From positions 868,001-932,000 of the forward strand of contig OX387605.1 in the NCBI GenBank assembly GCA_947568835.1: DNA of 64,000 nucleotides. The letters run 5' to 3'. Shown in pieces: positions 1 to 64,000 of this stretch. The DNA comes from Protonemura montana (taxonomy: Eukaryota; Arthropoda; Insecta; Plecoptera; Nemouridae). Below the pieces are notes generated by a model. That model searched no databases and was not told where the DNA came from. It was given only the letters and a program-made list of their open reading frames with translations. Made by a program: the position numbers and the translations under genes. Within the stretch, counting starts at the first letter, position 1; each line of letters begins with the position of its first letter.

Positions 1-292
1 CCCGGCGATGACACTCCGGGCTGCGGTCAGGAAACGTAGAGTCATTGATTTCCGTCGCCGACGTCGTAACCACGGCCACGTCCTTGCCAGATTTCACTCG
101 ATATTCTAATGTTTAGCCACACCCTTGCCAGTCTTTTTGTTGCCATTTACCACGACAACACGCGCTTATCAAACTTACCGGCGACGGAAATGATCGACTC
201 TGCCGGTTCCCTCTCCCGCAACACTCCGCCCAGAGTCGTTGAGATTTGTGACTCTGCCGTCGAAGGTCTCCGCTGGGACGAGTTTGTATTCA
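1..292 (-). other. Possible exon pair of an unrecognised gene, or an inverted repeat
   Basis: On the minus strand, 292-179 is open and ends at a good donor (GTAAGT at 178-173); after a 72-base gap an AG at 107-106 allows an open continuation from 105 to the window edge. The joined peptide matches no family I know. Against a real gene, about 20 bases at 41-60 recur inverted at 180-199 (17 of 20 match), so the stretch may simply be repeat-derived. The window ends before this can be settled. Confidence 0.2.
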
Positions 293-299
293 CTTAAAA

Positions 300-979
300 G
301 AGTTTTACATGTCATGCAATTGCACCGTCAACTTTGTTGTCAGTTATTGTTGGGAGGTCAATTTAGAATCGTGCATCCGAACGGTCAATTAAGTTGCGGC
401 AAGTGATAATGCTGTAGACGCGAAGAGTTACCGTCGATGACATTTTCTAGTGATGCTGGTGCCATCTGGTGGCAACGATGTAACTACATTGTATCTTAAA
501 GAGTATATTATATTTCTAAATTATAATTGTATATTGTATATCACTAGTGTTGTGTTTTTTTTGTATTAGTATTATTAATAAGCTTAGGCAGCATATATCA
601 ATCATATACACAGCTGTTTGTGCATTTTTAAAAAGAAATTATAATATTTTCATCATTCTGTGAGCCATCTGGGCATTCTGTCACCGCGTACATTTGATTT
701 CCATGAGCCATGTCAAGACAGTCTCTGGTTTTGTTGGGCGGGGTTTGAATGGCTTCTAAGCTTGTAGTTGCCAGCGTGTAATAATGCATGGGTGTTCAAC
801 TAAGATAGGAATGTGACGGACTCAGGGCTGGCAAGATGAAGCTTTGAGCTCGGTCGTAAACATCAACTTCCTGCCGTTAAGTTCCGCTACAAACCTTGAC
901 TCATGCGATGTCGTTGACTGCTCATTTGTTCCTCGAAGTTCATCGCTAGTTTCGCTGTCATTTGAAAGAACTTTGACAC
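300..979. other. Non-coding stretch, nothing recognised
   Basis: AT-rich DNA with no long open frame, splice pattern or repeat shared with the rest of the window that I could see. Confidence 0.5.
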
Positions 980-1469
980 AAGTAGCTATCATTTAACAAA
1001 AACTATTTCAACTGGGTTTTGAATGCTAAGTAAAGAACAACTAAATTTCCCAACGTTTCGTAACTTGTACCTGTTACTTTATCAAGGGTAAGAGCAGTCC
1101 TGACAATTTTCCAATAACAAGAACAATATAAATAACAAGTGTAAAAGCAATCATAATGAATCTCTATGGGGAGAGATGTGGGAAGTTAGAAGATTGATTG
1201 GCAAGACTCTGAGAGAAGAGAACAACTGGTGGTTGTAGATTACATTTTAGGTAATTGTTATAATTTTATGTGGTTCTTTTGTTATTGGAAAATTGTCAGG
1301 ACTGCTCTTACCCTTGATAAAGCAACAGGTACAAGTTACAAAACGTTGGGAAATTTAGTTGTTCTTACTTAGCATTGAAAACCCAGTTGAAATAGTTTTT
1401 GTTAAAACTAGTGCTAAGTTTACATCAAGTAGACATGATTCTAAAAACAATCATAAGTAGCTATCATTT
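980..1469. mobile_element. Penelope-like repeat, inverted pair with 15-bp target duplication
   Basis: Two copies of the commonest dispersed repeat of the window face each other (995 to about 1110 and about 1255-1454) around a short spacer. The unit runs from a conserved end containing TAGACTCATGTCTACTTGAT through AACTGGGTTTTGAATGCTAAG to an AACGTTTCG block and a TTATCAAGGGTAAGAGCAG block. The 15 bases AAGTAGCTATCATTT occur directly before (980-994) and after (1455-1469) the pair, a clear target-site duplication of a length typical of retroelement integration. The strand-reversed AACGTTTCG block reads GAAACGTT next to a short hairpin, as in hammerhead motifs of Penelope-like elements. Family assignment is inference. 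Confidence 0.65.
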
Positions 1470-2442
1470 CTGGCGCTGCACTTGCCAACAGGGAAATCTC
1501 ATTAGGATAATTATTTAATTTTTATCATTGTGTTCAAATACGCATTCAAAATAAAATCAGACGTATTTTTTCTTTTTATAATCCGATCATAACTTTTCTA
1601 TTTATATTTGTTTTAAGAATGGCTAAAATATGAATTCTCGTGGCAGGATTAAAACGGGCTGTGATTAACTACACGTAGTTCTGACGTCATTTTGTTGTTT
1701 CCTTTGCGTTCGCTTCTGTTTTTTGACGTCATACTGACGTCAGATTTCACTTCATGTCATAAAAAAATGGCGACCCTCGTTTTCGTACGAGATTCAAACG
1801 GAAACATTTTGAAATTGGATTTAGAAAAAAATAAAAAAATAGTTTAAAATGTAAAGAGATTTCCCTATTGTCTCAAGGAATGTACCAGTGGTTGTCACAC
1901 ATGGCAACTGAAAATCACATCTGCTAGAAAGAAAACGCTGAATATTTTTAGCTCATCTAGAAACTTGCCTCTGCGTTTCATGTACTCGATGTTATTATAG
2001 CCGACTTACTTTTGTATTTCTCTCGGTGCAATCTAAATAATATAAAATCACCTGATTACGAATGTTCTCGAAGGATTTGCACAATCATTTCACTTCCCAG
2101 CCACGAGCTCGGCGTGTACCTGACGTTGACGCACGAGGCCAATACTTGCTCTCAACTTCTGTTCGTTTAGGAAGAAACTCCCCAGGGTTTTTTTGAAGAC
2201 CACGGACTTGGCTAGGTAGCGCTGTCGGCTGCCTTCGCTAGGTAGCGCTGTCGGGCTCTCGGCCGCCTGGCATCAGACTACGCTACGGCCGCCAACTACT
2301 TTAGAGTAAGCCGAGTCCAGGATATTAGCTTAACGCTGCCAGACTCAACGTTCCAGGAAATATCGGCAAGTCCTGGTTCTGCTGTTGCTAAGCTCCACGA
2401 GTCCCTGTGCTCCGCCCAAACTGCATTAGTTTGCGCTGTCAA
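1470..2442. other. Non-coding stretch
   Basis: No open frame of interest. A short duplication of GCTAGGTAGCGCTGTCGG is present near 2212-2255. Nothing else recognised. Confidence 0.5.
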
Positions 2443-2881
2443 CTGCGTTAGCGTTGAGTGTAGGTTCTAGGTAGAGAAACAACGTCAATGTTACAGTCTC
2501 TGCGTGAAAGATGGCCGCCAAATGACTACTTTACCGACAAACATGCAGAGTACTGTAACATCACGTTAAGTGGAGCCACTGTCGTATGGATTTTAATTTC
2601 AATATTTCTCGTAGGTTAATTTGCTTTTGTGACTTTTCATGCTCAAAAGATCTCCATCAATGTTTACCTCAACAATTGATAAACACGTAACGATATTAAA
2701 AAGCGAGTAACCTACGAGAAATATTGAAATTAAATTTCATACGACAGTGGCTCCACTTAACGTGATGTTCTGGTACTCTGCATTTTTGTCGGTAAGGTAG
2801 TCATTTGGCGGCCATCTTTCACGCAGAGACTGTAACATTGACGTTGTTTCTCTGCCTAGAACCTGCACTCAACTGCGTTAG
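2443..2881. mobile_element. Foldback/MITE-like element, copy A, with 9-bp duplication
   Basis: Element 2452-2872 starts CGTTGAGTGTAGGTTCTAGG and ends in its near-perfect inverse. Inverted arms of about 165 bp (2452-2620 and 2710-2872) surround an AT-rich centre. CTGCGTTAG lies on both sides (2443-2451, 2873-2881). Arms this long with 8-9 bp duplications fit a Mutator-like or hAT-like non-autonomous transposon. Further copies lie at 34050-34473 and 58188-58600, and a half copy at 4836-5104. Each arm carries AAGATGGCCGCC, which resembles a YY1 site core. No transposase is encoded. Confidence 0.75.
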
Positions 2882-3293
2882 TATTATTGAATTAAAATCC
2901 AACTTAAATATCGCAGTTTTCGCTCATGTACCGTTTAAGTTTCTCTGTCGTTTAATTTATCCTAGTTGATTAGATGAGAAGTTTATTATTAAATATTTAA
3001 AAGAAAATGTTACAAGATTTTGTTAACTTGAAGACATTCCATTGCCTGGACTGGCCGCGATGAAGTCGATTCCTCGTCTGCTTTGTTCATGTCTTGTCTA
3101 CTTTAAAGAAAAGTTAAAAAAAAAAAAAAAAAAAAAAACTCTGTGCTTGGTACTCATTGTCAAAAATAAGAAGAATTATTCTTAAATAAAAACATTTTAA
3201 AAAGTATGCACGTATCTGGCTTCAGATTATTTCAATGCTAAACGAAGGATTCGTAAATACAAGCGATGTTAAATGTGAATCATGCTTCTGAAA
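2882..3293. other. Non-coding stretch with a poly(A) run
   Basis: AT-rich. A run of about 23 A residues lies at 3117-3139, probably the tail of an old retrotransposed sequence. No gene signal. Confidence 0.4.
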
Positions 3294-3463
3294 ATAAGGA
3301 TGAGAATTTTTAGAAAAACTATTTGAACTGAATTTTGAATGCTTTTGATTTTAGTTGTCCTTTACTTAGCATTCAAAACCCAGTTGAAATAGTTTTTGTT
3401 AAAACAAGTGCTAAGTTTACATCAAGTAGACATGAGTCTAAAAACAATCATAAGGATGAGAAT
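3294..3463. mobile_element. Short Penelope-like inverted repeat with 14-bp target duplication
   Basis: A shortened copy of the same dispersed repeat (3308-3449), again with inverted ends (AAAACTATTTGAACTG against CAGTTGAAATAGTTTT). ATAAGGATGAGAAT is present on both sides (3294-3307 and 3450-3463). It is an independent insertion of the family with its own target duplication. Confidence 0.6.
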
Positions 3464-3541
3464 GATTTTCTAGGAATATGACGGGAAAAAATTCCCTGCA
3501 AACGTTTAGACGCGGATGAAACTTCTGTACGTAAGTAAAAC

Positions 3542-3547
3542 TTTATT
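3542..3547 (-). promoter_or_regulatory. Probable MPI poly(A) signal
   Basis: On the minus strand this reads AATAAA, about 590 bases past the MPI stop codon and just beyond the 12-bp minisatellite. It would place the minisatellite inside the MPI 3' UTR. Confidence 0.45.
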
Positions 3548-3612
3548 CAGTTTCTTAAATTAGTATAACTTGATTGTGTACCAACCACCAATAGAGGAAG
3601 AACCCACAAGGA

Positions 3613-4122
3613 TGCGCTGGGTCTTGCGCTGGGTCTTGCGCTGGGTCCTGCGCTGGGTCATGCGCTGGGTCCTGCAATGGGTCTTGCGCTGGGTCCTGCG
3701 CTGGGTCTTGTGCTGGGTCCTGCGCTGGGTCTTGCGCTGGGTCCTGCGCTGGGTCTTGCGCTGGGTCTTGCGCTAAGTCCTGCGCTGGGTCTTGTGCTGG
3801 GTCTTGCGCTGGGTCCTGCGCTGGGTCCTGCGCTGGGTCTTGCGCTGGGTCTTGCGCTGGGTCCTGCGCTGGGTCTTGTGCTGGGTCTTGCGCTGGGTCC
3901 TGCGCTGGGTCCTGCGCTGGGTCCTGCGCTGGGTCTTGCGCTGGGTCCTGCGCTGGGTCCTGCGCTGGGTCTTGCGCTGGGTTCTGTGCTGGGTCTTGTG
4001 CTGGGTCTTGCGCTGGGTTCTGTGCTGGGTCTTGTGCTGGGTCTTGTGCTGGGTTCTGTGCTGGGTCCTGCGCTGGGTCCTGCGCTGGGTCTTGCGCTGG
4101 GTTCTGCGCTGGGTCCTGCGCT
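3613..4122. repeat. 12-bp minisatellite, about 42 copies
   Basis: Unit TGCGCTGGGTCY, repeated almost without interruption, with occasional TGTGCTGGGTYY variants. Because 12 is a multiple of 3, every frame stays open and false proteins appear (Ala-Gln-Asp-Pro on the minus strand, Trp-Val-Leu-Arg on the plus). It begins 15 bases past the MPI stop codon and lies between that stop and a poly(A) signal, so it is probably transcribed as 3' UTR. The unit equals an 11-12 base segment of the 5S-derived SINE head found elsewhere in the window. Confidence 0.9.
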
Positions 4123-4137
4123 AGATTACGCCGATGG

Positions 4138-7100
4138 TCAGACGTTGGCAAACGCTTGCGCCAGCGAGATTCCCTCCGGTCCTGGCTCCAGCGTCAGCGT
4201 CTGATTGGCTGAGAGGAACACGACGCTGCCGCGCGCTAAGACAGTCTCGCCAGCGCCAGCGCAACCCTGCGTCACCAGCGCAATGGAAGCGCTGGCTTGC
4301 GCTGGCAGTATGTAGCTGCCAGCGCCAGCGCAACCCTGCGTCACCAGCGCAATGGAAGCGCTGGCTTGCGCTGGCAGTATGTAGCTGCCAGCGCAACCCT
4401 GCGTCACCAGCGCAATGGAAGCGCTGGCTTGCGCTGGCAGTATGTAGCTGCCTGCGCCATGTGGAACCTGCGGGGACCATGGCAACACAGCACGCTATAA
4501 AATCAGTCAAAAATAATTCAGAATTTTATTTCAGAAAATACAAAATACATTCGTTTTTGAGTTATTGACCCTGATTATTTTATTTAGATGTATTTAGGAA
4601 GCTTGAACTTGGTAATTGTTATAATTTTATGTGGTTCTTTTGTTATTGGAAAATTGTCAGGACTGCTCTTACCCTTGATAAAGTAACAGGTACAAGTTAC
4701 AAAACGTTGGGAAATTTAGTTGTTCTTCACTTAGCATTCAAAACCCAGTTGAAATAGTTTTTGTTAAAACAAGTGCTAAGTTTACATCAAGTAGACATGA
4801 GTCTAAAAACAATCATAAGAATGGGAGGGAGTTGAGGAATGTTTACTCGCTTTTGAGACTTTTCATGCTCAAAAGATCTCTGTCAATGTTTACCTCAACG
4901 ATTGATAAACACGTAACAATATTAAAAAAAAGCGTGTAACCTACGAGAAATATCGAAATTAAAATTCATACGACAGTGGCTCCACTTAACGTGATGTTCC
5001 AGTACTCTGCATTTTTGTCGGTAAGGTAGTCATTTGGCGGCCATCTTTCACGCAGAGACTGTAACATTGACGTTGAAACTCTACCTAGAACCTGCACACT
5101 CAACGGTACAATGACAGTGAGAGGGCGGGACTTAGAGTTGGCCACTGAACCATGCTGTACTCACCTGTACGAGCGCGATGGAGAAGTCTGGTACGGGCGG
5201 CGCGAACACGAGGGTGAAGTCGTCCCGGCGTTGCGGCACGAAGCGCTTGTCGTCGGCGCTGGCGCAGGCATAGGTCAACATCGCGCAGAGCGTGTCCACG
5301 TCCTTGTGCTTGGGAGTCAATCCTGCCCGGACAACGTTGTCGGAGCAAGCCATGCACTCCAGACAGTCTGAGTGACAGAGACGCTACTTTATCCGGGAGT
5401 CGGGTTTGTATCGAATAATTCCCTTTACGTGAGGTAGAGATTCTTTTAACACCAAAACACAAGATCTACATCCCTTATTTTAGTTTGCAAAGTTGGCAGT
5501 TAAGCTTTTAAGCAACCGTACGTTATTTTATCGATATTTCAAGCTGTGTTTTTGAACTCGAGGTAAGTACATAACCCCAGACTTAAATAATGTGTATTTA
5601 AATTGCAGCAAATGATCATTTCCTTGGCAATCCGAGTAAAAATCAACAGCCTCTGTTTTGTGTGCTCTTTAATTTGTACCGACTTAAAACAAATCACGTT
5701 GTGAGATTAAATTTTCCCACTTTTCAAATCGCTGTGCCACGTTATTGGGATATATATATATAAATATATTGACGTTATATAAAAGCCTTAATCCATTGCT
5801 TAGGCACGAAATAGTTTACTATATCTTTAAAAGAAATTGTGAAATTTGGTCGAAAAAGCCGGCGCTTGGGCCTAGATCGGTTTGTTTTTCGGGTTTACAT
5901 CCCGTTGTGGCGTATTTACGGCGATTTAGTAAGTAACTCACCACCGCTGAGATAAGCGTGTGCTACGTTGGGTGACAGGTACAGCGCCTGGCCAGGTGCC
6001 AGGGTGAGCACGTTTAGTAGGTAGATACAGAAGCAGCCAACGTCGCCCGGGAAATCCTGGTGCAATCGTCGGACCAGCGTTGACTGCTGCTCTTCTGCCT
6101 CCGTTTCCGCTGAAAACACACAACGTTTAGCTCTCGACGCTTTGTGCTCAGTCACCAATCAATGCTCTTGACAGGTACTTAGGGAAAAAAAGTAACAAGT
6201 ATATGTTACGAAACGTTGGGAAATTCAGTTGTTCTTCACTTAGCATTCAAAACCCAGTTGAAATAGTTTTTGTTAAAACTAGTGGTAAGTTTAGATCAAG
6301 TAGACATGAGTCTAAAAACAATCAGGATAAAGGAAAAGTGCAGTAAAGTTCAGAATTCTTTAAAGATGGTAATAGTATGTTTTCACAATTGGATGTAACT
6401 TGCTTACAAGGACTTGTCGCTTGCTGATGAATTAGTAACTTTGTTTGAAAGTCATCCTCGAGGGCTACCAGTCGAGGGCTACCAGCCGAGAGCTACCAGC
6501 CGGTGCCAATCAATGGGCTTTGCGGTGCTATGATGCTATTTAAACACTTTTACACAATTAACTGAATGCTTGAATTCTTCTCACGTATTTATGAGCTCTA
6601 ATGAGATTTGTCAAGTCAAGTTTACGGTTAGGATGCCGAGCTCTGTCAAAACACAGTAGTATTCATTCAAGTCTCGCGACTGTAGTATTGTGGCAGAAGA
6701 AGAAGACAGGCAAACCAGTTCTAACCCGAGTTTTCTAACAGTAAAAATTATAATTTCTTATTATTATTAGCTGTGGACAATACGATGCTCGTTGGTGTAA
6801 TTTAGTGAAAGCCGGTGTTGTTGAAAGTCGGGGAATAAAACTAACTAGCAGAACCCGCTGCCTACGGCCGCTTAACATTTTAAGGGAGTGGGCATTTTGG
6901 TTTAAATGGGACCACAACCAAAAGTACCATGCAATACCATACAGTACCCCCATTTATTGTCTTTGAAATTTGCCGCTTATCTCACTTGGGGTCACTGCAT
7001 TGTGGAAACTCTGTGAATTCCAAAGTGACCACGATGACAATTTCGAAAACAAACGACGTTGGCTGTCAAAAGATATTTGTGCATGATTTCTTGAAATATT

Positions 7101-9641
7101 TCCTAGGGAGTGAAACTTGTGAAATACCTTTTACAATCTGGGCTAGCCAATCTTGCTAGCCAAGACACCAATAATATTTCAGTTCTGTCATTTATTTCCC
7201 TTCAGTTCTAGAGATTTTTAAAAGAATTTGACATTGACGTTGACATTGAAATTGACGTTTGAATATCCTGAATGCACTGCCTCAAAGATAAGTTTAAGAA
7301 TTCGTTCACCCTGCAGTGGTAAAAAAACCAAACAAATGAATGCATCTGTCAAACTTTTTGCAAAATTATTTACATTTCACGTAAAACGCGCTAAAATAAC
7401 AGCGTTTGCGCTCAATTTCTTCAATAACTTTCATAGGCATGCATGAAGAGTATAACTGAGCTGCTGCGGGTGAGTAAAAGGCAAGTACATAGAGTTTGCA
7501 ACTTTCATTACGTGCTATCTTTGTGAACCAGCTCAAAGTTACTGCGATGGATTCTGTTTAGCAAAACAGCAAACCATCGAGGGGAACTACCACTGGACTG
7601 ATATCTGTGAAGAGAAACTTTTTGCAGATCTTTTCTAGTTATTGCACCCGCATATTGAACTGATCTATAATATGTAGAAACTAACCAAAACAAGGCGGTG
7701 GTTCGGGCTGATAATGGACAGAAACTATTTATAAAGTTGTATCGTACAAACATAGGATGGCACTCACTGCTTGGCAGAGGAACCAGACTATGATCAGCCT
7801 GTCATTCAATCAACTTGACAAACATAGGACGCCACTCACTGCTTGGCAGAGGAACCAGGCTATGGAACAGCCTGTCATTCAATCAACTTGACAAACATAG
7901 GACGCCACTCACTGCTTGGCAGAGGAACCAGGCTATGGAACAGCCTGTCATTCAATCAACTTGACAAACATAGGACGCCACTCACTGCTTGGCAGAGGAA
8001 CCAGGCTATGGAACAGCCTGTCATTCAATCAACTTGACAAACATAGGACGCCACTCACTGCTTGGCAGAGGAACCAGGCTATGGAACAGCCTGTCATTCA
8101 ATCAACTTGACAAACATAGGACGCCACTCACTGCTTGGCAGAGGAACCAGGCTATGATCAGCCTGTCATTCAATCAACTTGACAAACATAGGACGCCACT
8201 CACTGCTTGGCAGAGGAACCAGGCTATGGAACAGCCTGTCATTCAATCAACTTGACAAACATAGGACACCACTCACTGCTTGGCAGAGGAACCAGGCTAT
8301 GGAACAGCCTGTCATTCAATCCACTTGACAAACATAGGACGCCACTCACTGCTTGGCAGAGGAACCAGGCTATGGAACAGCCTGTCATTCAATCAACTTG
8401 ACAAACATAGGACGCCACTCACTGCTTGGCAGAGGAACCAGGAACCTGTCATTCAATCAACTTGACAAACATTGTAACATTGTAAACCACCAGACAGTGC
8501 AATTCACTTGTTGTGTATAATCCTAAGTTGCTAATAAAACCATTATTATTATTATTATTATGATCGTCATTTTGATAACCCGTCTTGTATCACTCCATGC
8601 AACAACTGCTGTGTAGTTGCATGCTGTCGAGATAAAACCGAGACAATGACATCAGCAGCTGCATCCAGAGCCAGAGACCAACCAAGCCAAGCAGGTGATC
8701 ATAAACACTTGTCACAGGAGTTGTCATGTTGAGGGATTCACAGACCCAATAAGTTGGGTCTTCTATAACTGTGCATTCTATCACTACTGCTTTAAAATTA
8801 AATCTTTCAAAGGTCTGGACAAGGTACAACTCAGCAATCTGGCAATTTATCTCTACGACAAGGCTACTGGAGTAAGTTAGAACAGTTACCTAGCAACGCT
8901 AGCCGGGCAAGTAGTGCCAATAGCTGTGCCTCAACCGTTGGCTGAGGACAATTCATGAGGTTCGTGAAACACCGCTTCAGTGCAGCTTGCTCTCCAGCCT
9001 CGTCGCTAGCGAGCAGATCTGCACTCGTGGAGGGACCCATAACGGTACACAGCTCGGGGACAAGCGACAGGAAGCGTCGGATCTCGGATGCGGGACGGAA
9101 TCCGCAGAGTGCCTCGAATGGCGTCAGTGCAATTGCTAGCTCGGGCTTGTGATTTGGGTCCTTGTACAAGTCTGGGCGCAGATTGTGTAACTGCTCTGCG
9201 TGGACCTGTCAAACACATTGACTTGAGATAAATGACAATAAGGCTGGCCAATAAACCCAGGAGAAGATCTCAAGGGAAATAGAAAAAGAATACTCTTTTA
9301 ATTAATAGATGAATGTCGCATACCTTGTTTGGATGGGCCTGTATGGAAAGTGCTTTGTTGATAGACAAAACTTTAAACAAGAAAGGAAGCTGATTTCCAA
9401 ATTGATTTTGTATTCCAGATCCCAAGCATTCAGGGGACTCAGATATCCAGTCGGCTAACTTTTGGCCGGTACTGGCAATTACCGATGGACCATTTGGATG
9501 GGTTCCCATCCACAGTTCAGCATATGGTGCGGTTTCGTTCACTTTCAGGTTAGGATCGTTACATTTCGCAAGTTTGGCCACTTCACTATTTTGACCAATC
9601 TTGCCCCAGTCATATTGCTGTACAACGCACCGTAACTCCAT
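4138..9641 (-). CDS. MPI: Mannose-6-phosphate isomerase (five exons)
   Basis: Interconverts mannose-6-phosphate and fructose-6-phosphate in the cytosol, feeding GDP-mannose for glycosylation. Minus-strand exons: 9641-9324, 9205-8890, 6109-5942, 5367-5165, 4467-4138; all junctions are GT/AG and keep frame, giving 444 codons (vertebrate MPI about 423). The start is the first Met, directly before the family-typical [10 protein letters not shown]. Zinc ligands of the family are present: Gln101 and His103 in SIQAHPNK, Glu128 in NHKPE, His262 in HAYLSG; the catalytic Arg281 lies in VRAGLTPK. The C-terminal beta domain in exon 5 holds three tandem copies of a 21-23 residue segment (342-362, 363-385, 386-408) where other MPI proteins have one; without the two extra copies the protein would be about 400 residues. 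Intron 2 is loaded with repeats; a minisatellite follows the stop. Identity is certain; whether the triplicated form is the expressed allele is not. Confidence 0.96.
4249..4449 (-). repeat. In-frame coding triplication in MPI exon 5
   Basis: Three tandem units of 69, 69 and 63 bases, nearly identical to one another, lie inside coding exon 5 of MPI. Each encodes [21 protein letters not shown] with or without a trailing Ala-Gly. All unit lengths are multiples of 3, so the frame survives. The corresponding family segment (strand ending in the VQG turn) normally occurs once. Confidence 0.9.
4565..4825. mobile_element. Penelope-like repeat, single copy in MPI intron-distal flank
   Basis: A fuller single-orientation copy of the dispersed family: it contains the CCTGATTATTTTATTTAGATG end, GTCAGGACTGCTCTTACCC, a GTAACAGGTACAAGTTAC hairpin followed by AAAACGTT, and the TAGACATGAGTC end. 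It lies in MPI intron 4 (4468-5164). Confidence 0.6.
4836..5104. mobile_element. Half copy of the foldback element (copy D)
   Basis: Shares the centre and right arm of the 2452-2872 element, ending CCTGCACACTCAACG, but lacks the left arm. It sits in MPI intron 4 next to exon 4. Confidence 0.7.
6180..6326. mobile_element. Penelope-like repeat fragment
   Basis: Partial copy of the dispersed family in MPI intron 2, starting at GTAACAAGTATATGTTACGAAACGTT (hairpin plus GAAAC) and ending at the TAGACATGAGTCTAAAAAC end. Confidence 0.6.
6838..6950. mobile_element. Dispersed repeat holding the empty site of a LINE insertion
   Basis: Begins ACTAGCAGAACCCGCTGCC and continues through GGGCATTTTGGTTTAAATGG to CAAAAGTACCATGCAATACC. 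The same repeat recurs at 58819-59450, but there it is split by a LINE at GGGCATTTT. The family is unknown to me. Confidence 0.55.
6951..7505. other. MPI intron 2, no other feature seen
   Basis: Intronic DNA with no open frame resembling a known protein and no repeat shared within the window. Confidence 0.4.
7767..8560 (+). repeat. 73-bp minisatellite ending in a LINE-like 3' tail
   Basis: About 9.7 copies of a 73-base unit containing CACTCACTGCTTGGCAGAGG, some with a small deletion. In one frame each unit reads [17 protein letters not shown], resembling the R-x-W-N-S-L end common at the C-terminus of LINE reverse transcriptases. The array is followed by AATAAAACC and (ATT)n at 8535-8560, a usual LINE 3' end. 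I infer amplification of the last part of a LINE ORF. As 73 is not a multiple of 3, successive units move through all frames, so apparent ORFs here are artefacts. It lies in MPI intron 2. Confidence 0.7.
8561..8889. other. Remainder of MPI intron 2
   Basis: Open stretches exist on both strands, but neither matches a family, and exon 2 joins exon 3 of MPI without needing sequence from here. Confidence 0.4.
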
Positions 9642-9649
9642 CCTACCAG

Positions 9650-11600
9650 CACAGAAATTGTATGAGACATGCGGCTATTTTCAATAAAAAATGGAAAATA
9701 TTATAATGAATAAAACAGTGAAACCAAATTAAACCTCCAATAAGAATAAGCATGGTATAAACATTTAGGTTACATTTTTATTCTATGGTGTAAATATAAA
9801 AGGTATTTGCCTCCAATGACATTTCAAAGTCAACTTTACTTCCATTGTTCCATACTGTTCCTTATATTTATATTTAATATATTCAAACATAAAGTATGCT
9901 CAGAAAAAACATAATGTGCACAAGTAAAATACCTCCAACTGCAGAATACAATATCTTGAGAAATCCTGGTTCAGTTATCTACTTGTATAACCAATAAAAA
10001 TAAAATAATTATAAAACCAAGACGTCAACAGGTCAATGGTTCAAAAAGAAATGGTCTCTTCGCACACACGTGTGCCGAGCGGTCACAGGTCTATTCGCAC
10101 GTCAAATATATGCGTGCAAGATTTATAACCTATCTTTTTTCTATAGTTGTATAGGTACCCATTCCTTTCCTTTCTTTAGGTAATAAAACGAAATCCTTTT
10201 TCTATAGCTATATCATCTCTGGATAACCATTGAATCGTGGAATTGGATGTACACTCCATGATTTGTGTGTCGCCAACGTTAGTTTCCAATTTCAAGTTTG
10301 TAGCTCTACTCGTTTTATGGCAATCTGTGATTTAGCTGAAAAACAGCTTTTTCTTCTTCGGTCAATTGCATAAAGAATGTTGATTGGCATTGATTGAAAT
10401 TTGCAGGATGGTGGGAGCCTATATTTTTTTTTATATAGCAGAATTTTGAATCATATTTTAGGCCAACCAATACGACGGCTGTTAATAAATCAAGTGAAAT
10501 TGTAGCTAAATGTTGTATTGTGAATTGAAAGAGAGTATCAGAATAAAAATTTACCCCTATCCCCTAACTTTAAGGGGTCAGTCTATAGGGGGTCTATATT
10601 TGTTTGAAAATGTATGAAAACAAAAGGATAGTGCAAAGAGTAGGTCATGGTTATTAACATTTATTTTTTAGTGAACTTATGCTGCCAACACAATTACCCT
10701 TCAAATACCTACGTACATTTTATCCATAACAAAAACTCACCTTGTCTATGTTTATAAAAATATTAAATAAAAAACACACACTTCCTTTATGCACTGGTTT
10801 GTTTCAGATTGTTTCAAATAATTTTAGATCACCAAAAATGTGAATGCTTGCATTGCATTGGAGTGGAGAAGATCACCATCGAAAATGTACTCAGTCTATG
10901 CTTATTAAATAAAACCAGTTGAAATGTAAATCTGTTAGCACTCATCTGGCGTAACAGATTTGATTCTCATTCAAATTTAAATCTTTAAGTTCAGGTATTT
11001 GAAAGTTACAACGAGACGATAGGATTTGTGTTGCCAAAAAGCGATACTACCATTGAGCTTGTAATGGTAGCACCAAAGAGCGGTGCCAGTTTTGCTTGTA
11101 TTTTAAGCACAGTTAATTTTGAAATTATTCCTGATGAAGAAATTCTGAAGATACTTTGTTAGATTGAACAATAAAAATAAGATGTCAGAAAAGCTCATCT
11201 TTTGGTAATAAGCCTGAGCATAAGAAGTTGAAATAATTGATTTTGTTCCTTTGTTTATTGGCATTTTTGCATCATGTGTAAAAAATAATATAACGACTTA
11301 TTTACAAAGTGACATTATGGGGTTTAGTGAGTAAAAACCATCATAATAAACCTAGCTACAATAATTAATAGTATGAATAACTCCACGAACATAAACATGT
11401 TAACAAGCTATTGATACCCACGACAGAGCAAGAACACAATAAACAGGAAGAAATAATAAACAAACACAAAATGACAAAACATGTACATGTATAAATAACA
11501 ACTCTCCACACGTTGTACTTGAACAGTTTATTTGACAAATGTTCAAAGCTGATTTGCTGCATTTATCTCCTGGATGGAAGTTGAGCAAACCAATCTAACC
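9650..11600. other. Intergenic DNA between MPI and MED4
   Basis: AT-rich and free of convincing ORFs or shared repeats. The 5' end of MPI faces it, so the MPI promoter should lie within the first few hundred bases above 9641. No TATA box was obvious. Confidence 0.4.
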
Positions 11601-11604
11601 AAGT

Positions 11605-12130
11605 GTAATCTCAGGATGAAATCTGTATTTAAATTGCAAACGCTTGCAATGCGCGGGCTATTTTATTAACAAAACTATAACCGTATCAAAAATTGATGCC
11701 CAAACGCGGACTTGAACTATAATACAAATACAAATACAAATACACTAGAATCGTCTCAAAAAGCCAGTGTCCAAGTGGCTCAATGGTTCAGAGCAACACC
11801 CACGACAGGTGGAGATCAGGGTCCAAGTAGCTCAATTGGTTAGAGCAACACCCGTGACAGGTGGAGATCGGGGTCCAAGTAGCTCAATGGTTCAGAGCAA
11901 CACCCGCGACAGGTGGAGATCGGGGTCCAAGTAGCTCAATGGTTCAGAGCAACACCCGCGACAGGTGGAGATCAGGGTCCAAGTAGCTCAATGGTTCAGA
12001 GCAACACCCGCGACAAGTGGAGATCGGGGTCCAAGTAGCTCAATTGGTTAGAGCAACACCCACGACAGGTGGAGATCGGGGTTCAGGTCCACGTTTGGGC
12101 ATCATTTTTTGAGACGGTTCTTGTGTTGTT
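11605..12130. mobile_element. tRNA-derived SINE with an expanded 52-bp head array
   Basis: Left part: TTTAAATTGCAAACGCTTGC and neighbours, the non-tRNA end of the family. Then about six copies of a 52-base unit GTCCAAGTAGCTCAATTGG plus TTAGAGCAACACCCGCGACA and GGTGGAGATCGGG. Each unit keeps a box A-like TAGCTCAATTGG; only the last continues into a box B-like GGTTCAGGTCC. The copy ends TTTGAGACGG. It lies just downstream of the MED4 stop. Confidence 0.75.
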
Positions 12131-12220
12131 AATAATTTAAAAAAAGTGTAATATCTGCTGGCTTGGAGCATGAAGACGTTCAGATATAGAATCCAACCAC
12201 CGACGTAACAACGCTGAGAG

Positions 12221-15200
12221 TCATTGAGAGTCACTGGATGAGCTGCTACTGGAGTCGGTGGACATAACTTCGACATCCTCGGTGTCTTTAGCTCGTGTAT
12301 CCATGACAACGCTTCCCCCGCCTCCAACTCCAACGTGCATCTCACCTGACGGGTGCCACGCAAACTGATTGGCCGCTGCCGCTGCTGGAACTTCTGCAAC
12401 AAGGATTCCTTTATCAGCACAAGACTACCACGGTTCGGGGACGAAGGCTGCACGCTAAACTAGTCGGCCTTTAAGTGACTCTAGACTCCGATTAGAACTC
12501 AGTGAAAGAGGGAACAAAATAAAAATGCAGGTTATGAAAGAAAAAACACAGTAGAAACATTTATGATCACCGATTTAACAAGGAGGCCATGTCTGGAAAA
12601 CAACAAACTGTTGTGTGAGGGAAGAAAAACTATTTGAACTGTGTTTTGAATGCTAAGTAAAGAACAACTAATACTAATACTACTAATTCAGTAGCCCTTT
12701 ACTTAGCATGCAAAACCCAGTTGAAATAGTTTTTGTTAAAACTAGTGCTAAGTTTAGATCAAGTAGACATGTGTCGGGAAGTGAGATCTTCCCTCCAAGT
12801 AAATGAAAGGTACTTAGACAGCATCCCGATATGACACCCATCCTCCTAATTAGATCCCTTTCACTGGTCACTAGGCCTTGTCACCTACAAAACTTGTACT
12901 CCATGTTATCATTAGAAAGGAAAAACTACCAATATATAAGGATAAGGGTGTAAAGCTCGGGAGTTCAGTTCCCTCGGAAGAGTTCAGTTGATACGGAGTA
13001 TTGTACGAAGTGTTGAGTAGAGAGTACAGAGCAGTACAATGTAACGAAAGTCGAGTTATCATTTTGCCAAGTGTAAATTGTACAAGTGTAACCAAGTGTC
13101 AAACGTCGAAACAGTGAATAAACCTACGATATTGTGTCTCAACGAGTAATCGCCTTCTACATCAACCAGCAGTCCTGACTCTGCCTGTGTACCTTTACCT
13201 ATCACCTCCTCCCGAACGGCGATCAACTATTACCATGGTGAGTTTCGTTTATTACCTTTGATCAAGCTAGCGCCATAAACCTAGCGACCCAACAACCCTC
13301 TACTTCTTCCCAATTACCCGTAATCTCACAAAGTCTTAGCAGCTTCTGGTCAGCTCGATAAATATAGATCAGTGGTGGCAGAGGTTAGCAATACCAGATT
13401 ATATCCTGTCAAGGTCCTCGGGCCTTCCGACACATGAGTCTAGAAGCCATCATGTTGTGTGAGATGTTGAATTTTAGCAAGGATGATGATGCCAGGGGAA
13501 TGCTGGGCTGGTTGACAGAGCTGGTATCTAAGAGAGCTTTGCTTACCTGTGGACGGTCTGTGTATGTCTGCCAGGCTGCTGGGAGGTTGAAGAAGATGAC
13601 CGTTGATAGGCAAGTCACTCAGCCGTCCCAAGAAGCCCAGTCGCATCTCGATATCTGCGCAAATAAACTATTTTGTTATAAAACGTTATACAATGGGACT
13701 TGCGCCTCAGGGGGCGGTGCGGTAAGGGGGTCTTAATCATGAAATCTTTTACCTTTTGCATCAATAGGTAAACAAAAAAGATGTACAGTAAAAAAAAGGG
13801 CCAAAATGACTAAAATGCACCGTCAAAATTTGTCCCAAATTAGCCTGCTGTGGTCCAGACTTCATTTAAACAATGTAAACCATCAATTCCAAGCGATAGC
13901 AAAATGATTCAACAAAACATCTTCACACTGGTTAAAACTAATCGAAATAAACTATTTTATTCTTTCCCGAAATTGGCCCCCCTGGCGTGGGAACACTGAC
14001 CACTTAATGCAAAACGTCAATTTTAGCAAGTGGTACAGGGCGGATAAAAATGAACGGTATTTCAATTTCTTTGGGGCCCCAATGGGGCAATGCCCAATGC
14101 CCCATTGCCAGTCCTATTGCCATTGCCATTGCCCCCAAAAAGGGATGCATTTTTGTAATATTTTACAATGGTCAATATGTCAGAATCAATAACATTGAAA
14201 CATAATTTTTGCACATGAAGTTTTCTTTTGGGTGTTAATAGGTTAATGTATAAACGGCTACAAGGTTTGGAATGATGGTATTAAGAGACAGCTACCTGTT
14301 GGATACGGGCGTCGAGGGTCACCAGGTTGCCAGCTCAGAGGAGCACAAACTGCGTTAGAAGCACTGATGCGGTGGGCAAACTTTATCAGATCTTCGGACG
14401 GCACTGGACAGCGACTAGCACGCGCGATGGAAGCCAGCTTCTGCTTGGCCTGATAAATCCCAGTTGCCTGGAAAACAGAACAAACCCAGAGTTAGATGCT
14501 GTTGAATGAATGACCATCATACACATGACCATCATACACATGACCATCATACACGTGACCATCATACACATGACCATCATACACATGACCATCATACACA
14601 TACCATCATATACATGACCATCATACACATGACCATCATACACATGACCATCATACACATGACCATCAAACACATGACCATCATATACATGACCATCATA
14701 CACATGACCATCATACACATGACCATCATACACATGACCATCATACACATGACCATCATACACATGACCATCATCCACATGACCATCATCCACATGACCA
14801 TCATACACATGACCATCAAACACATGACCATCATACACATGACCATCATACACATGACTATCATACACATGATCATCATACACATGACCATCATACACAT
14901 GACCATCATACACATGACCATCATACACATGACCATCATACACATGACCATCATACACATGACCATCATACACATGACCATCATACACATGACCATCATA
15001 TACATGACCATCATACACATGACCATCATACACTTGACCATCATGCACATGACCATCATACACATGACCATCAAACACATGACCATCATACACATGACCA
15101 TCATACACATGACCGTCATACACATGACCATCATACACATGACCATCATACACATGACCATCATACACATGACCATCATACACATGACCATCATACACAT

Positions 15201-17215
15201 GACCATCATACACATGACCATCATACACATGACCATCATACACATGACCATCATACACATGACCATCATACACATGACCATCATACACATGACTATCATA
15301 CACATAACCATCATACACATGACCATCATACACATGACCATCATACACATGACAAGCTCTGTTCGGGAGAGAGGTTGGAGGGATGAAAGTTAAGCAACAC
15401 TGCGCTGGGTCAGGTATTGGATGGGTGACCATCATACACATGACCTGTTCTGTTTGGGAGTGAGGTTGGAGGGATGATAGTTAAACAACACTGTGCTGGG
15501 TCAGGTATTGGATGGGTGATTATCATACACATGACCAGTTCTGTTCAGGAGAGAGGTTGGAGGGATGAAAGTTAAGCAACACTGCGCTGGGTCAGGTATT
15601 GGATGGGTAACCATCATACACATTACCAGTTCTGTTTGGGAGAGAGGTTGGAGGGATGAAAGTTAGTACAGCAACTCACTCGCCTTGCTTATCAACCTCT
15701 CGACAGCATGGATTTGTAGAGGAATCCTGTTGTTCGCGTTGTACCGTCCTTCGGAAAGGACGTTAAGCCGGTGATCCCCTTAGTCTTCGACAGGAGTAGG
15801 CTACGTGCCGGCACCAGGTTTCCCCTCCTCCCTTCTAGGCTAGGTTAGGTTCATCATCATCCACTCATTCACCGACGCCATTAGACCAGTGCCGCATGGC
15901 CAGATGTATCAGAGCTAGTTGTGCTATCAGGGCAATGGGTCAGTGCCGCACTGGGCCTGGTATCGGGTAATTTACCAGGATTTGTTCGGCTTCTTTTAGC
16001 TGCCGCTGCAGCTGTCTGATTTCATTGTCTTGTCGATCGACTTCGCTCTTCAAGACTTCCATTCTCTGGTTGATCTGCGCTTGTTCTTCTGCCAGCTTCA
16101 GCGTCTCTCTGAGTTCGTTGTCTTTCATGACCAGAAGCTCCGTGATTTGCACGTGGTCGGCAGTCGTCAGCTTTTGATGCTTCTGAGCGATGTAGTTTTC
16201 AATCAACTCTCTGGCAAAAGAAAATTACGTAAAAAACTAGTATATCTGTTACAACACATGAAGCAAGGGCAGAAATGTAATAGGAAATGTCATTAATTGT
16301 TACAAAAAAAAGGAGAGAAGATTGATTTATGCTTTTGTTTGATCCAAAGAGATAATGACAAGCATGGGACAAAGCCCTTGTCCTCCCAGCATTCCAGGCC
16401 AGAGCACAAGAAAACCAATGTCAGGATTGATAAGACAAAAACCACGGTATAAGTGTGTTGGGTTTGTATAGGTATATCTAGAAGTATAGATGGAGGTTTC
16501 ATTTTTAAACTGTAATTTGTAGGTCAAAGCAAGTAGTCTCATTGATTTTTTTCTCCCCAAATCAAAACTGTACAAATAAAGATGAAAAGATACTACGATC
16601 TCAAGCGATTGTGCTCTTGCCACTAATTCTTGTTTCCAACTGATGAACATGCGCAAGCCGAATGCAATTCGCCGGCTGGAGTGCCATATTTTGTCAGCTA
16701 TACTTGTATCATGGGCAAATACGTATAAATTAGGAGGTTAGGTAAAAATACCCATCTTGGTTGTTTTATGTTTGAGGTAAAATTTGGGACTGGACCTTGG
16801 TTACTTCAGATTTGTTTTTAATTTCATGCAAGTAAGGGAACTGGGACGTCACCCCGGCAAGGGTATTCTTAATTTATAGTACCTAATGCCTAATATATTT
16901 TATTCTATGCTGATGGTATTTCTGAGTGGAGTGGATAGTCTTTCACTAGAAATGATGTGTTACCACTGCCGAGTACCAAGGGATTAAAAATAAGATGTGG
17001 AGCATTGCAATTAAAATTACATTGTAAACACTCAGACATCGCAGAACTGTACTGCAAATTGTTTGATTAAACAATAAAACAAAATGTAGAGAGAAATTGG
17101 ATTGGTCACAGATAACCTCCAAATTGTGCTCCAACTCGACTTACTTAGAAATTAGTTCAATATCGTTAATCAACGAAGTAAGGCGTTCGCCAGTACTAGA
17201 ACCACTTGAAGTCAT
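12221..17215 (-). CDS. MED4: Mediator complex subunit 4 (five exons)
   Basis: Component of the Mediator middle module, which bridges activators and RNA polymerase II in the nucleus. Minus-strand exons: 17215-17145, 16210-15976, 14467-14296, 13654-13547, 12393-12221; all GT/AG, frame kept, 252 codons (human 270). The start is the only Met before [17 protein letters not shown]. Exon 2 encodes the coiled coil with the family signature [13 protein letters not shown]. Exon 3 carries [18 protein letters not shown] followed by [11 protein letters not shown], the most conserved MED4 block. The acidic-serine C-terminus [16 protein letters not shown] is also characteristic. Introns 2 and 4 are filled by repeats. 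The gene is complete and looks functional. Confidence 0.96.
12625..12773. mobile_element. Penelope-like repeat, inverted pair, interrupted
   Basis: Short inverted copy (AAAACTATTTGAACTG ... CAGTTGAAATAGTTTT) in MED4 intron 4. It breaks off at GTAGACATG, where an LTR-like sequence starts with TGTCGGGAAG, so the LTR element appears to have landed in it. Confidence 0.5.
12774..13370 (+). mobile_element. Probable solo LTR or LTR-retrotransposon remnant
   Basis: Begins TGTCGGGAAGTG and ends near ATAGATCA. It contains a TATA-like AATATATAAGG near 12931, an AATAAA near 13118 and, just beyond the end, GTGGTGGCAGAGG, which resembles the primer-binding region that follows many Gypsy-type LTRs. No internal coding sequence or partner LTR is present. 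It lies in MED4 intron 4. Confidence 0.4.
13655..14295. other. MED4 intron 3
   Basis: Intronic DNA. A short degenerate run alternating GGGGCAATGCCC and CCATTGCCATTGCC lies at 14075-14140. No other structure noticed. Confidence 0.4.
14509..15350. repeat. 15-bp minisatellite, about 56 copies
   Basis: Unit CATACACATGACCAT, in MED4 intron 2 immediately 5' of a 5S-derived SINE. The unit equals the stretch at the end of each 91-bp SINE head (GTGACCATCATACACATGACC), so it looks like a local expansion of that junction. Open in several frames because 15 is a multiple of 3; the repetitive His-Met-Thr-Ile-Ile and Tyr-Asp-Gly-His-Val reading frames are not genes. A smaller array of the same unit lies at 56728-56928. 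Confidence 0.92.
15351..15910 (+). mobile_element. 5S rRNA-derived SINE, copy 1
   Basis: About 3.5 heads of 91 bp, each with GTTAAGCAACACTGCGCTGG and TATTGGATGGGTGACC. These match in order and spacing the internal control region of 5S rRNA (AAGTTAAGCA ... TACTTGGATGGGTGACC). A single 36-bp module (inverse of GTCGAGAGGTTGATAAGC) follows, then the body with CCTTCGGAAAGGACGTTAAG and the end CGACGCCATTAGACCAGTGC. Position: MED4 intron 2. Confidence 0.8.
16211..17144. other. MED4 intron 1
   Basis: No shared repeat and no coding signal recognised. ORFs here lack family resemblance. Confidence 0.5.
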
Positions 17216-18194
17216 CGCAAATAAATGCGAAAATCGCTGATAAATCCTTGATTATAAATTGTAATTATCAAGGAAAGGCGACCGGCCACTACCAAACAAA
17301 CACAGAAATATTCTCACAGGTTTGGCGTGGGTGGCACCAGACTCCAGCTAGCGGCATATTCAGATTGAACATGGTGGATATTGTAGTACCCTTGTAGAGG
17401 CTACAATCAAGAAGTCTACGCATGGTTGAAAATGGTAAATAGCATTTTAAATCAACTATATCTACCAAAATAAAATCATGAGAAACTCAAAAATCTTCTA
17501 GAATGATAAAAACATAAAGAGGTACTTTGAGGTAGAAGGAAATTTTGTGCCCGAATTTCCTAAATGGGTTTAAAAGAATCCAACACCCAACAAAGACACA
17601 ATTTCTTGCTACCTTGAGTTACTAAACCGGCTTTAACTACCAAACAAAAACCTAGCACAACTCAAAAAGCTTGTAAAATGATAAGAACATACGGAGATGC
17701 CTTCAGGTAAAAGGAAAATTTTGGCCGAATTTTCTGAAGGAGTTAAATGGCGTTTAATACCCAACACCAATACGATTTTTTTGGTTTATCCACGGCTGTC
17801 GCCTGTATGTATGCAACCCACACCACATACGTGCACTCAGAATTGCCTTGCGTCACGGCGTTGTCAGTGCCCGTTAGATTCTACTTACACAGTCCCTTGT
17901 GCCAGAACAGCTGTTTTGAAATTAACCTTTACGTTTGTAGAGGAAAAGTGCAGACGAAGATAATTTCGCATTTATTTCTAATTTTGCGCCTGTTTGTTTA
18001 TTTAAATCATTTGACGAGTTAACAATGAAATCACTGAGTATGCGTAATGATAAGGTTTACAAACCTTAAAATACCTTGAGGTTAAAAGAAAATTTGGACC
18101 AGATTTTCTGAAAGGGGTTAAAAGGATGCCAATATCAAACAAAAAGATGAGTGAAGGCTGTGATCTCACGAGGACCGGTGTTTCCAACACGTCA
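17216..18194. other. Region upstream of MED4
   Basis: Faces the MED4 start and should hold its promoter. Two related stretches of about 100 bp near 17500-17600 and 17690-17760 (both with GGTAAAAGGAAAATTTT-like text and CCAACACC) hint at an old duplication; a third related piece is near 18070-18140. No gene recognised. Confidence 0.35.
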
Positions 18195-18885
18195 AACCGT
18201 TCGGTGGTCACCCATCCAATACCTGACCCAGCGCAGTGTTGCTTAACTTTCATCCCTCCAACCTCTCTCCCGAACAGAACTGGTCATGTGTATGATGGTC
18301 ACCCATCCAATACCTGACTCAGCGCAGTGTTGCTTAACTTTCATCCCTCCAACCTCTCTCCCGAACAGAACTGGTCATGTGTATGATGGTCACCCATCCA
18401 ATACCTGACTCAGCGCAGTGTTGCTTAACTTTCATCCCTCCAAACTCTCTCCCGAACAGAACTGGTCATGTGTATGATGGTCACCCATCCAATACCTGAC
18501 TCAGCGCAGTGTTGCTTAACTTTCATCCCTCCAACCTCTCTCCCGAACAGAACTGGTCATGTGTATGATGGTCACCCATCCAATACCTGACTCAGCGCAG
18601 TGTTGCTTAACTTTCATCCCTCCAAACTCTCTCCCGAACAGAACTGGTCATGTGTATGATGGTCACCCATCCAATACCTGACTCAGCGCAGTGTTGCTTA
18701 ACTTTCATCCCTCCAACCTCTCTCCCGAACAGAACTGGTCATGTGTATGATGGTCACCCATCCAATACCTGACTCAGCGCAGTGTTGCTTAACTTTCATC
18801 CCTCCAACCTCTCTCCCGAACAGAACTGGTCATGTGTATGATGGTCACCCATCCAATACCTGACCCAGCGCAGTGTTGCGCTGGG
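18195..18885 (-). repeat. 91-bp array of 5S-derived SINE heads
   Basis: About 7.5 tandem heads in minus orientation (CACCCATCCAATACCTGA and CAGTGTTGCTTAAC), exact period 91. There is no SINE body at either end, so the heads have amplified alone or the body was lost. Confidence 0.88.
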
Positions 18886-21800
18886 TGCTAAACAGGGTGC
18901 TAATGGCAGGTCAGGGTGAATGAAAGTATGACTGCCAAGACGCTAGTATGACCTCCGGATCTAAGCGTGGGCTGATGATTAGTAATATTAAAGGGAGGAA
19001 TCTGAGGAAACAAACTAGAAGCTGTCAGAATTAGCTGGAGTCTAACGGGCCTTTAGTGCAACATTTTCATACAAAATTGTGGCACGCAAAACAAAACTCT
19101 AGTCAAGTTTGCTGGTTATGTCCGAGCATTGCTTTGATGGAATGTACATGAAGCTAGTTTACGTGAGTAACATAACATGACAGTATCTTCTCTCTAGCAC
19201 AACGCAGCTGGGGTTAGCCTCTGTCTCTGTCTAGCCCTTGCGACAGAAGGAAACAACTTCTGTCCTTTGCCCTCACTTTTAAACTAATGCCTAGACTTAT
19301 GTTAAGCATTGCAAGATCCACTACAGAGCTAATATAATATTCATGCCGATGACAATTCAACGAGTTCAATCACTGCTTTAATAGTTATTAATATTAAAAG
19401 TAATAATTATTCAATTACATGGATGTGCTGCCACTAAAACTGAGCAGCGAAGCGTTACACAAATGAAATATCTCAGACAAATCTTAGACAATGTTTTCTC
19501 CCCCCGGCAATTGATAAGCATATGCAGATCAAACAGTGTATAGTATGTTCCCATTGCACAGGATTTTAAAATTTAATATGAAATTCACACCATCGAATGC
19601 ATGCTTCTTTGCAGGTGGCCGTCAAATGGATTGCATTTATTTTAAACAAGATGTCGGGCCTGAAAGAGGTGAACAATTGTATTCCAGGAAATTGAATTCA
19701 AGCTGTTCATATGCATGGGCAATCATAGTGGTTAATGGTTATTAAAGTACTGTACAGGTTATTATTGAGTATGGAAAAATGCAGATTGCCTTGAATTCGC
19801 TGTATTGTTTAAAAGTACGACTACAGCTGATTGGCTGGAGAAGGGTAGGTAGTCCCCATCCCTTCTCAGCGCACCATGTCCATGTCACAGTAGGTCAGTT
19901 GTCCAAACTTTGGCGAGCCTCCCGGACCTATTTGGGTTGTGTTCTTCGGTGAGCCTGGATTTGTCCAGCAGTGATCGGCAGTGAATGTGCAGAGAAATGG
20001 TTCAAGAGGATTACAGAAGGCGATTTAAACTGTGAGTATTGAAACATCATTATGAAATTCGCGGATATTTTTGTCACGAACATGTTTGACTATGACTTTT
20101 GACTTGGATGAGGACACGTGCCAGCTTGCTTCTCTGTTTCGCTGCAAAGAAGGTGAACGCGTCCGCAATACCTCCGATAAAAATCGAAAAAATGTCTGTA
20201 TTATTTCCTCGAAAACGCGATCAGCGCCGTCCCGTGAGTTTTACATTTGGTTTCACTTTGATTTGCCAACAAATTCAAGCCGTGGTTACTTTAGTTGAGT
20301 CTCGTTCTATGAAACTAAATGTTCTCGTTGGCTCGGGTCTGTTTGGAGGTCAGGTCAGAATACACAAAGGTCGAATTATTACCCTAAAATATAAGTTATT
20401 TATATACTTCTAGCGGGTGGTACAGAGGAAAATTGACGATATCGTATATATTAGATAATAATCTCCGCATATTTCATCATTTTTTTCATCGGCCTTTCAT
20501 TTGATCGAATTTATTGATAATTTTCACTTCTCAAATCGAAGTCGGCCGCCATTTGCCGACATTGTTTTACCATGGGTTAAACGGCACGCGCCGTCTGTGA
20601 CGACATGATATGTCATATGAACGATCTCCGCCATATTGTGCCGGGAAACGGTCCAATGGATACCTGCTCGACCAGGCAGCAGGGTGATTAAAAAACTTGA
20701 TTTATTGAGGTATGAGTGGTCATATTCTGACAAAACCAACTAAATTTAATTGACATAAAACGCTCTGCTATGATATCAGTACAGAGGTACAGACCAATTA
20801 TTTAACCGAAAGCTTCAGTATTGCACAAAAATACTCGGCGAGAGTTTAGCGATTGTTGTGATTGTAATTTCATTGCAATACATATAAAAACAAATATTTG
20901 TAAGCTCAATTTCTGTTTTATTTTGTAATTACGCACGTTTCAACCGTCGCATCTTGTCTCGCTGATACTGCATATGAATCCTCTAGATGGTATGACAACC
21001 ATCAGCTGCTTTGCTATCCAAAACTCTCTGAGATACTTCCCATTTATCTTGAATATGTTTTTGTGCGCTAGTTTTAAGATTGATTTGGACCAGAAACAGA
21101 CCCACAAGGCTGTCAACACCGTGCAATTATACATCAAAGCATGTCGATCCTGCATTTATTCCTGATTTCCCGTTCATTGCAGGTGAGACAAGTGTTGAAA
21201 AGAATGCCGAAGATGGATGGCATCATCATCATCATCTACTCGCTGCATTCCGGCCGAGTCGGGCGGTTACAACGGTTCTCCAAGCAAGCAAGCAAGGAAG
21301 GTAACCCTCATCGTGGAAACTACCAGCAGAACATCGCTGAAGTCAAGTTAAGTGAAGGGCAGGTCGAGGAATTGGCGCTACAGGGGAACCCACTTTCTTA
21401 CAGCTTGACATTTCATTTCATGTTTGTATTTTGTATTTTATTTGTCTTGTATTTTGTCTCGCCTTGTCCCGTTACAGCAAGCGTCAAGAGGTCAGGCAGG
21501 ATCCCATTTTTAGCTGACGACGTTGAGAGTTTCTAAACTCTGCTGTCTGTCATACAAAAGTTGCCCGCAAGATGCCACTTAGGATGAATTTTTAGCTCAA
21601 ACACAGAGTTAAATAACTCTTGCAAATGTTCACCGAACTGTTGGCTGAACGTAGGATGTGCTAATGACTGATAAATTCACCGCCAGTAGACGCATTGACC
21701 CTTGGGGTAACAATGCGTCTCTGCACGCTGGGATGTCTCTTGTCTTTACAGTTCATCTAGCATCAGTTCCGTGGTCCTGGATGGACGTCTTCGACAACCC

Positions 21801-21982
21801 CAACCCCGTAGTCAGGCCCCATCTTAGCTAGAGACAAGTTAGATCACTGGAATCAACCCCCGCTAGTCAACGCCCTGCCATCTCATTCCCTTGCCTCATT
21901 GCGTTCCCAGGCTCTTCATGGTACATCGGTACCTGTTAATATCCCCACACCCTGAAAGAACAACTGGAGCAAAAAGACATTG
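18886..21982. other. Intergenic DNA, no recognised gene
   Basis: Several ORFs of 60-130 codons occur (for example around 20071-20413 and 21141-21536, the latter with a hydrophobic stretch), but none resembles a known protein and splice joins I tried broke frame. A (CAT)n run lies near 21220-21236. Confidence 0.35.
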
Positions 21983-22180
21983 CTTGCTATGATGGTTATT
22001 AGACTCATGTCTACTTGATCTAAACTTAGCAAGTTAGCACCAGTTTTGAAAAAAAAAATTTCAACTGGGTTTTGAATGCTAAGTGAAGAACAACTAAATT
22101 TCCCTATATATAATATGGAAATTTAGTTGTCCTTTACTTAGCATTCAAAACCCATTTTAAATAGTTATTGTTAAATTGCT
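21983..22180. mobile_element. Penelope-like repeat, inverted pair
   Basis: TAGACTCATGTCTACTTGAT at the left, TTTCAACTGGGTTTTGAATG, then a short centre (TATATATAATATGG) and an inverse copy (GGAAATTTAGTTGTCC, CATTCAAAACCC). Another foldback arrangement of the family. Confidence 0.6.
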
Positions 22181-22388
22181 TAGCTCACAACGGTGTAAAC
22201 CTAGGAACCAGATGCTCGGTCATTGCAACGACTTCGAGGCACAGTTCCTGACAGGACAGAATGATCGCAGGTAAGATAGGATGGTTAGCAAATATCAGGA
22301 CATTAACACTAGAATACAGAATACCAGCGAGGCAGGATCTTCGTCTGAGCAGGATTTGAAATGAATACCAGCTTAAGTTATGACAAGT

Positions 22389-22600
22389 TTATTTTTGGCC
22401 CACAATTCTCAATCTTTTAGGCGTTGTCAGCATTTTGTAGTCATTAAAAGTTAGAAGAAGTTTCAAAATATGATCAGCTGTTTGCGTCCCAGCGATATTT
22501 GACAGGTTCAATTCTGGTTCTAAATAATCTTGGATATTTGATTCTAATCTTGTATTAGAATCAAGATATTCGCGTCTCGGTGCAGGTTCCCCTAGACGTA
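22389..22600 (-). CDS. Possible 3' terminal exon of an unrecognised gene
   Basis: Minus-strand open frame with a non-repetitive, protein-like composition ending LTTPKRLRIVGQK. An AG acceptor (CGTCTAG) precedes GGGGAACC-type sequence near 22600 and the stop overlaps an AATAAA poly(A) signal (near 22386-22391). I do not recognise the family. A second minus-strand candidate exon lies at about 27692-27801, beyond the satellite, so a gene spanning the 95-bp array is conceivable but unproven. Confidence 0.25.
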
Positions 22601-22756
22601 TAAGTTCCAGCGCGCCCAATCAAGCGCCCAATCAAGAACTTCCAGAACTTCCAGCTTCAAGGCATGAAGGCGATCTGCACGGCTCGTGCTAGAACGAGGT
22701 CGGCCATTTTGTGGGGAAAACACAAACACATGTAGCGCTAATTCCTTGACCGTCCT

Positions 22757-25700
22757 AGAAGTATATCATGCAAGTAGACTCAGCGCTTCACGTGGGTTGA
22801 ACTTGTCTTTCAAGGGGTGACCAACGTCCCAGGGACAGTTTGAGTGAATGCTCCTGTATATCATGCAAGTAGACTCAGCGCTTCACGTGGGTTGAACTTG
22901 TCTTTCAAGGGGTGACCAACGACCCAGGGACAGTTTGAGTGAATGCTCCTGTATATCATGCAAGTAGACTCAGCGCTTCACGTGGGTTGAACTTGTCTTT
23001 CAAGGGGTGACCAACGCCCCAGGGACAGTTTGAGTGAATGCTCCTGTATATCATGCAAGTAGACTCAGCGCTTCACGTGGGTTGAACTTGTCTTTCAAGG
23101 GGTGACCAACGACCCAGGGACAGTTTGAGTGAATGCTCCTGTATATCATGCAAGTAGACTCAGCGCTTCACGTGGGTTGAACTTGTCTTTCAAGGGGTGA
23201 CCAACGCCCCAGGGACAGTTTGAGTGAATGCTCCTGTATATCATGCAAGTAGACTCAGCGCTTCACGTGGGTTGAACTTGTCTTTCAAGGGGTGACCAAC
23301 GCCCCACGGACAGTTTGAGTGAATGCTCCTGTATATCATGCAAGTAGACTCAGCGCTTCACGTGGGTTGAACTTGTCTTTCAAGGGGTGACCAACGCCCC
23401 ACGGACAGTTTGAGTGAATGCTCCTGTATATCATGCAAGTAGACTCAGCGCTTCACGTGGGTTGAACTTGTCTTTCAAGGGGTGACCAACGCCCCAGGGA
23501 CAGTTTGAGTGAATGCTCCTGTATATCATGCAAGTAGACTCAGCGCTTCACGTGGGTTGAACTTGTCTTTCAAGGGGTGACCAACGCCCCACGGACAGTT
23601 TGAGTGAATGCTCCTGTATATCATGCAAGTAGACTCAGCGCTTCACGTGGGTTGAACTTGTCTTTCAAGGGGTGACCAACGCCCCACGGACAGTTTGAGT
23701 GAATGCTCCTGTATATCATGCAAGTAGACTCAGCGCTTCACGTGGGTTGAACTTGTCTTTCAAGGGGTGACCAACGCCCCACGGACAGTTTGAGTGAATG
23801 CTCCTGTATATCATGCAAGTAGACTCAGCGCTTCACGTGGGTTGAACTTGTCTTTCAAGGGGTGACCAACGTCCCAGGGACAGTTTGAGTGAATGCTCCT
23901 GTATATCATGCAAGTAGACTCAGCGCTTCACGTGGGTTGAACTTGTCTTTCAAGGGGTGACCAACGTCCCAGGGACAGTTTGAGTGAATGCTCCTGTATA
24001 TCATGCAAGTAGACTCAGCGCTTCACGTGGGTTGAACTTGTCTTTCAAGGGGTGACCAACGCCCCAGGGACAGTTTGAGTGAATGCTCCTGTATATCATG
24101 CAAGTAGACTCAGCGCTTCACGTGGGTTGAACTTGTCTTTCAAGGGGTGACCAACGTCCCAGGGACAGTTTGAGTGAATGCTCCTGTATATCATGCAAGT
24201 AGACTCAGCGCTTCACGTGGGTTGAACTTGTCTTTCAAGGGGTGACCAACGCCCCAGGGACAGTTTGAGTGAATGCTCCTGTATATCATGCAAGTAGACT
24301 CAGCGCTTCACGTGGGTTGAACTTGTCTTTCAAGGGGTGACCAACGACCCAGGGACAGTTTGAGTGAATGCTCCTGTATATCATGCAAGTAGACTCAGCG
24401 CTTCACGTGGGTTGAACTTGTCTTTCAAGGGGTGACCAACGCCCCACGGACAGTTTGAGTGAATGCTCCTGTATATCATGCAAGTAGACTCAGCGCTTCA
24501 CGTGGGTTGAACTTGTCTTTCAAGGGGTGACCAACGTCCCAGGGACAGTTTGAGTGAATGCTCCTGTATATCATGCAAGTAGACTCAGCGCTTCACGTGG
24601 GTTGAACTTGTCTTTCAAGGGGTGACCAACGCCCCACGGACAGTTTGAGTGAATGCTCCTGTATATCATGCAAGTAGACTCAGCGCTTCACGTGGGTTGA
24701 ACTTGTCTTTCAAGGGGTGACCAACGACCCGGGGACAGTTTGAGTGAATGCTCCTGTATATCATGCAAGTAGACTCAGCGCTTCACGTGGGTTGAACTTG
24801 TCTTTCAAGGGGTGACCAACGACCCGGGGACAGTTTGAGTGAATGCTCCTGTATATCATGCAAGTAGACTCAGCGCTTCACGTGGGTTGAACTTGTCTTT
24901 CAAGGGGTGACCAACGACCCACGGACAGTTTGAGTGAATGCTCCTGTATATCATGCAAGTAGACTCAGCGCTTCACGTGGGTTGAACTTGTCTTTCAAGG
25001 GGTGACCAACGCCCCACGGACAGTTTGAGTGAATGCTCCTGTATATCATGCAAGTAGACTCAGCGCTTCACGTGGGTTGAACTTGTCTTTCAAGGGGTGA
25101 CCAACGCACCAGGGACAGTTTGAGTGAATGCTCCTGTATATCATGCAAGTAGACTCAGCGCTTCACGTGGGTTGAACTTGTCTTTTAAGGGGTGACCAAC
25201 GACCCAGGGACAGTTTGAGTGAATGCTCCTGTATATCATGCAAGTAGACTCAGCGCTTCACGTGGGTTGAACTTGTCTTTCAAGGGGTGACCAACGCCCC
25301 ACGGACAGTTTGAGTGAATGCTCCTGTATATCATGCAAGTAGACTCAGCGCTTCACGTGGGTTGAACTTGTCTTTCAAGGGGTGACCAACGACCCAGGGA
25401 CAGTTTGAGTGAATGCTCCTGTATATCATGCAAGTGGACTCAGCGCTTCACGTGGGTTGAACTTGTCTTTCAAGGGGTGACCAACGCCCCAGGGACAGTT
25501 TGAGTGAATGCTCCTGTATATCATGCAAGTAGACTCAGCGCTTCACGTGGGTTGAACTTGTCTTTCAAGGGGTGACCAACGACCCAGGGACAGTTTGAGT
25601 GAATGCTCCTGTATATCATGCAAGTAGACTCAGCGCTTCACGTGGGTTGAACTTGTCTTTCAAGGGGTGACCAACGACCCACGGACAGTTTGAGTGAATG

Positions 25701-27702
25701 CTCCTGTATATCATGCAAGTAGACTCAGCGCTTCACGTGGGTTGAACTTGTCTTTCAAGGGGTGACCAACGCCCCAGGGACAGTTTGAGTGAATGCTCCT
25801 GTATATCATGCAAGTAGACTCAGCGCTTCACGTGGGTTGAACTTGTCTTTCAAGGGGTGACCAACGCCCCACGGACAGTTTGAGTGAATGCTCCTGTATA
25901 TCATGCAAGTAGACTCAGCGCTTCACGTGGGTTGAACTTGTCTTTCAAGGGGTGACCAACGCCCCAGGGACAGTTTGAGTGAATGCTCCTGTATATCATG
26001 CAAGTAGACTCAGCGCTTCACGTGGGTTGAACTTGTCTTTCAAGGGGTGACCAACGCCCCACGGACAGTTTGAGTGAATGCTCCTGTATATCATGCAAGT
26101 AAACTCAGCGCTTCACGTGGGTTGAACTTGTCTTTCAAGGGGTGACCAACGCCCCACGGACAGTTTGAGTGAATGCTCCTGTATATCATGCAAGTAAACT
26201 CAGCGCTTCACGTGGGTTGAACTTGTCTTTCAAGGGGTGACCAACGACCCAGGGACAGTTTGAGTGAATGCTCCTGTATATCATGCAAGTAGACTCAGCG
26301 CTTCACGTGGGTTGAACTTGTCTTTCAAGGGGTGACCAACGACCCGGGGACAGTTTGAGTGAATGCTCCTGTATATCATGCAAGTAGACTCAGCGCTTCA
26401 CGTGGGTTGAACTTGTCTTTCAAGGGGTGACCAACGACCCACGGACAGTTTGAGTGAATGCTCCTGTATATCATGCAAGTAGACTCAGCGCTTCACGTGG
26501 GTTTAACTTGTCTTTCAAGGGGTGACCAACGCCCCACGGACAGTTTGAGTGAATGCTCCTGTATATCATGCAAGTAGACTCAGCGCTTCACGTGGGTTGA
26601 ACTTGTCTTTCAAGGGGTGACCAACGCACCAGGGACAGTTTGAGTGAATGCTCCTGTATATCATGCAAGTAGACTCAGCGCTTCACGTGGGTTGAACTTG
26701 TCTTTCAAGGGGTGACCAACGCCCCAGGGACAGTTTGAGTGAATGCTCCTGTATATCATGCAAGTAGACTCAGCGCTTCACGTGGGTTGAACTTGTCTTT
26801 CAAGGGGTGACCAACGTCCCAGGGACAGTTTGAGTGAATGCTCCTGTATATCATGCAAGTAGACTCAGCGCTTCACGTGGGTTGAACTTGTCTTTCAAGG
26901 GCTGACCAACGCCCCAGGGACAGTTTGAGTGAATGCTTCTGTATATCATGCAAGTAGACTCAGCGCTTCACGTGGGTTGAACTTGTCTTTCAAGGGGTGA
27001 CCAACGCCCCACGGACAGTTTGAGTGAATGCTCCTGTATATCATGCAAGTAGACTCAGCGCTTCACGTGGGTTGAACTTGTCTTTCAAGGGGTGACCAAC
27101 GCCCCACGGACAGTTTGAGTGAATGCTCCTGTATATCATGCAAGTAGACTCAGCGCTTCACGTGAGTTGAACTTGTCTTTCAAGGGGTGACCAACGCCCC
27201 ACGGACAGTTTGAGTGAATGCTCCTGTATATCATGCAAGTAGACTCAGCGCTTCACGTGAGTTGAACTTGTCTTTCAAGGGGTGACCAACAGCCCAGGGA
27301 CAGTTTGAGTGAATGCTCCTGTATATCATGCAAGTAGACTCAGCGCTTCACGTGGGTTGAACTTGTCTTTCAAGGGGTGACCAACGCCCCACGGACAGTT
27401 TGAGTGAATGCTCCTGTATATCATGCAAGTAGACTCAGCGCTTCACGTGGGTTGAACTTGTCTTTCAAGGGGTGACCAACGTCCCAGGGACAGTTTGAGT
27501 GAATGCTCCTGTATATCATGCAAGTAGACTCAGCGCTTCACGTGGGTTGAACTTGTCTTTCAAGGGGTGACCAACGACCCAGGGACAGTTTGAGTGAATG
27601 CTCCTGTATATCATGCAAGTAGACTCAGCGCTTCACGTGGGTTGAACTTGTCTTTCAAGGGGTGACCAACGACCCAGGGACAGTTTGAGTGAATGCTCCT
27701 GT
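22757..27702. repeat. 95-bp satellite, about 52 copies
   Basis: Unit of 95 bases containing CTGTATATCATGCAAGTAG, ACTCAGCGCTTCACGTGG, GTTGAACTTGTC and GGGGTGACCAACG, followed by a short variable block and GGACAGTTTGAGTGAATG. Units are nearly identical; almost all differences fall in the block after CCAACG, where CCCCAC, CCCCAG, TCCCAG, ACCCAG, ACCCGG, ACCCAC and CACCAG alternate. The unit contains the E-box CACGTG. It does not encode protein. Period is constant with almost no indels, which suggests recent homogenisation. Confidence 0.96.
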
Positions 27703-27801
27703 TCTTCAATGAGCACGTGCTCGAGAATATCGCGGTCACAGGAAGGCGGTGATTCCTGCTCGTGTGTAAAGTCAAGGTCAAGATCTGGAAGATACTCTCG
27801 A
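27692..27801 (-). CDS. Possible exon of an unrecognised gene beside the satellite
   Basis: Minus strand: after an acceptor-like CTTACCAG, an acidic open frame reads REYLPDLDLDFTHEQ and runs into the satellite. There is no donor before the repeat, so if this was an exon the satellite has replaced its end. No family recognised. Confidence 0.18.
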
Positions 27802-28044
27802 CTGGTAAGCATTCAGTTTGTTATTTTTTTTCTCATGCTCTATTTTTTATAAAATATTGTGCTTGTAAGAGTTTTATCGGGGCTCTGAGGAAACTTGGGC
27901 TACTTTTGTTTGTCAAAGAAAATCTTTCATTGCTTGCTTTGCGGGGCTTAAAGTCACCGCAGTTCAGAAGCTGTTCAAGTCTCGAGTTCGGGAAACATTA
28001 ATAATTCTTGATTTATTTGTGTGACATAAAGTCAAGAATTTAGA

Positions 28045-28175
28045 TGAAATCTGATTTAAATTGCAAACGCTTGCAATGCGCGGGGTATTTTATTATTATC
28101 AACACTACAACCGTCTAAAAAATTGATGTCCAAACGGGATCGAGGTCGGGCATGAATTATTGAGACGGTTTTAGT
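28045..28175. mobile_element. tRNA-type SINE fragment
   Basis: Contains TTTAAATTGCAAACGCTTGC, ATGCGCGGGGTATTTTATT, CCGTCTAAAAAATTGATG and a decayed head. No tandem expansion. Confidence 0.6.
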
Positions 28176-28399
28176 GCTCTTGGAAGATTTGCCGCCATTC
28201 CGCAGTCGGGGGAGTTGAAAACTTAAAGAGCATTTGGCATGTACCGGTGGGTGGCAGGACAGCGCGGGAGATGGGCTCGGATGTAAAATACAGAAAATTC
28301 CTGTAGGGGGTGGAATTTGATTGGGTGGCTGATTTAAAAGGTGCGTTGAGTGAGAATAGGATGCGAGTGTTTCTGTGTTTGTTAGGCGGTGGTTCGTTG

Positions 28400-29075
28400 G
28401 AAAGATGGTACGAGTACTAGGAGGTGGGACATCCGGTTCGGGGGGATGATTGTGACAGGCTGAGGGAAGAACGGGATGCCGCAGTGCTGACTCAGCTCGG
28501 GTGTTCGCTAAGTGTTGAGGATTGGGAACTGCAGTTAATTGAAAGGGTGCAGTTGCCTGGTGAGGTTCTTTAGTTGTGTCGGAGGTAGAAACGGCGGGTG
28601 CAGCATGTGTTGAAAGGGTTGGCACCCAGCTTGATGCAAGAAGTAGATATGTTGAGGAACGAGACTGTCGAGGTGCTATTGGGAGATGTTTTTAGGGCAG
28701 TCTTTGTTAAGGATTCTCCAGGGAAGACTAGAAGACATAGCGATCTCGAGGCAGGTTATTCGGACGAGGGTGAATCAGGTTGGGAGTGATTAGCAAACTG
28801 TGAGTCGGAGAGAGTTTAAAGAGGGACTTGCGGAGTTGACGGCGGTATTTATCTCTGCGATACAGACGCAAGATTCTGTGCATAGGTATTCCAGGCCTAG
28901 GGGTCGGTCCTGGGAGAGGGGATTCGAGGTCCAGCATTCGTTCAGGCCAGTAAGGCAGCAGGAATCTCGTACAGGGGATGGACCTGGTTATATCAGGGGT
29001 TGGTAGAAGTCAGTGGGGTGCAGGCCAAGGTGCTATATATGTGACCGGGTGGGGCACTTTGCATTGGCATGGCAT
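28400..29075 (+). pseudogene. Degraded gag-like retrotransposon fragment with a zinc knuckle
   Basis: Plus-strand open pieces with frame breaks. A C-x2-C-x4-H-x4 motif (CYICDRVGHFALA) is encoded around 29031-29070 after an Arg/Gly-rich stretch, the layout of a retrotransposon nucleocapsid. The last cysteine of the knuckle is Trp, and stops interrupt the frame, so it is dead. No protease or polymerase follows. Confidence 0.4.
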
Positions 29076-29423
29076 GTTTTGCAGTGATTTACTTCATTTT
29101 TTGCTTGATTTTAAGTACTTTTTGTGGTTATTTTTAAGTTTTTACAATATTTTTCATGTCTTTTTGTTTGAATTTGCGCCTATGGGCTTAGATCACATGG
29201 TACATTGCTAGGTTCTTGTTTGACTTAGCGGGTATGATTGTAGCCTCCTAAAGGGACACCTAAATGTCCGCCATTTTCAATCTGAATGTGGCTCTAGCAG
29301 GAGTTCGGTGTGGGTTGAATATGAAGCGAGGACGTGGGAAGCGAGTTGGGAGGGGAACGTGAGCTGTCAGTGTCATTTGGTTCGATCCCAGGCGACGGCA
29401 TAACTAGTTGAAAATAGTTCAAA

Positions 29424-32400
29424 ATGTGGACGGAAAGTAATCATCCTTGTTTTGCAATAAACACGTGTCGAATATGTGCGATCAGCAGCGAGGTTCTGAT
29501 TCCTATATTTGGTTCTGTAGATGATCATGAAGAGAGGGTCGATTATAAAATTATCAAATACCTTCCAATAACGGTAAGACTACCTGTAAAATTGACACTG
29601 CTATCCAAAGATTACTGTCAGATGGTGCTACTATGCAGTACCTACTGCTCTAGTTAGCAAACAAGCTAGCCCTACCAGCAAATAACTTGCATGACTGACT
29701 TTGGTGATTTGCTCTAGGGCGAATGACTCTCCCACACATTTTTCTTTATTTTGTAGGTTCGAAAAAATGACTCTAAGCCGAAGTACATTTGCTTCTCATG
29801 CATATCAAAGCTGGAAGTCTGCAGGGAATTACATGAACTTTCCCGAGCATCAGATTTCAAATTCAACAACATGCTTTTCTCTGCAGCCCTTATTTCCAAA
29901 GAAGGAACAACTGATATTGTAAGTAGTTCACTTTAGAAACTTGATGGGTGGAAGATATCTTTGTATTTGACTTGAGATCAGTCTTCATTTGGATAGATAT
30001 TGTAACAGTTGCTACAACTTCACTCCAAAATTCATTTTTAGTGACAATTTTATTGCGTAATCCCTGATTTATTTCTTCTATTGAACTTGCAATTACAGTG
30101 CAGATTTTATCAGATTAGTTTTAACAGAGAAGTAAACCCTTCACTAATTGGAGCAAGTAGAAAAATGACAAAATCAAATTGTGGGTTCCCAACTATAGTT
30201 TGCCGTGTGAATTCATGTTGCATTGCCATCGCTGTACACCTTGCATCATAATGATTAGCAGTGGATTATGTAGAAGAGGTGAACAAAGAATTCTGTGCCT
30301 CGTGGTTTTAACTTGCAATCCATGTCTATCAGCAGCCGGTGGTTGCTCCCCATTCGGAGAGCGTGATCCTGACCGTTGGGCTACAGTACGACAACGTAGA
30401 CAGAAATACAACCACACCGGTGCTCGTTGACGAACTGGGGAACTCTCCGTGCTGTGTCTCAGAAACAAGCGATGCTACTTTTGCAATGGTAAAGATAGGG
30501 AACAAAGCAAGTTATGATGGTTTCTAGAATCATGTCTACTTGATTTATCCTTAGCACTAGTTTTAACAAAAACTATTTGAAATGGGTTTTGAATGTGACC
30601 CTGATTATTTTATTTAGATGCATTTAGGAAGCTTGAACTAGGTAATTGTTATAATTTTATGTGGTTCTTTTGTTATTGGAAAATTGTCAGGACTGCTCTT
30701 ACCCTTGATAAAGTAACAGGTACAAGTTACGAAACGTTGGGAAATTTAGTTGTTCTTCACTTAGCATTCAAAACCCAGTTGAAATATTTTCTCTTATAAC
30801 AACGCAAGTTGTTTTTAAATAATAGTTGTTTTTTTAATAATTCAAGTATATTTATAAATTGCAAGTAACCAATTAACCAAGGGGAAATTTAAGTCTTCAC
30901 TATCTTTGTTTTAGCTAAGATTTGAGTTCATTTGCGGTGATTTGTGCTCTGATTTTTGCTAATTTCAAAATATGGTTGCCCTTTTTTTGCATAAAAGACA
31001 AGCTTCATTCTATCAATATGCTCCAATGTGATGCTGAACCCCTACAAAGAAGCATGATTAAGCTGATGCAAGATTTCACGACTTCAAAAAGCATCATCAT
31101 TCCAGCAGACTGTGAAGAGACTAAGCAAGTTACATAAACCAAATCTCAGATCAGTGCATTGCAGTCGTACTTTATTCATAGCATGAACTTGACTTTCATT
31201 GGTTCGGTGTTTGTGTCTATGTTTCAACAACGTTATGTCTTACCCGCCTCCCTTCCTCGGCCCTCTCCACCCGCCTCCCTTCCTCGGCCCTCTCCACCCG
31301 CCTCCCTCCCTTCCTCGGCCCTCTCCACCTGCCTCCCTTCCTCGGCCCTCTCCACCCCCCTCCCTTCCTCGGCCCTCTCCACCCTTCACATTCCCTTCTG
31401 GAAGCTGTCGATAGCAGCTTTCTATGTTAAAACATCTTCCCACGCCTCATGTCCATCTGATTGTAACTTTAATACCAACGTAAGCAGATTCCAGTGATCT
31501 TCATATGAGGAACACTACCATGACTCACTTGATAAATTAAAACACATGTTCCATCTTCCACTGGTGTTGCTCTAACCAATTGAGCTACTTGCACTCGTTA
31601 ATTTCGGAAGGGTTCTCGTGCATTCACGGGTATCATTGTTTCTAATAATAAATTACTGTACATCCTACAATGATATGTAATTGAAATGATTGTCATTCAG
31701 TCCCCAGATTCTGCGATTGATCCGGGTTTAGAGGTGAACAATCCCCTGCTGATGTTCCCCCTGGACATGGAGGTGCCGAGCAGTGACAAGCTGGGCCCCG
31801 GTGCTTCACTGGATCTGTTTATCCCGGTCCCGGAGAGCGGAGTCGTGGATCGCGGAGTCAAGGTGTTTCCCTGCACAATCTGCGGGAAATCTTACCGCAG
31901 GAAAACTAACCTCAACGCCCACATGGGCACGCACACGCAGGTAAACCCAGACCTGGTGGCCAAGCATTTTAACAAACATTCACAATTAAATAATGAAATA
32001 AATCAATAAATAACTGTTATTTGGTTTTGCTCTGCGTTGAAGAGTTTTGCAGCCCAGGAGCCGATAGGTATTCACTATGCACTTGGCAGTGAACTCGGGC
32101 GGGTAAATGGAAACCAAGGCACAAGAGGGGAAATCAGAGTCAATGAGGCAAAGGCAGAGTGGAAAAATGATAAAATAATGCTGAATTTGAATTTGTTTTC
32201 GCTTTTGACATTTGAAGGATTCATCGTTTGCACCTTTTTATATTTGCAAAAACAAAACAACCACTCAACAATTAAATACATTGTATTTCATTGATATATG
32301 AATCAATTTAACATGGAAAACTTGGATAACGTGCACGGAATTGCCACTAAAAAGTGGCTACGCTTGGTTAATTCGATCGTTGTTCTGACGTCGTGCTTCA

Positions 32401-33899
32401 GATCCGACCGTACTCTTGCTCGGAATGCGGAGCTTGCTTTGCCGCGCGCTGGGGTCTCACTCTTCATGAACGTCTCCACGCCAACGCCTTCGCTTGCCCC
32501 GTGTGCGGCAAGGCGTTCCCCGTACGTTCCAAGCTGGAACGTCACGCGAGAACTCATACGGGGGAACGACCCTTTGCTTGTCATACGTGTGGTAAGTTCA
32601 ACACAAGCAGCAACTTTTATGTACTATACTGCTTAGACTCATGTCTACTTGATGTAAACTTAGCACTTGTTTTAATAAAAACTATTTCAACTGGGTTTTG
32701 AATGCCAAGTGAAGAACAACTAAATTTCCCAACGTTTCGTAACTTGTACCTGTTACTTCGTTGAGAGAGAAAACACGTGTGACATATCTGCGTTATGAAA
32801 AGAACCACAAAATTATGAACAATTGCCTTGTCTGGGCCTCCTGAAATCTAACTTCAAAATCAGGGTCAATTATATTATGGGTAAGAGGCTGTAAGAACCA
32901 AGGGGCTGTGAATACTCACAGTCACTCTGATTCTAGTGACGCTATATCACGTCACAACCTGTCAAACTCAAGTAACTACAATTTGACGTGGATGCGTTGT
33001 GTTTTTTTGATATCTGATTTAAACTGCAAACGCTTGCAATGCTCAGGATATGTTATTTTTATCAACACTATAACCGTCTCAAAAAATGATGCCCAAAATG
33101 TTGAAAATGTTTGCAAAACATTGCAAAATGTTGAAGCAACTTATTTGTGTTTGTAGGCATTTTCAGACGTTTTAAAGGCATTTAATTGCGTTTTTAATTG
33201 GAGTTTAAAAGGTGTTTGTGAGCGTTTTGAAGCGTGCCTCTACCATCTAAGAGACGTTGTATTCCAGGCCGGGCGTTTGGGGACAAACGCAACCTAGCCG
33301 GACATGAGCGAACGCACTCGGACGTTCGTCCCTTCGCGTGCGCGGTCTGCGGCCGCGACTTCAGAGTCCGTGCCCATCTCAAGGAACACTCACGCGTACA
33401 TTCCAAGATGGCCGCCTTCACCTGCGACGTATGCGGCAAACGTTTCAAGTGGAAGACAAACCTCAACATACACCTGAAGGTGCGTGGGCTTGCCCTTACC
33501 TCGCCCTTACCTTGCCCTTACCTCGCCTAAACCTTGTCCTTACCTTGCCCTTACCTCGCCCTTACCTCCCCCCCTACCACGCCCTTATGTTTGTAACAAG
33601 TTGTATGTTTGGATTGGTTGTTGCTGCAGATTCACTCGGGAGCTCGGCACGCTTGCGTTGACTGCGGCCGAGAGTTCCTCCGTCGCTCGGACCTCGGGAA
33701 GCACCAACGTTCCCGAGCTTGCCTCGGCTCCGCCCAGCTCGACCTAGACTCCGCCGATCTCGACCTAGACTCCGCCCACCTCGGCGTCATCTCCGAGCCC
33801 GTCAACTTGGCAGAGATGACGGCCGTGGAGACGACTTTGCACGACGTCAGTGAAAGTGCGATGTTGGCGGACGAAATCGTTGGGCACATCATGATCTAG
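29424..33899 (+). CDS. ZAD and C2H2 zinc-finger protein (seven exons)
   Basis: Probable nuclear DNA-binding transcription factor. Exons: 29424-29573, 29757-29918, 30333-30488, 31701-31940, 32402-32591, 33268-33479, 33630-33899; all GT/AG, frame kept, 459 codons. Residues 9-100 resemble a ZAD dimerisation domain: CRIC at 15-18 and CFSC at 62-65. A linker is followed by seven C2H2 fingers: FPCTICGKSYRRKTNLNAH, YSCSECGACFAARW, FACPVCGKAFPVRS, FACHTCGRAFGDKRN, FACAVCGRDFRVRA, FTCDVCGKRFKWKTN and a last finger HACVDCGREFLRRSD whose final ligand is Cys rather than His (KHQRSRAC). Finger 4 is split by the intron between its second Cys and Gly. The C-terminal tail is acidic (repeated DLDSADLDLDSAH). 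The exon 3 boundary is the least certain, as an extra small exon between 30489 and 31700 cannot be excluded. Target sites are unknown. Confidence 0.88.
30515..30800. mobile_element. Penelope-like repeat in ZAD gene intron 3
   Basis: Head part in plus orientation (TCATGTCTACTTGATTT, TTTGAATG) joined to an inverse copy carrying CTGATTATTTTATTTAGATG, GTAACAGGTACAAGTTACGAAACGTT and CATTCAAAACCC. Confidence 0.6.
31240..31392. repeat. 27-bp pyrimidine-rich minisatellite
   Basis: Five to six imperfect copies of CCTCCCTTCCTCGGCCCTCT plus CCACCCG in intron 3 of the ZAD gene. The strongly one-sided pyrimidine content could favour triplex DNA. Reading frames through it are artefacts. Confidence 0.8.
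31560..31665. mobile_element. tRNA-type SINE fragment
   Basis: Inverse head GTGTTGCTCTAACCAATTGA GCTACTTG lies 35-130 bases before exon 4 of the ZAD gene, with decayed flanks. Confidence 0.45.
32628..32875. mobile_element. Penelope-like repeat in ZAD gene intron 5
   Basis: Copy with TAGACTCATGTCTACTTGAT, TTTCAACTGGGTTTTGAATG, CAACGTTTCGTAACTTGTAC and the AACAATTGCC end. It begins within 50 bases of the exon 5 donor. Confidence 0.6.
33005..33100. mobile_element. tRNA-type SINE fragment
   Basis: TTTAAACTGCAAACGCTTGC, ATAACCGTCTCAAAAAATGA and GATGCCCAAA mark the left end of the family. The head is missing. It lies in intron 5 of the ZAD gene. Confidence 0.6.
33484..33588. repeat. Imperfect CCCTTACCT repeat beside a donor site
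   Basis: Repeats of GCCCTTACCTC / TTGCCCTTACC directly after the exon 6 donor of the ZAD gene. The minus strand of each unit reads GGTAAGGGC, a donor-like word. In the sense direction it is pyrimidine-rich. Confidence 0.7.
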
Positions 33900-34040
33900 G
33901 CCTGAACTTTACAATGCTGATAATATAGCAGGGTCAAGATATCATGGGTTTATTAGTTGACTCTGATGTACATTCCTACGATGGTGTTATTGTTTGTCAA
34001 TCCATTCTGTGACCATCTGGGCTTGTCAAGCTTTCAAGTG

Positions 34041-34480
34041 TAGTTTGAGCGTTGTATGTAGGTTCTAGGTAGAGAAACAAAGTCAATGTTACAGTCTCTG
34101 CGTGAAAGATGGCCGCCAAATGACTACCTTACCGACAAAAATGCAGAGTACCGGAACATCACGTTAAGTGGAGCCACTGTCGTATGAAATTTAATTTCGA
34201 TATTTCTCGTAGGTTAACCCGCTTTTGTGACTTTTCATGTTTAAAAAATCTCCATTAATGTTAACCTCAACGATTGATAAACACGTAACGATATTAAAAA
34301 GCGAGTTAACCTACGAGAAATATCGAAATTAAATTTCATAAGACAGTGGCTCCGCTTAACGTGATGTTCCAGTACTCTGCATTTTTGTCGGTAAGGTAGT
34401 CATTTGGCGGCCATCTTTCACGCAGAGACTGTAACATTGACGTTGTTTCTCTACCTAGAACCTACACTCAACGGTTTGAG
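34041..34480. mobile_element. Foldback/MITE-like element, copy B
   Basis: Element 34050-34473, CGTTGTATGTAGGTTCTAGG to CCTACACTCAACG, same arms and centre as copy A. GTTTGAG flanks it on both sides (34043-34049, 34474-34480). It lies 150 bp past the end of the ZAD gene. Confidence 0.75.
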
Positions 34481-34894
34481 GCTGGATGGTTTCTGGTGTT
34501 TCCTAGCATACGACGTTCAACAAGGTTAGCGTCGTATTGCCTTTTCGTTTCAGGTATTTTCTAGATTAATGTGCAGCACGAGACGACGTCAACTAACTGT
34601 AGGCAAGCGTCGTTGAATTATGTGATGTCGTTTCGATGACGTGGGCATTCTTTGTCGAGCTTGTGCCGGCACTAGCAGCCGAAGTAATGGATTGATTGAT
34701 TTGTTTTTTATTTATTGTTATTTGTATTTATTTGTATTTATTTGCAACTTGCACGTACGTGGGTCACATGTGCAAAATCGTCTCCCACTTTTCCTCAAGT
34801 CCCGGTCCATCTCCGACAGCCGTTCGTTGCAGAAACCAGCAAACGAACGAACTCTATAAGAAAACTTGATGTCGTTTAACTGTCTGTCATGAAA

Positions 34895-35012
34895 TGTCTG
34901 ATTGATTGATAACTGGGGTTTAATATGGCACTGTTTTGATATCTGGCCATGCGGCACTGGTCTAATGGCGTCGGTGAATGAGTGGATGATGATGATGAAC
35001 CTAACCTAACAT
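34895..35012 (-). mobile_element. 5S-derived SINE, 3' end fragment
   Basis: Contains GGGGTTTAATATGGCACTG, GCGGCACTGGTCTAATGGCG and GTGAATGAGTGGATGATGAT, the distal end of the SINE body. The rest is missing. Confidence 0.65.
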
Positions 35013-35480
35013 AACTATCTGTTGAAGTGGATGTATGATGAACAATTGCGTACAAGTTGAGCTTGTTGTTGCAAATCATCACTGGTATTAGATGTCAATG
35101 CATGTAATGCAGGATTATTTGTTAGGTAATAAATCTAATTGGGTTTAAAAAAATTAGTGCCTAAACGATCTCTAGATGACCTTTCTCACAGCCTAGCGAG
35201 ATCGAGGTTCACAATCCCAGAACCAGGAGTACCACCTTCGTTTCAACGTTCATTTTGATTGTAATTTGTAATTTATTTATTTTAAATGGCTATAAAAGCC
35301 AGTTACACAACAGTCTTACATTAGTCTTAAACATCAATTATAATAAGTATTCATTATTACCTCAACACAGATTGATCAGGGTTTTATCTCTTTTTCAACC
35401 AATTCTGTTTCCATCTGGGCTTGTCTAGCTTTGAAGGTTGGTTTAAGGCTGGATGTTCCTGGTGTTTCCTAGCATATGAC

Positions 35481-35994
35481 CAGTGGTGAAGTCCTACATT
35501 TTTTTTTGGGTATACGCTGGGTTATCAGGCTGTGAGTTCCAAATGTCGTGGTCATCACTAGGTTAGGTACAGGATGGGGGGTGTTTCTGATTCTTTACCT
35601 TTAGTCTATTCACTAGTTATAGTTCATAGATAGTTAATTCCTATCAACATTAAAACTACTACTTGGTGTTGGGGTAGCTGCAATCGCGCTTTCCTCGGGT
35701 GGGTTGAATGAGTACGTTGACTGCTTGGAAAAACCATTGCATACCCATCCAGATCATACGAACCCCTACTATACACGGACTACCCACTTTTCAGAATAAA
35801 CTTTGCTTTTCGAGTTTTTATAGTGCAGGTTGTAGGGGGATTAAGAATTGTCGTTGCAAAACGCAGTTTGAAGTTTTGCAAAGAGTATTTATTGGGCGTA
35901 TACCCTGTATATATTTTTTTGGGTATACGTTTGGTGTCAAAAAGTGTTTTGGGTATACGGCGTATACCCGCGTATACCCTCAACAACACCACTG
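35481..35994. mobile_element. Probable non-autonomous hAT-like element
   Basis: Ends CAGTGGTG ... CACCACTG with inner GGGTATACG motifs near both ends (TTTTTTGGGTATACGCTGGG at the left, GGCGTATACCCGCGTATACC at the right). Flanking octamers CATATGAC and GTTATAAC agree at only 5 of 8 positions, so the duplication is decayed or absent. No transposase. Confidence 0.45.
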
Positions 35995-36388
35995 GTTATA
36001 ACTGATATAACTTGCACTAGAATACAAACTGCAAGTTAAAGCTCTCACATGGAACTAGAATGGTTGGGTCACGTTAATTTGCACCAATCTGCACAGGATA
36101 TTAATTAGTCTACCATCTTACGCTTGCTACAATTGTCGTTGAATAACTTGCAGTAGCCAATTAACCAGGTAAGAGGATATTATCTTAAAATTAACTTTTA
36201 TTCGTTTAATTATCAGACTTTATTTGTTGCCAAACCAATCCACAAACCAATTTTATTTGTTGAGATTTTGGTTCTAAAAATCCTGCTGTAGGTAAATTAA
36301 GTCAAGAAATGGTTTGACAAAGGAATGTCTCAGTTGTTAATAATTTCTCAGTTTTTTTCTCAGTTTTTTAATAAGGTAACGTAGCCGT

Positions 36389-36600
36389 AACAAAAACTAT
36401 TTCAACTGGGTTTTGAATGCTAAGTGAAGAACAACTAAATTTCCCAACGTTTCGTAACTTGTACCTGTTACTTTATCAAGGGTAAGAGCAGTCCTGACAA
36501 TTTTCCAATAACAAAAGTACCATATAAATTTATAACAATTGCCAAGTTCAAGCTTCCTAAATGCATCTAAATAAAATAATCAGGGTCAATAACTCAAAAA
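36389..36600. mobile_element. Penelope-like repeat, single orientation
   Basis: AACAAAAACTATTTCAACTG through CAACGTTTCGTAACTTGTAC, TTATCAAGGGTAAGAGCAG and AAATGCATCTAAATAAAATA to AATCAGGGTCAATAACTC: the most complete single unit, about 210 bp. Confidence 0.65.
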
Positions 36601-37081
36601 CTAATGTATTTTGTATTGGAATGACTGAAAATGTATCAATTATAAGTGACTCTGCTTTCATCTAGAATAGACAATGCATTTTCTGCCCACGCGCATTTTT
36701 ATGGAATATTTTGCAAATGAACATAGAGCTTGTCTATGCGATTTCTCCAAGTGCTTGGATGTAGAATGTAGATACAGGATTTTTCAGCAAATTTCGAGTT
36801 TTGATATGTTATGCCAGGCAATTCCCTGAACACAGGACTAGTTTTTATAGATCAAAATTTTGTGTAAACCATTTCTACATTTTAGTATCTCTCTACGTTC
36901 TGCACTTGGTTGGGTTTTTGTCTCACGCCAGTACAGTACCTGAACGTATTTCTTGTGTCAACTGCGAGATGTTTAAGACCCTGCTCTTGTAGGTGTATTG
37001 TATTTTAAATGGTTCATAGTACAATCGAATGTGTAGACCACGTCAGTTATTAGATAAGAAAATAAATATTGAAATGATAAA

Positions 37082-38430
37082 TGATGAATGTTAAGCAACA
37101 CTGTGCTGGGTCAGATATTGTATGAGTGACCATCATACACATGATCAGTTCTGTTCGGGAGAGAGGTTGGAGGGATGAAAGTTAAGCAACACTGCGCTGG
37201 GTCAGGTATTGGATGGGTGACCATCGTACACATGACCAGTTCTGTTTGGGAGAGAGGTTGGAGGGATGAAAGTTAAGCAACACTGTGCTGGGTCAGGTAG
37301 TGGATGGGTGACCATCATACACATGACCAGTTCTGTTCGGGAGAGAGGTTGGAGGGATGAAAGTTAAGCAACACTGCGCTGGGTCAGGTATTGGATGGGT
37401 GACCATAATACACATGACCAGTTCTGTTCGGGAGAGAGGTTGGAGGGATGAAAGCAACACTGCGCTGGGTCAGGTATTGGATGGGTGACCATCATACACA
37501 TGACCAGTTCTGTTCGGGAGAGAGGTTGGAGGGATGAAAGCAACACTGCGCTGGGTCAGGTATTGGATGGGTGACCATCATACACATGGCCACTTCTGTT
37601 CGGGAGAGAGGTTGGAGGGATGAAAGTTAAGCAACACTGCGCTGGGTCAGGTATCGGATGGGTGACCATCATACACATGACCAGTTCTGTTCGGGAGAGA
37701 GGTTGGAGGGATGAAAGTTAAGCAACACCGCGCTGAGTCAGGTATTGGATGGGTGACCATCATACACATGACCAGTTCTGTTCGGGAGAGAGGTAGGAGG
37801 GATGAAAGTTAAGCAACACTGCGCTGGGTCAGGTATTGGATGGGTGACCATCATACACATGACCAGTTCTGTTCGGGAGAGAGGTTGGAGGGATGAAAGT
37901 TAAGCAACACTGCGCTGAGTCAGGTATTGGATGGGTGACCATCATACACATGACCAGTTCTGTTCGGGAGAGAGGTTGGAGGGATGAAAGTTAAGCAACA
38001 CTGCGCTGAGTCAGGTATTGGATGGGTGACCATCATACACATGACCAGTTCTGTTCGGGAGGGAGGTTGGAGGGATGAAAGTTAAGCAACACTGCGCTGA
38101 GTCAGGTATTGGATAGGTGACCATCATGTACATGACCAGTTCTGTTCGGGAGAGAGGTTGGAGGGATGAAAGTTTGTACAGCAACTTCACTCGCTTTGCT
38201 TATCAACCTCTCGACAGCATGGATTTGTGGAGGAATCCTGTTGTTCGCGTTGTACCGTCCTTCGGAAGGGACGTTAAGCCGGTGGTCCCCTTGATCTTCG
38301 ACAGGAGTAGGCTTCGTACCGGCACCAGGCTTACCTTCCTCCCTTCTAGGCTAGGTTAAGTTCATCCGCGAATTCACCGACGCCATTATACCAGTGCCGC
38401 AGGGCCCGTCGTCAAAACAATGCGTCGTTA
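37082..38430 (+). mobile_element. 5S-derived SINE, copy 2, with about 12 heads
   Basis: About 12 tandem 91-bp heads (some lacking the GTTAAG hexamer), then one 36-bp module, then the body with CCTTCGGAAGGGACGTTAAG and the end CGACGCCATTATACCAGTGC. Plus orientation. No 15-bp expansion at this locus. Confidence 0.85.
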
Positions 38431-38737
38431 AACACCACATATCAACCGTAGCATTATTAAAATAAAAATGTTTTGTAATAAAAGAACACTAATGAGATTA
38501 ATGATTTCTATATCAAGTTTGATAATTGCCCTATGATCTGAAATCATTGGTTCTCTTCTAATAAGCCACAGCCTACTAAAAGTTGGTCGGTCTGCAGTGG
38601 AAAGTCGTTATACATTTGTCCTCATTAGTTACCTACTAACAGCTGTCAGTTGAGCTATAGGTGCTGATTTACTACCTGCTAAGCTGTCTCTAGCTTTAGT
38701 TGACCTGATAACGCGTTACTTTAATCTTGTCAAGTCT

Positions 38738-38818
38738 TATATATTTATTGAACGCAGCTCAGTGAAGAACTTCAAGTTATCGATCGAATGACGATGAAGA
38801 CAGTCGTCGCTTTTGTCG
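38738..38818 (+). promoter_or_regulatory. Candidate TATA promoter and first coding exon
   Basis: TATATATTT at 38738-38746, about 50 bases before ATG at 38788, followed by a 31-base reading frame (MTMKTVVAFV) that stops at a strong donor GTGAGT at 38819. The peptide looks like the start of a signal sequence. The next exon is not identified. Joining to an AG at 42047-42048 just before the aminopeptidase start would keep frame, but would place two hydrophobic segments in a row and use an acceptor within a SINE head, so a 5' exon of another gene is equally possible. Confidence 0.3.
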
Positions 38819-39064
38819 GTGAGTTTCCTGCACTTGCACTTTCTAGTCATGTAAATTAGACGCTGATTTTAAAACAGGTTCAACAAACCAGTTTTTAGTT
38901 TCCGGTTAATAAATCAGATAAATCGATGCAAAACTAGAAAAAAATGTGAAAAAAATCTCTTTGAAAATATGTTGTAATGGCACTTGATTTATTTTAAATG
39001 CTTCTTGATTGCAAGGTTTATCGTGATTTGCAAGAATACTTTACCTACAAACACTCCATAAGTA

Positions 39065-39375
39065 CTATGATTGTTTTTAGACTCATGTCTACTTGATGTA
39101 AACTTAGCACTAGTTTTAACAAAAACTATTTCAACTGGGTTTTCAATGCTAAGTGAAGAACAACTAAATTCCCCAACGTTTCGTAACTTGTACCTGTTAC
39201 TTTATCAAGGGTTAGAGCAGTCCTGACAATTATTAGAAAATAATTATCAGAAAATTGTCAGGACTGCTCTTACCCTTGATAAAGTAACAGGTACAAGTTA
39301 CGAAACGTTGGGAAATTTAGTTGTTCTTCACTTAGCATTGAAAACTCAGTTGAAATAGTTTTTGTTAAAACTGCA
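39065..39375. mobile_element. Penelope-like repeat, near-palindromic inverted pair
   Basis: Two long arms in opposite orientation (39070-39232 and 39243-39372) meet at ATTATTAGAAAATAATTATC. Each arm carries the AACGTTTCG block and the GTAACTTGTACCTGTTAC hairpin. Confidence 0.7.
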
Positions 39376-39379
39376 ATAG

Positions 39380-41545
39380 TGTTTGCATTTATTTTCTAAA
39401 TTATCAACGAAATTATCTGAATATTTGATTCAGATCGAATTGATTCTCACATATAATTGCCTGATATGTTGACATCTATTTTCCTTTATGCCGAGAATCA
39501 GCGGATTGTGGAGCCAAATGTTTATCAAGGTTTGATAAAATTACAACACAGGAGGGAAAACTAATTGAAAAGTAGTTCATAATCTTACTAAACATCTAGC
39601 GAAGGAAAGCAGGAAAGTAATATTACTAATAAACATCAATATTTTTATTTCTTAGAGCAGTTTTAAATGCATCGACGCCGTTCATAGACAATTTTCACAA
39701 GGAATATTTTTAGTTAACTCTTAGATTTAGTGATCTTTGATTCATCATCATCAAGTTCCCTGTTTGAAAGATCTAATGCTGATGATATTCTGACTACCAA
39801 ACGGGAACGGAGTGGATTGGGGCTGGAAATGATATATTTATCAAAATTTGATTTCTTGCAGTTGTGCATGACGAAATGAGATTGTTGACTCGTTTGCTTT
39901 TTTTAGCTCCAGGGATGCTGTAATCTCTTTGCATGTAGAATCGTAGTTGCTTAACGCGTTTATTCGTTTCATGTTATTTTCAAACAACAGATCACTCTAA
40001 TGATTGAAATTGGTTCAATTACGCGAAACACCCGAGATATTTAGTAAAACTCAAGTTGCTGTGGTTAATTTTTAAATACAAATCAGTAAATATTGGAATC
40101 TTTGGTTGGTAGTTGAACTTTATTGTCGGCAAAAAGACTTTGTGTAACTCAAATGAGACTTACCCGAAGAGGACGCATAACCATCCTAAGCACTCATGAA
40201 TTTCAATTCAACGAATTATATTTTTTTCAGTAAAATTCTTGTAATTTGTGTAAATTTGTAAAGAAATGAGATGCGGTCAGTGCAAGTGACTGAAGTGGTT
40301 TTTAAAACAACAAAGCACATTCCGGGAGGACAAATGAGAGGGAATGGTAATTCATGAAAAGATTGTGTGCGTGGGTTTCCTCGGTCAACATGAATTTCCC
40401 TTCAAGTGCTATTGTTTCTTACGGGAAATGGATTGTTGAAAATACGGGTGTAGCTGAATCTTGTTGATACGGCCGATATTTAAGCTTGACTACGTTCAAC
40501 TACCGCGTAGCCACGTAGGTCAACTACAGTACTGACCAAACTTCACATGCAAGTTTTACATCTCTCTTTATTTGGGTTGTGTTTTCATATCTAATTTACA
40601 AGCTGAAGGACTTTACAGATTGGGATGGAAGTGTCATCTTGCGATATATACATTTTATTTAACATTGGTCTTATGGAGAGCATTAAAAACGCCGCCTCCT
40701 CTCACGCCTCCAATATTTAGTTTATCGAAAAAAAAAGGACTTTTAGATAATTATCTGAACTATTGAATGATAATAAATTGCATTCTGTCCTTTGTTTCCT
40801 GTAGGCTGTAGGGCTTGTTACACATTGGACATTTTGTAGAGCAAATCCGTACATGCCTCCCTATATAATGCGCTTTAAGACGTAGTCACGTCAAAAGATT
40901 GATAGACTGACGTTGCTTGGCTCTGCTCGTACGAGAAGTTGGGGGAAGAAATTCCAAGACAATCCTGCCAACATCTTCTGTCAAAAACATTTGCTCGAAA
41001 CAACGGGATCGGAAGGAATTCTGTACAACTTATAAGTCGCAAGTTTGTACAAAATAAAATTGTGTAAAGTCTGCACTTTGAGTTAACTAGAACAACGCAT
41101 TGACGAGGAAAAATTGAAATAAAAGGCATTTCAAAAATAATTGGGTCCACCCTGAAATTAACCACTAAATAAAACACATGGACCAAACAGAAGAGCATTC
41201 ATCTGTAATGGAACAGAATCAAAGAAACAAGTAAATTATTGCAGAATCGTATCTAAGATTCAACTATTTGTCATAAAGATATGATGAGGGGCAGATATCA
41301 AATTATCTAAATCCATATGAGACCAAAAAAATGTCGGTACCTGTAATAAATGTTAACAATTAACACGTTTATCTGTTTTATATGCGACCGTATATCTACC
41401 GGATTAAATTTTACAACGTCAATCAAATTATTAGTGATCTCAACTAAGCCAGGCACCGATAAAACTATTAGACAAATATACTGAACATTATTTACACAAA
41501 ATTGTTACAAAAAAAGAGAAAAAAACGAGATTTCCTTCGCTGACA
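39380..41545. other. Intergenic DNA
   Basis: AT-rich, no recognised gene, no shared repeat. Single ORFs of 60-107 codons (for example minus strand 40875-41198) have no family resemblance. Confidence 0.4.
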
Positions 41546-41551
41546 AAGCGC

Positions 41552-42052
41552 TGGTGGTCACCCATTCAATACCTGACCTAGCGCAGTGTTGCTTAACTTT
41601 CATCCCTCTAACCTCTCTCCCGAACAGAACTGGTCATGTGTATGATGGTCACCCATCCAATATCTGACCCAGCGCAGTGTTGCTTAACTTTCATCCCTCC
41701 AACCTCTCTCCCGAACAGAACTGGTCATGTGTATTGGATGGTCACCCATTCAATACCTGACCCAGCGCAGTGTTGCTTAACTTTCATCCCTCAAACCTCT
41801 CTCCCGAACAGAACTGGTCATGTGTATGATGGTCACCCATCCAATACCTGACCCAGCGCAGTGTTGCTTAACTTTCATCCCTCCAACCTCTCTCCCGAAC
41901 AGAACTGGTCATGTGTATTGGATGGTCACCCATTCAATACCTGACCCAGCGCAGTGTTGCTTAACTTTCATCCCTCCAACCTCTCTCCCGTACAGAACTG
42001 GTCATGTTTATGATGGTCACCCATCCAATACCTGACCCAGCGCAGTATTTGT
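41552..42052 (-). repeat. 91-bp array of 5S-derived SINE heads abutting the aminopeptidase gene
   Basis: About 5.5 minus-orientation heads; two units carry an added TTGGA before TGGTCACCC. The array ends only about 10-15 bases before the start codon at 42063, so the 5' leader or promoter of the gene must lie in it or upstream of it. Confidence 0.85.
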
Positions 42053-42062
42053 TAGCTACGCT

Positions 42063-45000
42063 ATGTTGCATCCGAAGCTTGTTGTAATGTTTCTAGTGCT
42101 ACTGTTTGCGACTGCGCAATGCGCAGACTCGACAGCCAATCAACGTGCAACGTGCACCAATCCGACGCCATCTCAAGTCGACACTAGCGCTAGGCTCGCA
42201 GCTCTGCGCGTGCGCATGGAAACCAACGGCTGGGATGCGTTCATTGTCACTTCTTCTAATGAACATCAGGTATATATAGGACCATATATAGGACCATCTA
42301 TAGGACCAGGTATAGGACCAGGTATAGGACCATATATAGGACCAGGTCCTGGTATATTAGCAGATACATGACCAGATAGGATCAGCTAGGTAGGTTTGGC
42401 TATCAAATTTCGATAAGCACTCAACTTCAGGGCAGCCAGCAACTTCAGGGTGGCCCTCAACATTAAAATAGCTTATTTCTTTTGAGCAGGCCAAACGTTA
42501 AGGACTCTAAACAAAAAAGACCCCGAAATTTTGACCCACGAACTTGAAAGTTCTCAGCTTTTCACCATCGTTATCGAAGGTTCACATATTTAAGCTGCCC
42601 CGAAATTTGCAACCTAGGTTCCCGAGCATTGTTTCTCCAGGACGAGCATTGTATTTTATTTTATTTACTGTCCAGTACATTGTGATCTGTAGCTGTCTAA
42701 CATCACATAGATGTCTCACTAAATAATCTTTATTATAAAAATCATCTAAATTATAAAATTCTTCTTGAAGTAGGAAGATCTTGAGGTTTGTCTTGAATGC
42801 AACTTCGGCTTGCAATGCATTTCAGTTCTTGTGTTGAGATTATTGCAACATTGAGCTGGTACTGAGCCTATGTGACGTCACACATCTGCAGTTTTCTAGC
42901 TCCTCTTGTTTGTCGTGACTGGCAGTGAGTTGTCAATATTGTCTCTGACAAACAATACAATGCTGGATGTGCAAACTGGGTAACTAACCTCAGTAACTAA
43001 CCTCAAACTAGGGGGAGTATATACCCGAGCATGACATGCGACGGGAATACATCACCGGGTTCACGGGCAGCGCTGGTGATGCTGTTATTACAAACATGAC
43101 GGCCGTGCTGTGGACTGACAGTCGCTACTACCTGCAGGCTGAAGACCAATTGGACTGCAACTGGGAGATTGTCAAGACCGGCGAGCCTGAGGTACAAAAG
43201 CCACGATGATGATTTGATTGATTTTTGGGGTTTAGCATAGCACTGTTTTGACATCTGGTTATGCGGCACTGGTCTAATGGCGTCAGTGAATGAGTGGATG
43301 ATGATGAACCTAACCTAGCCTAGAAGGGAGGAGGGGAAACCCGGTGCCGGCACGTAGCCTACTCCTGTCGAAGACCAAGGGGACCACCGGCTTAACGTCC
43401 CTTCCGAAGGACGGTACAACGCGAACAACAGGATTCCTCCACAAATCCATGCTGTCGAGAGGTTGATAAGCAAGGCGAGTGAAGTTGCTGTCGAGAGGTT
43501 GATAAGCAAGGCGAGTGAAGTTGCTGTCGAGAGGTTGATAAGCAAGGCGAGTGAAGTTGGTGTCGAGAGGTTGATAAGCAAGGCGAGTGAAGTTGGTGTC
43601 GAGAGGTTGATAAGCAAGGCGAGTGAAGTTGGTGTCGAGAGGTTGATAAGCAAGGCGAGTGAAGTTGGTGTCGAGAGGTTGATAAGCAAGGCGAGTGAAG
43701 TTGCTGTCGAGAGGTTGCTAAGCAAGGCAAGTGAAGTTGCTGTCGAGAGGTTGATAAGCAAGGCAAGTGAAGTTGCTGTCGAGAGGTTGATAAGCAAGGC
43801 GAGTGAAGTTGCTGTCGAGAGGTTGATAAGCAAGGCGAGTGAAGTTGCTGTCGAGAGGTTGATAAGCAAGGCGACTGAAGTTGCTGTCGAGAGGTTGATA
43901 AGCAAGGCAAGTGAAGTTGCTGTCGAGAGGTTGACAAGCAAGACGAGTGAAGTTGCTGTCGAGAGGTTGATAAGCAAGGCAAGTGAAGTTGCTGTCGAGA
44001 GGTTGACAAGCAAGACGAGTGAAGTTGTTGTCGAGAGGTTGATAAGCAAGGCAAGTGAAGTTGCTGTCGAGAGGTTGATAAGCAAGGCGAGTGAAGTTGC
44101 TGTCGAGAGGTTGATAAGCAAGGCGAGTGAAGTTGCTGTCGAGAGGTTGATAAGCAAGGCGACTGAAGTTGCTGTCGAGAGGTTGATAAGCAAGGCAAGT
44201 GAAGTTGCTGTCGAGAGGTTGATAAGCAAGGCGAGTGAAGTTGGTGTCGAGAGGTTGATAAGCAAGACGAGTGAAGTTGCTGTCGAGAGGTTGATAAGCA
44301 AGGCAAGTGAAGTTGCTGTCGAGAGGTTGACAAGCAAGACGAGTGAAGTTGCTGTCGAGAGGTTGACAAGCAAGGCGAGTGAAGTTGCTGTCGAGAGGTT
44401 GACAAGCAAGACGAGTGAAGTTGTTGTCCTAATATAGTTCGAAGCATTAAGACAATGATATGTACTTTGAGATGAAGGAAGGAAACTCCTATTAAAGTTA
44501 TGCCAGATCTGTTGGAAGTGCCAAATGTGTACCAAACAATTATGTTGTTTGTGTTTGTTTTTATTTTTCTTATAAAAAAAATAATATTCCTAGATATATC
44601 TTAGACAAAACATAAAGTGTAGAAGACCAGGTGCATGATTGCAACACTTGAAATTGCTTGAAATTACAAGACATTTGCAAGAAATTGTTATAAGTGCAAA
44701 ATGGGCGTCCTCCATTATCAACAATGTTTTAAGATATTTGATAGATTTAATGTCAATGTAACGAGTGTAGATGCGAATGAATTTAAAATAATGGGCATCG
44801 AGTGGACGAAACAATTGTAATGTTATGTTCTTCACTTATCTAATGTGTAAAATACTGACTGAATAACTAATAAATCAATATTATTATTATTATTCTGATG
44901 CTGTTTGTTTCCTGTAGGCGCTGACCATAGAGAAGTGGCTGGTCGCAAAGTTGGCCGCTGGGAGCGTCGTAGCAGCTGACGACAAGATTCTGACTTTCCT

Positions 45001-48000
45001 CGAGTGGAAGACTTTTAGCACAAGCCTAGGTACAAACACAACAACAAGCTTGGGTTCATGCCAACCTGATAAAAGTTGAAAGTAACCCAAAATATATTGA
45101 TTTGAACTTTGGTTGATTAATATTTATTGTTTTTGATTCAATAATTTACTTTTACTGAAATTATTTAATGTTTTAACTAAAAAAAAAAAAACATTATTTA
45201 GTTGGAAAGGAAGTTAGACTGGAAAAATGTGCAACCGAACCGGGATACAAACCCCGGACCTCCCAATTGCCGGTCGGGTGCTTTACCAACTGAGCTATCT
45301 GGACACACATGTTCCAGTTTTTGCGGGGGTGGGATAAGGGATCCCTTCGAGGGGGGAGAGGCCGAGGTGACTCATATGGATGAGTTCATCAATGGCCACA
45401 GGACAGAATGTTCGGTCACTATTCCTCAAATCCCGGATATCTCGAAAGATATACGGTTGTCTGCAGTGTTTTTTGGTTTTCTGGCATTTCCACTCGGGAG
45501 CTTAAACCAGCAAGCGGTGGATGGGAGGGAGCTGAAACCAGCAAGCGGCGGATGGGAGGGAAGCTGAAACCAGCAAGCGGTGGATGGGAGGGAAGCTGAA
45601 ACCAGCAAGCGGTGGATGGGAGGGAAGCTGAAACCAGCAAGCGGTGGATGGGAGGGAAGCTGAAACCAGCAAGCGGTGGATGGGAGGGGAGTTGAAACCA
45701 GCAAGCGGTGGATGGGAGGGAAGCTGAAACCAGCAAGCGGTGGATGGGAGGGGAGTTGAAACCAGCAAGCGGTGGATGGGAGGGAAGCTGAAACCAGCAA
45801 GCGGTGGATGGGAGGGAAGCTGAAACCAGCAAGCGGTGGATGGGAGGGAGCTGAAACCAGCAAGCGGTGGATGGGAGGGAAGTTGAAACCAGCAAGCGGT
45901 GGATGGGAGGGAAGCTGAAACCAGCAAGCGGTGGATGGGAGGGAAGCTAGACTGGAAAAATGCGCAACCGAACCAAGATACGAACCCAGGACCTCCCAAT
46001 TTTAGTTGCTTTTAAATCGGATAGCTAACAGTAGCATCTTGGTGTCATGTTTTGTAGGTTGGTATGAGCAGCCCAGAAAGTAGCTAACTTTAATTAATTC
46101 CAGTTTATGTGTGTGTATTATTTTCCCGCCTAACAACGCTTCGTGTTTTCTCTTGACGGCTAGTGGCTGCTGGTCTCACGCTGAGTGCATCAACAACGAA
46201 CCCTGTCGACGAGATCTGGACCGAGGGTCGACCCCCGTACCCCACCGAGGCACCCATCGTCCTCGATACGCTCTACGCCGGTGAGATTACCACAGATATG
46301 CTTGGCGTATGAAACAAATGTGCCATAAGCACGATAAGAAACTAACTTCCATGCGGTACAATGTGAGGCATATTTCTGGGCTCCTGATCACTGAATTGGT
46401 AGGCCGCAAGATCAGGAGTCTTTTGATGAAAGCATACAAGTTAGGATGAAATCTTCTTTAAATAGCAAACGCTTGCAATGCGCGGGGTATTTTATTATTA
46501 TCAACACTATAACCGTCTCAAAAATTGATGCCCAAACGGGGACTCGAATCCCGATCTGTCACGGGTGTTGCTCTGAACCATTGAGCTACTTGGACACTGG
46601 CTTTTTGAGATGATTCTAGAGTGTTTTGTGAGAATGACAGTTCTCCAAGGAGTAGAACCAAGAGGCTGTGAATACTCATCAAATACACTAAAATCGTCTC
46701 AAAAAGCCAGTGTCCAAGTAGCTCAATTGGTTAGAGCAACAGCCGCGACAGGTGGAGATCGGGGTTCGAGCCCGCGTTTAGGCATCAATTTTTGAGACGG
46801 TTATAGTGTTGTTAATAATAAAAAACCATAGAAATATCTAGAAAACAATCCGACCCCGAAGATGATGACCTAGTTGCCATGCACCATGTCTAATCTTGTT
46901 GCCGCGAGTGTTACAGGAATGACGTGGCAAAACAAGATGGCGTCTGTGCGTTCCTCGATGTCCACGCTGGGGTGCGATGCGTTCGTCGTCGCCGCTCTGG
47001 ACGAGATCGCTTGGTTTCTGAATCTACGTGGGTCTGACATCCCCTTCTCACCTTTCTTCCGCGGCTACCTGATCATCGAGGCAACCACTGCTGCCATCTA
47101 CCTTCCAGTGGAGAAACAAACCGACGTCGTGCGCACGCATCTCAACGCAGGCGCCACCGGGTTACTGGCCGTTGCGTAGGTGGTCAAGTTTAGGTCTTAT
47201 TAGGATGAAATCTGTATTTAAATTGCAAACGCTTGCAATGCGCGGGGTATTTTATTATTAACAACACTATAACCGTCTCAAAAATTGATGCCCAAACGGG
47301 GGCTCGAACCCCGATCTCCATCTGTCGCTGGTGTTGCTCTAACCAATTGAGCTACTTGGACCCTGATCTCCACCTGTCACGGGTGTTGCTCTGACCAATT
47401 GAGCTACTTGGACCCCGATCTCCACCTGTCGCAGGTGTTGCTCTAACCAATTGAGCTACTTGGACCCCGATCTCAACCTGTCGCGGGTGTTGCTCTAACC
47501 AATTGAGCTACTTGGACCCCGATCTCCACCTGTCACGGGTGTTGCTCTGACCAATTGAGCTACTTGGACCCCGATCTCCACCTGTCGCAGGTGTTGCTCT
47601 AACCAATTGAGCTACTTGGACCCCGATCTCCACCTGTCGCGGGTGTTGCTCTAACCAATTGAGCTACTTGGACACTGGCTTTTTGAGATGATTTTAGTGT
47701 ATTTGATGAGAATGACAGATCTCCAAGGAGTAGAACCAAGAGGCTGTGAATACTCACAGTTCGAGTCCGTGTTTGGGCATCAATTTATAAGACGGTTATA
47801 GTGTTGTTAATAATAAAAAAAAGTGTCTATTACTTTGAAGCTAAGTATCTATAGACTCTGGAATGCATACTCTAACCAAGTTTCCTGGCGACAGGGTGAA
47901 GAACTACGAGCAGTTCTGGGTTGACCTGCCGGGTCTGGCCACGCGAGTCTCCAAAGTTCTGCTTCCTGACAAATTTAGCTACGCGGCCGGAATCAGTCAA

Positions 48001-51000
48001 CGAGTCTACATGGCCGTGAGTTCTGGGCGAGGGCCAAGAACGAGGCCCACCTTTTAAGAAAAACTATTTCAACTGGGTTTTGAATGCTAAGTAAAGGGCT
48101 ACTAAATTTCCCGACGTTTCGCAACATATACTAGTTACTTCTTCAGAGGTTTGAGCAGTCCTGACAATTTTCCGATAACAAAAGAACCACATAAAATTAT
48201 AACAATCACCTAGTTCAAGCTTCCTAAATGCATCAAAACAAAATAATCAGGGTCAATAACTTAAAAACTAATGTATTGTGTATTTTCTAAAATAAGATCT
48301 TGAACTTGGCATTCAAAACCCAGTTGAAATAGTTTTTGTTAAAACTTGTGCTAAGTTTACATCAAGTAGACATGATTCTAGAAACCATTATAGAGGCCCA
48401 CGTTGCTAGGGAAAGAATTAATCTTTTGACAACTTCCGTACACTCTAATATACTTGCTCATTCGTTACTTTAACCTGATTCCATTCGACAACACAACATT
48501 CTAAAATAATTTCTTGTAATATTTGCTTGGTTCATTTGTCAAAACGGTCCCGAAAATGCATTTCAGCCAACGTGTTGGTTAGTGCATTGGGCTCTGACGA
48601 GCTCTGGTTGGTTGTTTCAGTTCGGCGAGCCCAAGGTGCTGGTCGGGGTGTCTCCTGTCTTGACGCTACGGGACACCAAGAACGACGTGGAGGCTCAGGG
48701 GATGATCAACGCCCACGTGCGCGATGCAGTGGCACTTTGTCGCTTCCTAGAGAAGCTGGAGACAGGGGTGAGTTGGAGCAGCCTACAAACAAAACCAGCT
48801 GCCCGACCACAAACAATATTACTCCACCCATGTTATATGAGATCAACTGACTGGATCCCATGTTCTATCCAGGTTATTTGAGATCAGCTGGCTGGATCCT
48901 ATGTTCTATCCAGGTTATTTGAGATCAGCTGGCTGGATCCTATACTCTATCCAGGTTATTTGAGATCAGCTGGCAGGATCCTATGCTCTATCCATGTTAT
49001 TTGAGATCAGCTGTCTGGATCCTATGTTCTATCCAGGTTATTTGAGATCAGCTGTCTGGATCCTATGTTCTATCCAGGTTATTTGAGATCAGCTGGCTGG
49101 ATCCTATGTTCTATCCAGGTTATTTGAGATCAGCTGTCTGGATCCTATGTTCTATCCAGGTTATTTGAGATCAGCTGTCTGGATCCTATGTTCTATCCAG
49201 GTTATTTGAGATCAGCTGGCTGGATCCTATGTTCTATCCAGGTTATTTGATATCAGCTTGCAGGATCCTATGCTCTATCCAGGTTACTTGAGATCAGCTG
49301 TCTGGATCCTATGTTCTATCCAGGTTATTGGAGATCAGCTGGCTGGATCCTATGCTCTATCCAGGTTATTTGAGATCAGCTGGCTGGATCCTATGCTCTT
49401 TCCAGGTTATTTGAGATCAGCTGGCTGGATCCTATGCTCTATTTATGTTATTTGAGATCAGCTGGCTGGATCCTATGCTCTATCTAGGTTATTTGAGATC
49501 AGCTGGCTGGATCCGATGCTCTATCCAGGTTATTTGAGATCAGCTGGCTGGATCCTATGCTCTATCCAGGTTATTTGAGATCAGCTGGCTGGATCCAATG
49601 CTCTATTTATGTTATTTGAGATCAGCTGGCTGGATCCTATGCTCTATCTAGGTTATTAGAGATCAGCTGGCTGGATCCTATGCTCTATCCAGGTTATTTG
49701 AGATCAGCTGGCTGGATCCTATGTTCTATCCAGGTTATTTGATATCAGCTTGCAGGATCCTATGCTCTATCCAGGTTACTTGAGATCAGCTGTCTGGATC
49801 CTATGTTCTATCCAGGTTATTGGAGATCAGCTGGCTGGATCCTATGCTCTATCCAGGTTATTTGAGATCAGCTGGCTGGATCCTATGCTCTTTCCAGGTT
49901 ATTTGAGATCAGCTGGCTGGATCCTATGCTCTATTTATGTTATTTGAGATCAGCTGGCTGGATCCTATGCTCTATCTAGGTTATTTGAGATCAGCTGGCT
50001 GGATCCGATGCTCTATCCAGGTTATTTGAGATCAGCTGGCTGGATCCTATGCTCTATCCAGGTTATTTGAGATCAGCTGGCTGGATCCAATGCTCTATTT
50101 ATGTTATTTGAGATCAGCTGGCTGGATCCTATGCTCTATCTAGGTTATTAGAGATCAGCTGGCTGGATCCTATGCTCTATCCAGGTTATTAGAGATCAGC
50201 TGGCTGGATCCTATGCTCTATCCAGGTTATTTGAGATCAGCTGGATGGATCCTATGCTCTATCCAGGTTATTTGAGATCAACTGGCTGGATCCTATGTTC
50301 TCTCCATGTTATTTGAGATCAGCTGGCTGGATCCTATGTTCTATCCAGATTATTCAGTTATACAGTTGATGTTTTCGCCGCCAGGTGGCAGCCGGTGAAT
50401 CTTGGGATGAGCTGACGGCTTCTTCTACGTTGAACTCGCTACGTGCTGAGATGGATCTCTCCATGGGTCCCAGCTTCGAGACCATCTCAGCGTTCGGTGC
50501 CAACTCTGCTCTGCCTCACTACTCACCCACCAATGCTACCAACCTAGAAATAAACACTAGCGCTATGTACATGTTGGACTCTGGCGGGCAGTACCTTGGT
50601 AAGTGCCATGCACGTGCTGTCAGTACCTTGGTAAGTGCTATTTAAGCAGCACCCTGGATCTTGTATTCAGTTGCCCTGCTGCCCTTGCTATGGTCACATT
50701 TTGATATCAGTAATGTCATTTGTTACCAATGCAATGTCAAGGAACCTACAGCGATTTGCAATCAAATTGAAAACATCAATAATTTGCAAATTCCTTTGTG
50801 CTAGAGCCGTAACAAACCAGATCTGTATTTGATCTGGGCGATTAGGTTCAGATCGTGGATCCGTATCTAGGATTCTGTGCCCGATATTTCATCAGATTTC
50901 TGTCCATCTTGTCGCCAGGCTTGATTTTATTCCAGTTTCTTGGTTTAATCTGGTTTAATCTGGTTTAATCTGGTTTAATCTGGTTTGCTTCCAGATGGCA

Positions 51001-54000
51001 CTACCGACGTGACTCGCTCCCTGCATTTCGGGACGCCGACCGAGTTCCAGCGCGAGATCTTCACGAGGCTTCTGATTGGTTGCGTGCGTCTGGCGAGCAC
51101 CCGATTTCCCGCGGGACGAACACGTGCTGACCTTGAGATAGTGGTGCGGTCCCCACTCTTCGGCCTCGGACTGGACTTCGGTCACGGGACCACGCACGGG
51201 ATCGGGGCATTCGGGGGGGTCCATGAAGGTACAACTACTGATGTTAAATAGCCTGGATAGAGCATAGGATCCAGCCAGCTGATCTCAAATAACCTGGATA
51301 GAACATAGGATCCAGCCAGCTGATCTCAAATAACCTGGATAGAACTTAGGATCCAGCCAAATGATCTCAAATAACCTGGATAGAGCATAGGATCCAGCCA
51401 GCTGATCTCAAATAACCTGGATAGAACATAGGATCCAGCCAACTGATCTCAAATAACCTGGATAGAACATAGGATCCAGCCATATGGTAATAATTGAATC
51501 CAGGAATTCTATTGTTGGGAACAGGTAGGAGTCCCTATGTCCCTATGTCCTTATGTCCCTACGTCCCTATGGCCTACCATCCTTGCCATGCCAACTTGTG
51601 TTTTATACAACTTTACAAACTATTTTACTTTCATATCATTTCAATGAGCTTTGGTTCAAGTCGAGACTTTCACTACAAGTTAAAGTCCTACAAATGTTAA
51701 CAACATTTTTTTTTATTTTGCAGCTTTCGACTCGAAATACCACAAGAATTTCTTCGGGTCTCAAGGTAACACCGCAATCACAGCAGCTGATATATATATG
51801 CTATGCCGAAATATCTCGCTTGGCAATGTGAGAGGTCGTAACTTGCCGGGATATAATTTAGATTCTACTTCGAAAGAAAGGAATATAATAATGTGCTCAC
51901 CAAATCCGTATTACACAATCAGGACCGTTTAACCCTGGAGCTGTTTTCTCTCTGATACACTTCCTGACCACATGAATAAAGCTGGGACATCTGGATATTG
52001 CTGACGCTTATCGTGCAAATTCCTACCCGCACGCGACAGCTCACCTAAGCACCAACTGCAATCATGCAGTTCACAACAATATATATAAAAAAAAACACTT
52101 ATTATTAGAACAAGTTTTGAAAGATTACAACTGTTAACAACTGAGTTTGTCAGGCAAAAGGAAAAACAACAGATTTCTCCGGCGTCCTTGATCTTGAGCC
52201 TGTACTTCATCAAGCTTGAAAGCTTGTTTATTTGTAGAATTCAGATACTAGTGTCTGTTGTCTCGTGTCAGGAAACCAATATAAGAACCTGTCATTTGAT
52301 GAACGTTGAAGAACTTGAAAGTAGCAGCTCAAGTGTCAGTTTGCGATTGTGTTTGAAATATCTTCCCTCGATTGTTTTGCAGAACCTGGCTACTATCTGG
52401 CGGGAGAATATGGAATGAGACTGGAAAACATTGTCACCGTCGTTGAGGCAGATTTACCGGTAAGTTTAACTTAACTTCAATAAGTGACGGCAGTGTAAAG
52501 GAAAATAAACCCTATGTACATAAACATAACACTAGAGGTAAAGAAATTAGTCATATTAATAAGTTATTTAGACCCCGACTGTCAGGAAAATCACCAGAAA
52601 ATGCTGCTATTGCATTGTATAACTTCCTTCCGAATCAGATTAAATTTATCACAGACTTCCAAATTCAACTCAAGATTAAAAGAACACTTTTTCAAATTAT
52701 CACCGAACTCCATCAGAGAATTCACAGTCAAGCAATCACTCATTTATTTATTAGTTTGTCTCGCCTAGCAACAGTAACTAGGCTTGGTAATAATTGTAAT
52801 AAGTATTTGATAAATGATATTAAATTACCTAACTGTTAAATAATGTATTTTTTAAAAACAAATAAACAAACAAACAAACAAACAAACAAACTGCCAGCTG
52901 GATACAAGAACAGGTACAAGCACTAGCACAAGGACAAGTACAAGCACAAACTTGTTTAAAGTAAAAACGTTACCAAACGCACCGCGTTGCTATGCCAAAC
53001 GCATGTCAAATAGGGTTGCCATAATAAAAATTTCGGGAGGCGGGACAAATTTCAACAAACAAACAGTAGTTAGGCCGGAGGCTCGGGGTACAGTCAAAGC
53101 TCCCCAAAAAATAAGGGTGTGGATGTGAGAACAGGATTTGAGGGCCATTTTCAGCAATTTTACGTGTTTTAAATATATTTATGTTTTTCTTGGCACTTGA
53201 AATCCTGAGTCATATTTATGTATCAACTTTCAATTTATCAGCAGGAAATGTTGGTATAATTCGTATAACTATTTAAAAAAAAATCTAAATTTCATCACAG
53301 ATTTTTTTAAAACTTTTCTATTGGTGACAGTTCACGTACAATCATAATGTCATTGACGCAATTAGAGGAACAATTAGCTATTTATAAGGAACAATGCAAA
53401 TCAGGGGCGGCTCGTGAGGGAGGGCTGCGGGGCGGCTGCCCTCCCTAGCATTTTCGACAGAATAAAAGTATAATTGTTATTATTATTATAATTATTGTTC
53501 TACGCTTGTTCTGTGTTTTAAAATGGGTGCTACTTTCGAAATGCGAAAAAACGCGATATTTGCGTCGCGCCGACAGCACGAGCTGCCGAGTGCAACGAGA
53601 CGATCCAGTAGGCGGTTGTCCGCTGCCTATAGAGTCTGAACGCCGCCGCTTGCTCTCTTTGGGGCAGCGAGCGCTGCCGTCCTCCCTGCTCAGCTAGGAG
53701 TGCGTGGAAATGGCCTTGAACGTGTGTCGCCCGTCGTCGCTCGCAAGCCCAGCGAGGGCAGCAGAAAACCCGCCCTCGGCCAGTCTCGGCCAGCCTCGGC
53801 CAGCCTCGGCCAGCCGCCGGGCTGAGCTAGCAGCGAGAGCGAGTGAGACAGAACGATGCATACGATCGCACATATTTTCCACGGCAATTAATAGTTTCAA
53901 AATAATAGTACTACCGTTTACTAGCCTGAATTTCTGTCCCACCTAGTTTCACATACTGCGTACGTTTTTGTCCAATGAAAATTAATCTAATGTGTGACTT

Positions 54001-57000
54001 GACAGCTAGAATTCAATGATAACTTTTTTTTAAATATCACATGTTGGATTTTAATGTTACAATATTGAAATCCTACTACAGTGTTCATTACTTATGGTGC
54101 TAGTGGTGAGGGGGGGGGGGGGAGAAATTTTACTGCCGCCCCTCCAAGAAAAACAGTCACGAGCCGCCACTGATGCAAATGCAATGTTGCGATTTTTTTA
54201 AAGAAAATTACGATCGAGCGGGACATTTGTCCAGCTCCGCGGGACGCGGGACTTTTGAGTGAAGAGCGGGACGTATGGCAACCCTAATGTCAAACGCAGT
54301 AATTACGGGTATACTTGTTGCTGGTCCATGATATCAATGTTAGAATTGCATTATGCACAGTCACCAAGATGTACTCGGGTTGCATTGCAAGTTTCCTAGA
54401 ACCAGCGCAGCCTGTTCCTTTAAAAGCAATCGGTGAACATTTTCAGAATTTGCTGTGATTATTAAACTATTGCTATAAAGAAGTGACGTTTGTTTTTTTG
54501 TGGGTGCTGTTTGACAGGCAAGTTCTGTTGGGTGCTTGGTGCTTGTGTAGGAATGTATTGCCCACTGTCTCTGGTTTCCCGTTGGGTTTCAACTCGGCCG
54601 TGCTGTCAGTTGGTAAAACAATCCACACAGTCGGCCAGCTGGACCCCCGAGCACCGGGGAGCAAATGGGCCGTGCTGTCAGTTAGTAAAACAATCCACAC
54701 AATCAGCCAGCTGGACCCCCGAGCACCGGGGAGCAAATGGGCCGTGCTGTCAGTTGGTAAAACAATCCACACAATCAGCCAGCTGGACTCCCGAGCACCG
54801 GGGAGCAAATGGGCCGTGCTGTCAGTTGGTAAAACAATCCACACAATCAGCCAGCTGGACTCCCGAGCACCGGGGAGCAAATGGGCCGTGCTGTCAGTTA
54901 GTAAAACAATCCACACAATCAGCCAGCTGGACTCCCGAGCACCGGGGAGCAAATGGGCCGTGCAATAGAAACAAAAATATCTGACCGAATTTAATTCTTG
55001 AATACTATAAACTAGGTCCATGACAGAACAAACAATATTTTTTCCTTATTATTTTTTGCACTGTTTGCGCTCTGCAAAATAAAAGAGATATTTTCAGTGC
55101 CATGTTGCGTTTGTCAAACGTTTGGGCTTAACTTTAACGACCCGTTAAAGAACGAAAAATATAATAATTCTACTGAATTCGGATTTATTCTGTCCTAGTC
55201 CTATTTTAGGATGCAATTATTTTACTGTAATATCTTTTATTCTATATCTTATTGTGTTTTATTATTCACTTAAATTGTGATCATTTTGTTGCTAAACTCG
55301 GCTGATATTGTGATCATTTATTGAAGTTCTGGTGACATTTTTTACTATTTTTCTTGTTGCCATACGTCAAACTTCATTCTTCTGAATTCAATTGAAGAAA
55401 AAAATAAATGAACGAATAACTTGACGACACTTGCGTTGTTCTTGCAGTTGAGTGGGAACACGACGTTCCTTGAGTTCCACACCGTCACTCTTGTACCGTA
55501 TGACCGGAAACTCATCGTGACGGAAATGCTCAGCACTGACGAGGTATTTTATTGATCGATTTATTTGTGGTGTTTAACATAGCACTGTTTTGACATCTGG
55601 CCATGCGGCACTGGTCTAATGGCGTCGGTGAATGAGTGGATGATGATGAACCTAACCTAGTCTAGAAGAGAGGAGGGGAAACCAGGTGCCGGCACGTAGC
55701 CTACTCCTGTCGAAGACCAAGGGGACCACCGGCTTAACGTCCCTTCCGAAGGACGGTACAACGTGAACAACAGGATTCCTCCACAAATCCATGCTGTCGA
55801 GAGGTTGATAAGCAAGGCGAGTGAAGTTGCTGTCGAGAGGTTGATAAGCAAGGCGAGTGAAGTTGCTGTACTAACTTTCATCCCTCCAACATCTCTCCCG
55901 AACAGAACTGGTCATGTGTATGATGGTCACCCATCCAATACCTGACTTAGCGCAGTGTTGCTTAACTTTCATCCCTCCAACCTCTCTCCCGAACAGAACT
56001 GGTCATGTGTATGATGGTCACCCATCCAATACCTGACTCAGCGCAGTGTTGCTTAACTTTCATCCCTCCAACCTCTCTACCGAACAGAACTGGTCATGTG
56101 TATGATGGTCACCCATCCAATACCTGACCCAGCGCAGTGTTGCTGAACTTTCATCCCTCCAACCTCTCTCCCGAACAGAACTGGTCATGTGTATGATGGT
56201 CACCCATCCAATACCTGACCCAGCGCAGTGTTGCTTAACTCTCATCCCTCCAACCTCTCTCCCGAACAGTACTGGTCATGTGTATGATGATCACCCATCC
56301 AATACCTGACCCAGCGCAGTGTTGCTTAACTTTCATCCCTCCCGCCTCTCTCCCGAACAGAACTGGTCATGTGTATGATAGTCACCCATCCAATACCTGA
56401 CCCAGCGCAGTGTTGCTGAACTTTCATCCCTCCAACCTCTCTCCCGAACAGAACTGGTCATGTGTATGATGGTCACCCATCCAATACCTGACCCAGCGCA
56501 GTGTTGCTTAACTCTCATCCCTCCAACCTCTCTCCCGAACAGTACTGGTCATGTGTATGATGATCACCCATCCAATACCTGACCCAGCGCAGTGTTGCTT
56601 AACTTTCATCCCTCCAGCCTCTCTCCCGAACAGAACTGGTCATGTGTATGATGGTCACCCATCCAATACCTGAACCAGCGCAGTGTTGCTTAACTTTCAT
56701 CCCTCCAACCTCTCTCCTGAAGAGAACTGGTCATGTGTATGATGGTCATGTGTATGATGGTCATGTGTAAGGTGGTCATGTGTATGATGGTCATGTGTAT
56801 GATGATCATGTGTATGATGGTCATGTGTATGATGGTCATGTGTATGATGGTCATGTGTATGATGGTCATGTGTATGATGGTCATGTGTATGATGGTCATG
56901 TGTATGATGGTCATGTGTATGATGGTCACCCATGCAATACAGTGACTCAGCTCTGTGTTGCTTAACTTCTATGGGTTGTGTTGCAGATTGCTTGGTTAGA

Positions 57001-57391
57001 TGCATACTATGAAAGGATTTGGGTGACAGTTGGTGCAGAGTTGCTCAGACTTGGACACAGTTCTACTCGCGATTGGCTCTGGGAACAAACGCGGCCGATC
57101 GGCTCCGGGGTAGGTGTGGTCTTGGCACAGGGATGGTTGGTAACCCTGGCAATTGTGTTCGGGAAACATTTCACCTGCTAATTGGTTGCCATAGCGACAG
57201 TGCTAGGTTGGATGTTGTTACTTTTGTTGTCTTTTCAGTTGAATGACTTTCTGTCGAATCGGTCGGAATCGCAGAGAAACTCGATAAGCGTTGAAATCCC
57301 TGCGAGTATCAGTGCAGTGAGGCAACAAGTGAATCAAACCGCTAACCCACAGAACATAAACCAAGCAAAGATAGATTTTACATTAGATTGA
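42063..57391 (+). CDS. XPNPEP2-like: Secreted Xaa-Pro aminopeptidase (14 exons)
   Basis: M24-family metallopeptidase that removes an N-terminal residue preceding proline. Exons: 42063-42269, 43012-43191, 44918-45029, 46164-46280, 46917-47175, 47895-48015, 48621-48767, 50385-50598, 50995-51228, 51724-51765, 52383-52459, 55448-55543, 56987-57109, 57239-57391; all GT/AG, frame kept, 693 codons (human XPNPEP2 674). The start encodes a signal peptide (VVMFLVLLFATA, then AQC). N-terminal creatinase-like domains contain YITGFTGSAGDAV and WTDSRYYLQAEDQLDCNW. Metal ligands are all present: Asp446 in LDSGGQY, Asp457 in DGTTD, His520 in HGTTHGIG, Glu545 in EPGYY, Glu559 in RLEN; His426 lies in LPHYSPT. 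Exon 10 is short, so the segment between VHE and EPGYY is several residues shorter than in human. The C-terminus is hydrophilic without a GPI signal, unlike mammalian XPNPEP2, so a soluble secreted enzyme is likely. Confidence 0.96.
42270..42362. repeat. 10-bp TATAGGACCA microsatellite
   Basis: About nine imperfect copies of TATAGGACCA or GGTATAGGACCA begin at the exon 1 donor of the aminopeptidase gene and include the first intron bases. Confidence 0.8.
43205..43444 (-). mobile_element. 5S-derived SINE body, copy 3
   Basis: Minus orientation: tail (GATTTTTGGGGTTTAGCATA), AATGGCGTCAGTGAATGAG, then body GGCTTAACGTCCCTTCCGAA. It runs straight into a large 36-bp array instead of the heads. Lies in intron 2 of the aminopeptidase gene, 14 bases after exon 2. 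Confidence 0.75.
43445..44434. repeat. 36-bp minisatellite, about 27 copies
   Basis: Unit GTCGAGAGGTTGATAAGC plus AAGGCGAGTGAAGTTGCT, which occurs once in SINE copies 1 and 2 and twice in copy 4. Because 36 is a multiple of 3, long open frames (324 to 406 codons) appear on both strands; they are array artefacts. Lies in intron 2 of the aminopeptidase gene. Confidence 0.93.
44435..44917. other. End of aminopeptidase intron 2
   Basis: AT-rich. It contains a LINE-like 3' end near 44860-44895 (AATAACTAATAAATC followed by ATT repeats), about 20 bases before exon 3. No coding remnant recognised. Confidence 0.4.
45200..45320 (-). mobile_element. Second tRNA-type SINE family, head
   Basis: On the minus strand: GTCCAGATAGCTCAGTTGGT, AAAGCACCCGACCGGCAATT and GGGGTTTGTATCCCGGTTCGG, a recognisable tRNA cloverleaf with box A and box B, followed by a (C)ATTTTTCCAGTCTAAC tail. 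The anticodon loop lacks U33, so it is a SINE rather than a tRNA gene. Intron 3 of the aminopeptidase gene. Confidence 0.65.
45497..46000. repeat. 32-bp minisatellite between two SINE pieces, about 14 copies
   Basis: Unit GCTGAAACCAGCAAGCGGTG plus GATGGGAGGGAA. The array runs into a second SINE piece GAAGCTAGACTGGAAAAATG at 45944-46000, which resembles GAAGTTAGACTGGAAAAATG at the first head. The last bases of the unit overlap the start of that piece. Non-coding. Confidence 0.85.
46438..46832. mobile_element. tRNA-type SINE, two copies in opposite orientation
   Basis: Left copy (minus) from TTTAAATAGCAAACGCTTGC through GGACTCGAATCCCGATCTG to AGCTACTTGGACACTGGC; right copy (plus) GTGTCCAAGTAGCTCAATTG, GGGGTTCGAGCCC, TTTGAGACGGTTATAGTG. 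Each has a box B-like GGTTCGAGCC or its inverse. A shared spacer (GAATGACAGTTCTCCAAGG) separates them. Intron 4 of the aminopeptidase gene, ending 85 bases before exon 5. Confidence 0.75.
47200..47825 (-). mobile_element. tRNA-type SINE with seven 52-bp head units
   Basis: Left end TTTAAATTGCAAACGCTTGC, then GGGGGCTCGAACCCCGATCT (box B inverse) and seven tandem inverse heads GTTGCTCTAACCAATTGAGC, TACTTGGACCCCGATCTCC, then GACACTGGCTTTTTGAGATG and a second left-end piece. Only the first unit has a box B. Intron 5 of the aminopeptidase gene, starting 25 bases after exon 5. Confidence 0.8.
48055..48395. mobile_element. Penelope-like repeat with hammerhead-like core
   Basis: Copy in intron 6 of the aminopeptidase gene. 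On the minus strand (about 48155-48110) it reads CTGAAGA, then GTAAC-TAGTATAT-GTTGC (five-base stem with loop), then GAAAC and GTC. These are the C-U-G-A-N-G-A and G-A-A-A core boxes of a hammerhead ribozyme around a stem II. Other copies of the family keep the hairpin and GAAAC but have TTGATAAA in place of CTGAAGA. Confidence 0.55.
48845..50360. repeat. 41-bp minisatellite, about 36 copies
   Basis: Unit GGTTATTTGAGATCAGCTGG plus CTGGATCCTATGCTCTATCCA. It fills intron 7 of the aminopeptidase gene almost from donor to acceptor. A block of roughly 450 bases from about 49248 recurs at an offset of 492 (12 units), a higher-order duplication. The same unit occurs inverted at 51248-51485 and again at 63645-64000. 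Confidence 0.93.
50938..50987. repeat. 10-bp TCTGGTTTAA repeat at a splice acceptor
   Basis: Five copies of TTAATCTGGT type just before the exon 9 acceptor of the aminopeptidase gene, replacing the usual polypyrimidine tract. Confidence 0.8.
51248..51485. repeat. 41-bp minisatellite, inverted copies
   Basis: About six copies of CCTGGATAGAGCATAGGATC plus CAGCCAGCTGATCTCAAATAA, the inverse of the intron 7 unit, in intron 9 of the same gene. Confidence 0.92.
52460..53002. other. Aminopeptidase intron 11, first part
   Basis: AT-rich with a LINE-like tail: an AT-rich stretch followed by (AAAC)n at 52855-52890. A preceding plus-strand frame (52600-52830) contains YNFLPNQIKF, typical of LINE C-termini, but is short and degraded. 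Confidence 0.4.
53003..54294. mobile_element. Outer hAT-like element with 8-bp duplication
   Basis: Element 53011-54286 begins TAGGGTTGCCATA and ends TATGGCAACCCTA (inverse). ATGTCAAA flanks it on both sides (53003-53010, 54287-54294). The terminal TAGGGTTGCCA and 8-bp duplication are typical of hAT transposons. It is interrupted by a second element at 53402-54172. No transposase frame remains. Confidence 0.8.
53394..54180. mobile_element. Inner hAT-like element nested in the outer one
   Basis: Element 53402-54172 begins CAGGGGCGGCTCGTGA and ends CACGAGCCGCCACTG. ATGCAAAT is present on both sides (53394-53401, 54173-54180). It has a GC-rich interior, a TCGGCCAGCC repeat near 53778-53815 and a run of 13 G near 54110. 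Non-autonomous; it inserted after the outer element. Confidence 0.85.
54590..54965. repeat. 72-bp minisatellite, about five copies
   Basis: Unit of 72 bases with GTGCTGTCAGTTGGTAAAAC, AATCCACACAATCAGCCAGC and CCCGAGCACCGGGGAGC. In frame lengths keep several ORFs open, but the product is unrelated to any family. Intron 11 of the aminopeptidase gene. Confidence 0.88.
55552..56940 (-). mobile_element. 5S-derived SINE, copy 4, showing all modules
   Basis: In plus-strand order: tail (TTGTGGTGTTTAACATAGC), body (GGCTTAACGTCCCTTCCGAA), two 36-bp modules at 55795-55868, about nine 91-bp heads at 55871-56725, then the 15-bp array at 56728-56928. This single locus shows that the arrays seen separately elsewhere belong to one element. 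Intron 12 of the aminopeptidase gene; it begins 8 bases after exon 12. Confidence 0.85.
56728..56928. repeat. 15-bp minisatellite, about 13 copies
   Basis: Unit GTGTATGATGGTCAT, the inverse of the 14509-15350 unit, at the outer end of SINE copy 4. Non-coding. Confidence 0.9.
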
Positions 57392-57394
57392 AAT

Positions 57395-57745
57395 CTTATT
57401 TAAATTGCAAACGCTTGCAATGCGCAGGGTATTTTATTATTAACAACACTAAAATCGTCTCAAATAGCCAGTGTCCAAGTAGCTCAATTGGTTAGAGCAA
57501 CACCCGCGACAGGTGGAGATCGGGGTCCTAGTAGCTTAATTGGTTAGAGCAACACCCGCGACAGACGGAGATCGGGGTCCAAGTAGCTCAATTGGTTAGA
57601 GCAACACCCGCGACGGGTGGAGATCGGGATCCAAGTAGCTCAATTGGTTAGAGCAACACCTGCGACAGGTGGAGATCGGGGTTCGATTCCCCGTTTGGGC
57701 AACAATTTTTGAGACGGTTTAAATGTTGTTAATAATAAAATAGCT
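57395..57745 (+). mobile_element. tRNA-type SINE with four head units and intact box B
   Basis: TTTAAATTGCAAACGCTTGC end, then CTAAAATCGTCTCAAATAGC, four 52-bp heads, the last continuing as GGTGGAGATCGGGGTTCGAT and TCCCCGTTTGGGCA. The last head folds as a tRNA: D arm GCTC/GAGC, T arm CGGGG-TTCGATT-CCCCG, acceptor stem closed by wobble pairs. The anticodon loop (CGCGACA or TGCGACA) lacks U33, so it is SINE, not tRNA gene. It starts 5 bases after the aminopeptidase stop, so it is in its 3' UTR. Confidence 0.8.
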
Positions 57746-57836
57746 TTTACATTTAAAGTTCCTCTTTGCCCGTGGTCGTAGAAAGAGCAAGATAGTTTCT
57801 GGTTTATTTTCTTGACTGAAGCAATCATATTTTTAA

Positions 57837-57842
57837 ATAAAA
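57837..57842 (+). promoter_or_regulatory. Possible aminopeptidase poly(A) signal
   Basis: AATAAA, 446 bases past the stop codon and beyond the tRNA-type SINE; the first good signal after the gene. Confidence 0.35.
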
Positions 57843-58178
57843 GGTCAAGCAAAAAGACAAAATTTTCCAGACGTTTCCTGACCGTGGTAGGTATTTAAGT
57901 TGGAGAACTAGAGATGGTGTTTGTTGCATTCAATGTAAAAACGTTTATTTTTAGGAGTTTAATTTTGGCAAGTGGAGCTGAAAATAAAAAAAATTAAAGC
58001 TTAGTTCATACAAAGTTAAACCCCTTTGTCTGCAATAGATTCGATATCTAGATTTCTAGCTTTAGCGGCACGGCCGGGTGACAAGCCAGCAAAGATCGGT
58101 CTGAAATCACAATGGAATCTGCACTTTTAATCATGTACTGCACATAAATGCACAATCCACCTCACTGCACTGATAACT

Positions 58179-58608
58179 AATGCACAACCGTTGAGTGTGC
58201 AGGTTCTAGGCAGAGAAACAACGTCAATGTTACAGTCTCTGCGTGAAAGATGGCCGCCAAATGACTACCTTACCGACAAAAATGCAGAGTACCGGAACAT
58301 CACGTTAAGTGGAGCCACTGTCGTATGAAGTTTAATTTTGATATTTCTCGTAGGTTAACTCGCTTTTGTGACTTTTCATGCTTGAAAGATCTCCATCAAT
58401 GTTTACCTCAACGATTGATAAACACATAACGATATTAAAAAGCGAGTAACCTACGAGAAATATTGAAATTACATTTCATACGACAGTGGCTCCACTTAAC
58501 GTGATGTTCCGGTACTCTGCATTTTTGTCGGTAAGGTAGTCATTTTTCACGCAGAGACTGTAACATTAACGTTGTTTCTCTACCTATAACCTGCACTCAA
58601 ATGCACAA
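58179..58608. mobile_element. Foldback/MITE-like element, copy C
   Basis: Element 58188-58599/58600, CCGTTGAGTGTGCAGG to CCTGCACTCAA, same family as copies A and B. AATGCACAA flanks it (58179-58187, 58600-58608). A longer 25-base direct repeat (ATGCACAATCCACCTCACTG and on) at 58148-58172 and 58601-58625 suggests a pre-existing duplication at the site. The right arm has lost the GGCGGCCATC segment. Confidence 0.7.
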
Positions 58609-58818
58609 TCCACCTCACTGCACTGCAATGCACTCTGGCCCACTAACCAGTAGCTACCTGAATGCCAAGTCCACACCTTGTGCTACTAATATCTTCCAGA
58701 GAAGAACATGTTTTCAGTTGTACTCGCCGATTCACCGCTCGATAATCACAGCAATAATCTGCATAATCGACCGTTAATTACTTAACAATCCATTTCGAGA
58801 GCGATTTAATTATATACA

Positions 58819-59470
58819 ACTAGCAGAACCCGCTGCCTACGGCCGCTTTAGATTTTGAGGAAGTGGGCATTTTCAAATTACAGAAGCGAGCGGTTAGAAT
58901 AATGATAAAGGCTAGTCGGGATCCATGTGCGGAATTTTATTATAAGGACTCGTGCGTTACGTTTTTTAAAAAACTGGAAATTTTAACTTTGCCGTGTCTA
59001 TATATGTATAGCACAATTATATATCTCATTGACAATTGTAGCAATATACAAACCATTGACGATGTGCACGATCATTATCTTAGAAATAAAAAGGACATCA
59101 GGCAAAACATGCATAAAATAGACAAATGGTCTAGAGGACCAACAGAAATGGGCGCCAAATTTTTTAACAGATTACCAGGATCGATCAAATGTAAAGATGG
59201 CCTGGCTTTTAAAAACGCACTGAAGGATTATTTATTAAAAAATTGTTTTTATTCGGTTGACACCTTTTTAGAACATAAAGAGTAACTTATACACTCTATG
59301 TAGATTATGTTATTATGTACCTGACTTTCCAAATGTTATTTTGTGTAACCAATTATGGAAGAAAATAAAATGAAATGAAATGAAATGAAATTTTGGTTTA
59401 AATGTAAAGCCTCTAATGGGACCACAACCAAAAGTACCATGCAATATTATATACAATATTATTACTTACA
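58819..59470. mobile_element. Dispersed repeat split by a LINE
   Basis: Same repeat as at 6838-6950: ACTAGCAGAACCCGCTGCC to GGGCATTTT, then the LINE, then ATTTTGGTTTAAATG to AAAAGTACCATGCAAT. Confidence 0.7.
58874..59389 (+). pseudogene. 5'-truncated LINE (reverse transcriptase C-terminus)
   Basis: About 516 bp. It encodes the end of a Jockey/CR1-type LINE ORF2: FKLQKRAVRIMIKA, LEILTLPCLYMYSTIIYL, FFNRLPGSIK, with the frame intact to a stop at 59283-59285, then a short 3' UTR and (TGAAA)n tail. The direct repeat ATTTT at 58869-58873 and 59390-59394 is a short target duplication. No catalytic palm motif is left, so it is inactive. The Met at 58863 belongs to the host repeat. Confidence 0.75.
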
Positions 59471-60800
59471 TTAAAGTGTACCTACATGATTTAAGAACTT
59501 TATTGAAACAGGTTGTGTGCTTATAAAGATATTGCACAGTATTTTATGATCGCACTGAATTACATTTATTACTTAATACAATTAATTTCTGTGTTTAGAT
59601 TTGTTGATATCCTGCTACCGAGGTTACAGGCATCTTGAAGTTATTTTTAATCTTACCAATTGGAGGACAATAACGACCAAATAATTATTATTAGAGATAG
59701 GCATGTTTTGATTTTTGCATTAAATCACATGCAAAAACGTGGATATATCCATTTCATCACTTCCTGGTACTAAAAATACCATTTTTACTTTGCATGATTT
59801 GCTTTTTAGGGCACTTTTCTTGGAAATTGGATATTTTGGGTTTCTTTGCATGTTTTTGTTTTTTTGCCAAATCTTCTAAACATTCTCTCGTTTTTTCCAA
59901 TCGTGTGTACAAGAAATGGTATCAAACTAACCCGTAAAAATTGAACAGGAAAAATATCAATAACTTATTGAAAATTTCAAATTGTCAATATTAAAAATTA
60001 AAAATTGAAAGAGAGGTGTTTTAAATCTGTGTTTTTTACCCGCTAATCCACCTTTTACCTTATTTTTATAGATTTAGCATTTTTTGCCATTTGTTCTTGC
60101 ATGTTTTGATGTTTTATTTTGCATAACTAGCCTATCTCTAATTATTATCAATGCAACAATAATTGCAGCACACTTGAAGGTTATGTTCTTCATTCGGCCA
60201 GAGTTTGACAATTCTCACAAAGTCATCACGAGCTGGTACGTAATGCCGTAGCAGCTGTCTCCACGATGTTACGTCCATGCAGACTCGTAAGAAGTATCGG
60301 TAGAAAACTTGCTACTCTAGATGTTGCTCACCACATTTGTAAAGTTCACAAGATTTGATCCGGCAGTATAGCGATTGATTTTCAAGCACCGCTGGAAGAG
60401 GAAGCTCCTTCTGTGGTTAACGATGAAAATAACTACGCAAGCAGGACACTCTTGGCACACCAGGTTAAATTCCTACATACTTTGAGATTCGTTGAGTTTT
60501 AATTTGTCGATGGATTGATTCTGATCTGGAAAAGCTTTGTGAAACAGCTCGAAATGTGAACAGTGATTTGTAGGCGTTTTAATATTGTATGGTTACTGAT
60601 ACAATATTGTAAATACAATCATTTAAGCAAATTAAGGATTGAGCTGAGAGAAGATTTTTACTCTAGAAAATATGTCAACCAGTTCGCTTTCAATACTATG
60701 GTATCATATCTACTCATACCTTGCTGGTATGATTGAAAAAAACGAATTTTTAGTTAGGTTGCCTGGTACGAAAAAAATGAGAAAACACTGATGTGGAACA
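59471..60800. other. Intergenic DNA downstream of LSM3
   Basis: AT-rich, no recognised gene or shared repeat. Confidence 0.4.
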
Positions 60801-60801
60801 G

Positions 60802-60807
60802 TTTATT
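60802..60807 (-). promoter_or_regulatory. LSM3 poly(A) signal
   Basis: Minus strand reads AATAAA 23 bases after the LSM3 stop codon; a very short 3' UTR is expected. Confidence 0.6.
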
Positions 60808-60829
60808 TAGAAAATGTTTGTACACGTAT

Positions 60830-61375
60830 TCATACACCAGCCCTCAAAGGTGGCGATACCAATATGACTCCATCACCTCGAACAAATAGCATAGGAATGT
60901 TACGTTTAGTAGTCTTGTACACTTCTTCATATGTTTCCTCATCGATTTCAACGGTGGTGACCGTCTCTTCAGCTTCCCCGAGAACCATGTTTAGATGCTG
61001 GTCGTAAGCCTGGAATAATGTGAGGTTAGGATTACTATTTAGTTTGCTGGAAAATATTTCAGCATGGACATTTTGTACATGAATGAGTACAAATGCAATC
61101 GACCAGAATTAAATAGGTACATACATGAAGTCTTCCTCGAAGTTCCCTTTCGTTCCTCATTTTGACATAAATCCTCTCATCCAAACTGAGCCGAACCAAA
61201 TCAAGTGGCTCCTTCACTGTAATTACCGGTACCTGAAACAAAAGATAATAAGATAAACAAAGATGAGCACACACTTAAGTTGAAACGATTTAAGCCAATG
61301 CATAAAAGAAGTTTATGAAGAAGTTATACATGTTTTAAAAGCATTTTTACGCACTTGCTCAGAATCATCCGCCAT
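60830..61375 (-). CDS. LSM3: U6 snRNA-associated Sm-like protein LSM3 (three exons)
   Basis: Subunit of the LSM2-8 ring that binds the 3' end of U6 snRNA in the spliceosome, and of LSM1-7 in mRNA decay. Minus-strand exons: 61375-61355, 61232-61125, 61009-60830; GT/AG, frame kept, 102 codons, the same length as human LSM3. The start encodes MADDSEQ. The Sm fold shows Sm1 with [39 protein letters not shown], and Sm2 with [18 protein letters not shown], including the RGDG RNA-binding turn. Introns are about 122 and 115 bases. The gene is compact and free of repeats, unlike its neighbours. Confidence 0.97.
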
Positions 61376-63640
61376 TGTTATACGAAATTCGAATTTCGAG
61401 CTGACCTTGGTGGTGCGATCCGAGCGGACCGAGCGGAAAGAGCGCTTGCTTGATCTTATGAAACCTGGCCAACGCCATTTTCTATCTAGGCTCGCTGGTC
61501 TGCCGTGTATCAGATGCCAGTGGATGTTAGCAGCGAAATGATGTAGATGTCGGTGTTTAATGTTCAGTGCTCTGTGAAATGGATTAACACTTGGATTTTT
61601 GACACATTTGGAAGGTAAGCAAATCAGTCGTGGATTATATTCATTTAGAGATAATCGGAAATATAAATGTACAGATGCTTCCATCTCTCTTGAATGTACA
61701 CGCCTTGACATTTCGTATTGGAGTATGTGATAGTGATTCCTCTGATCCGATGATTCATATCATATTTCATAATAACATAAACATTCACTAAACGTGGGGT
61801 AATTTCAATAAAATTTATAATACGCATTATCTGTATTATCTGAGCTTTTACCGGTATCTCAGTTCTGAATGTAAACTGTCACTGCCTTGCGTTCTGTGGT
61901 TCATGCAAGCATAGAAGTGTCATTTAGTTTTCGCGGTCGGCTTTATCATTGGCACTTGCTGCGGTATGTGGCACTAATTGTTTGCCAGCGCCAAGCTCAT
62001 TAATTGTTGCAGATACGGCATGATAGCAGAATGTAAACCCATTTCTCTCCTAAATCACTCTCTTGCTAGAACCTTGTCATTTTTTATAGTTGACATCTGG
62101 CTCAGGGATATTTATCTACCACATATCTATGGACTGTCACTACCACAGTTGCTGGTTGTGTTTGACATTTTTAATCTGAATGTACTCTGCATGGGGAGAG
62201 ATAATTATATGCTTAGAGAATGTAGTTTAGCTGGGGTGAGGGTGTGTATTTCACTGCAGGTGTAGAGGTTAAATTATAATTGATATAAAAATGTTAACTA
62301 GAGCTGCAATAGTGTGTTAAGACCTCTCGTAGTAATTCTGTTTGGTGTCGAAGATGGTGCAATTAACTTTATATTAAAGCTGTAATTTTGATGACGTAAT
62401 TTTTATGTTATGGTAGTCGTGGGTCTGAATGCCCTTCATGATTCACTTGCAAAGTTACGCCCCGCAAAGGAATTGCAAAAATTGGCCGAAAACGGCTGGA
62501 AATGGTTTTAAATTGTCGATAATTTCTTAGCATAATTAAACGTGACATTTCTACGGTGATTTGATGGGGTTTTTATAATTAATTTTATCTGAAACAGGCC
62601 GGCAAGGAAAGATTTTGACAGTTTTTCAACAATGTCAAATGACAAATGTCAATGGGTCATTCCATTTGAAATCACTCTAGGTATTTGAATTATTTTTGGC
62701 AATGACCGATTCAGATTTTGATGAAATTTGTTGCATTGTTGCGAATGCTGATTTAGCCGCTTACCTTACTGTTTTATTTTATTTTATTTTATTTTTTTTT
62801 ATAACTCTAATGGTTCAAAAGTTACAGGGGGTGGAAAGTGTGCATAGACTTCCCATTTTCTGAATGTCTTGGGTTTTATGGGAGCTACTGAGCTACAACA
62901 GAGTTCAAATGAAAGCTTATTTCATGCTCTGTCTAAATGTGAAAGAAAACCTGACAGATTGTGGATGCTTACTTAACTTTACATCAACATTATCCAAAAA
63001 GCCCCTTATAAAAAAAACCCTTTTTGATTCACCGGAATTATTTTTTAAAATGTTGACAACATATACATTGTTACTTGTGCCAAAATTTAAAGTTGGCCTT
63101 CCCTTAGTTACTAAAAAAAAAAAAAAAAAAATAATTGTGTAATGTCGATTTGATATCGAATACAAAACTTGGCATAATGGTTAACTTTCTATCACATAAT
63201 AATAATTATTACTTCATTTGATCGTTATTACATTGATTGATGAAATGTGTGAGTTTTAATCTCACTTCCTTAGTGGGAAGCTCTGGACATTAAGTAAACA
63301 ACACGTGTCGTTAGCTGTGATATAAGATTAGACATCATCTACGTCGCTGCTGTTAGCTGATTGGAGGAGAGGGGGGGGGATGAGGGAGCGGCTGACTGGC
63401 AAGACGCTGGATTGATAGACTGAACATCTCAAATAGTCTGGAAAGATGTAACTGTAGAAAAACTTAGCAGCCAGGACTGACTTTCTGAGATTCACTGCAA
63501 TGTTCAGTTTGTTCTTCAGTAGTTTTCGTATTTAAGAAGTTTTTACCGCTTGAATTGTCAAAAATTGGCTGATAACGAGTTTAAAAAAACTCTTTTATTA
63601 GCATTGAGATCATACGTACATCTGGAATGGATTACCTGAC
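61376..63640. other. Region upstream of LSM3, no recognised gene
   Basis: Should contain the LSM3 promoter in its first few hundred bases. A poly(A) run lies at 63113-63130, after CCTTCCCTTAGTTAC. Plus-strand ORFs of about 90 codons (61978-62265, 62864-63142) do not resemble known proteins. Confidence 0.4.
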
Positions 63641-63644
63641 AAAT

Positions 63645-64000
63645 GAACTGACTAGATCCTATGCTCTATCCAAGTTATTTGAGATCAGCTGACTGGATCC
63701 TATGCTCTATCCAGGTTATTTGAGATCAGCTGGCTGGATCCTATGCTCTATCCAGGTTACTTGAGATTAGCTGGCTGGATCCTATGCTCTATCCAGGTTA
63801 TTTGAGATCAGCTGGCTGGATCCTATGCTCTATCCAGGTTACTTGAGATTAGCTGGCTGGATCCTATGCTCTATCCAGGTTATTTGAGATCAGCTGGCTG
63901 GATCCTATGCTCTATCCAGGTTATTTGAGATCAGCTGGCTGGATCCTATGCTCTATCCAGGTTACTTGAGATTAGCTGGCTGGATCCTATGCTCTATCCA
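63645..64000. repeat. 41-bp minisatellite, third locus, cut by the window edge
   Basis: About nine copies of the unit found in introns 7 and 9 of the aminopeptidase gene (GGTTATTTGAGATCAGCTGG, CTGGATCCTATGCTCTATCC), with an alternating TACTTGAGATTAG variant. It continues beyond the window. Confidence 0.92.

Follow-up and report, generated by a model that had tools for sequence, protein, structure and literature searches.

SINE-derived satellites (sSat) have been described in squamates, in which parts of a SINE, shorter than the SINE itself, lie in arrays bordered by SINE ends (PMC10702118). According to that account, these satellites derive from Squam SINEs with tRNA-related heads and have units of about 70-290 nt, and the longer loci clearly prefer subtelomeres while the SINE itself is randomly spread; unequal recombination was proposed. 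The origin of tandem repeats inside mobile elements is also addressed by the Haber and Louis model which, as presented in a review (PMC6947457), has minisatellites born where short direct repeats enclose a segment of an Alu, B1 or LTR element. In this model, repeats of 5-10 bp flank the future unit, and growth proceeds by slippage, unequal crossing-over or conversion. SINEs with a 5S-derived head have been described in Lepidoptera, where HaSE3 (PMC3272025) and PxSE4 and PxSE5 (PMC8010984) carry boxes A, IE and C in the head and have TSDs; the length of PxSE4 and PxSE5 is 389 bp.

The stretch of DNA analysed here (the window, 64,000 nucleotides from the stonefly Protonemura montana) contains copies of a SINE with a 5S-like head in which three different segments are found as tandem arrays. 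Minisatellites cluster near chromosome ends, but since no two of them have the same sequence, it is difficult to test if they originate at the ends or are only retained there. The same SINE at many places provides a sequence that is nearly constant while its position varies, which allows interior and end copies to be compared directly, and one insertion described below shows both states. A variable tandem segment is also known from SVA, a composite non-autonomous retroelement that moves with its internal VNTR.

Results

Structure of the SINE copies in the window

The end-to-end order of tail, body, 36-bp units, 91-bp units and 15-bp array that the initial annotation had described at 55552-56940 was reproduced by TRF and BLAST, which place this focal copy on the minus strand (Table 1). 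Its A/T-rich tail, as judged by eye, extends on towards 55546. The 5' 5S part is absent from the focal copy, and a TSD was looked for in it and none was found. The two exon pieces that flank the copy, when joined, match Pfam PF16188 with an E of 2.9e-22, and they match the C-terminal region of Xaa-Pro aminopeptidases (PDB 4s2r and 3ctz). By eye, the non-element bases of the intron between them amount to a few at the 5' side and about 17 at the 3' side. This may be a short intron that was invaded by the SINE, or an intron that was created by it.

The 15-bp, head and 36-bp expansions at the other loci of the window were found by TRF and BLAST as they had been described. TRF reported 56.3 units in the 15-bp array at 14510-15353, 27.2 units in the 36-bp array at 43450-44428, and 12.1, 7.4 and 5.4 units in the head arrays at 37083-38174, 18205-18879 and 41555-42046, respectively. 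These arrays bear out the proposal that at least three internal segments of the element, of 91, 36 and 15 bp, expand separately. The unit is a part of the SINE and the arrays adjoin the rest of the SINE, as in a SINE-derived satellite. The annotation had held that arrays unrelated to the SINE body would speak against such a link; of the six array loci of the window, two (18205-18879 and 41555-42046) have such arrays and the other four do not, and the two exceptions look like detached SINE pieces. The genome copies discussed below were found through the body, so that detached arrays of this kind are uncounted outside the window.

Two further observations were made in the window. At 18160-18886, inspection by eye showed that the head array precedes the first 46 bases of the SINE on the minus strand, which is a permuted order. 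The unit of a 12-bp array at 3613-4122 (TGCGCTGGGTCC, 42 copies) agrees at all 12 bases with positions 19-30 of the head, and no further SINE sequence was found adjoining this array by BLAST or in the sequence.

Table 1. Features of the window and members of the seven-copy insertion
Feature	Position or loci	Strand	Basis
SINE body and 3' end, focal copy; served as genome query	55552-55791	-	BLAST; sequence
Two 36-bp units (TRF 2.2 copies), focal copy	55792-55869	-	TRF, BLAST
91-bp units x 9.6 (5S nt 49-92 + 47 bp), focal copy	55872-56748	-	TRF, BLAST, 5S alignment
15-bp units x 13.4, within outermost head, focal copy	56728-56928	-	TRF
5' remnant of outermost, divergent 5S-like head; 5S before nt 48 absent	56929-56968	-	sequence, alignment
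GT..AG intron of Xaa-Pro aminopeptidase-like gene, almost all SINE	55544-56986	+	splice sites by eye
Exon pieces flanking the SINE-filled intron	55451-55543 and 56987-57106	+	Pfam, PDB matches
SINE copy: 56 x 15 bp, 3.6 heads, one 36-mer, body	14502-15907	+	TRF, BLAST
SINE copy: 12 heads, one 36-mer, body (86%)	37083-38448	+	TRF, BLAST
SINE copy: body and 27 x 36 bp, without heads	43216-44428	-	TRF, BLAST
Detached array: 7.4 heads, then the SINE's 5' 46 bases, without body	18160-18886	-	TRF, BLAST; junction by eye
Detached array: 5.4 heads, without body	41552-42057	-	TRF, BLAST
3' part of SINE body alone	34899-35008	-	BLAST
Unrelated tRNA-like element, 6 tandem 52-bp head units	11769-12101	+	TRF, Rfam, BLAST
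tRNA-like element, 7 units	47289-47673	-	TRF, Rfam, BLAST
tRNA-like element, 4 units	57473-57701	+	TRF, Rfam, BLAST
Seven-copy insertion, members	L063, L066, L072, L073, L074, L075, L077		TSD, flanks, junctions

Identity of the element and its short direct repeats

When the head was aligned to the 5S gene of the same genome (L009), the best match lay at nt 49-92 and had a score of 51, which was reached by none of 2,000 dinucleotide shuffles. The top score among the shuffles was 28, and a chance resemblance is thereby ruled out. The comparison supports the earlier claim that the copies belong to a single SINE3-type family whose head resembles 5S. Only half of the 91-bp "head" is 5S, since its other 47 bp gave no 5S alignment. 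The preceding 5S part is present once, ahead of the array, in 17 of the 33 copies examined, and in these the alignment spans nt 14-17 to 91-92 with an identity of up to 87%. An Rfam cmscan of the window, which holds only half of the 5S, did not list a 5S family at E<=1; the evidence for the relation to 5S is therefore the pairwise alignment together with the complete copies elsewhere. Boxes A, IE and C of the 5S control region presumably have their positions within this head.

The single-unit form is represented by the interior copy L061, which is 447 bp long. It consists of a 92-bp 5S-like front, the first 16 bp of which barely align to 5S, followed by 47 bp, a 19-bp linker that overlaps the end of the 91-bp repeat, one 36-mer, the body and a short A/T tail; SINE tails are short A/T repeats. 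TSDs of at least 7 bases were found in 7 of 14 complete copies compared with 1.1% of 182 mismatched pairs. In a larger set, TSDs were found in 17 of 20 copies of subfamily B, 6 of 12 of subfamily A (both defined below) and 1 of 3 unclassified copies, where the control value of 5.0% of 1,190 pairs is inflated by a shared insertion and 6 of the 17 B copies represent one insertion. The B-type TSDs are 11-14 bp long in 16 of 20. The 5S-like head together with the TSDs confirms that the element is a 5S-derived SINE of the SINE3 type.

LTR elements that bear 5S sequence (Cassandra, Helenus and Ajax) have terminal direct repeats and short TSDs. An element of this kind is ruled out here by single-unit copies that have one 5S-like head at the 5' end and none at the 3' end, and also by the longer TSDs of the B-type copies.

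Each of the three expanded segments is bounded in the unexpanded copy L061 by a 6-bp direct repeat at the exact spacing of the unit. AAGTTA occurs at 49 and 140 (91-bp spacing), ACAGCA at 148 and 184 (36-bp spacing), and TGACCA at 88 and 103 (15-bp spacing). The SINE core has 11 direct-repeat pairs of 6 or more compared with 7.2 expected in shuffles, and only three match the expanded units, which means that most of the repeats are unused.

Unit number, chromosome position and subfamily

The genome searches scored the best 40 candidates of thousands (47 for the 5S search), and of the roughly 3,000 candidate SINE copies in the assembly 97 distinct ones were read. For the position statistics, 12 copies were dropped (L002-L008, the window and L019) because they came from a query that included heads and are hence biased to multi-head copies. 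The seven copies of one insertion were merged to one and 6 headless copies were left out, which gives n=73. Several heads were found in 42 of 53 copies within 5 Mb of a contig end and in none of the 20 copies farther in. By distance, multi-head copies made up 17/17 at 0-1 Mb, 12/14 at 1-2 Mb, 5/10 at 2-3 Mb, 8/12 at 3-5 Mb and 0/20 beyond 5 Mb, and the Spearman correlation with distance to the contig end was -0.72. Head counts were made on hits of at least 60 bp or at least 44 bp depending on the tally, so that L067 has 4 or 5 heads, and they are lower bounds where the retrieved sequence stops inside a copy. The 6 copies with 15-bp runs and the 4 with multiple 36-mers in the 97-copy table are all found within 1 Mb; two further partial arrays lie at 1.04 and 1.08 Mb. 

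Searches with the body alone were also compared. With the body of the window copy as query, none of the best 40 of thousands of matches is farther than 3.9 Mb from a contig end and 33 are within 2 Mb, while with the body of an interior-type copy 2 of the best 40 of thousands lie within 2 Mb, 8 within 5 Mb and 32 beyond 5 Mb. The arrays crowd near chromosome ends and the plain SINEs do not, which is a further property of SINE-derived satellites. Flank GC rises slightly towards the ends (rho -0.39, p 0.0014), as biased conversion would produce. All distances are measured to assembly ends, since of the four contig ends sampled one has a TTTGG-type telomere-like repeat (C1), two are not telomere-like and one is unreadable. 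TTAGG gave 13,014 overlapping matches, which like the 5S sequence points to an arthropod, and interstitial TTAGG clusters lie deep in C1 (e.g. C1:11637666 and C1:16524876), the end of which is TTTGG-type.

Two subfamilies, A (end type) and B (interior type), differ at nine diagnostic sites. Of the 35 A copies in the count, none is farther than 4.6 Mb from an end and 33 are multi-head. B copies are multi-head in 2 of 10 cases within 5 Mb and 0 of 16 beyond (p 0.14), with several at 1.6-4.5 Mb still single-head, and unclassified copies in 7 of 8 within 5 Mb and 0 of 4 beyond (p 0.01). Because A is both near the ends and multi-head and the contrast within B is weak, position is partly confounded with subfamily, and the two are not cleanly separable by these counts. 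The arrays could be inherited at insertion, if a multi-head subfamily A arose once, transposes in multi-head (perhaps dimeric) form and preferentially inserts or survives near the ends. The near-end location of the best matches to the A body and the high proportion of multi-head A copies agree with this, the junctions show the A copies to be separate insertions, and ten A copies, which make up 10 of 18 listed arrays with two or three heads, carry exactly two, so that A may have moved as a dimer. However, no obvious positional head haplotype is common to these two-head copies, a single insertion varies in unit number between copies whose flanks are identical, and head variants are partly array-specific. 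The same end bias is also seen in an unrelated tRNA-like element and in non-SINE DNA, and we regard inheritance from one multi-head ancestor as unlikely.

One insertion with different unit numbers

Seven loci on C2, C4, C11 (twice), C12, C14 and C15, located 0.33-1.95 Mb from the ends, have both flanks and the TSD in common, with a single base differing in one flank of L075. They represent one insertion within a block that is duplicated on six chromosomes. The number of heads is 3 on C2, 1 on C4, 5 and 7 on C11, 6 on C12, 6 on C14 and 4 on C15, and these unit numbers may be affected by assembly error. The bodies are identical over 240 bases in six of the seven copies, and the seventh differs at 3 sites. 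L072, L073 and L074, which have 6, 5 and 7 heads, are 100% identical along 1,773 bp upstream of the element, and their 3' flanks differ by 0-1 of 120 bp. The subtelomeric block itself, which is up to 100% identical over 1.8 kb on six chromosomes, reflects recent exchange or duplication between chromosome ends.

The occurrence of one insertion at seven end positions is what would be expected if arrays spread mainly by segmental duplication of subtelomeric blocks, in which case the apparent independent expansions would be few events that were copied. Junctions were compared in 76 copies with a 3' flank and 90 with a 5' flank, the latter including small fetched pieces. Only 21 pairs share a junction, on both sides, and all of them fall in this one seven-member group; with no other shared junction among these copies, segmental duplication can hardly be the main route.

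The single-head member, L075, has the head haplotype 27A 39A, with 52T readable beside a small insertion, and the full haplotype 27A 39A 52T is carried by 15 of 29 single-head copies. Both its head and its 36-mer, which carries CATTCGCCTCGC, are of the interior type. In L063, L066, L072, L073 and L074, most heads are of the end type and the 36-mer, which carries CACTCGCCTTGC, adjoins an unchanged body, and L077 combines end-type heads with the 36-mer of L075. The end-type base of the 36-mer is also present in some single-head B copies (e.g. L058, L081 and L059) and is not diagnostic alone, so that the case for conversion rests mainly on the heads. A second mosaic, L067, has its own TSD and the diagnostic sites AAABBBBBB, and at 3.9-4.1 Mb L065 and L089 have arrays of 5 and 3 heads although their bodies (ABBBABBBB) are not of the A type. 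The idea that every array is an in-place expansion of the copy's own head was dropped, because the seven-copy insertion and L067 have B bodies with A-type heads.

The arrays in the seven-copy insertion look as though they were imported from end copies by ectopic conversion. The simplest history would be that of a single-unit insertion that was later partly overwritten by end-type arrays, with units changing faster than point mutation. Alternatively, L075 may have lost its array by conversion, which would need an interior-type donor.

Head variation within and between arrays

The variation among 210 internal heads from 35 arrays was analyzed, including those of the window and of the L002-L008 and L019 loci found by the head-containing query. 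The nearest head was located in the same array for 31.7% of heads compared with 3.2% when shuffled (maximum 8.0%), and 17 of 71 recurrent head variants were confined to one array compared with 1.0 expected. Head variants are shared locally in this way, which speaks for growth within arrays. Mean head divergence was 3.5% within arrays and 4.2% between arrays; since the former is barely below the latter, exchange between arrays or common descent matters too. Higher-order repeats are visible as periodic variant orders in L007, L047 and L019, and L006 has seven identical variant heads in succession.

Other repeats of the end regions

The tRNA-like element was searched with an end-type and an interior-type query. 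With the former, the best 40 matches listed all lie within 4.25 Mb of the ends and at least 30 of the 40 are tandem, a tally that is a lower bound and in which the window's own 4-unit copy is counted as 1. With the latter, 26 of the best 40 listed lie beyond 4.25 Mb and none of the 40 is tandem, including the 14 within 4.25 Mb of the ends. No 6-bp seed repeat was seen by eye in the 52-bp unit. The copy at 57440-57745 has, by eye, inverted-repeat-like ends (TTATTAACAACACTAAAA ... TTAAATGTTGTTAATAA), so that the element may be a tRNA-bearing MITE and not a SINE.

Non-SINE minisatellites cover 17, 19, 14, 6 and 1% at 0-1, 1-2, 2-3, 3-5 and more than 5 Mb, respectively, in 58 loci that were picked by a SINE hit except for the window and four interior slices. 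This tally leaves out four members of the duplicated block, and within it L019 overlaps the window and L053 overlaps L049.

Additional repeats were observed in these regions. A 41-bp minisatellite unit was found by TRF at three places in the window (48828-50354, 51238-51482 and 63648-64000), and a 95-bp unit with 52 copies at 22761-27702 is another expanded repeat of the same end region. Inverted repeats at 22053-22178 and 34186-34337, whose Rfam miRNA or small-RNA family matches are well below the cut-offs, are perhaps MITE-like. At the start of contig C11 (C11:70-105743), 5S genes lie in +,-,+ orientation, three per roughly 9.5 kb.

The initial annotation had proposed that expansion is perhaps driven by replication slippage or R-loops at a Pol III promoter, and our data do not support this proposal. 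The 91-bp unit, which we take to contain the 5S control region, and the tandem heads of the tRNA-like element would be compatible with slippage caused inside the element by Pol III transcription or R-loops. However, interior copies that bear the same head remain single, without exception in the 20 beyond 5 Mb, the 36-bp unit is not included in the part derived from 5S, and the end regions also show expansion of the tRNA-like element and of non-SINE minisatellites, whose bias to the ends is equal. Single interior copies possess the 5S-like head just as arrays do, so that a Pol III mechanism is not needed, and we consider it very unlikely.

Discussion

We consider it likely that the SINE expanded after it had inserted and in a manner that depends on position, with short direct repeats as seeds, unequal exchange within arrays and ectopic conversion between chromosome ends. 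In this model, the 5S-derived SINE would insert as a single-unit element of about 450 bp, and the chromosome-end regions, within about 5 Mb of the contig ends, would act as a hyper-recombining compartment. The direct repeats AAGTTA, ACAGCA and TGACCA would seed the first duplications in these regions, probably through slippage as the first step. Slippage or unequal exchange would subsequently lengthen, shorten and homogenise the resulting arrays, and ectopic gene conversion would carry them from one SINE copy to another across chromosomes. From the association of unit number with position, we infer that position is a cause of expansion, with meiotic recombination as its probable engine. The surroundings, and not the element itself, seem to drive the growth of the repeats, and tandem arrays inside a SINE need not be a property of the SINE.

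More tentatively, the outer few Mb of all chromosomes might form one exchange compartment in which dispersed repeats evolve in concert and apart from the interior, and in which newly inserted single-unit SINEs are converted to arrays. We are rather doubtful of this wider view. If it holds, the end-specific subfamilies of the 5S SINE (A) and of the tRNA-like element would be products of ectopic conversion and not of separate transposition bursts.

In its 5S-derived head and its TSDs, the element is similar to HaSE3, PxSE4 and PxSE5; its length is 447 bp and that of the latter two 389 bp. Tandem expansion is not reported for HaSE3 (PMC3272025) or for PxSE4 and PxSE5 (PMC8010984), the main texts on which do not contain the word "tandem". 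In the literature searched, mostly without subscription journals, no 5S SINE with tandem units and no arthropod case was found. What is new here is that expansion goes with chromosome position.

SVA is similar in being a non-autonomous retroelement with a variable tandem segment, and it differs in that the young interior form of the element described here is single-unit. As in the minisatellites of Haber and Louis, short direct repeats, here of 6 bp, flank the unit in the unexpanded SINE. In contrast to those cases, one SINE family repeats the same experiment at many chromosome positions. The nearest precedent is the squamate sSat (PMC10702118), which likewise consists of arrays of SINE parts near chromosome ends that are bordered by SINE. 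Unlike the squamate satellites as described there, the arrays reported here derive from a 5S-headed SINE of an arthropod and comprise three units, including those of 36 and 15 bp, in one family. They also differ from them in showing a gradient with distance, one insertion with 1-7 units, and conversion-like mosaics.
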